Of a stretch of 64,000 nucleotides of DNA, positions 1-64,000 are shown in pieces (position 1 is the first letter of the stretch; the number at the start of each line of letters is the position of its first letter). The DNA lies in assembly GCA_037043015.1 (NCBI GenBank), contig CM073326.1, forward strand, positions 17,182,345 through 17,246,344, given 5' to 3'. The notes beneath the pieces are model-generated. The model did not search any database. It had not been told where the DNA came from and saw nothing but the letters and a program-made list of their open reading frames with translations. This stretch comes from Bryum argenteum (lineage: Eukaryota > Streptophyta > Bryopsida > Bryales > Bryaceae). The position numbers were made by a program, and so were the translations under genes.

Positions 1-510
1 GATCCGCCAAAGCGGAATTTACTGGCAACCTCCAAAAAAGTGTCGCCAACAACGAGCGCTTGGAGCAAGAGAACAAGATCAACTTGAGCAGCGGTACCAG
101 GAGATTGACCGAGGCACATGAACATTCTTCCGACAACACTCACCATCGAAGAATCCGCCCACCGACAACAACGACAAGTGCACCTTCCTTTCGCAGGCTC
201 AGTAGACTACGCTCGTCAAGCAATGAATCTCCAACAGCGCTCGTTAAGCAATGAATCTCCAACACGACATGTTGGATCTTCATCAAAAGGAGATTGCGCG
301 CGGGGAGATGAAGGTCATAACGAGAACAAAGCTAATAAACATTGATTCTTAGCCAAAACAACCACCAATCCATAATTATTTTGTCTCGCTACCTAGAGAG
401 ATTACCACATGTGTCCTAGTTAGGGTGCTTCTCAAAGAAGATATCAATTCAATAGAGAAGAATTGGGTGATGGGACTTCCAATATACAATTTTGTTTGTA
501 ATGAGACTGA
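1..510 (+). repeat. Left arm of an inverted pair of related sequences
   Basis: This stretch is related, in opposite orientation, to about 3600-4005. Translated pieces match across the two arms: 'MNILPTTLTIEESA' here against 'MSILPPALSIIRESA' on the minus strand there, 'DYARQAMNL' in both, and 'NWVMGLPIYNFVCNETDR' here against 'NWMMGSAITSFVCNDTDR' there. The pair brackets about 3 kb that contains a tandem array. The plus-strand copy is broken into short frames, so it reads as a decayed coding relic. The left edge is cut by the window start. Confidence 0.55.
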
Positions 511-527
511 TAGACTTATGACGCTTT

Positions 528-1345
528 TACGATTAACCATGTCAACATCAAGAGAGAGTGGATATGGAATCAAGCGGAGACCACACGCTTCCAAAACTGA
601 CAATCTCAACATCAAAAGAGAGTGGACACAGAATCAAGCGGAGAGCACACGCTTCTACAACTGACCATCTCAACATTAAGGGAGAGTGAACAGGACATCA
701 AGCTGAGAGCACACGCTTTCACAAATGATCATCTCAACATCAAGGGAGAGTGGACACAGAATCAAGCGGAGAGCACACGTTCCGACAACTGACCATCTCA
801 ACATCAAGGGAGAGTGGACATGGAATCAATCGGAGAGCACACGCTTCCACAACTAACCATCTCAACATCCACAACTAATGATCTAGTCATCAAGGGTGAG
901 CATTGAGGGAGAGTGGACAAGGAATCAAGCGGATAACACACGCTTCCACAACTGACCATCTCAACATCAAGGGAGAGTGGACACAGAATCACGCGGAGAG
1001 CACACGCTTCCACAACTAATCATCTCAACATCAAGGGAGAGAAGACAAGACATTAAGCGGAGATCACAGGCTTCTTTAACGGACCATGTCAACATCAAAG
1101 TGAACATGACATCAAGCTGAGAGCACACGCTTCTACAACTGACCATGTCAACATCAAGGGAGAGTGGACACGGAATTAAGCGGATAGCACACGTTTCCAC
1201 AACTGACCATCTCAACATCAAGGGAGAGTGGACAAGACATCAAGCTGATAGCACACGCTTCGGCAAGTGACCATCTCAACATCAAGGGAGAGTAGACACG
1301 GAATTAAGCGGAGAGGACACGCTTCCACATCTCACCATCTCAACG
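528..1345 (+). repeat. 64-bp tandem repeat array
   Basis: About a dozen degenerate units of roughly 64 bp follow one another. Recurrent blocks are 'caacatcaagggagagtgga', 'aatcaagcggagagcacacg' and 'cttccacaactgaccatct'. Units differ by scattered substitutions and a few indels; one unit near 855-900 is rearranged. All open frames across it are by-products of the repeat. No function is suggested by the sequence. Confidence 0.85.
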
Positions 1346-2249
1346 TCATGGAAGCAACAACTTAGGTGAGTCCATATTGTATGTATATCGATATTGTAAA
1401 TGGGAATTTGGGTCTGGTTACCTACATGATTTAATTGTTCTATTTCTAGTGCTAACATGATCAAGTCTTTGCATGATCGGGCTGCAGAGAGGGTTAGATA
1501 TTCCCTGTTGGACTCCTTTTATGATCTAGAATGTGGGTAACATCCCTGCTGGACTCCTTTTATGATTTGAAATGTGGAAAATGTTGCGATTAGTAAGATG
1601 CTAATGCTCAACCACCAAATAATCAACACCAACTTAAAGATTGTAAAGTAACCTCCTAAAACACCATATTTTTGTGATATCTGATAAGTTTGATAAGTCG
1701 ATTGATATTCATGATGTTATGTGATTCAACGGCTGAGAGATTCGATAAATAACTTGGATTTTTATATTAGTAGAATGCCAGACCTATGTGTACATCGATC
1801 ACATGGATAGGTGGATCTACTATGACCGATTGAAGTTGTGAGCATTTTGAGAAGATTGTCTAGTCTAGAATTTATATATTCAGAGATTACCAATAAGTTT
1901 GTAATAAGTCTGATGGGTCGATTGGTATTCCAGGTTCTATAAAATTCAACTACTCTAAGCTTCTATGGACCTATATATTACCACAATGCTAGTTTCAATC
2001 CAGCATATCAATGTATACATCAATTACATTGGTAAGTGGGTGTAACGTGACCAATTGAACTTGTGAGGCTTTTGACATTATTAACTACCTAAGGATTTCT
2101 TACATTCCAAGATTATTGGAGATCATCATGTTAGATGTGTATTACTTTCACATCACACATTAGTACATGTCAGCTCAACATTATTTACTGTATGAGAATG
2201 ACCAAGCATGCATCGGTCAGTTGTTGCAAGGTCAACTTAGGAGGACAAG
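1346..2249. other. Spacer between two blocks of the 64-bp repeat
   Basis: AT-rich sequence without a supportable gene. It contains two loosely similar stretches (around 1680-1850 and 1895-2060) sharing 'aagtttg.taagtc.gat..gtattc'-like text and a following 'gg.taggtgg' block, which suggests an old internal duplication. Confidence 0.4.
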
Positions 2250-2570
2250 CTAGAAACTGGACATCAAGCGAGAGTGGCCAGAGAATCAAGTCGAGAGGGA
2301 GAGTGGACACGGAATCAAGTCCAGAGCACACCCTTTTACGACTAACTATGTCAACATGAATGGAGAGTAGACACGGAATCAAGCGGAGAGCATACGCTTC
2401 CACAACTGACCATGTGAACATCAAGGGAGAGTTAACATGGAATCAAGCGGAAAGCAGACGCTACCTCAAATGATCATTTGAACATGTATCAAGAGAGAGT
2501 GGGCAGGGAATGAAGTGGAGAGTAGAGGCTTTGACAACTGAACATCTCAACTTCATAGGATCATCAACTC
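2250..2570 (+). repeat. Second block of the 64-bp repeat family
   Basis: Four to five more diverged units of the same family as 528-1345, with the same text 'gagagtggacacggaatcaa', 'cacaactgaccatgtgaaca' and 'agcggagagcatacgcttcc'. The two blocks are separated by 0.9 kb of unrelated sequence. Confidence 0.75.
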
Positions 2571-3503
2571 AAGTGATGTTTATGATATCTGTAATGTGGA
2601 TTTGTGGCCCTTGGTCAAAATTTTATAATTTTTATGTAGAGCAAATCTTTTAATGAATATAATTCTTTACAAATGTAGAGACAGTTGGGGTTGGCATTGG
2701 TGAACCTCACCTCGTTGGGCAAATACTTGGTACAATGTTGACTCCCTAAAATACCATAGTAACAATGTTTGAAGGTGTCAAGTGTCCCAATCTCCAAAGC
2801 TCCCTTGTCGTTTCAGGTCGACGGGGCCTACATCTAAATCTTCCCCCGAATGCCTAGGCTGTGGGAAGTGATATGGCTCAAAACTAAGTCGCTGTAAAAG
2901 TGGTCAACTTGTTGCTATGATGTCAAATGACCCAACTTGTATACGGTATAGGCCTCGCCAGGAAGTACATTGTCCTCTCTTGTAATATCAATATTAAAAA
3001 GCACAAAAGCGTAGTGTTGATGCTCAATAATTTTGGGTGTCCAATTGTTGTGCTAGCACTTATATCATCGGCGCTGCCTACCTGGCGTGCTCTTCCAAGA
3101 CTGTTAGAGTCACTTGGCCTCACTTCATCCATTGCCCTTGAGTTTCATGGGTTAAAGTCAATGGATTGTGTTTCCCGTCTGCGCCCCATGCGGTTATGTT
3201 GCACGCTCATATCTCCCCTTTGACCTCAATAGCCCGTCCTCGCTCAAGCTCTTTCTCAATGTTGTCGTACTTTTGTTCCTTGTGATATCAACCTCCGTGC
3301 CTATATCAACCTTCTTTCCGATATCAACCTTCTTGTCTATTAAGCATTGTTTAGGTTGTGTCGTACATCTCCCACTTGCTTTGTTTGCTTCATCAAAAGG
3401 CCTTCAAGATTCTATCTTAGGTCAGTCTTCTTTCCTCCCCCAAAGTCGTCATTGTCGAGCAAAGTCTGTATCTCCATCTCATCTTCATCGCTCTTACTGC
3501 CAC
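2571..3503. other. No supportable gene
   Basis: Low-coding sequence with only short frames and no recognisable protein motif. A plus-strand frame at 3168-3533 is open for 121 codons but is serine/leucine-rich with no family signature, so I do not call it. Confidence 0.4.
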
Positions 3504-4106
3504 TTACAGAGATTTCCGAGTCGTCTTTGCTGAATTCCTCGTAATCATCTTCTTGTAGGAATATTGCATGAGATGATGAGAATAAAGTGTCTCAATATAT
3601 CCAAATGACACTTTTATAATGTTTTTGTGTACTTCCACAATATACATAGGTCTATCAGTGTCATTACAAACAAAACTGGTTATTGCAGATCCCATCATCC
3701 AATTCGTAATGTCTCTAGGTAGCGGGACAAAAGAACTATGGATTGGTGGTTGTGTTGGCTGAGGATCAATGGTTCTTAGCTTTGCTCTCGTTGTGACCTT
3801 CATCTTCCAGCGCGCAATCTCCTTTCGATGAAGATTCAACACGCAGTGATGGAGATTCATTGCTTGACGAGCGTAGTCGATGGTGCTTACGTGCCCGAGA
3901 GACGAAGCTGCGCCTGGTTGTTGTGTTTGGGCGGATTCTCTGATGATGCTGAGTGCTGGCGGAAGAATGCTCATATACCTTGGTCGGTCCGCCGTACCGT
4001 TGCTGAACCGGAGTTGTGCGTCGTGATTTGGGTGGACAAGAAGCCTATCCTTCTCTTGTCTATTTATGCGGAGCCTTTTGCTCCCCGACTCTTCAGTCGC
4101 GGGCAC
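3504..4106 (-). CDS. Hypothetical 200-residue frame, right arm of the inverted pair
   Basis: A 200-codon open frame of unknown function. Its centre and C-terminal half ('DYARQAMNL', 'NWMMGSAITSFVCNDTDR') are related to the broken copy at 1-510 in the opposite orientation. Two related copies conserved at protein level support a once-coding repeat-borne gene rather than chance. There is no recognisable domain, signal peptide or membrane segment. The first 30 codons or so overlap a piggyBac transposase relic on the other strand (from about 4010), so the true start is probably internal, perhaps the Met-Ser-Ile-Leu-Pro near residue 45. It may itself be a decayed mobile-element gene. Confidence 0.3.
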   Translation of the reverse strand: MPATEESGSKRLRINRQEKDRLLVHPNHDAQLRFSNGTADRPRYMSILPPALSIIRESAQTQQPGAASSLGHVSTIDYARQAMNLHHCVLNLHRKEIARWKMKVTTRAKLRTIDPQPTQPPIHSSFVPLPRDITNWMMGSAITSFVCNDTDRPMYIVEVHKNIIKVSFGYIETLYSHHLMQYSYKKMITRNSAKTTRKSL

Positions 4107-4785
4107 CGTACCACGTTATGTTTGCGGGCAATTTGTCACTGTGCCAACTTCGCGGGTACATCTTGAATACACTATGAAGATGAGAGGCGTGGATGTCTCC
4201 AATCAATTTTGTGGTGTGTATTCGACGTTGACGACATGGTTGTCATATTGGACAAATTACTATTCATTTCATGTCCTATAGGACGAGTTACCATTTATCA
4301 AATGTACCTTTCAAGTACATGTGATGAATAGTAACTCGTCCTGTAGGACATGAAATGAATAGTAATTTGTCTGATATGACAACCATGGTTGACGAAAAGT
4401 TACAAATGGTTGCATCGCTTGTTCATGTTCCTCCTTGATTTGACCATTACCAACGCTTGGATCATTCACAAGTGTGAAAGCGAGGTTTTAGGAGTCAATC
4501 CTTGGACTCATTTGAAGTTTGTGACACACCTTGCATTTTCACTCATAGGCAAGTGGCAGGCTGATAGACGGGGAGTCACTTCTATGTAGATAGATAATAG
4601 ATAGTAGATAGATGCTCCGGAGGTTCATGGTCTTGAGAAGGTGTGCAAGGGTTGCGACCAATGCCTCTATTGCCAAGATAAGAAAAAACTAACAAATCTT
4701 TTATGTCGGGATTGTGGCAATGCGTAGTATCATTTGGGAGATTGCTTTACACGTGCGCATTTTGTTCGACGACTATAGGTAAGTT
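4010..4785 (+). pseudogene. piggyBac-type transposase relic (DDE_Tnp_1_7)
   Basis: C-terminal third of a piggyBac-like DDE transposase, in pieces. 'VIWVDKKPILLLS' at about 4024-4062 corresponds to the family's K-P-V-x-x-L-S-T strand. After a frameshift near 4080 comes 'TVPRYVCGQFVTVPTSRV' and then 'MRGVDVSNQFCGVYST', the hallmark GVDxxDQ region. The frame is interrupted at 4235 by an inserted MITE and resumes in frame at 4396 with 'KSYKWLHRLFMFLLDLTI', the RLFxxLLDLAxxNA helix. From about 4640 a cysteine-rich C-terminal zinc domain is visible (C-x2-C-x2-C-x2-C, then C-x2-C and HLGDCF) with an in-frame TAG at about 4723-4725. At least two lesions plus the insertion mean it cannot be active. 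The upstream catalytic part is missing. Confidence 0.85.
4235..4387. mobile_element. hAT-type foldback MITE (153 bp) inside the piggyBac relic
   Basis: Almost the whole element is one inverted repeat: it opens 'catggttgtcatattggaca' and closes with its near-complement, with arms of roughly 60 bp around a short AT-rich loop. It is flanked by a perfect 8-bp direct repeat, gttgacga (4227-4234 and 4388-4395), the target-duplication length of hAT elements. Removing the element and one repeat leaves the transposase frame continuous across the site, which confirms both edges. Confidence 0.92.
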
Positions 4786-6469
4786 TCTCCATTATATTTC
4801 ACCAAACTTTTTTTTTATGCAGTTTTACTTGTCAAGTTTTATGTTCCAAGATGTGATAGGAATACTATATAATTATTTATATCATTCACATGTATAATTT
4901 TACTAGTCTTCCATAATTCAAGTATACAAATCAGAAATATTTCATAAAATATAACATGGATTGGCATAAGAGCTTGGCTGCGGAACAAGGATTGGCACGC
5001 ATAGGAGCTTGGTTGCCTTGGCGCACGGATGAACACGGTTAAGAAGGCAGTAAGCCAGGAACATGGATGAAGAGAGCACCCATTCTGGCAATAGCGTAGG
5101 AAAATAAAAATAGAATTTCAGAATTATTGGCATGAGTAAAATCAAATGATAGGGGGAGGGACTATCCCCAACATAGGCCTTCACTTCATGCTTTTTCCAT
5201 ATCAATTCATAATCCAAAAATACTATTCAATTATATCTAAAGTAATGACATTTATTGCATTTTTGTGAGTCATCTCCTCTCTTGTCCCTTTTTACTCTCA
5301 CTTTTTGTACATGTCACGTAGTTGTCGTGGCATTTATTGCCTACAACCCTTCTTTTTCTTGAGCATGGCTTGGGGCAGTGCCAAATCTTTTTGTATTTTT
5401 TGCTTTGGAATAGCTCACAGGGTAGCCCAAAGATCAAAGTCTAATCTGGTGCACGCAAGACCACCTTGCATTGCAAGGTGGCTTATATGAAAAAAAAATA
5501 ATAATAAAAAAAATAAAATCAGCGCAATTATTTTAAGATTCTTATTGTAAACTCAATTTTATGCCAACTCTTAGTCTACCATTTTGTGTTTGGAGCTTTT
5601 TACGAGTATATTTTCAACCCCGAACTCAGTATACAGAGACTGCCTAAGTATATTGGAGCCTCTTTTTGGGGGAATTATGTGATGATCTTCCATCCTATTT
5701 GCAACCATGCTCCAAAAATTGGTGGGTATGGTTACACTAAGGCTTTCTTATGATCCACCGGTTGGATTATTCCCCAATGTCCCCAATTTACTACTACATG
5801 GCTTCAAACAATTCACTGCATTTTCACTTTTTGGCCATTTTCAACCTCCGGGATGTTTAGGGGTTAGCTCACTTCATGTTGATCTAACATGGTTGAGGCA
5901 CTTTGATAAGAGAATAGACTTAGAATAACAGAAATCAATCATACAATGAAGTTAATTGAGCTTTATAAACCTTATTCAAAATCAAATAAAGATTCCATAC
6001 TTTAAAGTTTTAATTGGAAATTTCTTGGTTTTCAATATACCAAAAAATAAAATTCAAGCATGACTTATAAGTTTGAATGGAATGATCTCAAAGTGCCCGT
6101 TATGAATTTGAAATGCTCAAGAGACATCTTGTATTCACCATCTTATATTCACCTTCTTTCCAAATTGAGTGTGTCTTGGTGCTCTTAATACGTCATCTTC
6201 CAAGATGAAAGAGTTCTAGTTAGCTCAACATATACATCTCATGCCACTTCTTTTTAGTTGGCATACTCTTTCATCCAATGAAAAGCCTCTACCCTAATTG
6301 AATTGTAAATAAATAGAATGCCATAACAAAAGGCACATTATGAGAGTTTGAACTTTGAGAATGATGAACAAATTGGCTTAATATAAAGATTTTGAAGCAT
6401 GAAAAGTGGATCTAGATACAAATGATACTAACTTCTGAATGTTACATCATGAATATATAATAAGTAACA
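4786..6469. other. No gene recognised
   Basis: AT-rich sequence without conserved coding frames. It may include the 3' untranslated part of the minus-strand peptide gene that ends at 6470, but no polyadenylation signal stands out. Confidence 0.4.
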
Positions 6470-8298
6470 TCACCTTACACTGGGAGATTCTAAGGGTGAA
6501 GGAGATGGAGCGTCTGCTACCATAGGTGGAGGTGGGTACCCATATGGTGCCGGCCGTGTTGTATGCAATCTACGCCCCATTGTAACCCCCATTTTGACTT
6601 CTATACATCATAAAGTAAGATATTAAGGTCTACTCAAAATTTAAATAAATAACTTAAAATACTGAAACTGTGGAGAGCTATGTAATTTTTTCACATTCAT
6701 TGAGGTTGATAACATGTTTTTCCGCAACAACTTAACGCAATTTAAATATTGAATATGTAATTGCAATCAATATGATCAATTCTCATGCAAATTACAAACA
6801 CAAAAAAAATGTTGCTACATAAGAACACACTCAGAATCAGAATCTTCTGCATTATAGAGAAATTTAATCAATCAAAATACAATATGTGCATTCCTTTTTA
6901 GTGCAAAAATGTAGAAAACCACTTGACACCAAAATACAATATACTATCTTCATTTGTTGATTGAGTACTAAAAATTGTCGAAGGTGGATATTATCTAGTT
7001 AAACAAAAATATCCAATATGATAGTGTATGATTTCACACCATTACAATTCCAATATGATGATATTCTCCTTTTAAATCACCATTAATAAATAGTGAATAG
7101 TGGTATTACAGTACGACCGTATTGCTTATGTCCATGATCGATTTGCAAAGTCATCAAACCACAACAGTAACCACAAGCTAAAAAGTACTCAATTGAACAT
7201 GTACAATGTTCTCCTTACAATCTCATTAACCCTTCATCGTCGAGAAGGCCGTGGCAGTTTCCCTAAAATATCCCAAGCCCGAATATTTGGCTGTCTTAAC
7301 CCCGGTAAAGAATGATTCATGAAAGAACACCCTTAGTTACATTCATCCATACTCCACATTAATACTAAACTACCTTCAATACCGATATAGCATCTCCATT
7401 TGTAAGGCCCTACTATAACAACACTAGATTCTCAGATTTTCATGACAAGTGTAGGTTACAACTATCAAAAGAGGTGTGAATCACTATTACAATTTGAGGG
7501 GGTTTACTTCTCAACAATGTTTTCTTCTCAAATGTTGCTTAAGTTTTAGCAACATTCTCAGGAATACTTGCTTGAGCAATGTTCTTGCTTGAGCAATGTT
7601 CTCAGGAAAATAAGCAACAAATGTTGCTTAAGTTCAGCAACATTCTCAGGAAAACTTGCTTGAGCAATGTTCTCAGGAAAATAAGCAACATTATTGGATC
7701 ATCAGGAAAAGAAGCAACGTTATCGGATCATCAGGGAATAAGCAACGTTTTTTATAATCTAATTGAAAATGTTGCTTATTTCCTTGAGAACGTTGCTCAA
7801 AGCAAGTTCCAAAACATTGCTAAACTTGCAACGTTTACAGAAGAGGAAAGTTGCAAACCCCCCCTCTTCTCTAGTAGAGAATTCACATGATTACTACCCG
7901 ATAAAATTTCATCTTTAAACAATGTTCAATGCTTAAGTATACATTCACCCAATTGACTTCCATAAAGAAAGTCATTCCCTCAACAGCAACCAGAACAGGT
8001 ACCTCAATTCTTACAACTACAGACATTCAAAACGTCACCCTCCTTACTCTCTTTCTTCTACAACAAGTATACCTTCATTCAATATCACAAAAGCACAAAG
8101 AACATCGCAATGTACAAAACCTTCAACTACACGATTTGCACAGAAGAAAACAGCAGAAATGACCAATTGTTCGAAGAATATGGCACCTGGTGAGTATGAA
8201 ACGGGCCGGTACGCCGCCAGCATCACAAAGCTCACGAGAATCAAGAGCACCACCAGAGCTCGCAGTAGAAGAAGAAGCTTGACGTTGAGAACTCTCAT
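6470..8298 (-). CDS. Small secreted proline-rich peptide precursor (two exons, 80 aa)
   Basis: Predicted join of exon 1 (8298-8187) and exon 2 (6600-6470). The exon 1 donor reads CAG|GTGCCA and the exon 2 acceptor TGTATAG|AAG. Exon 1 leaves phase 1 and exon 2 supplies two bases, giving exactly 81 codons including TGA. Residues 1-30 are a strongly hydrophobic signal peptide or anchor ('LLLLLRALVVLLILVSFVML'). The mature part is short, basic then proline-rich: 'MGRRLHTTRPAPYGYPPPP' followed by an Asp-Ala-Pro-Ser-Pro-Ser-Pro tail. This is the layout of plant signalling-peptide or arabinogalactan-type precursors, but I do not recognise the family. The 1.6-kb intron contains a foldback repeat. The call rests on composition and phase agreement only; transcript data would settle it. 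Confidence 0.5.
7469..7890. repeat. Foldback repeat rich in TTGCT/AGCAA motifs
   Basis: A long imperfect inverted repeat lying in the intron of the small peptide gene. The left side reads 'gtgtgaatcactattac...gagggggtttactt' and the complement of the right side 'catgtgaattctctac...gagggggggtttgcaact'. Between them are repeated 'agcaatgttctcaggaaaa' and 'ataagcaaca' units in both orientations. It resembles a MITE with internal duplications. I could not find a convincing target duplication. Confidence 0.6.
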
Positions 8299-9489
8299 CT
8301 TTCAACTTCGGCGCAGCACGCCGTCGTTTTTCAGTCGATTAAGAGCTCCCTCTCAACTCAAATTCCACTGCAATTCATCTCTGAAAGCAACAAAAACAGT
8401 GGCAATCACTCACTCACACAAGTTTGCAACTTAGAGCCAGAAAGCGAGAAGAAGAAGTGATAAGGATCGATCGAAGCATAGTGGTCAACTTATCTCCCAC
8501 TTTTCTATTCCATTCTGACACAACATGAGGAATCACAATCTTGGAGCCATGACAGGCTAGGCATGACTTCTCATGGCTGACTCACTCCCCTCTTTTCAAC
8601 AGGACTTTCCTTTTTGAGCTACACGTAGCTTACACTGCATCTATTGCTTTACAAACGGTCCCTCTTTTTGTGTTTTGTACGTCATTTTGGACTTTTGAGG
8701 TTTTTATGATGAGCATGGTGGTGGTCTCGATACTTTGACGTCAAACAAGTTGGGTTGTCATAATTTGTTCAACTTCGGGTAGCTTAATCTACTTTCCACG
8801 TACACGGATGTATGCCCTTCATGATCATTTTTGTGTCTTTTGCTATTCTGGACTTTGGGGATATTCAAACATTGATGTCGAGAATCATAGTTGTTGTTTG
8901 TTCAACTTTGGGTAGCTTGGGTTAGTTTTCGATGCCCGTGACAGCATTCATTGGATTGAAAGATGTTGAGTTTCAGTCTAAGACAGACATTGAACAAGCA
9001 CCTCTTTGAATGAACAAGTGCTTGTTCTGCATTTTCTACTTCCAGAGACTTTTATAAAAATGAGAATCCTAGGTTCCTTGAAATGAGATATACTTTTCAT
9101 GACTTGCAAGTACATCGTATGGTGGTGGTTGAAGCTAGTACTGGTCCAATCAGAAGCTGGAGTTTTCTTAGCATGAACAACTTGAGGCCGTCTTTTCTGC
9201 AAGAAGAAATCACCTTTACGGCCGACACGCCCATCCCGATGTCAAGAAATACACCCAGCCCCCTTGCAATTTCGAGCAATTAAAAATACCATAAAGCATG
9301 CAAGTTGAGGAATATTGTTGTTGACCAACAATGTTGCAAGTAGAGGGAGAATAATCTTACTACCCATTCCTAAAATTGGTAGCAGGTATCAACTGAAACG
9401 TTCCAAAAATCTTAAAAAATGTTCTCACTACCACCAAGATTTACTGTACCTACAAAGTACATGGAACAAATATTCTGTTGTAGGCTTGT
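8299..9489. other. Upstream region of the small peptide gene; no other gene seen
   Basis: This would hold the promoter of the minus-strand peptide gene (near 8299-8600) and the 3' flank of the minus-strand LdpA-like gene that ends at 9490. No TATA box could be assigned with confidence. Short frames here lack family signatures. Confidence 0.4.
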
Positions 9490-12400
9490 CTACCTTACAC
9501 TCACACTTTTGAAAGGACCCACCAAGGAAGCTGCGTCCTGTAAAGCAGCCAGCAACACAGACGGATTGTGCTCCAACTTTGAACCTGGTGCCGCATCTGT
9601 GAAGTTCCATGTTTCATGACAATTCTCCATCTTCTGAAGATATTTGGCCACCACCTGTTTGCACATAAAAGTACAAACAGCAATTGAGAAAGGATAAATA
9701 TCATCATAAACCCTGAACCCTAGACCGGTCTCTTTCTGCAAACCCGATGCTTTGAACACAGAAAATTGAGCATAACAAAGATGGACTCCCTTGTAATGCC
9801 TGAGATGATTTGATTTGCTTGTGTGTTCATTGAATCACCTCTTGGAACCTCACCACAAAATTACCATCCATCTGTTTGTATAAAGTGCACTCTTTTAAAC
9901 TTCCCAAGACATAAGAACATACCTTTCGAGCATAACCACCATAGGCCACTCCAGCGATAGTTGCGTTGCTATGGCGAGGAGTTTGGAAGAGCCCTTGTCT
10001 TTGAAGAGCATCAACGGTGTGGCTATTTGTTCCACCAGCCAACTGAAGATAACCTGATAGTTGCCATTCCAAAATGGAGTGAATAATCTCCAATTTGGTC
10101 AATTTGAAACATTACATGCGAAACCTTTGATGTGGAATGAGAAACCTCGATATTCTTAAATTACAAATGTCCCTTTTGACATTTAGTATTATGCAGTGAG
10201 TAGTTGAACAATAAGGGACTAGTGAAGTAATGCAATATGACAACATACTAACCGCTCACTTTCTACTCTTGAATCTTCCGTTTTTTCATTAACATTCTCC
10301 ATAATGAAGCGTTAATTGAGGATAGTCACTAATGGAGGAATAGCAGTAGTACCTGGAGGACGATCCTGTGCAGCGGCAACTCTGGCAGCAAGAGCAACAG
10401 CTGCTCTGGTTGCACCTGCACCTATGTCGCCACTCATCGGTCGACCATCCAACTACAAATCGCCCAAAGGAACACCATTACTATTGATCGAATAAAAAGA
10501 ATTGCAAACAATTATCATGCTTCATGTTATTGTGAAATTCTACTGCGTAAAGTTGAACAGAGGTTACTACTTTCTTCACTTTTTGAGATGTGGAAGCTGT
10601 TCGAGGTTTTCTAATACCTGCCAGAGATTGAGGCCTTTGAAACTGGGTCTCAAGCTTTCGTACATTGCTGCCAACGTTGGAACCATACAGTCGCCCAAGT
10701 CTGGCACACTCACCTGCACAACATCGTTACTAAAACGCAGAAATCTAAGAAATGAAAACAAATACAGCGTAAAAAAGAAAGAAAACCATGTAGCCAATCT
10801 CTACTTCCATGTGTGCATAGTCAAAGCTCCTATCACATCTGCAATGTACTTTGAACATGCTATATTCGTGACACTGAAGGCGAGGAACATGGGTCACGCT
10901 TACAGCGATTAGTTTCAGCGACTGCAACACGTCGGAGAGGTCTCCCACAACTCTATGAAAATCTTCCAAATGCCTGAAAATGCACCAACCACAAAATGTG
11001 CAAAGATACAATTAGACCGACCCTTTCCATTCGGAACAACGAATATCATATTCATTACACCTGAATTCCCATTTCTGAAGGTGCAATGCCAATCATGAAC
11101 CCACATACCAATACACCTACATATGCCATTAGTGTGCTCCATGTACTGGAGGTTCAAATTTTTCCAAAAAATTTCCGAATTATTGAATATGATGCCCAAG
11201 GACCATGAGCATCTACGCTCTATTCACGGGGCACCCGACATCGTGAGCGGTGCGTCATCGGCTGTCGCCAGCGCGTTCAGACTGTCTGTGGTCCCCACCG
11301 TGTTCGTTCATTGGCTGTTGCTGCACTTAACTGTTCGTTCATTGGCTGTTGCTGCACTTAACTGTTCGTTCATTGGCTGTTGCTGCACTTAACTGTTCGT
11401 TCATTGGCTGTTGCTGCACTTAACTGTTCGTTCATTGGCTGTTGCTGCACTTAACTGGGACTTAAGTGGCAGTAGCAGTGTAGTAGCAGGGTATATATAC
11501 AGGCCAGGGGCATTACGCTCTCAGCCTCCCCCCATTCTTCTATCTTTTTTCCCTGACTTCTTGCTGTGGCTCCCTAGCTTGGGAGCCCAGCAACAAGCGG
11601 GGAACAAAATTATTAAAATGGGGGACAGGCTCCGCCCAATTTTTTCGTAACACATCATAATCTGGAATCGCGCTCCTCAATCTAATCGTGATCATTCATT
11701 AGCAGGGCTCACCGTGTGGGGGGTATGTGAGCCATCCTGGGCGGCAGTGGTCTCTTGGTCTCTTGCGTTCATGTCTACGCCGCGAACGCACCTAAGTGCC
11801 TTCGCGGTGCGTTCTAAACATCAATTGTATTATCGGTGCAGCCAATCGCTGTCAAATCTATCTTCTAACGATTGGAGTTTCGCCTTTTAACAACTAGCAA
11901 GCCTGGCATCTAAGCTGTGTCTGAGCTTGAATGCAACTTCGCGACATATACTAATGCTAGTATGTACGAATTATTGAATATGGTGCCCAAGGACCAGGGA
12001 TGCAAACCACAATGATCCACCAAGGGACCGAAAATCAATAAAGAATGAGGAAAGTAACGTACCCTGCACCCGTGTGGATTTCAATAGCGTCGATGTCATT
12101 GTTGCTCAAAAGATCGCCAACAGCGTGCAAGTCCCGCACATATGTCCTGGCATCTTCACGTACACATTAGATCATGAGCCTCCACCCTAAAGTCAGTCAG
12201 ACCCTAGTACAATTGGACACTGATGATGATGAAAGGTGCTCACGGATAAGTCCCAATGGGCATATGGGTACGCAGCGTCCACATCCATAGCAGCGCTCTG
12301 TGATGACCCCACCCTGTAGCAACAATATTAAAAATTATGTTTCTATCACACAGAAGGGAAAGGACGAACGAAGGAATCAGCATTGTTACCGACTGAAAAC

Positions 12401-14320
12401 TTGAGGGTCCTGGTGTAGCCAAAGAGCTCGACTGAAGTCGATCTTGACTGGAAACAATCGCAGCGGCAGGGCAAACACGCTCACATGGACGTGGACAATC
12501 AGCTGGACATAAAGCAGGGTCGAATTCTGCGACGATAAACCAGAAAAATGTTTGTGTAAGCCTAAACAGAAGAAAAATGAACTAGATTGAAGAAGGAAAT
12601 GAAACAGGAATCCTGGAATACAAATGATGGAAGCAGGAGTACATTTTCGTCAGAATGGACCCTTTCAGCTTTTTACAAGACAAAAAGGTGTACATATTCT
12701 GAAACTCGTTCTAAATCTGAAAGCTTCTGTACATGTGTTCGATGCTTCAAGTGAAGAGAAAGAGTTCTTCATTTAGTTGATGTAGCTTTTGTAAAAGTTT
12801 GATGAAAGAAAGAGAATTGAAAGATAAAAGCTGGTATCATCGGGAACTGACAAAAGAACGAGATTCTTGTACACATTGAGGAAGCCTATAGAAATTCATG
12901 GCAGCTCACCAGCTTTTCTGAAGTGTGGATCCTCATTATCGCTTATGCTGACCATGATCCATGGCCTTCCCTCGACAGCGTTGAGGTGACGAGCAAGACG
13001 TTGAGCGGTCGCTACTCCCTCTAAAACGGCAGCCACCACAGCAGAATCTGCCGCACAATCGATGCAGTCAACTGCAACATGTTGATGCAACAACACTTTG
13101 ATAAGAAGCCATTCTTAAAGTTCCCAAGCCAAAAATCCAAGTCCACCTTCTGACATATACATATGCTATGGAGAATTGCGTGTACCGCAAACAGCAATAT
13201 CATCAAGCTGCCAGTTCTTTCAACTGATTGGATGCGAACTTTCAAAGTGAAGAATTGAGCTTAATATAACCTACTACCATTCACATATGAGCTTTCAATG
13301 TTGAATGAGAAAAATGAGTATTATTTTGTGCACGTATGAAAACTGGAAGTCTCACCTCCCGCCAAAGTATACACTAATGAAAGATTCCGAATGTCCACCA
13401 CATCCTGCACAGAACACATCGACACATGATTCTGGTTTGTACTAATGACATGCTAGAACCCATAACGATATTGCGAGATTTTTTCCCATACGTAAAGCAC
13501 GCAGTCACCTCGAAGCTTGCTCCACAGATAAGCTTCACCCATCGCCCTTCCCGCAATGATACTTCTGGAGCGCTTGGCATCGCCAATTGACGAACGAGGT
13601 CGGCCAAAGCTCCTTCTACAATACCTCTCTCCTGCTCAACTGCGAACCACGTGCAAAAAGGACCAATCAATTTTCCAGCTCCTCATCTATCAACCTTGTC
13701 CTTGAACTCCATTCTTTTAAACTCAATACTGGCAGAAGATGGCATACGAAAAGGTAAAAAAAAGACGGTGGTTTCTAACAGGCAAAGAGCAAAGAATGGA
13801 CAGCAATTATAGATTATAAATCTAACCTGAAAATTGAGACATGAAAACACAACCATGTCAAAATGGCACATGTACTACTACCAATTTATCAACTCGAAAG
13901 TTCATTAGCTGAATTAAGCGTCCGTGAAGAAGTGAAACTTCATGGCTATGTACCAATCCTGAGAAAGATTCAAGAATTTGAGCTTGTGACCTAATCTAGG
14001 CACATGCATAGCGTAACACATCATCAAAATCCTAAACCCTGAACCCCACATCCTGCAAATTGAGATACTCTCACCGATTCCACATGCATTCTGCGAACAT
14101 GCAACTTTCGAGAGCAATGGCGAGATTGAAAGAGGATGAGAAGGTGCTCGAAAAAAAACGGACCTGAATGCCGTCGAATTGCGCCATTTTGTTGCGCAGA
14201 AGCTCGACTCCAACCATTGGCAATCTTGCAATTGTTCTTTCGCAATGGCGGACTTGGTAATTGAGCTACTCCAGCAGCAAATTTGGTGGGCGAGACACCG
14301 GCATACTTGAGGACAGCCAT
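9490..14320 (-). CDS. LdpA-type Fe-S protein, probably plastid (12 exons, 466 aa)
   Basis: Exons: 14320-14164, 13681-13509, 13404-13356, 13071-12910, 12526-12390, 12313-12244, 12153-12063, 10973-10904, 10713-10618, 10452-10353, 10053-9923, 9654-9490; phases agree throughout (1401 nt). Residues 1-50 are a Ser/Ala/Arg-rich transit-like leader. Then come 'LREGRWVKLICGASFE' and 'VYTLAGVDCIDCAAD', typical of the LdpA/aldolase-like N-terminal part. Two cysteine clusters of 4Fe-4S type follow: C-x3-C-x3-C-x3-CP (about residues 187-200) and C-x2-C-x2-C-x3-CP (about 234-245). The C-terminal part has 'LDGRPMSGDIGAGAT', 'LQLAGGTNSHTV' and 'IAGVAYGGYARK'. In cyanobacteria LdpA senses redox state for the circadian clock (family knowledge); the role here is inferred. 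The exon 2 acceptor has a weak pyrimidine tract. Intron 7 carries a RepA insertion. The family name is from memory of motifs. Confidence 0.8.
11206..11967 (+). mobile_element. RepA repeat, copy 1 (intron of the LdpA-like gene)
   Basis: A 762-bp insertion flanked by a 29-bp direct repeat with one mismatch (11177-11205 and 11968-11996, starting 'gaattattgaatat'). Inside, in order: five 31-bp tandem units 'ttcgttcattggctgttgct...' at about 11304-11455; a consensus TATA box 'gggtatatatacaggccagg' at about 11489; a C-rich start-like region; a hairpin 'ggctccctagcttgggagcc'; the block 'aaaatgggggacaggctccg'; and a perfect 9-bp-arm hairpin gaacgcacc/ggtgcgttc. No open frame of note. It behaves as a dispersed promoter-like element of unknown class. 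Confidence 0.8.
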
Positions 14321-14853
14321 GGTCAAGTGGCCATAGAATCACGAACCCGAATGAAGAATCGGGAATGCAGTTGCTATGTACCTCGAATTCTCAGAATGTG
14401 AACGGAAGGAATGATGGTGGATTTTGGAATAGAAATCGAAGTTGTTGTAGTGGAGAAAGGGAATCTAAGTTAGTGTCCTGTAGTTTAATGGATGAGATTG
14501 GCTACAGTAAAGCATAACCCATCTTATTTCACATGACTCTATGTCAAAATGGTGAGTGTTACATTGTGAAATTTAGAGAAAGTGCTCAATAATGCTCAAA
14601 ACTGTAATGAAGTAAACAGTCTACATAATTTTCGAGCATGGGGAAAGTAAGTGGGATGATAGTCAAAGTGGATTCATCATTTTTGAACTCTTCTTCTACA
14701 GTTTGATATAAATTTTTGAAAATGCACTTGTAGGTGTTTTTGAAATGGTACCCTAGTTTGACACCTTATCATGTTTGGAATGAGTACATGGTACAGTGTT
14801 GATGTGTGAAGCTATTATGCATGTGTGGGTGAAGAAGCCTAGCGTTCTCTTAA
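14321..14853. other. 5' flank of the LdpA-like gene with a degenerate M1 MITE
   Basis: Presumed promoter of the minus-strand LdpA-like gene lies immediately above 14320. From about 14530 to 14825 there is a diverged copy of the M1 family, recognisable by 'cgagcatggggaaagtaagt', 'gtggattcatcatttttgaa', 'atggtaccctag' and 'gtacatggtacagtgttga', which match the clearer copies at 27.8, 30.6 and 35.7 kb. Confidence 0.5.
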
Positions 14854-15112
14854 CCCCTGAGCGCCCCCTCCAAAAAGCCCGAAAATCAAGGTGTGCAGAC
14901 CGTGCCCAAGCTTATCGGGTGCCAATTCTGCAGAAATTGATAATTTTCAATTTCACTGTTGAGAAACATGAAGAACAGGGATGCGAAGGTGTGGGAAAAA
15001 TTGGGATGGATTTCACCGCACGGATTTGGTTTCTATAATGGTCAAACAATGGTTGACTTCTGACTGGCAGAATTCCTGGCGGACACATTTAGTCCGCAGG
15101 GGCGCGCAGGGG
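14854..15112. mobile_element. piggyBac-type MITE (259 bp, TTAA target)
   Basis: The element lies between two TTAA tetranucleotides (14850-14853 and 15113-15116). Its ends are inverted: it opens 'cccctgagcgcc' and the complement of its right end reads 'cccctgcgcgcc'. TTAA duplication plus a CCC-starting terminus is the piggyBac pattern. There is no transposase. It belongs with the elements at 20481-20841 and 32224-32295. Confidence 0.75.
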
Positions 15113-15116
15113 TTAA

Positions 15117-15892
15117 GTTTGGTGGTTCAAAACTCATGATGTAAAAATTTCCACCACTTCGAATTGAAACATTATATTTAACCATTTGCCTTAATTTCAT
15201 GTGTCAATAGAGATTAAGGTTTTGGATGTTTAGCTTTCTTGAAAACATGACTTTGATTTGGGGCAAGGGAATTTTTGGACCCATTTGTTTCCAAATTATC
15301 TATAGCAAAATAGCTCAAGGTGAGGGTTTGCGTTAAATGGTAAGAGAAGGTTGGTTTTATATGTGACTTAGGTTTGGTAAGTGGTTCCTGATGTAATTCG
15401 TATTTTGAAGGTAATTATGGAACCACTTTGCCTCATTTAAGAAACCATGGTACCACCTTGTTTTATTGTGAATTCTCCCCACCTACGTATTTTTTCCAAG
15501 AATTTACAGCCACTACTCATTTGCAAATTTTTTGGGTTGTTAATTCAAGACTATACTTTCTCCAACTTCAACAAAGGTTCATAATTTATTCTACGTAACA
15601 TCACGTATGTTAAAAAAGTCATTACTTATTTTATGTTTTTCATGTTCTAAATTACGTAAAAAGAAGCAGGTTTCAAAAGGTCACGACATGTCTTGTATTT
15701 TTAAGTTACACAAAAAGAAGCGCATTTCGATGAATTTTCAAGCTAAGAAATACTGTGAGAAGCGAACAACTTCTCTTCAATCTTTTTAAATTACTTGAAA
15801 AGAAACACATAGAAGCACTTTTTGAAAGGTTGCCAAGGATCACTTGTGAGGAGCGAATCTTTTTTTAATTCAAGCAAGGATGTCTACAATCA
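15117..15892. other. No gene recognised
   Basis: AT-rich sequence between a MITE and RepA copy 2. No conserved coding frame is visible. Confidence 0.4.
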
Positions 15893-16828
15893 TGAGCATC
15901 TACACTCTATTCATGGGGCACCCGCCATCGTGAGCGGTGCGTCATCAGCTGTCGCCAGCGCGTTCAGACTGTCTGTGGTCTCCACCGTGTTCGTTCAGTG
16001 GCTATAGCTGAACTTAATTGGGACTTAAGTGGTTCGTTCAGTGGCTGTAGCTGGACTTAACTGGGACTTAAGTGGTTCGTTCAGTGGCTGTAGCTGGACT
16101 TAACTGGGACTTAAGTGGCAGTAGCAGTGCTCGTTCAGACGACACTGGCAGTTGGACGCGGTTGCTGAGGTATAAATACACGCCAGGGGCATTACGTTCT
16201 CATCCTCCCCCCATTCTTCTATCTTTTTTCTTTTCCCCCGATTTCTTGCTATGGCTCCCTAGCTTAGGAGCCTAGCAAGAATCAGGCAACAAAAATATTA
16301 AAATGGGGGACAGGCTCCGCCCAATTTTTTCGTAACACATCATAATCTGGGATCGCGCTCCTCCATCTAATCGTCGTGATCATTCATTAGCAGTGCTCAC
16401 CGTGTGGGGGTGTTTGAGTCATCTTGGGCGGCAGTGGTCTCTTGCGTTTATGTCTACACCGCGAACGCACCTAAGTGTCTTCTCGGTGCGTTCTAAACAT
16501 CAATTGTATTATCGATGCAGCCAATCGCTGTCAAATTTTCTAACGATTGGACTTTCGCCTTTCAACAACTAGCAAGATTGCATAGAGCCTGGCATCTAAG
16601 CTGTGTCTGAGCTTGAATGCAACTTCGCGACATGTACTAATGCTAGTATGTACGTATCAGTATCTGAAAGGTCAAAGAGGAGGAATGTTAGTCGCCAGAT
16701 AAGAGTCGAGTTTATGATCGACGTTCTTCAAAGGGGTTCACAAAACTGTTGCAAGACATGTTCGAGGGTACTGTACACATCATCTTAGATAACTACATAT
16801 AAGCAAAAAGAGCAATACAGCAAGAGTT
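15893..16828 (+). mobile_element. RepA repeat, copy 2 (3'-extended form)
   Basis: Same family as 11206-11967, starting 'tgagcatctacactctattc'. The upstream tandem unit here is a different 43-bp version, 'ttcgttcagtggctgtagct...cttaagtgg', present about three times (15988-16120). The TATA box is 'ggtataaatacacgccaggg'. This copy continues about 150 bp beyond the end of copy 1, through 'gtatcagtatctgaaaggtc' and 'gacgttcttcaaaggggttc'. It lies directly against the edge of the duplicated LdpA block. Confidence 0.75.
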
Positions 16829-16838
16829 GTAGGCTTGT

Positions 16839-19800
16839 CTACCTTGCACTCACACTTTTGAAAGGACCCACCAAGGAAGCTGCATCCTGTAAAGCAGCCA
16901 GCAACAAAGACGGATTGTGCTCCAACTTTGAACCTGGTGCCGCATCTGTAGAGTTTGTGAAGTTCTATTTTTCATGACAATTCTCCATCTTCTGGAGATA
17001 TTTGGCCACCACCTGTTTGCACATAAACGTAGAAACAGTAAGTATTTTATCAATGAGAAAGGATAAATATCATCATAAACCCTGAACCCTAGACCGGTCT
17101 CTTTCTGCAAACTCAATGCTTTGAGCACAACAAAGATGGACTCCCTTGTAATGCCTGGAATGGTTTGATTTACTTGTGTGTTCATTGAATCACCTCTTGG
17201 AACCTCACCACAAAATTACCATCCATGTGTTTGTATAAAGTGCACTCTTTTAAACTTCCCAAGACATAAGAACATACCTTTCGAGCATAACCACCATAGG
17301 CCACTCCAGCAATAGTTGCGTTGCTATGGCGAGGAGTTTGGAAGAGCCCTTGTCTTTGAAGAGCATCAAAGGTGTGGCTATTTGATCCACCAGCCAGCTG
17401 AAGATAACCTGATAGTCACCATGTGCCATTCCATAATACAGTGAATAATCTCCAATTTGCTCAATTCGAAACATTACATGCAAAACGTTGAAGATATACA
17501 GATGTGGGGTGAGAAACCTCAATAGTGTTGAGTTACTGATGTCCCTTTTGACATTCAGTATTATGCAGTGAGTAGTTAAACAATAATAGGGACTAGTAAA
17601 GTGATGCAATATGACAGCATACTAACCGCTCACTTTCTACTCTTGAACCATCCGTTTTTACATAATGAAGCGTTAATTGAGGTTAGTCACTAATGGAACC
17701 ATAGCAGTAGTACCTAGAGGACGATCCTGTGCGGCGGCAACTCTGGCAGCAAGAGCAACAGCTGCTCTGGTTGCACCTGCACCTGTGTCGCCACTCATCG
17801 GTCGACCATCCAACTACAAATCGCCCAAAGGAACACCATTACTATTGATCGAATAAAAAGAATTGCAAACAATTATCATGCTTCATGTTATTGTGAAATT
17901 CTACTGCGTAAAGTTGAACAGAGGTTACTACTTTCTTCACTTTTTGAGATGTGGAAGCTGTTCGAGGTTTTCTAATACCTGCCAGAGATTGAGGCCTTTG
18001 AAACTGGGTCTCAAGCTTTCGTACATTGCTGCCAACGTTGGAACCATACAGTCGCCCAAGTCTGGCACACTCACCTGCACAACATCGTTACTAAAACGCA
18101 GAAATCTAAGAAATGAAAACAAATACAGCGTAAAAAAGAAAGAAAACCATGTAGCCAATCTCTACTTCCATGTGTGCATAGTCAAAGCTCCTATCACATC
18201 TGCAATGTACTTTGAACATGCTATATTCGTGACACTGAAGGCGAGGAACATGGGTCACGCTTACAGCGATTAGTTTCAGCGACTGCAACACGTCGGAGAG
18301 GTCTCCCACAACTCTATGAAAATCTTCCAAATGCCTGAAAATGCACCAACCACAAAATGTGCAAAGATACAATTAGACCGACCCTTTCCATTCGGAACAA
18401 CGAATATCATATTCATTACACCTGAATTCCCATTTCTGAAGGTGCAATGCCAATCATGAACCCACATACCAATACACCTACATATGCCATTAGTGTGCTC
18501 CATGTACTGGAGGTTCAAATTTTTCCAAAAAATTTCCGAATTATTGAATATGATGCCCAAGGACCATGAGCATCTACGCTCTATTCACGGGGCACCCGAC
18601 ATCGTGAGCGGTGCGTCATCGGCTGTCGCCAGCGCGTTCAGACTGTCTGTGGTCCCCACCGTGTTCGTTCATTGGCTGTTGCTGCACTTAACTGTTCGTT
18701 CATTGGCTGTTGCTGCACTTAACTGTTCGTTCATTGGCTGTTGCTGCACTTAACTGTTCGTTCATTGGCTGTTGCTGCACTTAACTGTTCGTTCATTGGC
18801 TGTTGCTGCACTTAACTGGGACTTAAGTGGCAGTAGCAGTGTAGTAGCAGGGTATATATACAGGCCAGGGGGCATTACGCTCTCAGCCTCCCCCCATTCT
18901 TCTATCTTTTTTCCCTGACTTCTTGCTGTGGCTCCCTAGCTTGGGAGCCCAGCAACAAGCGGGGAACAAAATTATTAAAATGGGGGACAGGCTCCGCCCA
19001 ATTTTTTCGTAACACATCATAATCTGGAATCGCGCTCCTCAATCTAATCGTGATCATTCATTAGCAGGGCTCACCGTGTGGGGGGTATGTGAGCCATCCT
19101 GGGCGGCAGTGGTCTCTTGGTCTCTTGCGTTCATGTCTACGCCGCGAACGCACCTAAGTGCCTTCGCGGTGCGTTCTAAACATCAATTGTATTATCGGTG
19201 CAGCCAATCGCTGTCAAATCTATCTTCTAACGATTGGAGTTTCGCCTTTTAACAACTAGCAAGCCTGGCATCTAAGCTGTGTCTGAGCTTGAATGCAACT
19301 TCGCGACATATACTAATGCTAGTATGTACGAATTATTGAATATGGTGCCCAAGGACCAGGGATGCAAACCACAATGATCCACCAAGGGACCGAAAATCAA
19401 TAAAGAATGAGGAAAGTAACGTACCCTGCACCCGTGTGGATTTCAATAGCGTCGATGTCATTGTTGCTCAAAAGATCGCCAACAGCGTGCAAGTCCCGCA
19501 CATATGTCCTGGCATCTTCACGTACACATTAGATCATGAGCCTCCACCCTAAAGTCAGTCAGACCCTAGTACAATTGGACACTGATGATGATGAAAGGTG
19601 CTCACGGATAAGTCCCAATGGGCATATGGGTACGCAGCGTCCACATCCATAGCAGCGCTCTGTGATGACCCCACCCTGTAGCAACAATATTAAAAATTAT
19701 GTTTCTATCACACAGAAGGGAAAGGACGAACGAAGGAATCAGCATTGTTACCGACTGAAAACTTGAGGGTCCTGGTGTAGCCAAAGAGCTCGACTGAAGT

Positions 19801-20433
19801 CGATCTTGACTGGAAACAATCGCAGCGGCAGGGCAAACACGCTCACATGGACGTGGACAATCAGCTGGACATAAAGCAGGGTCGAATTCTGCGACGATAA
19901 ACCAGAAAAATGTTTGTGTAAGCCTAAACAGAAGAAAAATGAACTAGATTGAAGAAGGAAATGAAACAGGAATCCTGGAATACAAATGATGGAAGCAGGA
20001 GTACATTTTCGTCAGAATGGACCCTTTCAGCTTTTTACAAGACAAAAAGGTGTACATATTCTGAAACTCGTTCTAAATCTGAAAGCTGCTGTACAAGTGT
20101 TCGATGCTTCAAGTGAAGAGAAAGAGTTCTTCATTTAGTTGATGTAGCTTTTGTAAAAGTTTGATGAAAGAAAGAGAATTGAAAGATAAAAGCTGGTCGC
20201 ATCAGGAAAGGACAAAAAAACGAGATTCCTGTGCACATTGAGGAAGCCTATAGAAATTCATGGCAGCTCACCAGCTTTTCTGAAGTGTGGATCCTCATTA
20301 TCGCTTATGCTGACCATGATCCACGGCCTTCCCTCGACAGCGTTGAGGTGACGAGCAAGACGTTGAGCGGTCGCTACTCCCTCTAAAACGGCAGCCACCA
20401 CGGCAGAATCTGCCGCACAATCGATGCAGTCAA
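16839..20433 (-). pseudogene. Tandem 5'-truncated copy of the LdpA-like gene
   Basis: Counterpart of exons 4-12 of the gene at 9490-14320, about 7.35 kb downstream in coordinates and nearly identical in long stretches (intron sequence and RepA copy 1 included). Exons 1-3, encoding the leader and the first domain part, are absent: homology stops just beyond exon 4. In the last exon the Trp codon of the intact copy (His-Glu-Thr-Trp) is replaced by TAG (His-Glu-Lys-stop), with a short insertion after it. Without promoter, start or intact C-terminus it is a duplication pseudogene. The exon 4 side carries a newer piggyBac-type MITE. Confidence 0.88.
18567..19329 (+). mobile_element. RepA repeat, copy 3 (duplicate of copy 1)
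   Basis: Same insertion as copy 1, carried along by the segmental duplication, with the same 29-bp flanking repeats (18538-18566 and 19330-19358) and the same five 31-bp tandem units. A one-base difference in the G run after the TATA box is visible. Confidence 0.85.
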
Positions 20434-20480
20434 CTGCAACATGTTGATGCAACAACACTTGGATAAGAAGCCGTTCTTAA

Positions 20481-20841
20481 CCCTTAAATGCCCATGGGGT
20501 CTGAAACGGGCAGCCCAAAATTGGATCACAACATCTTTTGGACTTGGGCATCATGAATAGTGCACTTTTTGAACTTGGGCATCATGAATAGGCCAATCAA
20601 TGATGAGCTTGCAACCTCCTACAAGGTTATGTACCACCCCAACCTACCTACCACAATCCTTTCAAAGCACAAAATCATTCATACAAATTGTGATTTGAAT
20701 TGTGAAATTTCACTTTTTGAATCACCATAAGAAGGTGACCAGTTTGACATCAAAATATAAGTGAAATGTTGAGTACAGTAAGAGCTACAAGGAAGATTAT
20801 GTTGGAATCATGCCCCTCGGGCTTGCTTGGGCGTTTAAGGG
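20481..20841. mobile_element. piggyBac-type MITE (361 bp) absent from the parental copy
   Basis: Flanked by TTAA on both sides (20477-20480 and 20842-20845). The left end reads 'cccttaaatgccca' and the complement of the right end 'cccttaaacgccca'. The corresponding place in the parental copy (about 13113-13120) has a single TTAA and no element, so it inserted after the duplication. The right end contains 'catgcccctcgggcttg', also found in the small relative at 32224-32295. Confidence 0.88.
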
Positions 20842-20883
20842 TTAACGGCCAAAAATCCAAGTCCACCTTCGTCAGAATCTACA

Positions 20884-21712
20884 ACCATGAGCATCTAAGG
20901 TACGCTTTATTCATGGGGCACTTGCCATCGTGAGCGGTGCGTCATCGGCTGTCGCCAGCGCGTTCAGTCTGTCTGTGGGTCCCACCGTGTTCGTTCATAA
21001 CTGTGACTGTTGCTGCACTTAACTGGGACTTAAGTGGCAGTAGCAGTGTAGAAGCAGGGTATATATACAGGCCAGGGGCATTATGCTCTCAGCCTCCCCC
21101 CATTCTTCTATCTTTTTTGCCCGATTTCTTGCTATGGCTCCCTAGCTTGGGAGCCTAGCAACAATCGGGCAACAAAAATATTTTAATGGGGGACAGGCTC
21201 CGCCCAATTTTTCCGTAATACATCATAATCTGGAATCGCGCTCCTCCATCTAATCGTGATCGTTCAGTGCTCACCGTGTGGGGACATGTGAGCCATCTTC
21301 GGCGGCAGTAGTCTCTTGCGTTTATGTCTACACCGCGAACGCACCTAAGTGCCTTCGCGGTGCGTTCTAAACATCAATTGTATTATCGATGCAGCCAATC
21401 GCTGTCAAATTTTCTAACGATTGGACTTTTCGCCTCTCAACAACTAGCAAGATTGCATAGAGCCTGGCATCTAAGCTGTGTCTGAGCTTGAATGCAACTT
21501 CGCGACATGTACTAATGCTAGTATGTACGTATCAGTATCTGAAAGGTCAAAGAGGAGGAATGTTAGTCGCCAGATAAGAGTCGAGTTTATGATCGACGTT
21601 CTTCAAAGGGGTTCACAAAACTGTTGCAAGACATGTTCGAGGGAACTGTACACACCATCTTAGATAAACTGCATATAAACAAAGAGAGCAATTCAACAAG
21701 AAATGTCACGTA
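20884..21712 (+). mobile_element. RepA repeat, copy 4 (3'-extended form)
   Basis: Begins near 'ccatgagcatctaaggtacg' and ends near 'cagattcaacaag'-like text beyond the 'ttcttcaaaggggttcacaa' block, as in copy 2. It has one rather than several upstream units, a TATA box 'gggtatatatacaggccagg', the hairpin and the 'aatgggggacaggctccgcc' block. With copy 2 it brackets the duplicated LdpA block in direct orientation. Confidence 0.72.
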
Positions 21713-22346
21713 CGAGTTGCTTAAGAGAAGTTTACTAAAGGCCTAAGTTGACCAGAATGTACCTGCAGAAAGTATACATGTCCGCAGTGGTACATATTAC
21801 CCTGTTACAAAGGCAGAGCAACACAGAAGAAAAAGCAGAGAAGGTGACACCGAACCAAACCTCGTATTGTAAGAATTCAATGCTGTCTCATTGCAACGAA
21901 ACTGATAGAGAGAAAAAAAAAAACGTTCCAAGTCAGTAACGTTGCCGGATTGATAGGAGAGAGGGTAATCCCACTCACTGCTTCACTAAAGACTAAGGCA
22001 GGCCGCACGCACTAATGGAAAATGATTCACTATCATAGTCATCATCTTTTTTTTTGGTTGATTGTCATCCACGGCATCCAAACCTGTGAGTGAATTCAAA
22101 AGAGACTATTCAGAGACTGAAAATCTGGCTACCGTTTGCCCCCCCTATTCGAGCTCCAAACCCAAACTACTATACATGAAACGAAACAGTGTTTCCGCAG
22201 GTAAGTCGCAGTTCCATAATACAAGGGGCTTGTCTTGTTTTCTTTAGTTTTGTGTTTTGTTTCGTGCACTCCCTCGGTGAGAAATTCTGGCCAGCTCGAG
22301 ATTTTCATTGCCTCCGCCATTGCTGCTGCTGCATTGCTCTCCATCA
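21713..22346. other. 3' flank of the SnRK1 gene
   Basis: Probable 3' untranslated and downstream sequence of the minus-strand kinase gene. No other gene is seen. A poly-A/T run 'ctttttttttggttgattg' lies at about 22046. Confidence 0.4.
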
Positions 22347-26199
<3,853 letters not shown>

Positions 26200-27247
26200 C
26201 GCTGCTACAAAACTCCCCTAACGTTACTCCTTCTCACTCTCTCTTCTCCTAAACTCGCTCTGTCACTGCGACGTCATTGCGCGATCTCCATCCCGTTCGA
26301 ATTCCCCTTCTTCCCCTGGACACTGAATCCGCCACACCCGCAGCCTCATTCACTCACGCTCTCAGATCAATCCTCCAATTCACACACTCTGGATCACATT
26401 TTCAATCCTCTCGCAATCGACGCCCCTCATCTCCACAAGATCCTTTGAAAACCTAGTCCCACGCAATTAGCCTTGGCCCTCACCCCAACCGTAACCAAAC
26501 CGAAAAATACTTCTCAACACAAAAAGTGACCTCCACATCGCCAAACATCCACACCATTTACGATAGAGATACTCTCAGACCTCCATAGCCCAAATGCTCA
26601 TTCTTCCTCGTTCTCCGTCGTTACTGGTCCGTTTTTTATCCTGCTTGCATCCTCGTAGCAAAGTCCTGAATTCTAAAGCGTAATCACAATCTATTGAGGC
26701 GAGCAAGGTGGTGTACAAGAATCGAAAAGGGGAACTGTAGGGAAGCTCGCACGCGAGACGACACAAAGGAAAGAGGAGCGAAGCATGATTCTCACTCTTC
26801 CTTGGGGCCGGGGACGGCGGGTATCTCTCCCCGGGTACCGATACCGGGTATCAACCCGTGGAGATTCCGTTCTCTGACGCTTTAATCATTTTCCGGCTTT
26901 TGCTTCGATTTCGAATGTTTTCTTTTTGGCACCTTTTGGGTTGGCCTATTCCCGACCACACTATTGACCCTAAGCTTTTTAAATTTTGAACACCATCGTG
27001 TGAGTAAATTAATCAATTAATCTTTAAATGGATTACACAAAAGTAGCCTCTTGAATAAAAAAATGAAAACAACTCTCTTTGCCTCAAAAATTGTTGGAAA
27101 AAGGAACATCTTTCTTCTTTTTGTTTTCTTATGTTTTGTCATAAGTGAGATTTTTATCTACTTCAAGCTAAAGTACAAGCAACAATCTTGCCCAAGAATG
27201 GAAACTACTTAGAAAATGTATCACTGAGGAACTTGTATTGCATGATA
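26200..27247. other. Promoter and upstream region of SnRK1; no other gene seen
   Basis: The first few hundred bases above 26199 are pyrimidine-rich and more GC-rich than the surroundings, as expected for a 5' leader and promoter of the minus-strand kinase. Beyond about 26900 the sequence turns AT-rich. No TATA box could be assigned safely. Confidence 0.45.
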
Positions 27248-27804
27248 CCGTAGTAGGAAGGCAGGGTCGGCACTTTTGTGTCGAATAATTAATTAAAGTT
27301 CAAAAAATAGGGGTCGGCACATTCAAAAACAATTCTTGGAAATTCGGCTTCTAAAAGCCACTGTTTATTTTCTTCCGGCGGATGTTCATGAAGTGATAAT
27401 AGTAATAAATCTCCTTGCTATTTCACTTAAGAAAAGTTGTGTCAGGGGTGCATGCATTACTTTAAGCAATTCATAAAGCTCAATCCTTCTGACATGCCTG
27501 ATTTCCGACATTTGATTGAGCTTTTTATATATGGAATTGAGCTTTTTATATATGGAATTGAGCTTTTTATATATGAAATTTCTGACATGCCCACTCACAG
27601 AGTCACAGTATGATAGTACCCTCCTTAATTGGGGGCAATTTAATTTTAGTGTAAATTTTGTCTTGATTGTCATTCTTTCATTTATTTTCGGCTTTTTGTT
27701 GCCTTAATTTTTGTTGATTCCGACAAAATACCTAGATAATTTATTTATTTTTTCAACAATTTTTTAGCGAATTATTTTTTGCCGACCCTGCCTTCCTACT
27801 ACGG
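27248..27804. mobile_element. TIR element (557 bp), probable mariner-like MITE
   Basis: Inverted ends of about 25 bp: 'ccgtagtaggaaggcagggt' at the left and its complement at the right, continuing 'cggca'. Both ends abut TA dinucleotides (27246-27247 and 27805-27806), suggesting a TA target. Inside are three tandem 24-bp units 'ttgagctttttatatatgga' (about 27514-27585) and repeated 'gtcggcac' words. No transposase frame is present. Confidence 0.75.
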
Positions 27805-27806
27805 TA

Positions 27807-28132
27807 TATGGTAAGGTGTCCTATAATGGCGCAATTTTCAGCACAGAAAATCTACAAGAATGTTGTTAGTGCAAGCAATTTTCGTGCATGGGGAAAATTA
27901 GTAGAAAACTAGAGCAAGTGGAATCATCATTTTCGACTCTTTTACAGTAAGTAATGAATTTTTAAAGATGGAAATATAGGTGTTCTTAAAATGGTGCCCT
28001 AGAGTGACGCCCTATAATCTCTGCAGTGTGTACATGGTACTGTTCTATGAAGAAGCTATTATGTACATGACAGTGAAGATTATTAGGGCTCCATTTTCGG
28101 CACTGCGCCATTTTTGGCTGCTCTACCATATA
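27807..28132. mobile_element. M1 MITE, copy 1
   Basis: A 326-bp member of a family seen three more times in the window. Ends are inverted ('tatggtaaggtg' and, complemented, 'tatggtagagcagccaaaaa'). Conserved internal text includes 'ataatggcgcaattttcagc', 'gtgcatggggaaaattagta', 'agagcaagtggaatcatcat' and 'aaaatggtgccctagagtga'. It directly abuts the TIR element at 27248-27804. Confidence 0.75.
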
Positions 28133-30591
28133 CTTGTACAAAGCTCAACCTCTATATTAGAAATTGTAATAGAGTAGGTATATGAGCATATTACATCTTC
28201 ACCATTTTGTTGAAAGGTGTGAAATAATGAAAGTTTCATTAAGTTGAGCTTATAAGACTTCACACCTTTCATCCAACAATCAATTTACAATGAAAATTTC
28301 TATGATATTACAATCGATACTGTAATAATAAATTGTGAAGTTTTAAGCAAAAGTCAGCTTTGAACAAAAGTGTTATACAATGAATCAATTAAACCCAATA
28401 CTAAGAAATTTCAAAGACTCTCCTTTTTTCTTGAAAATGACCTCCCTTGGTACACTTCTCATTTCTTTGTTGCGTATTTTGTGAAATACCTTCAAAAAGT
28501 CTCGTCAAAATATCATATTCTATATGATTGACTTGTTGTTAACTCGTAAAAATTAATACATACAATTGTGCGCAATCTTCCGAGAGAAGCCCGTTGATAG
28601 GGTCCTACGGTCATGCATATACAACATGAAGAGTTTTGGTTACTAGTATTTCTCTAACCTTCACTATTTGGAATGTCTATGTCTTAATAGTTTTCAAACA
28701 CTTCTCTACGGAGCTTTATGAGTTGAATGAAATTTATCAAATCGAATGAGTTTTATCCTGGCATGAATCAAAGGACAAATTTTTTTTTACTTTGTTTGAG
28801 TCAAGTTGTACATCAAAACATTTCCAAATTACACCAAAGAGATTCGGCTCACAAGAACTTCGCAAAAACTAGTATGCCAAAAAACCAACCAATCCAATAT
28901 TCACTCCTCCTTTAAAATTGCCAAAACCTCAAAACCTTACCATAATTTTATTTCGTAGATTCCCTTTTCGTTGCCAAGTCAAGTTGGGTACCCCATAATA
29001 TTAGTTCATAGGTTTCCCCTTTTCATCGCCGAGTCGAGTTGGTTACCTCATACGATAATATTCATTCATAAAGTCTCTTCTTTGTTGTTGCCGAGTCGAC
29101 GAGTTGGTTAGTACGAGTGAGTACCATGATGATGGGTGGTTTGGTGGGGTGTTTGCTTTAGGACGACGATGACTACAACAAAATTAGCACATGGAGGTTT
29201 GTTTGTTTGGACGGAAGCAGGACATGGTATTGTTGTTGTGTGTACGTACCACTACCCTACGGACAATTGAAGGAGTCATGGGGCCATACGGCACCTTGAT
29301 CGAATCCATGTATGTCCCCGTCCTTTGTGTCCAAATTTAAAAAATTAAATAAATCGTTTTGTGGGGACCAGAAACGATTTAGTGGACTCCGCACAATCTA
29401 AGGTACATGGACCATGACATCCTCGAACAAGGCGCATAGTGTCTATAGTGTTCACCAAACCTTTGAAATGAAGAATACTTGAGTTGGAAAACATGCTTCA
29501 TGTTCACGAATATGACAATAGCATGTGACAAGCATGAATAGCCATCATGCAAGTTGAGTTAAGAATTGAATAGTTTTGTTTCCTTGCTTGCGAAATGGGT
29601 TGACGTACCGTATAATTGTCCATGTACCCTAAAATTGATGAATTTATGTCCACATGGACAACCATTGTTTGTTGTAGAAAATAGGGCATGTGTTACTCTT
29701 CTACATCTTTACACTAAAGTGTGTCTTCATGTACATTTGATTGGTTTTGAATTTGTGGTTGGAAATTTGAGTACTATACAACAAGGTCATTTTTAGAATG
29801 CAAGATATTACTAATTTTACGCCAGAAAAAAAAATAAAAATAAAAATAAACAAATATAAAAAAACTTTATCTGTCAACAGTACCATATCATCTAATCACA
29901 AACATGTAATATCTCACAAGCTCTAGAACGCAAGAGATACCATTTAGAGTGTTTGCATTATGGTATATTTTGATGTGATCAAGAATACTTTACCATTATT
30001 TGCAAAAACATGTTTATTTCTTTTCGTCGTTATTGGTATGTCCCGTGGGTATATCATCAAGGGTAGGTCGAACGGACATTTTATTCACATCAACCCGACC
30101 AGGGTATGGTATTCTTATTTTATTTTATTTTTTTCTTTTCTACATTGTAACGTTGTTCAAGTTTGCTAAAGAAATTGCATCCGTATCGTTAGTTTGTTAC
30201 AATTAGCTACAAGGAGTGTCCGGGCGTATGTAGTTCATGCACGTTCTATTGGACAAACGTTCCATGTTGTAACCGAGTATGGGGGGGTTCTCGGATATTG
30301 AAGGACTAAGGTGCTATTATCATATTTATGAACCTTTTCTCTTGTTGAAGTGAGTGGTGGGCAATTGTGCAGAATGGCATCAGTAGGCATCTGGTTTTAT
30401 TGGACTGCTCAATTTGTACATTCAAGACTGGAACATTCAATGAGAAATGGTCGTTGGTCAAGTAGTGCACATTGAAATTCTCTACGAGCAACTCAAGTAG
30501 TTGCACTCGCCTGCTTGATTTACGTGATACTTATTTTCTTTCCACATGTTTGTTGAATAACTTTACGACTATTTAGAACTCACCTTTATAG
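28133..30591. other. AT-rich, no gene recognised
   Basis: Only short frames. The stretch 28930-29120 has three loose copies of a 'cttttc.tt.ccgagtcgagttggttac' motif about 70 bp apart. An inverted match between 28228 'tgaaaggtgtgaaataatga' and 28263 'acacctttca' gives a short hairpin. Nothing else stands out. Confidence 0.4.
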
Positions 30592-30905
30592 TAAGGTGGC
30601 CAATAATGGCGCAATCTTTAGCACAAGGATGTTACCGGTTCCAACAATTGTTGTGCATGGAGAAAATTAGTAGAAAGTTAGAGCAAGTGGAATCATCAAT
30701 TTTGGACTCTTCTATGATTAATTATGATTTTTTGAAGTTGGAAGTATAGGTGTATCTAAAATGGTGCCCTAAAGTGTTACCATATAATGTTTGCATTGAG
30801 AATATAGTATTGTTTAATGAAGAAGCTATTATGTATCCGTAAGTGAAGATTAATAAGACTCCATTGTCGGTTGTGCTCTATTGTAAACCACTCTACTATA
30901 CCTAC
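30592..30905. mobile_element. M1 MITE, copy 2
   Basis: Same family as 27807-28132: 'ccaataatggcgcaatcttt', 'gtgcatggagaaaattagta', 'agagcaagtggaatcatcaa', 'aaaatggtgccctaaagtgt', 'gaagaagctattatgta'. Ends are diverged inverted copies ('tatagtaaggtgg' and complemented 'tatagtagagtgg'). Confidence 0.72.
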
Positions 30906-32223
30906 CTAAAAAAAGAAGGTGAACTATGCATGTCATTAGTATGAAAGAACTCAGCATTGGTGTTAGCAAAGAACTCCTGAGGGTAAGGTAAATGCCACAT
31001 TTGACTAAATCCGGACTCATTCAAGAAATTCGGAATGAAAGTGAGTATGGGTATTTTTGTTTGTGAGGTGGATACTTTGCTGATTGAGAGTTTACTTTGG
31101 AGAAACTCACTATCTTCATATCTTAAAAGAATCCCCTGCATCGAATTTCAAATTTGATTCAATTCTATGTACACAACTCCTCACGAAGTGTTTTCTATGT
31201 ACTACTTGCAAATATGATACAATGCAATCTTGGTTTCACTAATGGAAATATGATTCGTTAACAGTCCACGAGTACACCCTACACTTGAGCTACGATGTAG
31301 TATGGTTCTAGTGTCACTATAGGGATACTCGTGGGGTTACATGGACCATGCTTCTACTAGTGTTTGTAGTGAATAAGATGGAATGCTTGATAGTAGAAGA
31401 ACACCACAAAGAGACCTCTATAAAGTGCAATATAAGCAAAACAAACAAATAAAAATAAATAAATTATATATATATATATATGTATATTTTATATATATCA
31501 AAATTTGTTTGCTAATTGAGAGTAATTTGTTTATAGGTTTTCTCTCATATTCTTCCATGTATTAATGTGATATTTGAGTAAATTTGTTTTATTCTTTTTA
31601 GATTGAAGGTTCAGTTTGTCGAATGGAGCATAGCAAGCCATGTATGAATTATTTGTGATGTATAGACTAGAAATGGTTGACTTATAATAATCTAAACTAC
31701 CAACTCATGTACTTTTTCTCTTTTCTTGTACCAGAGTCCTCTTGTCCGGTGGGCATTAGGACACTGGCTTGACGAACAAACACTCTAATTACGCCGGCCC
31801 TGAAAAAGGACCGGAGTTTTTATCTATCTATCTACTTTCTCTCTTATGAACTTCCTAAAATGAAGCAATGATCATTGACTATTCAAGACAAGTTTTTATG
31901 CCATTAATAATGTACAAGAGCAAAATGAATAGATTTGGATATGTCTAAGTATGATGCACTCAAACTAAACAACCCAAGATAGGGTACATCAATTCTATAT
32001 AGGGTAAGAAAACATATATCCAAACTTTCCTCACAAGGTACATTAGAGTTTAAAAACTTCTTTTAGAATGTACATAGGGACTAGATAGTCTTCATGAGGT
32101 TTGAACAATCCTAGAAAACATCAACAAGTCTAACAACATTTCTTGTTTATGGATTTTAGAAAACTTCAATATTAGATAAAGAAGTGACATATGAACACCT
32201 AAATAAGTGGCACTTGAGTTTAA
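30906..32223. other. No gene; contains an AT microsatellite and a truncated SINE-like copy
   Basis: Contains the microsatellite 'ttatatatatatatatatg' near 31463. At about 31738-31845 there is a 5'-truncated plus-orientation copy of the retroposon-like family seen at 41087-41355, ending 'aaggaccggagtttttatct' followed by a (atct)n tail. Confidence 0.5.
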
Positions 32224-32295
32224 CCCTTAAACGTCAGAGCATGCCCCTCGGGCTTGGTTTCCAGTGTATTTTCAGAGGGGCTTGAGGTTTAAGGG
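32224..32295. mobile_element. Small piggyBac-type MITE relic (72 bp)
   Basis: Left flank TTAA (32220-32223), right flank TTGA (32296-32299, probably mutated TTAA). It opens 'cccttaaacgtc' and the complement of the right end is 'cccttaaacctc'. It shares 'catgcccctcgggcttg' with the 361-bp element at 20481-20841, so it looks like an internally deleted relative. Confidence 0.6.
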
Positions 32296-32744
32296 TTGAC
32301 AATCAAGTGAATTTGGTCAAGAGATTAAACAATGTGTAGAATAAGGTGTAAAACAAATCTAGATATGATTGAAATGTTTAGATTTTTTGATAAGATATCG
32401 AAAAGAGATTGGATAAGACTTTGATTGACAAATAGTTTGGATAAGCGATTGAACAAGATTCATCAAAAAAGTTAGAAAGTGGGAAGAGTTAAGTTGAATT
32501 AGAGTTTCTTCAAAGGATTGACAAACATAAGTACTAGGGGAGACTTAAGAGCTCTATCTGTTCAAAAATGCTCTTTTCTATGATTAGGAACTTTTTATTA
32601 TGGTAGTAATTAGGTCTTTCAACTTTTCATATTTTTATTTTTTTTATCTTATTCATTTTTTTATTGTTCGTGATGAATCCGTAAACACATTTGTCACAAC
32701 AAAACAATAACAATATGCTCGAAGTGTATCACACCAATGGTGTG

Positions 32745-32850
32745 ACTACTAAACCCTTTGAGAGGGAGAACATTATCCTAGGCCACTAGTGCCTTGGAAG
32801 ATACCTGACACAATATCCCCTCACAAGGCTTTGATGTACCCATACAACAA
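32745..32850 (-). repeat. SINE-like family, 5' part only
   Basis: Minus-orientation fragment matching the 5' half of the element at 41087-41355: 'ccactagtgccttggaagat', 'acacaatatcccctcacaag', 'ctttgatgtacccatacaac'. No tail. Confidence 0.55.
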
Positions 32851-33250
32851 TGTGGAAGTAAATCATCAGTACTAGCACATGGCAAAGTCATAGCAAGTAG
32901 AATCCAAATAAATCATATGGAGTATGCTTCATGTATATCTTCATTAACAATCTAGGATGTACAATGATTATTATAAAATATTCTATCATACATCTACTTT
33001 AGATAAATGCCAAATATTGATAACAGTCTATGATGTGCATGTAGCTCCATTCACTAAACCTTATAACAGATAGATAGATAAAAACTCCGGTTCCTTTCAA
33101 AGGGGCCCGCGTAAATGAAGTGTTCGTTCGTAATGCTAATATCCCGATGGCCACCGGACAAGGGAAATTGGAGCAATATTACTTCCCCCTCTCAAGGGTG
33201 GACACTACAACTACGCTAGTTTCTAGTTAGTTACTAGTGCCTTGAAGATA

Positions 33251-34843
33251 CAGTGACCTTCAAAACTGTCCCAATGTTTGTACATGTTACATTCAAAAAA
33301 TAATGTAGGTAAGAGAAACTCATGGAATGGAATGTAGTAAATTTATTGAAATAGTACATACAATGTACTAATTGATTACAAAAATTCCAACAAAATTGAA
33401 GCGCTCAATGTGAAAGGAAAAAAACCTAAAGCTACTCTGTACATTGGTACACTTTTGAACGTCCAACATGGAAATTCCTCACCACTTTGTCCATTTTCCT
33501 CTGGATTTTAATACAGCTGCTATTCGTCTGGGCATTGATTCTATAAGTCTCTTGCAATCATCAACAGTGATAGAAGGGAATGTTTCTTCCACACGAGACC
33601 ATAATTCAAGTATCCCTTTTGGTGGTGTGTCATATCGATTCAATCTCCTTTTCAAAATTGCCCATAGATTTTCTATAGGATTCAAATCGAGACGAAAGAG
33701 GCCAAGATAAGACACCAAAAGGTTGCCTAGAAAACCATTGTTTCATACTATTACTTTGGTATGTATAGGTGCATTATCCTGTTGAAATATGACTCGATGG
33801 ATCTAAATTTTTTTTGAATTGTACCATGGAGATGCTCCTCCAAGATTTTTTGATAACCATGCCGATTGAGGCGACCTTCAATTCTACACATCATGCCAGG
33901 TCCATGTATACACATACATCCCCATATCATCACGTAACCACCACCATGCTTTACTTGATCGGAATAACGGTCCGCTCTGAAAGTTCCTGTGGATCACGAA
34001 CCCAACACCAAACTCTCCCATCTGAAGAAAATCTGTTAATTTTAGTCTCATCTGAGAATATCACGTGACTCTAGTCATCAATAGTATAGTGCTGATACTT
34101 TCTGGCAAATTCTAAGCGAGCCCTAATATTACTGCGTGACAAATGTGGTTTCTTTTCTTTCACATGCGATTGCAAACCTGCTCTACAAAGTCCACGGCGT
34201 ACAGTAACTTCACTGACTTGTACTCCAAAAACTTCTTGCACATGTTTAGTAGCTTCTCTTGCAGTAGACACCTTCCCTCTTGTTATACTAGTTACACAAG
34301 ACCGCTCCATTGCACTTGTCAACTTGCGTGGTCTACCTCCAACTAAAAGCTTTGCATCTGGAAAATGCTTCTTACGGAGCCTCGTGACACTTGATTTACC
34401 AACATGCAAAGAATTTGCTATCTCTCTCACACTACAACCTTTTTGAAGCAAAAGAGTATACCTTGTTGCTTCCCCAGGACAATGGTCTCACCATTTTCAC
34501 TTGTGAAGCTAAACACGAAAGAAACAAATATATGACGCAAGAAGAACAAATACACACAACAGAACACAAACCAAGCAATTCACAATGCATGTACACTTCA
34601 CTTGCTATGCATACAAGATTCACTCATATGTACTTTCAAAACTGTCCCAATGAAGAGAAAATATCTAGAGCTTCAATTCATGCACATACATGTAGAGACA
34701 AGTGGTAAGCCTTGCTCCTTGATTACCTTACTAATGATAGTATGTAACTAAATTGATGCCATGTCAGTCTAGCATGCAATCACTATGTGGTGACTCACCA
34801 AACTTTCAAATTATAAACATTGGGACACTTTTGAAGGTCACTG
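33251..34843. mobile_element. Tc1-type DNA transposon (1593 bp)
   Basis: Inverted ends of 29 bp with one mismatch: 'cagtgaccttcaaaactgtc' at the left, 'cagtgaccttcaaaagtgtc' complemented at the right, both continuing 'ccaatgttt'. Flanked by TA (33249-33250 and 34844-34845). The empty site is seen in the related repeat at about 41155-41173, where 'gatac' is uninterrupted. A second, inner pair of related sequences lies at about 33441-33462 and 34630-34651, in opposite orientation to the outer ends. The transposase on the minus strand is broken. Confidence 0.93.
33479..34451 (-). pseudogene. Tc1-type transposase, DD34E, inactivated
   Basis: N-terminal helix-turn-helix ('VREIANSLHVGKSSVTRL') and the 'GGRPRKLT' linker are intact up to an in-frame TAG at 34071-34073. 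The first catalytic Asp is in 'VIFSDETKIN' (about 34045). A frameshift follows near 33965, before 'MIWGCMCIHG'. The second Asp is in 'QQDNAPIHTK' (codon 33778-33776) and the Glu in 'LDLNPIENLW' (codon 33673-33671). The 102 bases between them give 34 codons, so DD34E, the Tc1 signature rather than the DD39D of plant mariners. A TGA lies between them. At least three lesions make this copy non-autonomous. Confidence 0.92.
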
Positions 34844-34925
34844 TACTTGACATAATATCCCCCAAAGGGCTTTGAGGTACGCATACACCAAGGTCCAAGG
34901 ACCCCCACAATAGTTGGGTAGACTA

Positions 34926-35692
34926 TAGAAGTAACCTTCTAACATATAGGATATGCTTGAAGAAAATAAAATTAGATATCCTTTTCGCATGGGTTAGTAC
35001 ACAAGTTTTACTTATTATAAAACAATAATTTGTCTATATTGTGATTATAGATATATAAGGTTCCTAAAATCTCATAACCCTCTACTTTGATATCGTTATC
35101 ACGAGAATGTGCCGAGGAGCATCATGGTGTTATTAGTCAAGGAGCGTCATGGTGTTATTAGTCTACTTTGATATCGTTTTCTCGCACGAGAATGTGACGA
35201 GGAGCATCATGGTGTTATTAGTCAAGGAGCATCATGGTGATATTAGTCAAGGAGCGTCATGGTGTTAATGACATCGTGATCAAGTACAAGATTCAATATA
35301 AATACCTTCATAAATGTCCTCAATTTTGTGCAAGGCTTCTTGTCATAACACACGATTTGCATAATTCATAAAAAGATGCAAATCATAGTGCATACGATTT
35401 GCATAATTCATAAAAAGATGCAAATCATAGTGCATGGACCATGCACATGCACATGGTCTATTCTGGGAAGGACCTACTCACAGAAGCAAATGTTAAGGTT
35501 TACCAATCTTTGTAAATGCACAAGATGTTCGTAATGAATAAGAAAGTCATGACACCACTCCTGTTCACTTTTTTGAAAATTGCTACAGAGCTAGAGCATC
35601 AAAGCTTTAAAAATTATTTGCATTCCCAATCTCATAGGGCCTCTGCTAAGGGCTGCCACATCATGATAGACCAATTTCTACTTGATACTAAC
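34926..35692. other. No gene; two local tandem repeats
   Basis: At about 35098-35285 the unit 'gaggagcatcatggtgttattagtc' recurs in a higher-order array together with 'ctactttgatatcgtt.tc'. At about 35358-35441 a 42-bp unit beginning 'gcataattcataaaaagatg' occurs twice. No coding signal. Confidence 0.6.
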
Positions 35693-36040
35693 TATGGTAT
35701 GGTGCTCTTTAATGGCTCAATTTTCAACAGGAGAAATCTACTGGGATGTCACCAGTACAATCAATTTTCGTGCATGGGGAAAACTAGTAAAAGAATAGAG
35801 CAAGTGGAATCATCATTTCTGGACTCTTCTACAATGAGTTATGAAATTTTGAAGTTGAAAATATAGTTGTTCCTAAAATGGTGCCCTAAAAAGATACCCT
35901 ATTTAATGTCTGCGATGAGTACATGATACTATTGCGTGGGGAATCTATTATGTACTTCTGACTCAAAATTATTCTGACTCAAGATTACTGGGGCTCCATT
36001 TTCGGCACTGCGCCATTTTTGGCACTGCTACCATATAGGG
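35693..36040. mobile_element. M1 MITE, copy 3
   Basis: Best-preserved inverted ends of the family: left 'tatggtatggtgctctttaa', right complement 'tatggtagcagtgccaaaaa'. Internal blocks match copies 1 and 2 ('gtgcatggggaaaactagta', 'agagcaagtggaatcatcat', 'aaaatggtgccctaaaaaga'). Confidence 0.78.
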
Positions 36041-36907
36041 AATCAAGAATCAATTTCCGAAAAACTAAACATATCTCCTACTTTCCATGTACACCGCAGC
36101 CGACCACAGTTCCCACATTGTCTTACTCACTTGTCCTTGGGGACAATAACCTCCACATTTGTACACTTGATAAAATTATGTATGGAACGACTACCTGTCT
36201 ACGCTGGTCACCACTCCACGACATGCGCTTTACTTGGCCCAATCCGAACACTTCAATAAAATGTCAATACATGCACGCACAACCGAATCTCGGAACGTTC
36301 CTGCATGACAAATTTTCTGCAAGTTCGAAAGTGTACAGCAAAAAGGGACAGCACAGAACTGTAGCGAGTGCCGAGTGGTGCAGCAGGTTTCAATGCGCTT
36401 TGATTGCTTCACATAATCATGGAAATCTGTGCACACTCGATCTGAGAGTAGTCGTACTGTAATTTGTGCACTCCTGCTTTCAGGTAATCAAAACAAGTGT
36501 TTTTCACGTGGTATCGAAGCCTGTGGTCTGGCCCAGAACGTTGAGTTCCTCGATGAAGTGCCCAACACAACACACAAACACAAGAAACGCAGCCTGAACC
36601 TCAAAGTGGCATGTGTTACCAGTACCCTGGGCTTCGGTACCTGACCCAAAACCAGACCACAAACTTCGGTACCTGACCCATAACCAGACCATAAGCTTCG
36701 GTACCTAACCCCAAGACCAGACCACATATTGTGATCTTCGCAAAATCGGCAGTCGGGTAGTTCGACTACACAAGGCAAACAGTACAGAAAGCAGTAAATG
36801 ATAGGAGAGCTTCGACTTTCCAAGTCCAAAAATGCAAGCGCATGTCTCAGATTTAAAAAAGTGTTCTCCTAGACAACGGCCTCTGAAAATCAGGTGAGTC
36901 CAAGGCT
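36041..36907. other. 3' flank of RPL7 with a small minisatellite
   Basis: At 36631-36725 a unit of about 33 bp, 'cttcggtacctgacccaaaa' plus 'ccagaccacaaa', is repeated three times with a few changes. This lies 0.2-0.3 kb downstream of the RPL7 stop, so it may be in its 3' untranslated region or just beyond. A 147-codon plus-strand frame at 36019-36462 has no family signature and is not called. Confidence 0.5.
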
Positions 36908-39294
36908 CTAGTTCATCTTGCGGATCAGGTTGTTCAGCTTGGACTCTCTGTTGCCAGCGTCACCGTGCTCCACGTAGTGATTCCTCTTCTTCGTGAGACC
37001 ACCAAGCGGGGCACTCAGCTTGAAGGGCCACAGGAAGTTGTTGGCCTGCTTAAAGTGGGGGCCGACCGTGTAGATCTCGTGGATAAGATCCTCGACACAG
37101 ATGATACCGTACTTTCCAAGTGCTTGCTCCACAACGCTGTTATCGGTCAAGGGAGTTCGGCACTTGTCCTGCTTCCCGTAACCGCGCTTGTAAATCAACT
37201 CCCTCACACTCTTCAGGTTGGGATACCTGTGAACAGATAATCATAAGTTTCAGGTTTGGACCCGTACAATCGAATGAACATAATGATAAACGGAAGGCGA
37301 CCCGCAGGCTTCAACCCAGACATGACAATGAATGCAATGAACAGAGCGCAAAACCCGCAAACACTAAACCAGAACAACCTCGTGTACAAAGGCACCCACC
37401 CGCAGGTTTTATCCCGAACAATCAGGTAAGGAAAAAGTTTAAGAAAAGCCGATACCCGGAGATGAACCCAAACATTCAGTTCAACTAAACAACTAACACA
37501 GGCACATACCCGCAGATTTTATCCCAAACATTCAAATCGACAACACAACTAACACAGGCGCGTGCCCGCACGTTACAATCCCCGCAATCAAATAAACAAA
37601 ATGGTTAGCATAAACACCATACCCGTAAGTAACGTAAGGCTCAACCCTGCGCAACATGTTCACGGTAGCCTTGTTCACCTTCATGAACACGCCGTTGAAG
37701 ATCTGCCTCAGCCTCAACAGCTGCATGATCGTCCTCACCTTCGGGTGCATGTCGTTGACTCTGACAACATAGACAGATGTCGTTAACACAACGACAGAAT
37801 GGATTGCCTGAAGACTTCTCCCTTTCCAATTCTCGAACATACAAAGTCGAAGATGAAAACCCTAAACCCAAACCCTAAACATTACATAATTAGAAATCAC
37901 AATGTGATTATCTACAAGTACTCACCCACGAATACGAATAACGAACATCAGCTTCGGCTCCGGCTCGACATAGAAGCCACCCTTGAGCTTGGCCTCCCTC
38001 TTCAAACTGATCAATTCCGCATCCTGCAATCAAAAAGAAACAAATATAATGATCATTAGCTATGACGATTTGAAGAACGTCTATCATAAACTCGACTCTT
38101 ATCTGGCGACTAACATTCCTCCTCTTTGACCTTTCAGATACTGATACGTACATACTAGCATTAGTATATGTCGCGAAGTTGCATTCAAGCTCAGACACAG
38201 CTTAGATGCCAGGCTCTATGCAATCTTGCTAGTTGTTGAAAGGCGAAACTCCAATCGTTAGATAATTTGACAGCGATTGGCTGCACCGATAATACAATTG
38301 ATGTTTAGAACGAAGGCACTTAGTTGCGTTCGCGTCATAGACATAAACGCAAGAGACCAACGCCGCCCAAGATGGCTCACATACCCCCACACGGTCAGCA
38401 TTGCTAATGAATGATCACGACGATCAGATTGAGGAGCGCGATTCCAGATTATGATGTATTACGAAAAAATTGGGCTGAGCATGTCCCCCATTTTAATATT
38501 TTTGTTGCCTGATTCTTGCTGGGCTCCCAAGCTAGGGAGCCACAGCAAGAAATCAGGGAAAAAAGGTAGAAGAATGGGGGGAGGCTGAGAGCGTAATGCC
38601 TCCGGCCTGTATATATACCGTGCTACTACACTGCTACTGCCACTTAAGACCCAGTTAAGTCCAGCTAAGCTACAGCCACTGAACGAACACGGTGGGGACC
38701 ACAGACAGTCTGAACGCGCTGGCGTCAGCCGATGACGCACCGCTCACGATGTCGGGTGCACCATGATGTGTACACGATAGCAGGCGCACGATCGCAAGCG
38801 CATGATAAGGGGCGCAAGATGGCGATAAGGAATGAACCCCGTCCTCGCTTCACGAATGAAACGTGTAACATACATGGAATCCTTATTCTCAACCCTAAAA
38901 CACCAAATCTCTCGAAAGACTCACACAAAAACCCTAATCGAAAGACCTTGTACCCTAGAATCAAACGAATTTTAAGCAGTCCAATACATATAACAAGGTA
39001 AAATTCACCGCTGTGTCCGCCGGAGGCTAGAGATAAATTTACCGGGAAAAGAAAGAAATTGTGGCACAGTGGATAGATACCCTAAAAAAAATGCAAGATC
39101 GGGGTACTGACCTGCTTCTTGTACTCCTCCTCGTACTGCTGCGCGCGCTTGAAGATGAGCGTGCGGTTCTTGGCGTTGCGCGTCTTGGCAGCGACGAGCG
39201 CCGCGGACTCATCGGCCGCCCACTTCTCGTCTCTTTTGCGCTTCTTGAGCAGAGTCTCGGGCACGGGGGCCGGGGCTGCCTCCGCAGCACTCAT
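36908..39294 (-). CDS. RPL7: 60S ribosomal protein L7 (uL30), 4 exons, 245 aa
   Basis: Large-subunit ribosomal protein. Exons: 39294-39112, 38023-37926, 37760-37623, 37226-36908 (738 nt, phases consistent). The N-terminus is Ala/Lys-rich ('[16 protein letters not shown]'). The core contains 'FVIRIRG', '[19 protein letters not shown]', '[18 protein letters not shown]', '[10 protein letters not shown]' and '[19 protein letters not shown]', and ends '[10 protein letters not shown]', all typical of eukaryotic L7. The start at 39294 gives Met-Ser-Ala-Ala and the usual length; an upstream in-frame ATG at 39318 would add eight residues and is less likely. Intron 1 (1.09 kb) holds RepA copy 5. No lesion. 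Confidence 0.97.
38050..38760 (-). mobile_element. RepA repeat, copy 5 (inverted, in RPL7 intron 1)
   Basis: Minus-orientation copy truncated at both ends relative to copies 2 and 4. On the minus strand it runs from 'gcacccgacatcgtgagcgg' through one tandem unit, the TATA box (complement of 'ggcctgtatatataccgtgc'), the hairpin, the 'aaaatgggggacatgctcag' block and the extended 3' part, ending at 'gacgttcttcaaa'. It shares transcriptional orientation with RPL7, so it could supply an alternative internal promoter; this is inference. Confidence 0.75.
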
Positions 39295-41086
39295 GGTGTT
39301 TGCTGAAGAAGCACGCACGCAATCTCGGCAATTAGCCTCTCGTGGGATGGCTGCAAAAAAGAGCGCATTCGAGGGTCTGTCTGAAACTTACCCTGCTTGC
39401 TTGCCCGAGCCCCGAACCCTAATCACCTCATCGGACGGCTATGAACCTCTTTCTCATCGACGGTCGGATGCTCTCCCTTGGGAGAACGGCTTTGGGAACG
39501 CGTTCTGTAGAATTGTACATGTTTCTTTCGTTGTATTTTATTATTTCTAGTATTGTCGAATAAAATTACGATCACAAGTTTAATACTTTTTATTTAAGAC
39601 AAACCTACCAACCTATCAACCTACCAACCTACCTACCTTCTTTTATGTTTTTTGGATTATCTAAAAAAGGAAAATTTTAAAAAAAGGAAAAAGAAAAAAA
39701 AAGGAAAAAAAATAATACGGGCTTTGAAGAAATGTTAGACAGGGGATACTTCTTAAAAGTACCATATAAAGAGCTTTTCCGTCGGGACGACGAGGACTTC
39801 CTAGTTTTGTAAAATATATTTTCTGTTGACATCAAATATGATATGTCAAATGCATTAGATGATATTTAGTAAGTAATTTTGAGAGTTTGTATATGTTTTC
39901 AAAACTATATCCAATAAAATTATACAAGAAGTAAATTGGACAACAATAAAATCTTCGTGTATAATCATTATATGATTTCTATAGAATAAAGAATACAAAA
40001 GTGGGTTTGATACATGTAAGGATATGAGTGTATCTTAATGTCACCAACTTATGCACTTGATGATGATGTTGGTTGTATAATCATAATCATTTTACTCGAG
40101 GGCATTTTGGCTCGGGAACATCATCTCTTCCAAAAACTCATTTATGTTTTTCAATTTGAGCTATTTGGAATCTTAAATGTAAAATACTTCAATGCTCATT
40201 TCAAATCCACATGTAGATATCCATATAATTTGAAGGTGTTTGATGGAGAAATCCCAATGTATTCGGACTTTAAGTGAAATCAAGTTCTTAATAGTTCACT
40301 AGTAGGAAAATTGTTTATTATAACTTCTCTAGAATGACTTAAAATAGTTGTAAATTAATATACTTTGGAGTGGTAATGCCAATAGCAAGCCTCTAGCAAT
40401 GAAAAAACCTCCAACTAGAAGTTATTTATCTTCAACCTATAACATTGTGGTTACGAGAATAAAGCCATGAAAAAGTTGTTTACTGAAATAATGGCCTTAC
40501 AATAATAGAGATTGCGTGAAATAATTACATAACATTAAGATGTGGTATTCAAAAAGTAATTAATAAAAGTTTTAATGAGATTAGATGGTGCTGTATATTG
40601 TGTTCATAAAGCAATCTACTTTCAAAACTATGCTAAGAAGAAAAATAACATTTATAGTATGACTTACAAGCTTCGTGTCGTAGATACTTGTGTGATGTAC
40701 TTATCGAAAGTTTTTATATAGAATTAAGTCTAAAATAGCTCAAAATGTAAGATGACATTGTGTGCAAACTTTTAATTTTGATCCGAAAATATAAGAAAAT
40801 TCATTTGAAGTTTTTCTAATTAACCCTAGGATTTCCTTGTCCCATTTTCTAGAGCTTTAACCACTTGCTACTTTGAGTCTTATCAACCTCAATATCTGAT
40901 TTAATTTTGTAAGTATGAAATAAATTAATTTGTCAACATTGTAAACCTAATCCTAATATAAGAAGATTTAATAATATTGACACACTTGGGCACTACAACT
41001 AGTAATTCCATGATTCCTGAAATGTAACTCCTCATTCTATGAGCATCGGTTTACTACAAAATTCTTTAATTCTGTGCATCCTCCAC
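39295..41086. other. RPL7 promoter side, then AT-rich sequence without genes
   Basis: The first 250 bp upstream of RPL7 are GC-richer and would hold its promoter. At 39600-39640 there is an 'acctaccaacct' simple repeat. From 39.6 to 41.1 kb no conserved frame or element was recognised. Confidence 0.45.
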
Positions 41087-41355
41087 CCAACTATTGTGGG
41101 AGGTCCTTGGACCTTGTTGTATGGGTACCTCAAAGCCCTTTGGGGGATACTATGTCAAGTATCTTCAAGGCACTGGTAACTAGGCTAAAAACTAGGGAAG
41201 TTATAGTGTCCATCCTCGAGAGGGGGAAGTAGTAATGTCTTAATTTCCCCTTGTCCAGTGGCCATCGGGATATTAGCATTATGAACAGACACTTCATTCA
41301 CGCCGGCCCCTTAGAAAGGACTGGAGTTTCTATCTATCTATCTATCTATCTCTAC
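41087..41355 (+). repeat. SINE-like retroposon family, full-length copy
   Basis: About 265 bp starting 'ccacccaactattgtgggag' and ending 'ggactggagtttctatctat' with a (tatc)n tail. It matches the split copy at 33062-34925, a 5'-truncated copy at 31738-31845 and a partial one at 32745-32850. The MULE at 41356 is inserted at the end of its tail; the last bases ctatctctac form the target duplication. Confidence 0.65.
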
Positions 41356-41548
41356 GAGTGAAGCTAGGTCATGAGCCATGAGCAATGAGCATTGAGCGGT
41401 TAGCAGAAACTCTTGAGCGGTGAGCTTGGTATAAGACAAAATTTACGAAATATTCGGAAATGAAATAGGTTTTATGGCTACTTTCCAAAATATCATGTGT
41501 GGTTGTTAGCCTATTACCGTGGGAATAGTAGCCTAAAACCGTGAACCA
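41356..41548 (+). repeat. Left terminal inverted repeat of the MULE
   Basis: About 190 bp, roughly 70-75% similar to the complement of the right end in its outer 75 bp. It is rich in 'atgagc/ttgagc' words and followed by two 'tagcct.t.accgtg' motifs. Confidence 0.78.
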
Positions 41549-41906
41549 ATGCATCATGTACAAGTCATGCCACGGGTTTAGGTGCCATATTATAGAGGTG
41601 CCATATTATAGAGATTCAACATAAAGAGCCTCAAGAAAAAAAAACCCGTGTAAAGAAATTGTAGATTCAAAGTCAATAAAAGAGGACCTTAAGATACGAC
41701 TACACATATATGTTTCATTTCTTGAAACATGAGTAAGTAGTATAGACTATTATTTATGAAGCATAGGAGTCCTAAAACATGTTTCTCAATCAAATAGAAT
41801 ACTGTAGATGACAAAAACATGTGATAATTGAATATTTATATTCTATAAACGATACATATATTAAAGTAACACTATGTATGAAAATAAAATCAATTGGTAG
41901 AATCAA

Positions 41907-44900
41907 CTATATCGAATTTGATTGTAGTAGGTGGATGACCTCCCGATAGCTCCAAGTTGGTGCATGCATGAAGATATCCTTTGTGTAGTCGAGTTTGCAG
42001 TAATACCTAAGAAGATAATATAAATGCTTGCAATTCACCCATTTCCCTTTCTTTCCGAGAGAAGTTGTACTCATCCTAGTGAAGTCATGACAAGTACAAT
42101 ATGGAAAATTGCTGATGGAGACACGGTAGACATTATCTGTTGGAGCCGCAAGAGAAATAACCGCTCCATATCCAGGGTGAGGGACAATTGTGACTCCAAC
42201 AATGCTATATCCATCCATGAGAGCCGAACTCTCCCACTTGTTTCTGTGATCAGCATCAGGAGCCTGAGAACTTCGACGAACAAGTTTTCCATACCTAGTT
42301 GGCGCATGACTATCAAGATTCTCGGGAATATGAATCCCAGAGAGAGGAATCGGAAGATTAGGAATGGTTTTGAAAAGATTCCTTGGTGACAAGGCTTTTT
42401 TATTTCTTTCTAGTTGGAATTCAGCATCCTCTAGTGCAAGAAGTTCCTCCCGGGATAAGTTAGTACCAATCTGGATAGGCCACACCATAGGTACTGGCGG
42501 CCAGTCTTTTACAAAAAACTTCTTTTTTCCCATAACGCATCGCTTGATATCATCAGGACAGAACCAAAACTCCGTAAGCTCCAAGGTGTCTTTTCCGTAA
42601 GCTTTTTTCAGGCCACGATAAGTTGGAGCGCAAGTTGCTTGGCGGCCCTTGTTGATTTGTGCCTCACATGCCTTTCCGTATGTACCTGCATAGCTTGACA
42701 TTTCACCGGGATTTTGGATTGGTGCGAGCTATGTGCCTTTGGTTAGGATCACAATCACTCTCATGAACACCGTCACATGGGTCACCTCATATAACGGTGT
42801 ATTCGAGAGACTCTTCAATACGTCTTTCGTGTTGCCCGTGAAGAAGGACGAGGTACCGAGTAATTTACCTTATCCGGACGATGAGAGTCAAACTCGATCC
42901 GGGAGGTAAGTCGATTTCCTCTTTGTAGAGCCAAAAATCTCTGCTCCTTCCAAGCCAGAGTTTGTAAGGGGCAAGTCTTCGGCACCTGGAATAGTCTTCA
43001 TTACTTCAGCCAAAAGATTGGGATCACCACTTCGCATTGCTGCCTTCAATTTTAGGGTGTGTCGCTTGGTCCAGTCCCTCCTTTTCCACCCTTCACCCAC
43101 GATCTGTAGTTTGTTATCTGCATGAAAGCACGAATCATATCGTGTATGGTGGCCTCATAAGGACAAGTCATCTTGTTTCCTGATGCCCTCTTCATTGTAC
43201 TATGGACAGTCTCTGCAAGGTTGCATGTAGGAACCTTTGCTATCTCTTCCAAAGTTAGGTCCTGCAAAAAAGAAAGTGTTTTGTAAATCAAATGAGTACA
43301 CTTCATTCAAGAAAAAATAATATAGTTGTATGAATCAAGAGCTATAATTTCATTACCATCTGATATACTAAACTCACCATTTGAAATTCGCCACCTCACT
43401 GCTTGTATCGAAAGTGCCAGAATCCAAACCACTCTTGTAAGTGTGCCACACCATCTTCAGTAGCTGCACCAGATGATAACCACCAATTTTTGATGACGTG
43501 GAATTGAGTTTCAGCTTCCTCAAAACTCTTTGCATTCTTATAGGCTTGACATAGTTGCTTATGATGAGCTTGCATGGATGGTTTGATATACTTTTGTGTA
43601 TACTTATCCAAGTTGGCAGACCAATGATAAAGACAGGTTCGCTCCTTGTCTTTCATAGGAGTATTGCCGTCCCCTCCTCCATAAACCTTCCTCACTGCAA
43701 TCCAATTAGCTTGAGCACTATCTGCCATGAAGCCTTTGAGGTTGATACTCGAAACACCGTGCTCATGCATCACAGAGTTTAAGTTCTGCCAAAATAGAAT
43801 TTGAGCACTAGCATCTTCTGATTGCATGTCACAACATGCAATTGTCATGACCTTGCAATATTTGTTGTCATAGACATGGCAACCCATAGTCGTCCAATCA
43901 TTTAGTCGCTTAACATGATCAAACATGACCCACGAATCTTGTAAGTCTCCTCCATGTTGCATGCGCTTCACAAGGTCAAAACCACTACCTTCAAGTTGAA
44001 CTGACATCTTAAAGATGAAAACTTTGTCTTTTGTTTGGCCACGGAATCTATTCTCGTGAACAAAAATGAAAGGATTATTCACCTTCAAAGCTTGTATGCT
44101 ATCAATAGGCCCACGATCACTTCGAACGAGTCTCTTTGCACCTACAATATAATTTCTGCAATTGGGAGAGGCTAGTGTTTCATACTTATCCATAACACTT
44201 TCTAAAGATGGTCGCTTTTCTCCAGGTGTGGGGCTTTTGAAAAGAAAGTTTTCTAAAAACGCTCGACTTGCACCAATCATTATAGCAGAGTTCGTAGCGT
44301 TGGGCGTTTTAGAGACCTCTTTTGCCACGCACTGATATACTAAATCTATTGTCTCCCTACAAATTCCATCAGCCACAGGGTGCTTATGCTCGCCTAAGTG
44401 GATACATGCGCGACTCTCTATTGTAGGTGATGTTACATAGAAGATTACAGCGTTGCATGTCTGAAGGCAAACAGGAGGAGTATGGCAGACCTTGCATTGC
44501 AACGTTGACTTTGGAGGCGGATTTTGTCCAACTTCAAATCGTGTTGGTGTCTGACCAGTCCATTGCGTAGTATTGCATTGCCATGAGTTCCGCATCATGT
44601 ACTCACAAGCTTCATTAGAGCACTGTAGCTCACCAACGCAGGAGGATCGACGAAAGGATATGTTGTAATCATTCTGAATGTGAGTTATCCTTGTTGTGCA
44701 CCATGCATGTCCGTCGTGTTGCTTGTCCATCCCATCTAAACCTTTACCATATGTTTGAGGAACTCCTTGAGGCAATGAGGGTAGGATAAAGACTACGTTC
44801 CCATCATAACGTTGTGGCAAATAACTAACTTCTTCGACTCGAATGTTATTAAAATCTACACCACTAAGTTCAGATTTGGATCGTCTCCTTTTGGAGGTTA

Positions 44901-45447
44901 GAACCAACGCTTCCATCATAGTGATTGCACTTGAGGAGAGAACAGGATGTAAGGGTGGACGCCCACTAGACAAAGAAGAAGGATGAGAAGAAGTAGGCTT
45001 CGATGGGAGTTGTATTGTAGGAATTCTACTGGAAGAAGGATTGTTAGTAGGTACAGAAGAATGTACCGTAGGAAATGATTCGTCATCGGAGTCGCTGAGC
45101 AAAGTGATGATATTGTCCGAAGGCTCTATCTTCACAGAAACCGAAGTGGGTAAGTGGACAAAGGAAGTTGTTGAATGTAACAATTGAGACTCAAATTCCC
45201 TACCGAATACAGAGTACGTGCCAGATGAAACAATCCAAAACCCTCCAGTGGAATCAGTAGTTTTGTTTTCGAGCAAAGTCCCTATCGAAACACCGGACTC
45301 ATTAAACAAAATCTTTTCTACAAACAAAGATCCAGGAAGCAAATTAAATTTTGCCTCAAGCATGTGTTCATGAACAATAACCTTTCCATCTACACCTAAA
45401 GGGACTGTAAAAGGTAGTCCTACACCACGAAGACAGAAGGAAGCCAT
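41907..45447 (-). pseudogene. MULE-type transposase with zinc-finger-like and SWIM domains, decayed
   Basis: Main exon 45447-43396 (683 codons). Near residues 250-370 a cysteine/histidine-rich module ('SSCVGELQCSNEACEYM', 'CKVCHTPPVCLQTC', 'HLGEHKHPV') resembles WRKY/GCM-type fingers of MULE transposases. The MULE DDE core shows 'KGFMADSAQANW' (573-584) and 'DKERTCLYHWS'. A TGA at 43396-43398 replaces what should be Trp in the QWGG-type continuation; coding resumes to a GTGAGT donor, then 'DLTLEEIAKVPTCNLAE' (from about 43262). A frameshift near 43100 precedes 'GEGWKRRDWTKRHTLKL', and further breaks lie at about 42885 and 42710. The last piece (42701-41907) ends with a SWIM finger, C-x-C then 'GKWVNCKHLYYLL'. 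At least four lesions make it inactive in this copy. Confidence 0.85.
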
Positions 45448-45957
45448 TTTGAGAAGACCATGGAAGGATTAGAAGAGAATGATGAGAGAAGGTAGATTGA
45501 GTATTAATAGATTGTCTACCCCTCGGAGTTCGCATGAGTACATAGAATTCAAAAAGATTAAGAAAAATTTTAACGTACATAAAGTAGGTGAGTTTTTTAA
45601 AATAACGTAGTGGACATTATATTGCAGTCGTTTTTAGAGTCGCCAAGAATTAATGTTACATATCATGGTAGTTGTATTGACGGCACGGACAGAGTATTTG
45701 AATTATAATCATATAACAAGAAAATCAAATAAAAATTATTTGCTTTTATGACAAAAGGGTATGTACTATACAGAATGGAAGATATGGTTTCGTAAATGCA
45801 ATTAAGGCGTTTATGGTTGTTTGAAATTAGAAGGGTAGAGGTGGCGTGCGCATTGATGAAAATGTTGCGGCAATGAAAACCATTTAAGTATTTGTATTAG
45901 AAGAGAAGCTCGAACAGAACATGTCTGGAAGTTTAAACTAATCGCCAACCAGTCCAA
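45448..45957. promoter_or_regulatory. Divergent promoter region inside the MULE
   Basis: The 510 bp between the transposase ATG (minus, 45447) and the first plus-strand ATG of the methyltransferase-like gene (45958). AT-rich, no open frame. As the only spacer between two head-to-head genes of one element it is the expected shared promoter; no TATA box was assigned. Confidence 0.45.
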
Positions 45958-46779
45958 ATGCTAGACATTCGAACACCTCTATTGGCAGCGAGAGACGGGA
46001 GTAGAAAAAAAAAACGGAGTGCATTCCGCTTTAGTAGTAGAAGAGAGCTTTTGAAATCACGGCTAAGAAGGGTTAGAAGTCGTATAGACGAGAATGTAGT
46101 AGAGAGTGTTCGTGCTTTAACATTTGAAGATTGCGGTGTGGAGCTTTTCAAAGAAACCCAAGTTCTATCAGTTGCGCCTGCATTGCTGCTGTATCGACTT
46201 GTTGGAATGCGGAGTTTAGATCATCAACCGTCACTTGGTGAGAGCGATGGCGAGAGCGAATCAAAGGTATTAGCGACTTGAATCCGAATTAGTTTGAAGA
46301 GATAGGAAAGTGGAGAATTTCAAGAGTTAGTAAAGTAAATAACATTTAGGGTTGAAAGGGGTAGTAGCCGTCATGGCATTAGGGTTTGAGGTTTTTGTGC
46401 AAGGAAGTTGTTAGTTTTGTTTGGGGCTCTTTTTTTTGCTGGTGTACGTGTGTTGAGCTCTTTTTTTGCTGGTTTGCATTCGTTGTAGATGGAGAACAAC
46501 CTGGAGATGGCGATTGAAACAATGAGTGGAGGAGTTGCTGACAGTGGCGGCGAAGGACTTAGAGGACGAGGTGGCCGTGGAAGGGCTGCGCGAGGTAGTC
46601 GAGGACGAGGAGGTCGAGGAGGTCGAGGAGCTCATGATGGGGTAGAAGAAACGGTCCAAGAAAGTAATGACGACCTGGAGATCATCTCTCCAACACCTCA
46701 GCGGTGGTGAGATTTACGGATTACAATTTGTTTAGCAATTTCGGACTTAGTAGAATGGGGAATTTAGAAATCTGATTTC

Positions 46780-47350
46780 CTGTCCGCGTGTGCGCGGACA
46801 ATAGTTCGGCTTCCTCTAGTCCTCACGATTTTGGGGGTTTAGTGTAATTCTGCGTTTTGAGTGATGTTTGTTTTGCACCGCAAAATGTTGTTTAGTGAAG
46901 AAAGTTAGAGTTTTGGTGCTGGAATTGATGCTTGAAACGAATGTGGTTCTTTGTCGCGTCACGCGACCGCCGAAATGCGAATAATATGTTGTTTCAAACC
47001 GACGTAGGAAGAGTCCGCGTGCACGCGGCTCGTCCAAATGATAAAATGCGAACGTTTTGGTTTGTGAGATCGACGTTGGGATGGTCCGCGTGCACGCGGA
47101 CTGTCGAAATCGCGAACATTCTGGTTTTTGAGACGGATGTCGGGACGGTCCGCGTGCACGTGGACTGCCGAAATTGCGAAATTTTGGTTTCTGAGATCGA
47201 CGTCGGGACGGTCGCGTCAGCACGCGATTTGCGAAATTGCGAAATTTTGGTTTCGAGATCGGCTTGTCGGGACGGTCGCGTGCACTGGATTGGCCCAAAT
47301 TGCGATCATTCAGTTTTGAGACGGGCGTTGAGATCGTCGCGCGCGCACGT
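46780..47350. repeat. CpG-rich palindromic tandem array in intron 2 of the methyltransferase-like gene
   Basis: About seven degenerate units with a 60-72 bp period, each centred on a palindrome of the type gtccgcgtg/cacgcggac (perfect 18-bp palindrome at 47084-47101) followed by 'gccgaaattgcgaaatttt' and 'ggtttctgagatcgacgtcg'. A related palindrome, gtccgcgtgtgcgcggac, sits just upstream at 46783-46800. The array is far richer in CpG than its surroundings. A 186-codon minus-strand frame across it is a repeat by-product. Confidence 0.8.
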
Positions 47351-50300
47351 GACTGTCGGACGTAATAGGGTTTCAATTTTTTTTGTAATGGAGTAATGCT
47401 GTTTTGCAGAATTAGTTCTTGGTCCGCTTGTAAGCTCGGGTAGCAAACTTCTCTTGCTGCACCCTATAAGTGCAAAAAAACTTCTGTTAGTTTCGGGGTC
47501 AATTGTCATGCGCTATGTACGTTTCTTCTTTGATATGTTAATATCATTTGTATAATTAATTTTTTGCAATTAGGACTTTCAATGTGTAAGCAATTTTTTA
47601 CTGTAGTTTATATTTGCAGGTGAGTTCAACTCATAGGCCATTGTCAACACTTGAGGCCATTCCCCCCGCCGAATCTGTTGTACCTACGGAGGTCCTCCCT
47701 CAACCGGAACTTCCCGATGGAATCAACAACGACTTGAGGAGAGTTATCTTCGAAAAACACAAAAGAAGGACAGCCGTGCTCTTCTTTCGAGCTTGACTTT
47801 AGCTCGAATTCCGGTACCTCTCTGTCGCATGATCTCCATGCCAAAAGTACGCCCGGTTAGTGAGGTCGAGATTCAGAAATTGGAGAATGAGTTTGTGCAT
47901 GGTTATCGTGAGGGCGACCGTATTTTCTATGTTTCTGCGTATGATTACAGAGGTAGATCAAAGGCCATTTCGGAGGAGGAAATGGAGGCATGGGATCCAT
48001 ATTGGATCGAGGCAAATGAGATGTTTGAAGAGCTCCTCTCTAGGCAAGTGCATCTACAAGATCTCCACGGTAAGATGTTGTATGTGTGGGATGGCAATCA
48101 CCGCCACAGAGCTTGGTGGAGGCACATCAACATGCACCATGCAGATGAACAAGATTGGCACTATTCTGTTGATACGTTTATTATCGATCCAAGGGAGAAT
48201 GCTGGAGATGTTTTGAATGCAATGAATGACATCAATTGGTAAGTTTATTTCTACTTTGCAATTGTTTTTTCTTACAATTATTTTGTATCTTTCACTTCAT
48301 CAATTATCATTCTATTTGTGCAGGTCCACTGAAAATGACCATGTAAAGACGAGCCTTCCAGCAAGACTTCAACGGATCCGATCTTTTGGAGGACTCAAGC
48401 TCACTGACTTCAAAAATCTACTTACAGAAGAGGAATATAAATCCTGTGAGAAATCGAAAAACAGAAATGTCACGATCCCGACTTGGTATCCATTGACTCA
48501 GAAAGTCTTCATCGCTTTTCTTTATCGTGTAAGTTTCTACCTTTCTCCTATTTCATTAGATCTATTCAAATTCTTAAGTTCAAGTTTTTATTTCATGACT
48601 AGTTACTCAGATTTGTGCGGAGAGAGAGATTGCAAACAAGATCGGATGCGCCTTCCGTGAATATTACGAGAAGACTCCCAAGGATCAACAAAATCCTCAG
48701 GGAGTTTGGGACATGATGACAAAAGCTGCAACCGACCTTGTTGATTCCATTCAAAACAAGGACTTTGATAAGTACCTTGCAGTAGCTAATCCAAATAATG
48801 GAGAAGCTTTTTTCACACAGGTTTGTTTCCCACGTTTTTTTTAAAGAACTTCTATCAACTTCATTTCCTAATATAAATCTGATATATTTTTCTTACTTTT
48901 GCAGATAAACGAACATTACAGTTTATATTCTAAGCCAGAAATGACTATTGACAAACTGCGATTAATCGCAACAACTCCTGTCCAACCACAATTCAAAGCA
49001 CTCTGGTTGACATGGTGGAATGCTCCCCCGACAATGCGTGCAGCGTACAAATTTCCTACACCGGATTCCAAGATTCCACTTGCAACGTGGATAATCAAGC
49101 CATCTTTTTGAGCTGAGGTAATTTTTATATTCAACTTTCATTCTTTATAGTTTTATTGTCTTACTTTTATACTGAAACATGTACTTTGATATTTGCAGCT
49201 TGAAGACCAACTTCTTCGAGAATTTGAAAAAATTCGCGAGAAGTTGGAACCGATTGATTGGAAAGCCTTTGGTGGAATCAAGACTCGATCTCAATATGTT
49301 GAGACCTACCGGATCCTACTATGGGATAAGGCATTCTTGCCTTTTTTTAATCCAAGAGCAGAACCTGTGTACAAGAAAGAAACCAAGTTTACAAAGTATC
49401 CAGGCACAGCTTCCGTTGTTCAGCGAGTTTTATACAGGTAAGATTAATTCCATTGTTCTATACTATCTTTTCTATCTATTTCAAAATTAATAATGTTACT
49501 ATTTCTCCAAGTACATTGACTTCAGTATTTTATTTAATTTCTTCAGATACATCAAAAGGGAGCTCATTGGAAAGAAAGCCATTGGCGAGAATTCCATGCC
49601 TGCGTACTTCTCATCATTTCTAGATAAGACCTCCTCCATTTGCTTCTACACACCTGCTCAACAGAAGAAGTTCAACGACAATCACCTGGCTGCCGGTTGT
49701 TGGTACCTCGAATGTCCTCCTACATTTACACCTCTTGAGGAGGTTAATGAGAGGACAAACATCAATGGTGGAGTTCCCATGCCTCTTACGGAAGAGGAAG
49801 CCGAAGATGAAGATACGGATCTACTTGCTCAAGGACCATCAAAGGAGAGAAAGACACGACCTACCAGGAACAGAGCTTCCTCCGCAAATGTCCTACTGTC
49901 TTCTATTCCTCGTCCAACACCATCTGAGGTATCTGGTCCTGCTACTCACGATTTTGATGGCACGCAAGACAGTGCTCATACTTTGACACAGGCAACTCAG
50001 CTGCATCTGCAAAAGATGAAGAAACACTTGCAGCCTCATGGTGCAAGTGCTTCCACGAATACTTCATCTACTTCCGTATACAACTTCATTCAGAATGTGT
50101 CTATGTTAGATCTCACTTTGCAGGGAGCTAACGGAGATGAAGGGAGAGATCCTCGTTGGATAGCACTTCATAGATTTATAGATGTGGTAAGCTTCTATCT
50201 TGTGCTTGTTCTACTTCATTTATTTTTCAGTATTTCTCCTGCTTTGTAGAAATATATGACTTTATTGTTTTGAATAACAGGTTGGAGCAGGCCGCACACG

Positions 50301-51033
50301 TCGAGTGAGCTCTGAAATTTGCCCTCATAAGGGAATTGACTTACTCATAGCAGACATACCTGAAGGCTTACCAGTCCCTTCTATCTCTTCACCGCCCTCA
50401 ATTATCCCGTCTTGGAACAACATAGACAAAAATTGTGTAGAGTCAATTTTTGCATTTGCAGATGCATTTCTTCACGATGATGCTGCCCTACTTCTATTTC
50501 ACTGCTTTGATTCCACCATTTCTGCTGATATTGTTGGGTGGGCCTCGGAGTTCAACTTTGTTTTGAAAAAAAAATGGTGGGGTGTCCAAGATCTTCGCCT
50601 TACTTCTCCAACGGACAAGACAAGTGAGGTATTATATTGTATATCTTTCACGATACTTTTTTTTCCAATCTTCTTCTACTTAGGACTAATGCTCTATTCA
50701 ACTTTCATTTTTTTTGTAGACCAATCGATTTTGCATCAAACTATACATCCGTGGAGGATCGATTGTATCACGGTTTTCATTCCGAGAGAGTTCTGATTTC
50801 TCTGCAACTGTTACAAGGCTTGAGAAATGTGATTGCATTCTCAACTTCACATCTGAAGAATCTCAGCTTATGAATGGATCAGTTCCATGGAGAGGTCCTC
50901 GGGAGAAAAACTTATCATTCATGCAAGGCTTGATTGAAGTACTTTCAAAGCCTGGAGATATTATTTTAGATTGGTTTGCATCTACAGGTGATACTTTATT
51001 TTATCTTCAGTTTTTATTAACTTATGGTATACC

Positions 51034-51521
51034 TGTAACAGGGCAAGAACTAGATTTTTGTGTTTGCTAGAAAAGTAGATAGATAGTTGAAACCATTTTA
51101 GGAGTTTTTAGAAAATTTTAGAATTTGAGGTAGATGGCCTATGTGGGACCTACCATAGAAGCTTCGAGAAGGTGGGGCCCACCTCTAGAGTCTTCTAGAA
51201 GGGCGGTTATCTAGGTGGGGCCCACCTCTAGGACCTTCCAGAAAGTTCCATGGTGGGGCCCGCCATTGGAACATTCTAGAAAGTTCCAAGGGCGGTTAGG
51301 CAGAGTATAAATAGAACTGGCCGGGGCCATTTGGAGGCATTCGGTCAGGTACGCCTTAGTCCCTCTCTCTCAGTAAAGTTTGGTTTGTACTTTGCTTCTT
51401 TAGTTCTGCTTTGTTCTGTTCAGTTCAAGTTTATTCGGTCTTGTTTAGTCCGGTTTTCTCAGATCTTGTTAAGTTAGCAGTGTTTGAGTTGTGACCAAAG
51501 AGAGAATTCGGTCCCGTTTCA
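51034..51521 (+). repeat. 5' LTR
   Basis: Begins 'tgtaacagggcaagaactag', ends 'attcggtcccgtttca'. A TATA box 'gagtataaatagaactgg' at about 51304 marks the promoter. GGGCCCACC-type words are repeated in U3. Confidence 0.95.
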
Positions 51522-51522
51522 T

Positions 51523-51534
51523 TGGTATCAGAGC
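51523..51534 (+). promoter_or_regulatory. Primer binding site, initiator Met tRNA
   Basis: tggtatcagagc, one base after the 5' LTR, is the standard plant initiator-methionine tRNA complement used to prime reverse transcription. Confidence 0.92.
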
Positions 51535-51704
51535 GAGTGTCAGTCTATCCTTACGTTAGGTGCTATTAGCAAGAGTCTACTTGAGAGTCAGTCATTGTGG
51601 TTTCATCAAGTCTTGTCCTTGGATCCACTTGGAGTTCCTTTCAAGGATTTGGCTAGAACGAGAGAAGGCGTCACGGTAGCAGAGGTCGTCGGAAGAATTG
51701 CATC

Positions 51705-52530
51705 ATGGGAGAAATGGCGGAACCTACTCATATGGAGACTAAGATTCAGCACCTACTAGACCAGATTGCTGCATTACAAGGACAAGCGGACGCTTCTAGA
51801 GCTAGAGAATTGACAACTGCGAGGCTGAAGTTGAGCAAGCCTGAAACATATTCAGGAACTTCAAGACAAGATGATGTATCTCAATGGCTTTTCAAAGATG
51901 CGACAATATCTCCAACTGTCCCAGGCGAACTCAACCGACGGAATTATATATGCAATTGACTATTTGAGGGTGCAGCTGACCATTTGGTGGCGACTTCGAG
52001 CTCAAAACTATGGAGCTCAAGGCGGATTTCAAAATTGGGAGGAATTTGAGACCGAGCTCACAAACCAGTTTCGGCCCATCAATGCAGAGAAGTTAGCGCG
52101 TGATCGTTGGCCACCTTGACACAAATGCCTAAGGTCAAGATAAAGAGTATGTCACCCGGTTCAAATCCATATGTCTCCAAATACCCAATGTTTCGGAGGG
52201 AGAGATGATGGATCGATTTGTTCGAGGATTGAAGCCGATCGTTCAACGAGAAGTGAAATTAAGAGACCCTCAAACATTTGAGGAGGCGGTTAGGATTGCA
52301 GAAAGAGTTGATGACATAAACTTTAGAAATCGTGGAGTACGACCTGCAGTATGGAACCCTATGCCACCACCTACTATGGTAGCCCAACAACCGACGCCAA
52401 TGGAGATTGACGCCCTACAAGGACCATTGACGCCACTTGACAGACGACAATTATTGGCACGGAAGGGATTGTGCTTTCTCTCGTCGGGAGTCGAGGCCAT
52501 CGATTGAGAGTGTCCAAAACGTCGAAGTCA
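51705..52530 (+). pseudogene. Gag region of the chromovirus, frameshifted
   Basis: Three overlapping frames carry one gag: 'METKIQHLLDQIAALQGQ' at the N-terminus, then 'NWEEFETELTNQFRP', then 'DRFVRGLKPIVQREV' and 'TFEEAVRIAERVDD', the retrotransposon gag signature. At least two frame changes separate them. No CCHC zinc knuckle was found in what remains. Confidence 0.85.
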
Positions 52531-52734
52531 GTGCCATCAAACCAAGGCGGATCCAAGGAACCTCGAGGTGACCAAGATGATGAAGGAATGGAGCAGGGAA
52601 ACGGGCTCCCGATAAGGGCACCGAGGACCAATATCGGGATAGTTGTTGTCTCTCGAGTCAAACAACATGGCCTCGGGCAACACTCAAAAAGGTCGGTGAT
52701 ATGTCTCACGGTCGACTTAGAAGACAACCGTGTC

Positions 52735-55700
52735 GAGTACTAGTGGATTGCGGTTCTACGGAGAATTGCATCTCGACCGCAATTGCCAACCGACTTGGGA
52801 TCAAGACTAAGGTGATCACCGGAGGGACTATATACCATGCAGACGATCGGAAAATGATTTAAGTGAGACATGTGAAGAAGAGACCTTGAGATTGTGTGAT
52901 GCCTATGCACTACGAGGAAAATTTAAGGTAACAAAGCTCGGATATGATGTTATCCAGGAATGCCGTGGTTGGAGGCGGAAATAAGCAGATTGGTGGCCGA
53001 CAAGAAGAACCATCTCTTTTAACGAAGGTGGGCGCAAGATAATTCTTCATGCTTCAACATCAAGTGGATTGAAGAAACGACATGGACAACTAAAGGCATA
53101 TTGGTGGGGATGGCCTTCATGAAGAAACAGATCGATTTAAAGCAGCCCGGTGTATGTGGTAGTTCCAAATATTGCTTCAATAGTAGACAAGAGAGCCGAA
53201 GGAGCAGAACGAGTTGAGCAACTTATCAGCGAGTTCCGAGATGTCTTTCCCGCCGACTTACCTAGTGGTTTACCACCTGATCGAGGTGCTCCCTTCCACA
53301 TAGACTTAATGCCAGAAGATAAACCAGAAATCACCAATTTATCGCCTAGCACCAAACGAGCTTGAGGAGCTGAGGAAGACGTTGGACGAGCTTTTGGAGA
53401 AGGGCCTCATTCGAGAAAGCACATCGCCATGGGGAGCACCTGTCCTTTTTGCACCCAAAAAGGATGGTGGATTGCGGCTATGCATCGATTATCGGGGCCT
53501 TAATAAGCAGACCATCAAAAATGCTTATCCACTCCTACGTGTGGATGACCTTCTTGATCAACTTCGAGGCGCAACCATTTTTAGCAAGCTAGATCTTGAA
53601 GTGATATCTTGGCGGATACCAATTGCAAAAGAGGATATTGAAAAACAAAGATTTCGTGACGCGCTATGGACATTTTGAGTGGCTCGTTCGCCTTTTTGGT
53701 CTCACCAATGCCCTGACTTCCTTTATGGGTCACATGAACAGGTTGTTCGGGACCTTTTGGACAAGTGTGTAGTTGTTTTCATTGACGACATTTTGATCTA
53801 TAGTAAAACCCCGGAAGAGCATGACCAACATCTACGGAAGGTGCTACGTCGGTTACGGGATAGTCACTTCTATTGCAAGCAATCAAAGTGTGAACTTTGG
53901 AAGTCCGAGGTCACCTTTTTGGGGCATGTAGTATCATTCGAGTGTGTGTACATGGAACAAGCTAAGGTGAATGCGGTGAAAGGATGGCCAACTCCCAAGG
54001 ATGTTTCGAAGTTCGTTCTTTCTTAGGCCTCGCCGGATACTATCGTCGTTTTGTTCGGCGGTTTTGCGCACATTCTTTGCTCCTCCGACAAATCTATTGG
54101 AGAAGGGCGCTCCATTTGAGTGGAAACTACAACAACAAGGCGCTTTCAATAATTTGAAGGAGGCACTCACTTCGCTCCAGTCCGCAACCATATGATCCTC
54201 GACTTTCCGCAGACGGTTGACATTGACGCTCCGACTTTGCTATAGGCGCGGTCCTCCAACAAGACTTGGTAGGGGCCTTCAACCGGTGGCATATGAGTCA
54301 CGCAAACTTAAGAGGGCAGAGCGCAACTATTCTCGTGACGCGTGATCGGGAACAACTAGCAATTGTACATGCTAGCAAAGTATGGCGGCATTATCTATTG
54401 GGGAAACTCGTGACAATTCGGATCGATCATCGGCCCTTACTACATGATCTGCATTTAGAAAATATGAAATCGAGACACCACATTTGGGAAGAACGATTCT
54501 AAAATTGTTTGATATTCAACTTCAAGACAAGCAAGGGCGACAACATATTGTGCCAGACGCTTTATCTCGGAGACCGGATCCAAATCAATCGGAGGACACG
54601 AGGGAGATTGCTACCATTAGTAGTATTGTTTCGGATCTAACCAGGAGGAGAGAATGGAAGGAAGCCACCTACCGGGATGCTTACTTCACAATGGTGACTG
54701 ATCGAGTAGAGGTAGGTGATGTGCAATATCAAGATTACAACCTCGTTGACGGCCTCCTCTATTTTAAGAAACGGGTTTATGTACCTAACGATGCTAAACT
54801 TCGAACCCGCATACTTCAAGAAGGGCATGACATTCCTATCTCTGGACATCTCGGACGTGAGAAGACCTTAGAACGGATTTCTAGAACATGGTTTTGGGTG
54901 GGCTTGGATCGTGATGTTCGAGCTTTTGTGCGTTCCTGTGAGCTATGCCAACGGAACAAGGCACGCAATACCGCACCTCTTGGACTGCTGCAGCCGATTC
55001 CACTACCTACGGTACGATGGGAACAAGTAACCATGGATCTCATTACTTGTTTGCCACGGACGCATCGTAATCACACTGCGGTTGCTGTCTTTGTGGACCG
55101 CCTTTCGAAGCAAATTCATTTGGCTGCGGTACGCTCCGATATTGATGCCCCAACACTTGCACGAGTCTTCTTCGACACTGTCTTCCGTCATCATGGATTG
55201 CCTCGTGTCATTATCTCAGATCGGGATCCGCGCTTCACAGGGAGTTTCTGGCAAGCACTATTCAAGCTTCTCGGCACACGACTTGCTATGTCCACGACCT
55301 TTCATCCCGGGATGGATGGATGACGAGAGAGCGTGCTAACCGGACCTTGGAGGATATGCTGCGGGCGTTTGTGGCAATTCACCACAACGACTGGGATGAG
55401 TATCTGACCCCTTTGGAGTTCGCCTATAATGATAGTTCCCAAGCAAGCACGGGTCATTCACCATTCTTTCTTAACGCTGGTCAGCACCCGATTACGCCGG
55501 CAACGCTCCACCGCCCCATCAACACCAACAACCCTACAACGGAGGAGTTTATACAACGACTAACATCGGCGTTGCAAGAGGCTCGACGAAATGCTCTCAT
55601 CGCACGTAATCGACAAAAAACAATACGCAGATAACCACCGCAACATAAGACCTTTCGAGAAGGTGACTTGGTTCTCGCTCTCAAATGCCAACCTTCCGTT

Positions 55701-56115
55701 AGCTACATCGACTCAAGTCCGTAAACTTGCACCCGGTGGATTGGACCTTTCCGAATCTCTACGGTCATATCCGATGTTGTATACCGCCTCGAGCTTCCGC
55801 CACATATCCACATCCATCCAGTTTTTTTCATATCTCGCACTCAAAGAATTTCATACATCAATCGGAGCGCTTTCGTGCCGACATCGCGCCTCCGCCGCCA
55901 CCGGTAGTGATTGAAGACCAGGAGGAATATGAAGTGGATCGCATTTTGGAACACCGCTCTTCTTCGTCGTGGCAATGGACGTCCGCAACTACAATACAAA
56001 GTCCGATGGAAAGGTTATCCCATCCACGATGCAACATGGGAGCCCGTTCACAACCTTACCCATTGTCAAGAAACCATTTGGAGATATCATCAGGAGCGAA
56101 ACGAGGACGTTCCGC
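52735..56115 (+). pseudogene. Pol region of the chromovirus: PR-RT-RNaseH-IN-chromodomain, frameshifted
   Basis: Protease active site LVDCGSTEN at about 52740. Reverse transcriptase: '[20 protein letters not shown]' (about 53475) and catalytic 'VVVFIDDILIYSK' (about 53770). RNase H remnants with 'TILVTRDREQLAIVHA' (about 54320) and 'IRIDHRPL'. Integrase: His/Cys finger 'GHLGREKTLERI...CELCQRNKA' (54840-54965), then D,D with 'TMDLITCLPR' and 'VIISDRDPRFTG'. A C-terminal chromodomain, 'LQYKVRWKGYPIHDATWEP' (about 55990-56050), targets such elements to chromatin marks. A TGA at 55321 and several frame changes inactivate it. Confidence 0.92.
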
Positions 56116-56116
56116 A

Positions 56117-56135
56117 TTAGCGGAGGGGGCTTAAT
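56117..56135 (+). promoter_or_regulatory. Polypurine tract
   Basis: tagcggagggggcttaat directly precedes the 3' LTR, the expected plus-strand primer. Confidence 0.75.
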
Positions 56136-56624
56136 TGTAACAGGGCAAGAACTAGATTTTTGTGTTTCTTTAGAAAAGTAGATAGATAGTTGAAACCATT
56201 TTAGGAGTTTTTAGAAAATTTTAGAATTTGAGGTAGATGGCCTATGTGGGACCCACCATAGAAGCTTCGAGAAGGTGGGGCCCACCTCTAGAGTCTTCTA
56301 GAAGGGCGGTTATCTAGGTGGGGCCCACCTCTAGGACCTTCCAGAAAGTTCCATTGTGGGGCCCGCCATTGGAACATTCTAGAAAGTTCCAAGGGCGGTT
56401 AGGCAGAGTATAAATAGAACTGGCCGGGGCCATTTGGAGGCATTCGGTCAGGTACGCCTTAGTCCCTCTCTCTCAGTAAAGTTTGGTTTGTACTTTGCTT
56501 CTTTAGTTCTGCTTTGTTCTGTTCAGTTCAAGTTTATTCGGTCTTGTTTAGTCCGGTTTTCTCAGATCTTGTTAGGTTAGCAGTGTTTGAGTTGTGACCA
56601 AAGAGAGAATTCGGTCCCGTTTCA
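56136..56624 (+). repeat. 3' LTR
   Basis: Near-identical to the 5' LTR; visible differences include an altered stretch after 'ttttgtgttt', ccc for cct in 'gggacc(c/t)acc', 'ccattgtgg' for 'ccatggtgg' and 'gttaggtta' for 'gttaagtta'. Confidence 0.95.
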
Positions 56625-57329
56625 ATACCAGTTTCTTTATCTTCTTATACATGTTTTTGGTTTTTGTTTTCAGGAGCCTCGGTACGTGCTTGTTACAATA
56701 TTAGACGTCACATTGCAGCCTTTGAAGGTGACGCCAACATATTCGAGGCTCTCCTTGCACCATTAAGCAACCCTCCTCCACCACAACAGAAAGTCCAGAG
56801 ACTTCGTGTATCCGACAAACCTGAAGAGCCTCCTCAAAAGCGACAGCGTTCCATTCGCTTTTGTGCGTAAGTTGTATACTTGTAAATTTTATGCATTTAT
56901 GTATATGCTGTCATTTTTATTTTATTTTTCTTTGTTTTTCATTTGTATATAACTAACTTTATACTACATTGTGTTTCAGAGCTTCATCGGAGGCCCTCTT
57001 GACCAGTCCCCATGATACTTTTACTTTACCTTGTTATGCACAAGATATGGCTATGGCTTTAGCAGAAGCCCCCTCACCTCCTTTAGTTTGGAAGCGACGT
57101 ACTTATAATCCTAAAGTGCATAGTTACATAGACATACAGGCTGAGGAGGACAATACCTTCACTACCTCTTCAGTTGAGGGTAGTTCTGACTCCAACATAT
57201 CTATGTAGTATTACATATGTGCACATTTTGCTTTGATTTCTTATTAATTTCATTATATACACAGTGATACTAATGTATGTGAATTCTAATTTTGATCAAT
57301 CTTATTCAAAAATTGAACCCATATACCAA

Positions 57330-57543
57330 ACCACGGTTATAGGCTACCTTCCCAAATAATAACTGTCTTGAATGTATTTCTATATGAAATTTTTGGCTCT
57401 TACACTTGAACATCATTTTATAATATAATCATTTTACACGGTCATAGGTCCATAGTTGGTTACAATACTATGCGTTACTGCTCAAGAGTTTATTGCTCAT
57501 TGCTCATTGCTCATTGCTTATGGCTTAAGACTTAGCACCCCTC
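57330..57543 (-). repeat. Right terminal inverted repeat of the MULE
   Basis: Complement of the left end: on the minus strand it starts 'gaggggtgctaagtcttaag' and includes 'caatgagcaatgagcaatga', 'aaactcttgagcagtaacgc' and, further in, 'ggtagcctataaccgtgg'. Confidence 0.78.
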
Positions 57544-57553
57544 CTATCTCTAC

Positions 57554-60500
57554 ATCCACTCTTCTTGTTGCACTCTATGCACATGGTGTGTATGGACAAA
57601 ATCAAGCTAGAGAAACTAAACATATGCACTTTTTATACCCAATAATTGTTTATAGGTTACTATGTTACATATTGAGTTTATTTCTTCATAAGTATTTGTA
57701 TCAATCTTTTCAACACCACATTGTAAGATTTTGTTTTATTTGCATTTTGAAGATGTTTGTTTTCTACCATATACGTGTCAAGAGGCTTATTGGTTGATGC
57801 AATCCTACACTTGGAATTGGTCGTAAACAAGCGAAAGATCACGTGGAAGTTTACCTTAGTGATTGGGAGTTTCAGTGCCTCAGGTCATGATTGACTAAGG
57901 GAGGATGACACATTTTTTTGTATCTTAAGTTCTTAACCAATTCAACATAACTACATGACTCTTAATTGTTGTCACTTTATACTATGATCAACATGTGAAA
58001 TTGGCCGTTCAAATGGATGCAAATAGGTACTTCTAATAAGAGAAAAGACATGTTGCACAAGATAATTCATTAATTCTTGTACCACTTACATTTTTCATTT
58101 TAGATAGTAATCTTGAGTTTACTGAGTAGTTAGGCAAGTTTGGAAATTGATCACTTTTTTCGCAAAAGAATGTGTTGGAAGCAAATCTTGAAGTTTAGAA
58201 AGTAGCAATTTCACTTGGTAGATGCCTTGAAAGAGTTCCCTTGGAGATGTTGTTAAAAAGGAACAACAATATCATCTATATCCTCTTTATATCATATTAC
58301 AAGTTTATGTCTTAAAGAGGTTTAGATGGGGATTTAAGTTGTTTATAAAGCCTAAAGAATCCTACGTGTGATTGATCCATTCAAAATATTTCTAGAAATG
58401 AAACAATTACATAAGGAGATGTTTGCCCTCCTTAGGCCTCTAACTTGACTCTCCATGTAAAGTATCCTTCAAACCAAACTTGTGTTGCAAGCTATTTGCA
58501 ATAAAATCATAAAATATTTTTGCAAAAATTGTCTTCCTACACTTATGTCTATGTTTCACCCTTTTTCAACTCATTAACTAAGTATTCTTCTTATGGCTAA
58601 AAGAGTTTTGATGATTTGATTGACACCTAAATTTCCTTGTATGTTTTTAGAGCTTGAAACCTCAAAACAACGACTTTCTACCACTATGCACTCCCGAGAG
58701 TGTAAATCAAATTTTCTTACTCCTTCTAAACTTTTGATCAAAAGATCTTATAAGCAAGCCTAATTTTAGTTATCAGTCTAAGAATAGACCTTTGGATGTG
58801 TATCATTTGCAAGATCATAACATCCAAAGTTTGTGGAATAGTTTTTACTCAAATTGCTAAAAATTTTGAAGCTTGCTCTTACAAAGTTTCCAGACTGCCC
58901 TTGTAGAATTGGTAATATTTTTGACTTAGGGTCCTTCGAAATCTAAATAGTGATTTGATTACTAGCATAATTTAGAAACAAAAACATAAAAAAATCTCAA
59001 AAAAATAGGAAGTTTTCTCTCTGTCTAGGGTGTGAAAACTAAAATTTGTGATAATAAGCTTTGGAATTTGACTTTGCAATATGTTGCACATTCACCTTGT
59101 TGCAACGAAAACACTAGTAGAAATCTTAGGCAAAAATATTGATTTGAACACCTTCATTTCACCTAACGCAAAGAAGAGAAGCCTATTCGGCTTGTAACAA
59201 TATTTAGAGGTTGATGAAGATAGGTACTCATTCTATCTCAAGAAAGAGTTCTTATTTCTTCTTAAGTTGTTCTTAGATTCAAACACTCTACTTAGGCATC
59301 AGACTTGGTATTAAGAAAATTCAGAGGAGAACAAAATTTAGATAATTCCATGCTTTTTCCTTACGCAAAAATGATCAAAGTATGATCACCAAAACTTACA
59401 AAATCAAAGTTTATTGATTGGAATAAATTTGGTACAATATTTTTTACAATAATTTCAAATTGCCAAAATCAAAAAAAGAACTCAAGGAGATGTATCTTTT
59501 TTACCGATTGTTGGAATCCAATGTTATTTGTTGCATTGGATTCTAAATCAAGCCAAGTTCTTGTGATAATAACTTAGTTCAATTTGAGATGCAATGAAGA
59601 TAATTTTCTTACCATATTTTTTGAAAGGGTAAACATCATACTTTTGGACCTTACTTTTGGCAATGCTTGTGGAGAATTTCGGTCTTCCAAGGTTATTTTG
59701 TTGAGCCTTGAAGTTTTTTGAGGTTATTTTGTTGGTATTGGTGTGATTTTGAGAAGAAGGCAAAAGACATCCTTGTTGAAGTTTTTTTCATTACCGTAAG
59801 TTGTTGATTGTGTTTCATCTTCAAACTATATATTATGAAATTTTGCACTTTATTTTAAGTACTGATATATCATGATCTTGCGAGCTATGTGGTGGCAAGA
59901 CTCCAAATGAGATCCCCATAATCCACATGTGCCATTACAATCTTCTACAGTTAAGATATAAATAAATAGAAAATTCAGAAGTGATAGGTTTATAGAGTGC
60001 AAAAAAGTAGGGATATTTAGAGTGAAAGTTATAGTGTGACATATGCTTGAGTAATAAAATGTGGCCTTTCATGGCTCCCTTACAAAAGAGGTCACCTTGA
60101 TATGGTTATATACATATAAATTGTGCAACTTCGTATAGGAGATTGAAAGAGATACCACCTTTCTATGGTAGGATGCCTCAACATTACCATTGACAACTTA
60201 AAATGTAATTGTTTCCCATTATTGACTCTTACAAAAGAAAGGTTGAGCAAATTCAACCAAAACACTCAAAAGGACAAAATATTGGTTGTTGCCTTCTCAC
60301 CCATTTAGTTATTTCTTTGGAGAAATTCATATCTTACAACTTTTGAAACAACTACTTTACTTGAAATTTCTATTTTATTTTTTATGTAGTGTCCCTCTAC
60401 AATACATATTGGTGAAGATGTTAAAGGATGCCTGGTCAAATTGTTGATAGGGCCTAAGGAGGGCAAAACAATTCCCTAATGTTTATGGTTCATACAAGAT

Positions 60501-61300
60501 TTTTCAAGAAATTAATCAACTACATAAGAGGATTTTTGCCCTCCTCATGAATAGCTTGACTTCCAAAAGTCATTTCATTCTTCAAAATTCCTCACTTTAC
60601 CAGATATTTGCAATCAAAGTTTGAAAACACTACTTGAAATCTGCCCAAAACGGCTCAAACTTCGGTATATGCTCTTTTATTCTCAAAATCTCCCCAAAAA
60701 CAATTGAGTTGCATAAATCTCAAAAATTCTCCATAAATAGAGTTTTATTCTATTTATTTTATTTTTAGTTTTGTTTTCCGTACTTGTAGAAAAGGTACAA
60801 GGGCATGATTTCACTGTTTGGATCTTTAATCCAATTATTCTCTACATTCCAATTTTATTGTTATAGACTTGCCTTTGTATTTGAATTTCATGTGAGAGAT
60901 CAAGCATTTCCTTAGGATTTATAGGTCGCATGAGGGTAAAAATTACATGGACATATTCATAACTCATCTAGGAACAAGAATATCAAGAGAGTCATATCAA
61001 ATTCGCTACCAAATTGGTATTTTGGGTCCTCAAAGTACCACATTAAAAAAATCTTTTTTTTCCAACATTGAACTTTATAATTTCACAAATGGTGAGGAAT
61101 TTGAATCTTAGATTTGACGTACATATACGCATACAAGTTATTCATACGATTGCATATTTGAAAATTCATTAAAAATTAATGATTTTTGCACCTTACATTG
61201 AAAAGGAGTATAGGCCTTTAGGTCTTTTTACTATAGGGGTTAGAAATGATACTTACTCAAATGAGATAATTGAATTTTGTCCGGGGTTGACTTTTGCGCC
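57554..61300. other. Long AT-rich region without recognised genes
   Basis: Only short frames. A related text occurs three times: 'tttgccctccttaggcctct' at about 58425, its inverse 'cctaaggagggcaaaacaat' at about 60450, and 'atttttgccctcctcatgaa' at about 60530, suggesting an old element with inverted parts. Nothing codes convincingly. Confidence 0.45.
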
Positions 61301-62904
61301 AACGCGGAAGTTTGACTGCGTTTAGTCGGTAGACAGTCGGCCGACACAGTGATATATTGCAAAACAAGTTCCTTCCGCTCTTCTTTCTCGCTTTTCTTGC
61401 AGACAATTTACTTCGGCAGCCGACTTATGCCGACACTGGCTCCGACTGACCCGATCGGTAGCAAATTCCTCCTTATTAAGCTTCGAGGATCAGTTTGCAC
61501 GAGCCAGGGTCTTTTCTTTTCAATTGTATAGTCGGTACTCCTTCTTGTCTTGCGCGCATTCCATTTTTTTCGCAATTTCATCGAACGTGAGACTTGTCGT
61601 TGTGTATTGCCCTTCACTGTAAGCCTTTCTTTTCTTTTGTTAATTTGTGAATCCATGCAGTATGTTCATTGCCTTAGACGAAATTATTGTGTGAAAGTGA
61701 GCAACCGGATTGCTTCAGGCGTCATCGTGATCAAACCCGATTTTTCTAGAATCTTATATTTTGATTAGGATACTTTACTACGGATGTGTTTTTGCGAAAT
61801 TAAGTGTATCAGGAGAGTTGCTTCTGTGGTCAATTTAGGGATGTTCCATATTTTCCGTAGGGTTTGATTTTGTAGCTCTCTTGCAATCCCTGACGCAGAG
61901 GAATTTGTTTCTTGTCATCGAGATAGGGCTTCAGAATTGTTTGCTAGTGGCTAACGGTTGCCATTTAGTCTTCACAGAGTAATTCAAACCGTGACAAGCT
62001 TCTAAATGTGCAATTGATGTCAGGAGTTCTTTGTGAATGCGGTGGAAGATTGAGGTTGAAATGGAGAATTGTGCGTGCTTTGCATCATTAGGATTTCTAC
62101 TATTATGGCTGAATTTTCTTAAGGGTCCACAACGTGCAGTAATTTCAGGAGATCTAATCCAAGAGTCCGAGGTGGAGAAAGGTATTGATGGAGTTCGAAG
62201 AGGAGATGCAAATTTGTGTCGAGACCTTCAAGCCATTGCCGGAGAAGCTTTTTGTTCTCTTCTCTGGAAGTTAGGTGCACCTCGATCAAGAAGCGGATGC
62301 ACTCTTCACGTAAGTCCCTTGACTGTTTCATTAGTTTGATTACTAGGTATTCCATTGTAGTTTCGGCCCCATTTTGTATCTCCTCTAATCCGACCGACGT
62401 TCTGCTATCAATCATCCCTGGCTTCGTTATGTTGAAGTGGAGGGTACAAGCCTGAAATTCTCCAGCTTCCTTAAACCTGCTTTTTTCAGCGAGGGCGGTT
62501 GGTAGAGTACTGGAGCTGTCTGCTATTTTTTGCATCTGCTTCTATTTTTCTGCTTGCGTAGTTTTCTCCACATAGATAATACCTATTGCAGTGCTCCCCT
62601 ACTGCAGGACCTACTTTTTTGCGTTTAAGAAGAAGAGAGAATGCTCCTCGATCATCAGTGATTTCTCTAGAAGTAGAGGCTTGGCACATCCTTCATGCGA
62701 ATGTATGTAAGAAAATTGCTGATTTCTGGTTTTAATCAATGGTTACTGTATTACGTTGTTGGCTACTGTATTACGTTGCTCCGATACATTCGTGCCTGAA
62801 GAGTAGAGTGCAATAAGTGCCCTCGAGCAACTTAGTTATCTGCTTTTGCATGCTCGCCCTTGTGTTTGCAGTTTGTGTTACGACCGGGAGTATACCATTA
62901 GGAA
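61301..62904. other. Probable 5' leader/promoter of the last gene; unresolved frames
   Basis: GC content rises from about 61.27 kb, as near a gene. A plus-strand frame (62037-62339) and a 138-codon minus-strand frame (62535-62119) overlap on opposite strands; neither has a family signature and the sequence alone does not decide between them. GT-AG sites are present ('cttcac|gtaagtcc' at 62308), so non-coding leader exons are possible. Confidence 0.4.
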
Positions 62905-64000
62905 ATGGAAGACGCAGAGAAAATTGCTAGTGACTGGGCGCACTTTCCAAGCGACGTCCCGGCCAAGATTCTGTCCTCAACATCAATGCTGACATCAAGC
63001 TCTGAGATTTCGACGGAGACATGTACGTTCTCCAATGAGGAGAATGAAGAGCCATGCGAACAGGAGGGTCGCGTTAAACAGTTTGCAGAGAGAAAGGAAT
63101 CTCAGGTGCAGCTCACATCCGACTCTTCCCCAGGGGAGGAGATCGGCATGATCAAAATCGTGAACGAGATACGGACAGAGAGCAACGGAGACGAGGGGCC
63201 ACCTTCTGACGGACAAGAAGGAGGGCCGTCCCACTCAGGCATATCCGGTTCGTCAACTGATTGTCATCCGCAGGAAATGCCAGCCTCTTCACGAGCTCTG
63301 GACTATGATCACAGAGACGAATCCTCCTTCAATCGTGGTCCGAGAGGGCACAGATCAAGATGGATACCCCTCGAATCTCTTGTGCTTGCACCGAAGTCGG
63401 TTGAAGCTGTTCACATGCGTCTGAAGGTAATGGTGATGAGTCTACACGCATCTGAGTTTTTGATCGGATGCTTTTATGTAGATTAGAATGGATTAGTCTA
63501 GAAGTGGAACTTTCCAAGGGAAGCCTTATATTGTGCAAGTTACGAATATGAACATCGTTGGCAGCTTTATCTCCTTAGAAGTATAGCTAGTTTGGGTTCG
63601 ATTATGTCTTGTCATGTGAGGCTTGCACGTAGCAAATACCTGCGAAGTGGAAGTTTTTAATTACTTCTTATGGATTGGGCTGTGCAGTGGGGACATGAAC
63701 AGATAGGGGAGAAGGTTGACGATTTCTTTGAGAAGGGAATCGACAGCAAGTTTAACTGCTGGAGCATTATGGATCAAGTAGAGGAACATCGTCTACAAAG
63801 TGGAGAGATGTCGGCCACGTATGCTACTTGTATTAAACACGACGAGGGTTTTGGCTCTCTTCTGGGGGCCAATCCCCTTATTGCTAGATTGAAGCAGCAC
63901 ATATTGGAGGACACGCCTGAGGGGAAGCGTTCCGTCACGAATGTTACATTACCAAGTCACCGAATTCATGTGCATGTTATTAGTGAGGAAGGAACGGTGA
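62905..64000 (+). CDS. Unrecognised gene, 5' part (runs off the window)
   Basis: Exon 1 62905-63426 (174 codons, starting 'MEDAEKIASDWAHFPSD', ending at AAG|GTAATG) and exon 2 from 63688 (acceptor TGTGCAG|TGG, phase 0) open to the window end. Residues 30-150 are acidic and Ser/Glu-rich, so probably disordered. 'RWIPLESLVLAPKSVEAVHM' ends exon 1; exon 2 begins 'WGHEQIGEKVDDFFEKGIDS' and continues with 'CWSIMDQVEEHRLQSGEM' and 'HRIHVHVISEEGTV', which looks like a folded domain. I do not recognise the family. No signal peptide or membrane segment. About 278 residues are visible. Confidence 0.65.

Follow-up and report, generated by a model that had tools for sequence, protein, structure and literature searches.

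The 64-kb stretch of DNA analysed here (the window) holds a transposase gene and, pointing away from it, a second gene with a GNHR motif and a methyltransferase-like C-terminus. The question is whether both genes belong to one mobile element and, if so, what the second gene (the partner) does for it. A first-pass annotation had placed them between one 10-bp target duplication and one pair of inverted termini. The borders and the one insertion are as follows.

41346-41355: left copy of the target-site duplication, ctatctctac, 10 bp
41356-41425, + strand: left terminal inverted repeat; GAGC four times in 7-bp steps from 41373 (element position 18), with two more inward
51034-56624, + strand: nested Ty3/gypsy-like LTR retrotransposon with a 5-bp duplication, ATACC
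57490-57543, - strand: right terminal inverted repeat; GAGC three times in 7-bp steps, 57495-57512
57544-57553: right copy of the target-site duplication, ctatctctac, 10 bp

The whole transposon covers 41356-57543 and its ends match those of sibling copies. The annotated duplication was found on both sides. The left 10-mer overlaps a CTAT microsatellite and is weak evidence on its own; we accepted it because the sibling copies have duplications of their own. The inverted termini were also confirmed, as an imperfect pair (53-nt arms, 77% complementary with three flanking bases counted in) whose ends the siblings share. The LTR retrotransposon, on which the annotation was silent, was inserted in the ninth intron of the partner gene. 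It is foreign to the transposon and missing from all ten extended siblings; once it is subtracted the element measures about 10.6 kb.

All ten extended siblings carried both genes in the same order within one colinear element. Nine of them were flanked by their own 9-11 bp duplication, and in C3_25546k the right end is missing. Two diverged elements, c2 and c4, showed the same divergent gene pair, with duplications of 10 and 9 bp and inverted-repeat matches of 39 and 48 nt at their termini. We looked for the two genes in separate elements and for ends that were not repeated elsewhere, and found neither among the siblings, c2 and c4. We are virtually certain of the anatomy, a single DNA transposon with two genes that is repeated in other copies.

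Two unrelated elements could have nested by chance, or a MULE could have captured a host gene once (Pack-MULE). A retrotransposon does nest in the window copy, and at 28 of the 63 transposase loci the pooled scored lists show no divergent partner. At 26 transposase loci none of the scored lists places a ParB-like exon close by. However, gene order and ends were the same in the ten siblings and in the two diverged elements, whose transposases show 41-59% identity. A divergent ParB-like exon lay within 20 kb at 30/63 transposase loci in one scored list, and the pooled lists gave 34/63 against a chance expectation of 0.55. The sole list-unpaired locus that we fetched did carry the partner, which raises the paired loci to at least 35/63. 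ParB-like exons were scored at 224 distinct places, among 1,077 and 1,204 first-look candidates. Selection on the partner exons argues against chance as well: dN/dS was 0.067-0.143 in five ParB-exon pairs (those of 36 with dS below 1) and 0.14-0.15 in two motif-IV-exon pairs. The sibling copies refute chance nesting and single capture, which we regard as extremely improbable. The transposon group comprises hundreds of copies in diverged families, perhaps about a thousand, and the partner protein is under purifying selection across diverged elements; transposase dS was saturated and these estimates cover the partner exons only. The partner is very probably an accessory protein that the element needs.

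The transposase gene consists of two exons on the reverse strand.

43378-45447, - strand: transposase exon 1; Cys/His-rich, with a VKIEP and TLLSDSDDE stretch and a catalytic-domain-like D...D...C..H; frame broken near the end
41907-43261, - strand: transposase exon 2; frame broken; SWIM-type CxC...CxH motif at the end

Duplications of 8-11 bp, as used to recognise MULEs, were present in 12 of 13 elements (the window element, nine of the ten siblings, c2 and c4). A SWIM-type CxC...CxH followed the catalytic domain in 3/3 transposases by motif, with Pfam SWIM at E 0.7-1.3, under the cut-off. Columns D563, D593, D598, D629, C658 and H661 were invariant in 16/16 transposases; the putative catalytic D, D, C..H and E were assigned by eye from sequence. 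Pfam MULE (PF10551) matched 0/16 transposases and Transposase_mut (PF00872) 1/16 at E 0.18, and a PDB profile search with the transposase gave nothing relevant. Since these profiles fail, the MULE-type label rests on duplication length, ends and the SWIM motif. On this basis we class the element as a DNA transposon of the MULE type with two genes; such elements form many diverged families in this green-plant genome, probably that of a moss.

The partner gene had been annotated with 12 exons; our gene model gives 11, for a product some 1,120 residues long (about 1119 aa read).

46489-46706, + strand: partner exon 1; RGG-rich, DLEIISP
46972-47357: tandem array in partner intron 1, unit about 64 bp, with 14-18 bp perfect palindromes CCGCGTGCACGCGG / GTCCGCGTGCACGCGGAC
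47620-48238, + strand: partner exon 2; ParB-like region with GNHR; frameshift near 47760-47775 in the window copy
48325-48528, + strand: partner exon 3
48617-48820, + strand: partner exon 4; start uncertain in the window copy
48905-49117, + strand: partner exon 5; TGA stop near 49109 in the window copy
49199-49437, + strand: partner exon 6
49546-50185, + strand: partner exon 7; acidic linker
50281-50628, + strand: partner exon 8; methyltransferase motif IV region, DLLIADIPEG
50720-50986, + strand: partner exon 9; PWRGPREK; motif I begins (DWFASTG)
56673-56867, + strand: partner exon 10; remainder of the motif I region, RRHIAAFEGD
56980-57208, + strand: partner exon 11 and stop

In the window copy the exon 1 donor has two extra bases, which together with the exon 2 frameshift and the exon 5 stop break the gene. 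When the whole partner protein was searched against the protein collection no relative was found at E up to 0.01, probably because genes of this kind are predicted there as separate exons; a single exon found 278 relatives.

Next to the gene structure, the domain content of the protein bears on its function. In a profile search the C-terminus aligned colinearly with residues 21-252 of CcrM (E 7.6e-7). PF01555 (N6_N4_Mtase) matched 5/5 partner proteins with a best E of 2.4e-7, and a PHROG methyltransferase matched 5/5 with a best E of 5.8e-11; the window read alone scored 23.4 bits with PF01555, under the curated cut-off of 26.7. Apart from PF01555, a Pfam scan of the partner returned two insignificant families and nothing else. 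The profile check proposed in the first-pass annotation was thus positive for this domain, and its permuted SAM-methyltransferase-like C-terminus is borne out: the assignment as methyltransferase-like, of the permuted beta-class amino-methyltransferase type, looks solid by profile comparison.

Motif IV reads D[AIV]PE[NG] in all five aligned proteins, instead of the canonical (D/N/S)PP(Y/F/W); the aromatic residue of DPPY/SPPY/DPPW is missing in each, so catalysis may be lost. A sixth protein (L048) has NAPEN directly ahead of a frameshift, and L045 is broken at motif IV. The domain may therefore be catalytically dead and act as a reader or scaffold, with the partner merely recruiting or blocking host factors. 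METTL14 is a methyltransferase-fold protein that serves in this way. In the rotifer N4CMT the change of SPPY to APPA abolishes 4mC activity (PMC8885841). On the other hand, all five proteins retain motif I and, within motif IV, the Asp and second Pro, and the motif could be an unusual catalytic one that serves another substrate. We consider a dead domain a real possibility but lean against it, and actual base methylation by the partner seems doubtful.

The N-terminal region was harder to place. The annotated GNHR motif is there (the window protein reads WDGNHRHRAW), and among 50 sequences the N and H of this GxHR-type motif were invariant while G and R were kept in at least 90%. It may correspond to the active-site motif of the ParB/sulfiredoxin fold. 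PHROG 1033 gave marginal matches to 5/9 (best E 0.0037) and 4/50 sequences (best E 0.0021). The proposed profile check against ParBc (PF02195) came out negative, with Pfam matches in 0/9 and 0/50 partner sequences; NCBIfam ParB profiles matched 0/50 and PDB profile searches returned no ParB. In hhalign the aligned ParBs of seven phages (P1, P7, 48ST307, K243, N15, PY54, PCAh2) gave a probability below 1%; these are partition ParBs and perhaps the wrong branch, so the fold may still be there. Phage ParB-methylase fusions did not provide a bridge: the three methylases read, from six regions fetched among the 25 matches listed, had no visible N-terminal ParB-like part. Viral contigs held no relative of the transposase or of the ParB-like exon. 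The earlier ParB label thus keeps its motif and the marginal PHROG matches and loses the support of Pfam, NCBIfam, PDB and hhalign; as a label it is weak. By its sequence the partner carries a region that has the GNHR motif and is ParB/sulfiredoxin-like, and a domain that resembles beta-class amino-methyltransferases.

The repeats of the element offer candidate binding sites. NNNGAGC heptamers occur in the terminal repeats, and within the window their arrays lie solely at the two ends of the element. Genome-wide the array pattern had 909+1056 matches, against 26+19 for the reversed pattern. In c2 and c4 the arrays at either end begin at element position 18; in the window element the left one does. 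Internal tandem arrays are present in the window family, c2 and c4. The window element holds three perfect palindromes of at least 14 bp, where 50 shuffles averaged 0.62 and reached 3 at most; c2 and c4 hold one apiece, against shuffle means of 1.26 and 0.86. On these counts we rejected a parS-like palindromic site as a general feature. The array palindromes are confined to the window's family.

Such arrays, starting at position 18, would make a good site for a transpososome factor. The partner could thus be a transposition factor (an end-binding, nicking or target-choosing subunit) with no epigenetic task, whose ParB-like region would work at DNA ends and whose methyltransferase fold would have a structural part. 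The altered motif IV fits this, and the bacterial ParB-methylase Bce_0392 nicks DNA with its ParB domain (PMC5512222). Against it, the transposase itself may bind the heptamers, and motif I and the PWRGxREK stretch are strongly conserved in the partner proteins, which is expected if SAM binding matters. We find a pure transposition factor rather unlikely. A dead methyltransferase domain overlaps with this reading as well as with self-marking.

Several known systems resemble the element. Maize MuDR is a MULE with a transposase gene, a second gene and 9-bp duplications, but its genes are convergent where ours are divergent. We know of no relation between its mudrB and the partner gene. VANC of the Arabidopsis VANDAL elements is, to our knowledge, neither a methyltransferase nor ParB-like, whereas the partner's Pfam match is to PF01555. 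VANDALs are likewise MULEs with extra genes; VANC is sequence-specific and its targets form as tandem repeats in introns, and, as here, intron or upstream tandem repeats differ among related elements (PMC5735166). Captured DNMTs in Symbiodinium and charophyte retrotransposons (Ka/Ks below 0.2; PMC5890265) are also element-borne methyltransferase-type genes under purifying selection, but they are host-origin C5 enzymes in retrotransposons, whereas the partner is of the beta-class amino-methyltransferase fold and its carrier is a DNA transposon. The bdelloid N4CMT is a bacterial-type amino-methyltransferase in a eukaryote, tied to transposons and tandem repeats; unlike the transposon-carried partner, it is a host gene with SPPY and a chromodomain that helps silence transposons (PMC8885841).

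The closest case is the Ectocarpus transposon Sola1-1_Ec32, with a gene described as ParB-like plus N4/N6 methyltransferase; similar proteins are reported from green and red algal transposons (PMC12477816 for both). The Ectocarpus protein has 1104 aa against about 1119 aa here, with ParB-like and amino-methyltransferase domains in a large element. That element is a Sola1 of a brown alga with one family described, whereas ours is of MULE type, in a probable moss, with hundreds of copies in diverged families. Compared with the algal accessory genes, the divergent layout and the methyltransferase part fit and the ParB part is weak; the likeness is one of published description (PMC12477816). Of the first-pass interpretation, the single two-gene element and the methyltransferase-like C-terminus stand, while its ParB label is weak and its claim that the combination was undescribed is superseded by the Sola1 gene. 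As far as our searches reach, we found no such gene pair in the literature on MULEs or mosses; the passages of PMC12695648, on 6mA across eukaryotes, do not refer to Physcomitrium, land plants or ParB, and those of PMC7466625, on active Physcomitrium transposons, do not name MULE, Mutator or methyltransferase. This kind of gene is already known from algal transposons; what is new is the MULE-type transposase, the probable moss host and the hundreds of copies.

Overall, the best explanation is an element-serving factor that binds element repeats and modifies or reads DNA to evade silencing, to which we give an even chance. The N-terminal part would bind short repeated sites, either the NNNGAGC heptamers at the ends or the intergenic tandem arrays, or both. 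The SAM-fold domain would then modify the bound element DNA or read its modification, and the element would escape or reset host silencing, much as VANDAL elements do with the help of VANC. Marking, anti-silencing or targeting is what we infer, and the altered motif IV puts catalysis itself in question; an anti-silencing or marking role falls just short of an even chance. CHG sites showed raised change in the window-family copies, which is expected if these copies were methylated and silenced despite the partner gene; their partner genes are broken, however. More tentatively, this may be a major land-plant group of DNA transposons that encodes a sequence-specific protein for modifying DNA or reading its modification, with D[IVA]PEN as an unusual catalytic motif; this protein would target the end heptamers and fast-changing internal arrays in a bacterial-style self-marking that opposes CHG silencing; we hold this unlikely as a whole.

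The conserved non-canonical motif IV raises the question of what job this methyltransferase-like fold performs. If genes of one kind recur across transposon superfamilies (the brown-algal Sola1, the MULE type described here, and the cases cited from red and green algae), the module would be of advantage to transposons in general. Through its methyltransferase-like gene the element may mark its own DNA or shield it. If the partner does modify or read element DNA, this would be a tractable plant group for testing private epigenetic marks on transposons, with a direct test for 4mC, 6mA or a further mark at the element ends.

The element was delimited by a 10-bp duplication, and its two genes and internal features were arranged as follows.

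41346-41355 and 57544-57553: ctatctctac, the flanking target duplication
41356-57543: two-gene DNA transposon, with the transposase gene on the minus strand and the divergent 11-exon partner gene on the plus strand
45075-45135, minus strand: in the transposase, VK[IV]EP and, after it, a hydrophobic-SDSDD stretch
46972-47357: parS-like perfect palindromes, in partner intron 1
51034-56624: Ty3/gypsy-like LTR retrotransposon in partner intron 9, with its own 5-bp duplication, ATACC

Searched at the DNA level with the partner gene, the host genome (258.8 Mb in 25 contigs) yielded 36 matches. Eighteen of them, the window's own included, span nearly the full length of the query at 83-100% identity, and ten of the other 17 were extended for end-to-end comparison. 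All ten siblings were colinear with 41356-51036 and 56627-57543 and contained both genes, in keeping with the single element that the first-pass annotation had proposed. In C6_16270k an internal part of the transposase is deleted; in C3_25546k a deletion in partner intron 1 extends into exon 2. The left ends were concordant in all ten. The right end and the target duplication were located in nine: six duplications of 10 bp (agttctaacc, taggataagc, atattgcagt, tgtacaagta, ggttctcaac, tctactatag), two of 9 bp (gttgaaaac, atcacaaat) and one of 10-11 bp with an ambiguous first base, ttcattatat(c). In C3_25546k the right end was lost and no duplication was found there. The retrotransposon was missing from all ten siblings; its LTRs are 99% identical over the 300 nt compared and its reading frames look broken.

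Two diverged elements, c2 (within C2:22438400-22456300) and c4 (within C4:6062900-6079900), were read end to end. Both have a transposase in a single long open exon (738 and 807 codons stop to stop, respectively), the same divergent partner gene and inverted repeats at the ends. Their target duplications, CCGTTGCCGC (10 bp, c2) and GTGCCAACT (9 bp, c4), extend the predicted pattern beyond the siblings. Transposase identity among c2, c4 and the window element is 41-59%. Exon order is identical in six further partner genes (L045-L050). Partner frames are broken in L045 at motif IV and in L048 just past it, c4 seems shifted in exon 10, and the L046 gene contains an insert.

The middle of the transposase is rich in Cys and His, and the protein alignment has invariant Asp, Cys and His columns. 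The proposed MULE assignment drew mixed results: a SWIM-type motif was found in all three transposases, and none matched the Pfam MULE models. Of 16 transposase proteins, 12 have a VKxE[PSHA]-like site, mostly near an acidic SDSDD-type stretch; we take the two to resemble SUMO-acceptor and SUMO-interacting motifs.

We then considered how widely the two genes are paired. Searching the host genome with the transposase exon brought up 1,514 candidates; 65 of these were scored, and the resulting 70 matches merged into 63 loci. Two ParB-like exon queries gave 1,077 and 1,204 first-look candidates, with 150 scored in each; pooled with the 20 best partner-gene DNA matches, these are at least 224 distinct places. 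With the first exon list alone, a divergent ParB exon lay no more than 20 kb from 30 of the 63 loci; 2 had one in another orientation and 31 had none. The three pooled lists raised this to 34 within 20 kb, against a chance expectation of 0.55 loci, and to 38 within 30 kb. One unpaired locus, C5:932781, was fetched and contained the partner, so at least 35 of 63 are paired; the remaining 28, two of them with a nearby ParB exon in another orientation, were scored by the lists only. Since the locus L059 is 98.6% identical to L050 across 2.29 kb, recent movement or duplication is indicated. Relatives are plentiful in the protein collection, with 80 for the transposase exon and 278 for the ParB exon; among the 120 listed for the latter, the one organism given by name is the moss Ceratodon purpureus (P0123). 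P0025 and P0133 are on contigs that share a length of 674,632 bases and are probably one and the same.

The partner protein runs from an RGG-rich start through the GNHR-bearing region and a linker to a methyltransferase-like domain. The window read matched PF01555 below the curated cut-off (E 6.5e-5) and DpnA at E 2.8e-6. A profile of five sequences (window, c2, L047, L049, L050) matched CcrM 21-252 across the domain (E 7.6e-7) and DpnA at E 2.6e-5, and the methyltransferase half of the original ParB-methyltransferase proposal is retained. The ParB half is marginal. For the GNHR region, 5 of 9 sequences matched PHROG 1033, a family of ParB-like partition proteins (limit E 1, best 0.0037), as did 4 of 50 in a larger set (limit E 0.05, best 0.0021); Pfam, NCBIfam, PDB profiles and hhalign against seven phage ParBs were all negative. 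Motif I reads DWxxxTG in the five-sequence alignment. Motif IV is D[AIV]PE[NG] in all five, opposite DPPY of CcrM, and L048, outside this alignment, has NAPEN and then a frameshift. That the partner is a non-catalytic reader is a reading to which we give somewhat less than even weight.

Selection was estimated exon by exon. In the ParB-like exon (nine sequences) dS was finite in 12 of 36 pairs, and the five pairs with dS below 1 gave dN/dS of 0.067-0.143. The motif-IV exon was compared in six of the nine, L045, L046 and L048 being omitted for breaks or reach; three pairs with dS below 1 gave 0.151, 0.142 and, at dS 0.05, 0.000. The motif-I exon of the same six was less constrained (0.15-0.47 in four pairs, all with dS above 1; 0.29 at dS 0.03 for c4 and L049). 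Transposase dS was saturated in all three pairs. For L049 and c4 (L043/L044), dS is 0.66 in the ParB exon and 0.03-0.05 in the methyltransferase exons, so elements recombine and swap gene halves.

The window family itself is decayed. Automatic GT-AG splicing gave a reading in nine of 11 copies, each with 14-70 stops, which are overestimates because some junctions were placed wrongly, and none in two. Hand reading of the window copy's partner gene found real breaks. Transitions ran at 0.083 for CTG, 0.036 for CCG and 0.031 for CAG; the rates for CHH and CG were 0.012 and 0.026, which puts CHG transitions at 2.5 to 7 times the CHH rate. Deletion rates were 0.012 for both CTG and CAG and 0.002 for CHH. 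Two explanations would each suffice: past methylation, leaving a silencing footprint, or errors of sequencing or assembly at methylated positions.

The termini carry NNNGAGC heptamers. At both ends of c2 and c4, GAGC recurs every 7 bp (5-7 copies), beginning at element position 18. The window element's left end has four from the same position, kept in all 11 family copies, and family right ends have runs of 3, 2 or none. L049 and L050 have five at the right end; no runs were seen in L045-L048, whose sequences may stop short of the element end. Apart from the two ends of the element, the 64-kb window has no such runs. Genome-wide, four-fold runs gave 909+1056 matches against 26+19 for the reversed pattern, and the 51 arrays in the first 100 listed rows extrapolate to about 1,000 arrays, at most two per element. 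Other tandem arrays lie between transposase exon 1 and partner exon 2, with differing units.

Tandem array units between the two genes
Window family: 64 bp
c2: 122, 265, 401 bp
c4: 117, 234 bp

In the window family, 10 of 11 copies have the 14-bp core of the intron 1 palindromes and eight have an 18-bp form; C2_15731k has none, and they were not found in c2 or c4. Their count in the window copy alone was not above the highest shuffle.

Elsewhere in the window we observed the following.

429-2557: long tandem array of 64-nt units, not matched by blastn to the 64-bp array inside the element
9477-12000 and 16826-19333: repeat of about 2.5 kb, about 7.36 kb apart, pieces compared 87-100% identical, each copy with a 31-bp tandem array inside
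34071-34487, minus strand: Tc1/mariner-type transposase fragment (HTH_Tnp_Tc3_2, E 4e-14)

Tc1-like elements are reported from moss (PMC4054914). Chlorophyll-binding genes are abundant in the host genome (90 matches), which marks the host as a green plant. A host light-harvesting protein matched the two-domain LHCI entry 9vfj best, then chains of 8htu and 7xqp, presumably moss structures. Taken with the Ceratodon relative and the Tc1-like elements, this makes the host probably a moss. Weak chlorophyll-binding matches cluster at C5:8.16-8.41 Mb, C5:14.73-14.76 Mb and C2:25.06-25.09 Mb, many of them in open frames some 230-250 aa long; the clusters may reflect an ELIP expansion like that of desiccation-tolerant plants.

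We infer that the partner serves the element. A role as a transposition factor is conceivable, at lower probability. We favour sequence-specific anti-silencing or marking, by analogy with VANC, the VANDAL-encoded anti-silencing protein of Arabidopsis, whose targets form intronic tandem repeats (PMC5735166). The combination had been thought undescribed; PMC12477816 already places the same kind of transposon-borne gene in algae, which supersedes that view. Compared with the algal case, the novelty lies in a different type of transposase, a host that is probably a land plant, the number of copies, the heptamers at the ends, an unusual motif IV that is conserved, and the selection seen.
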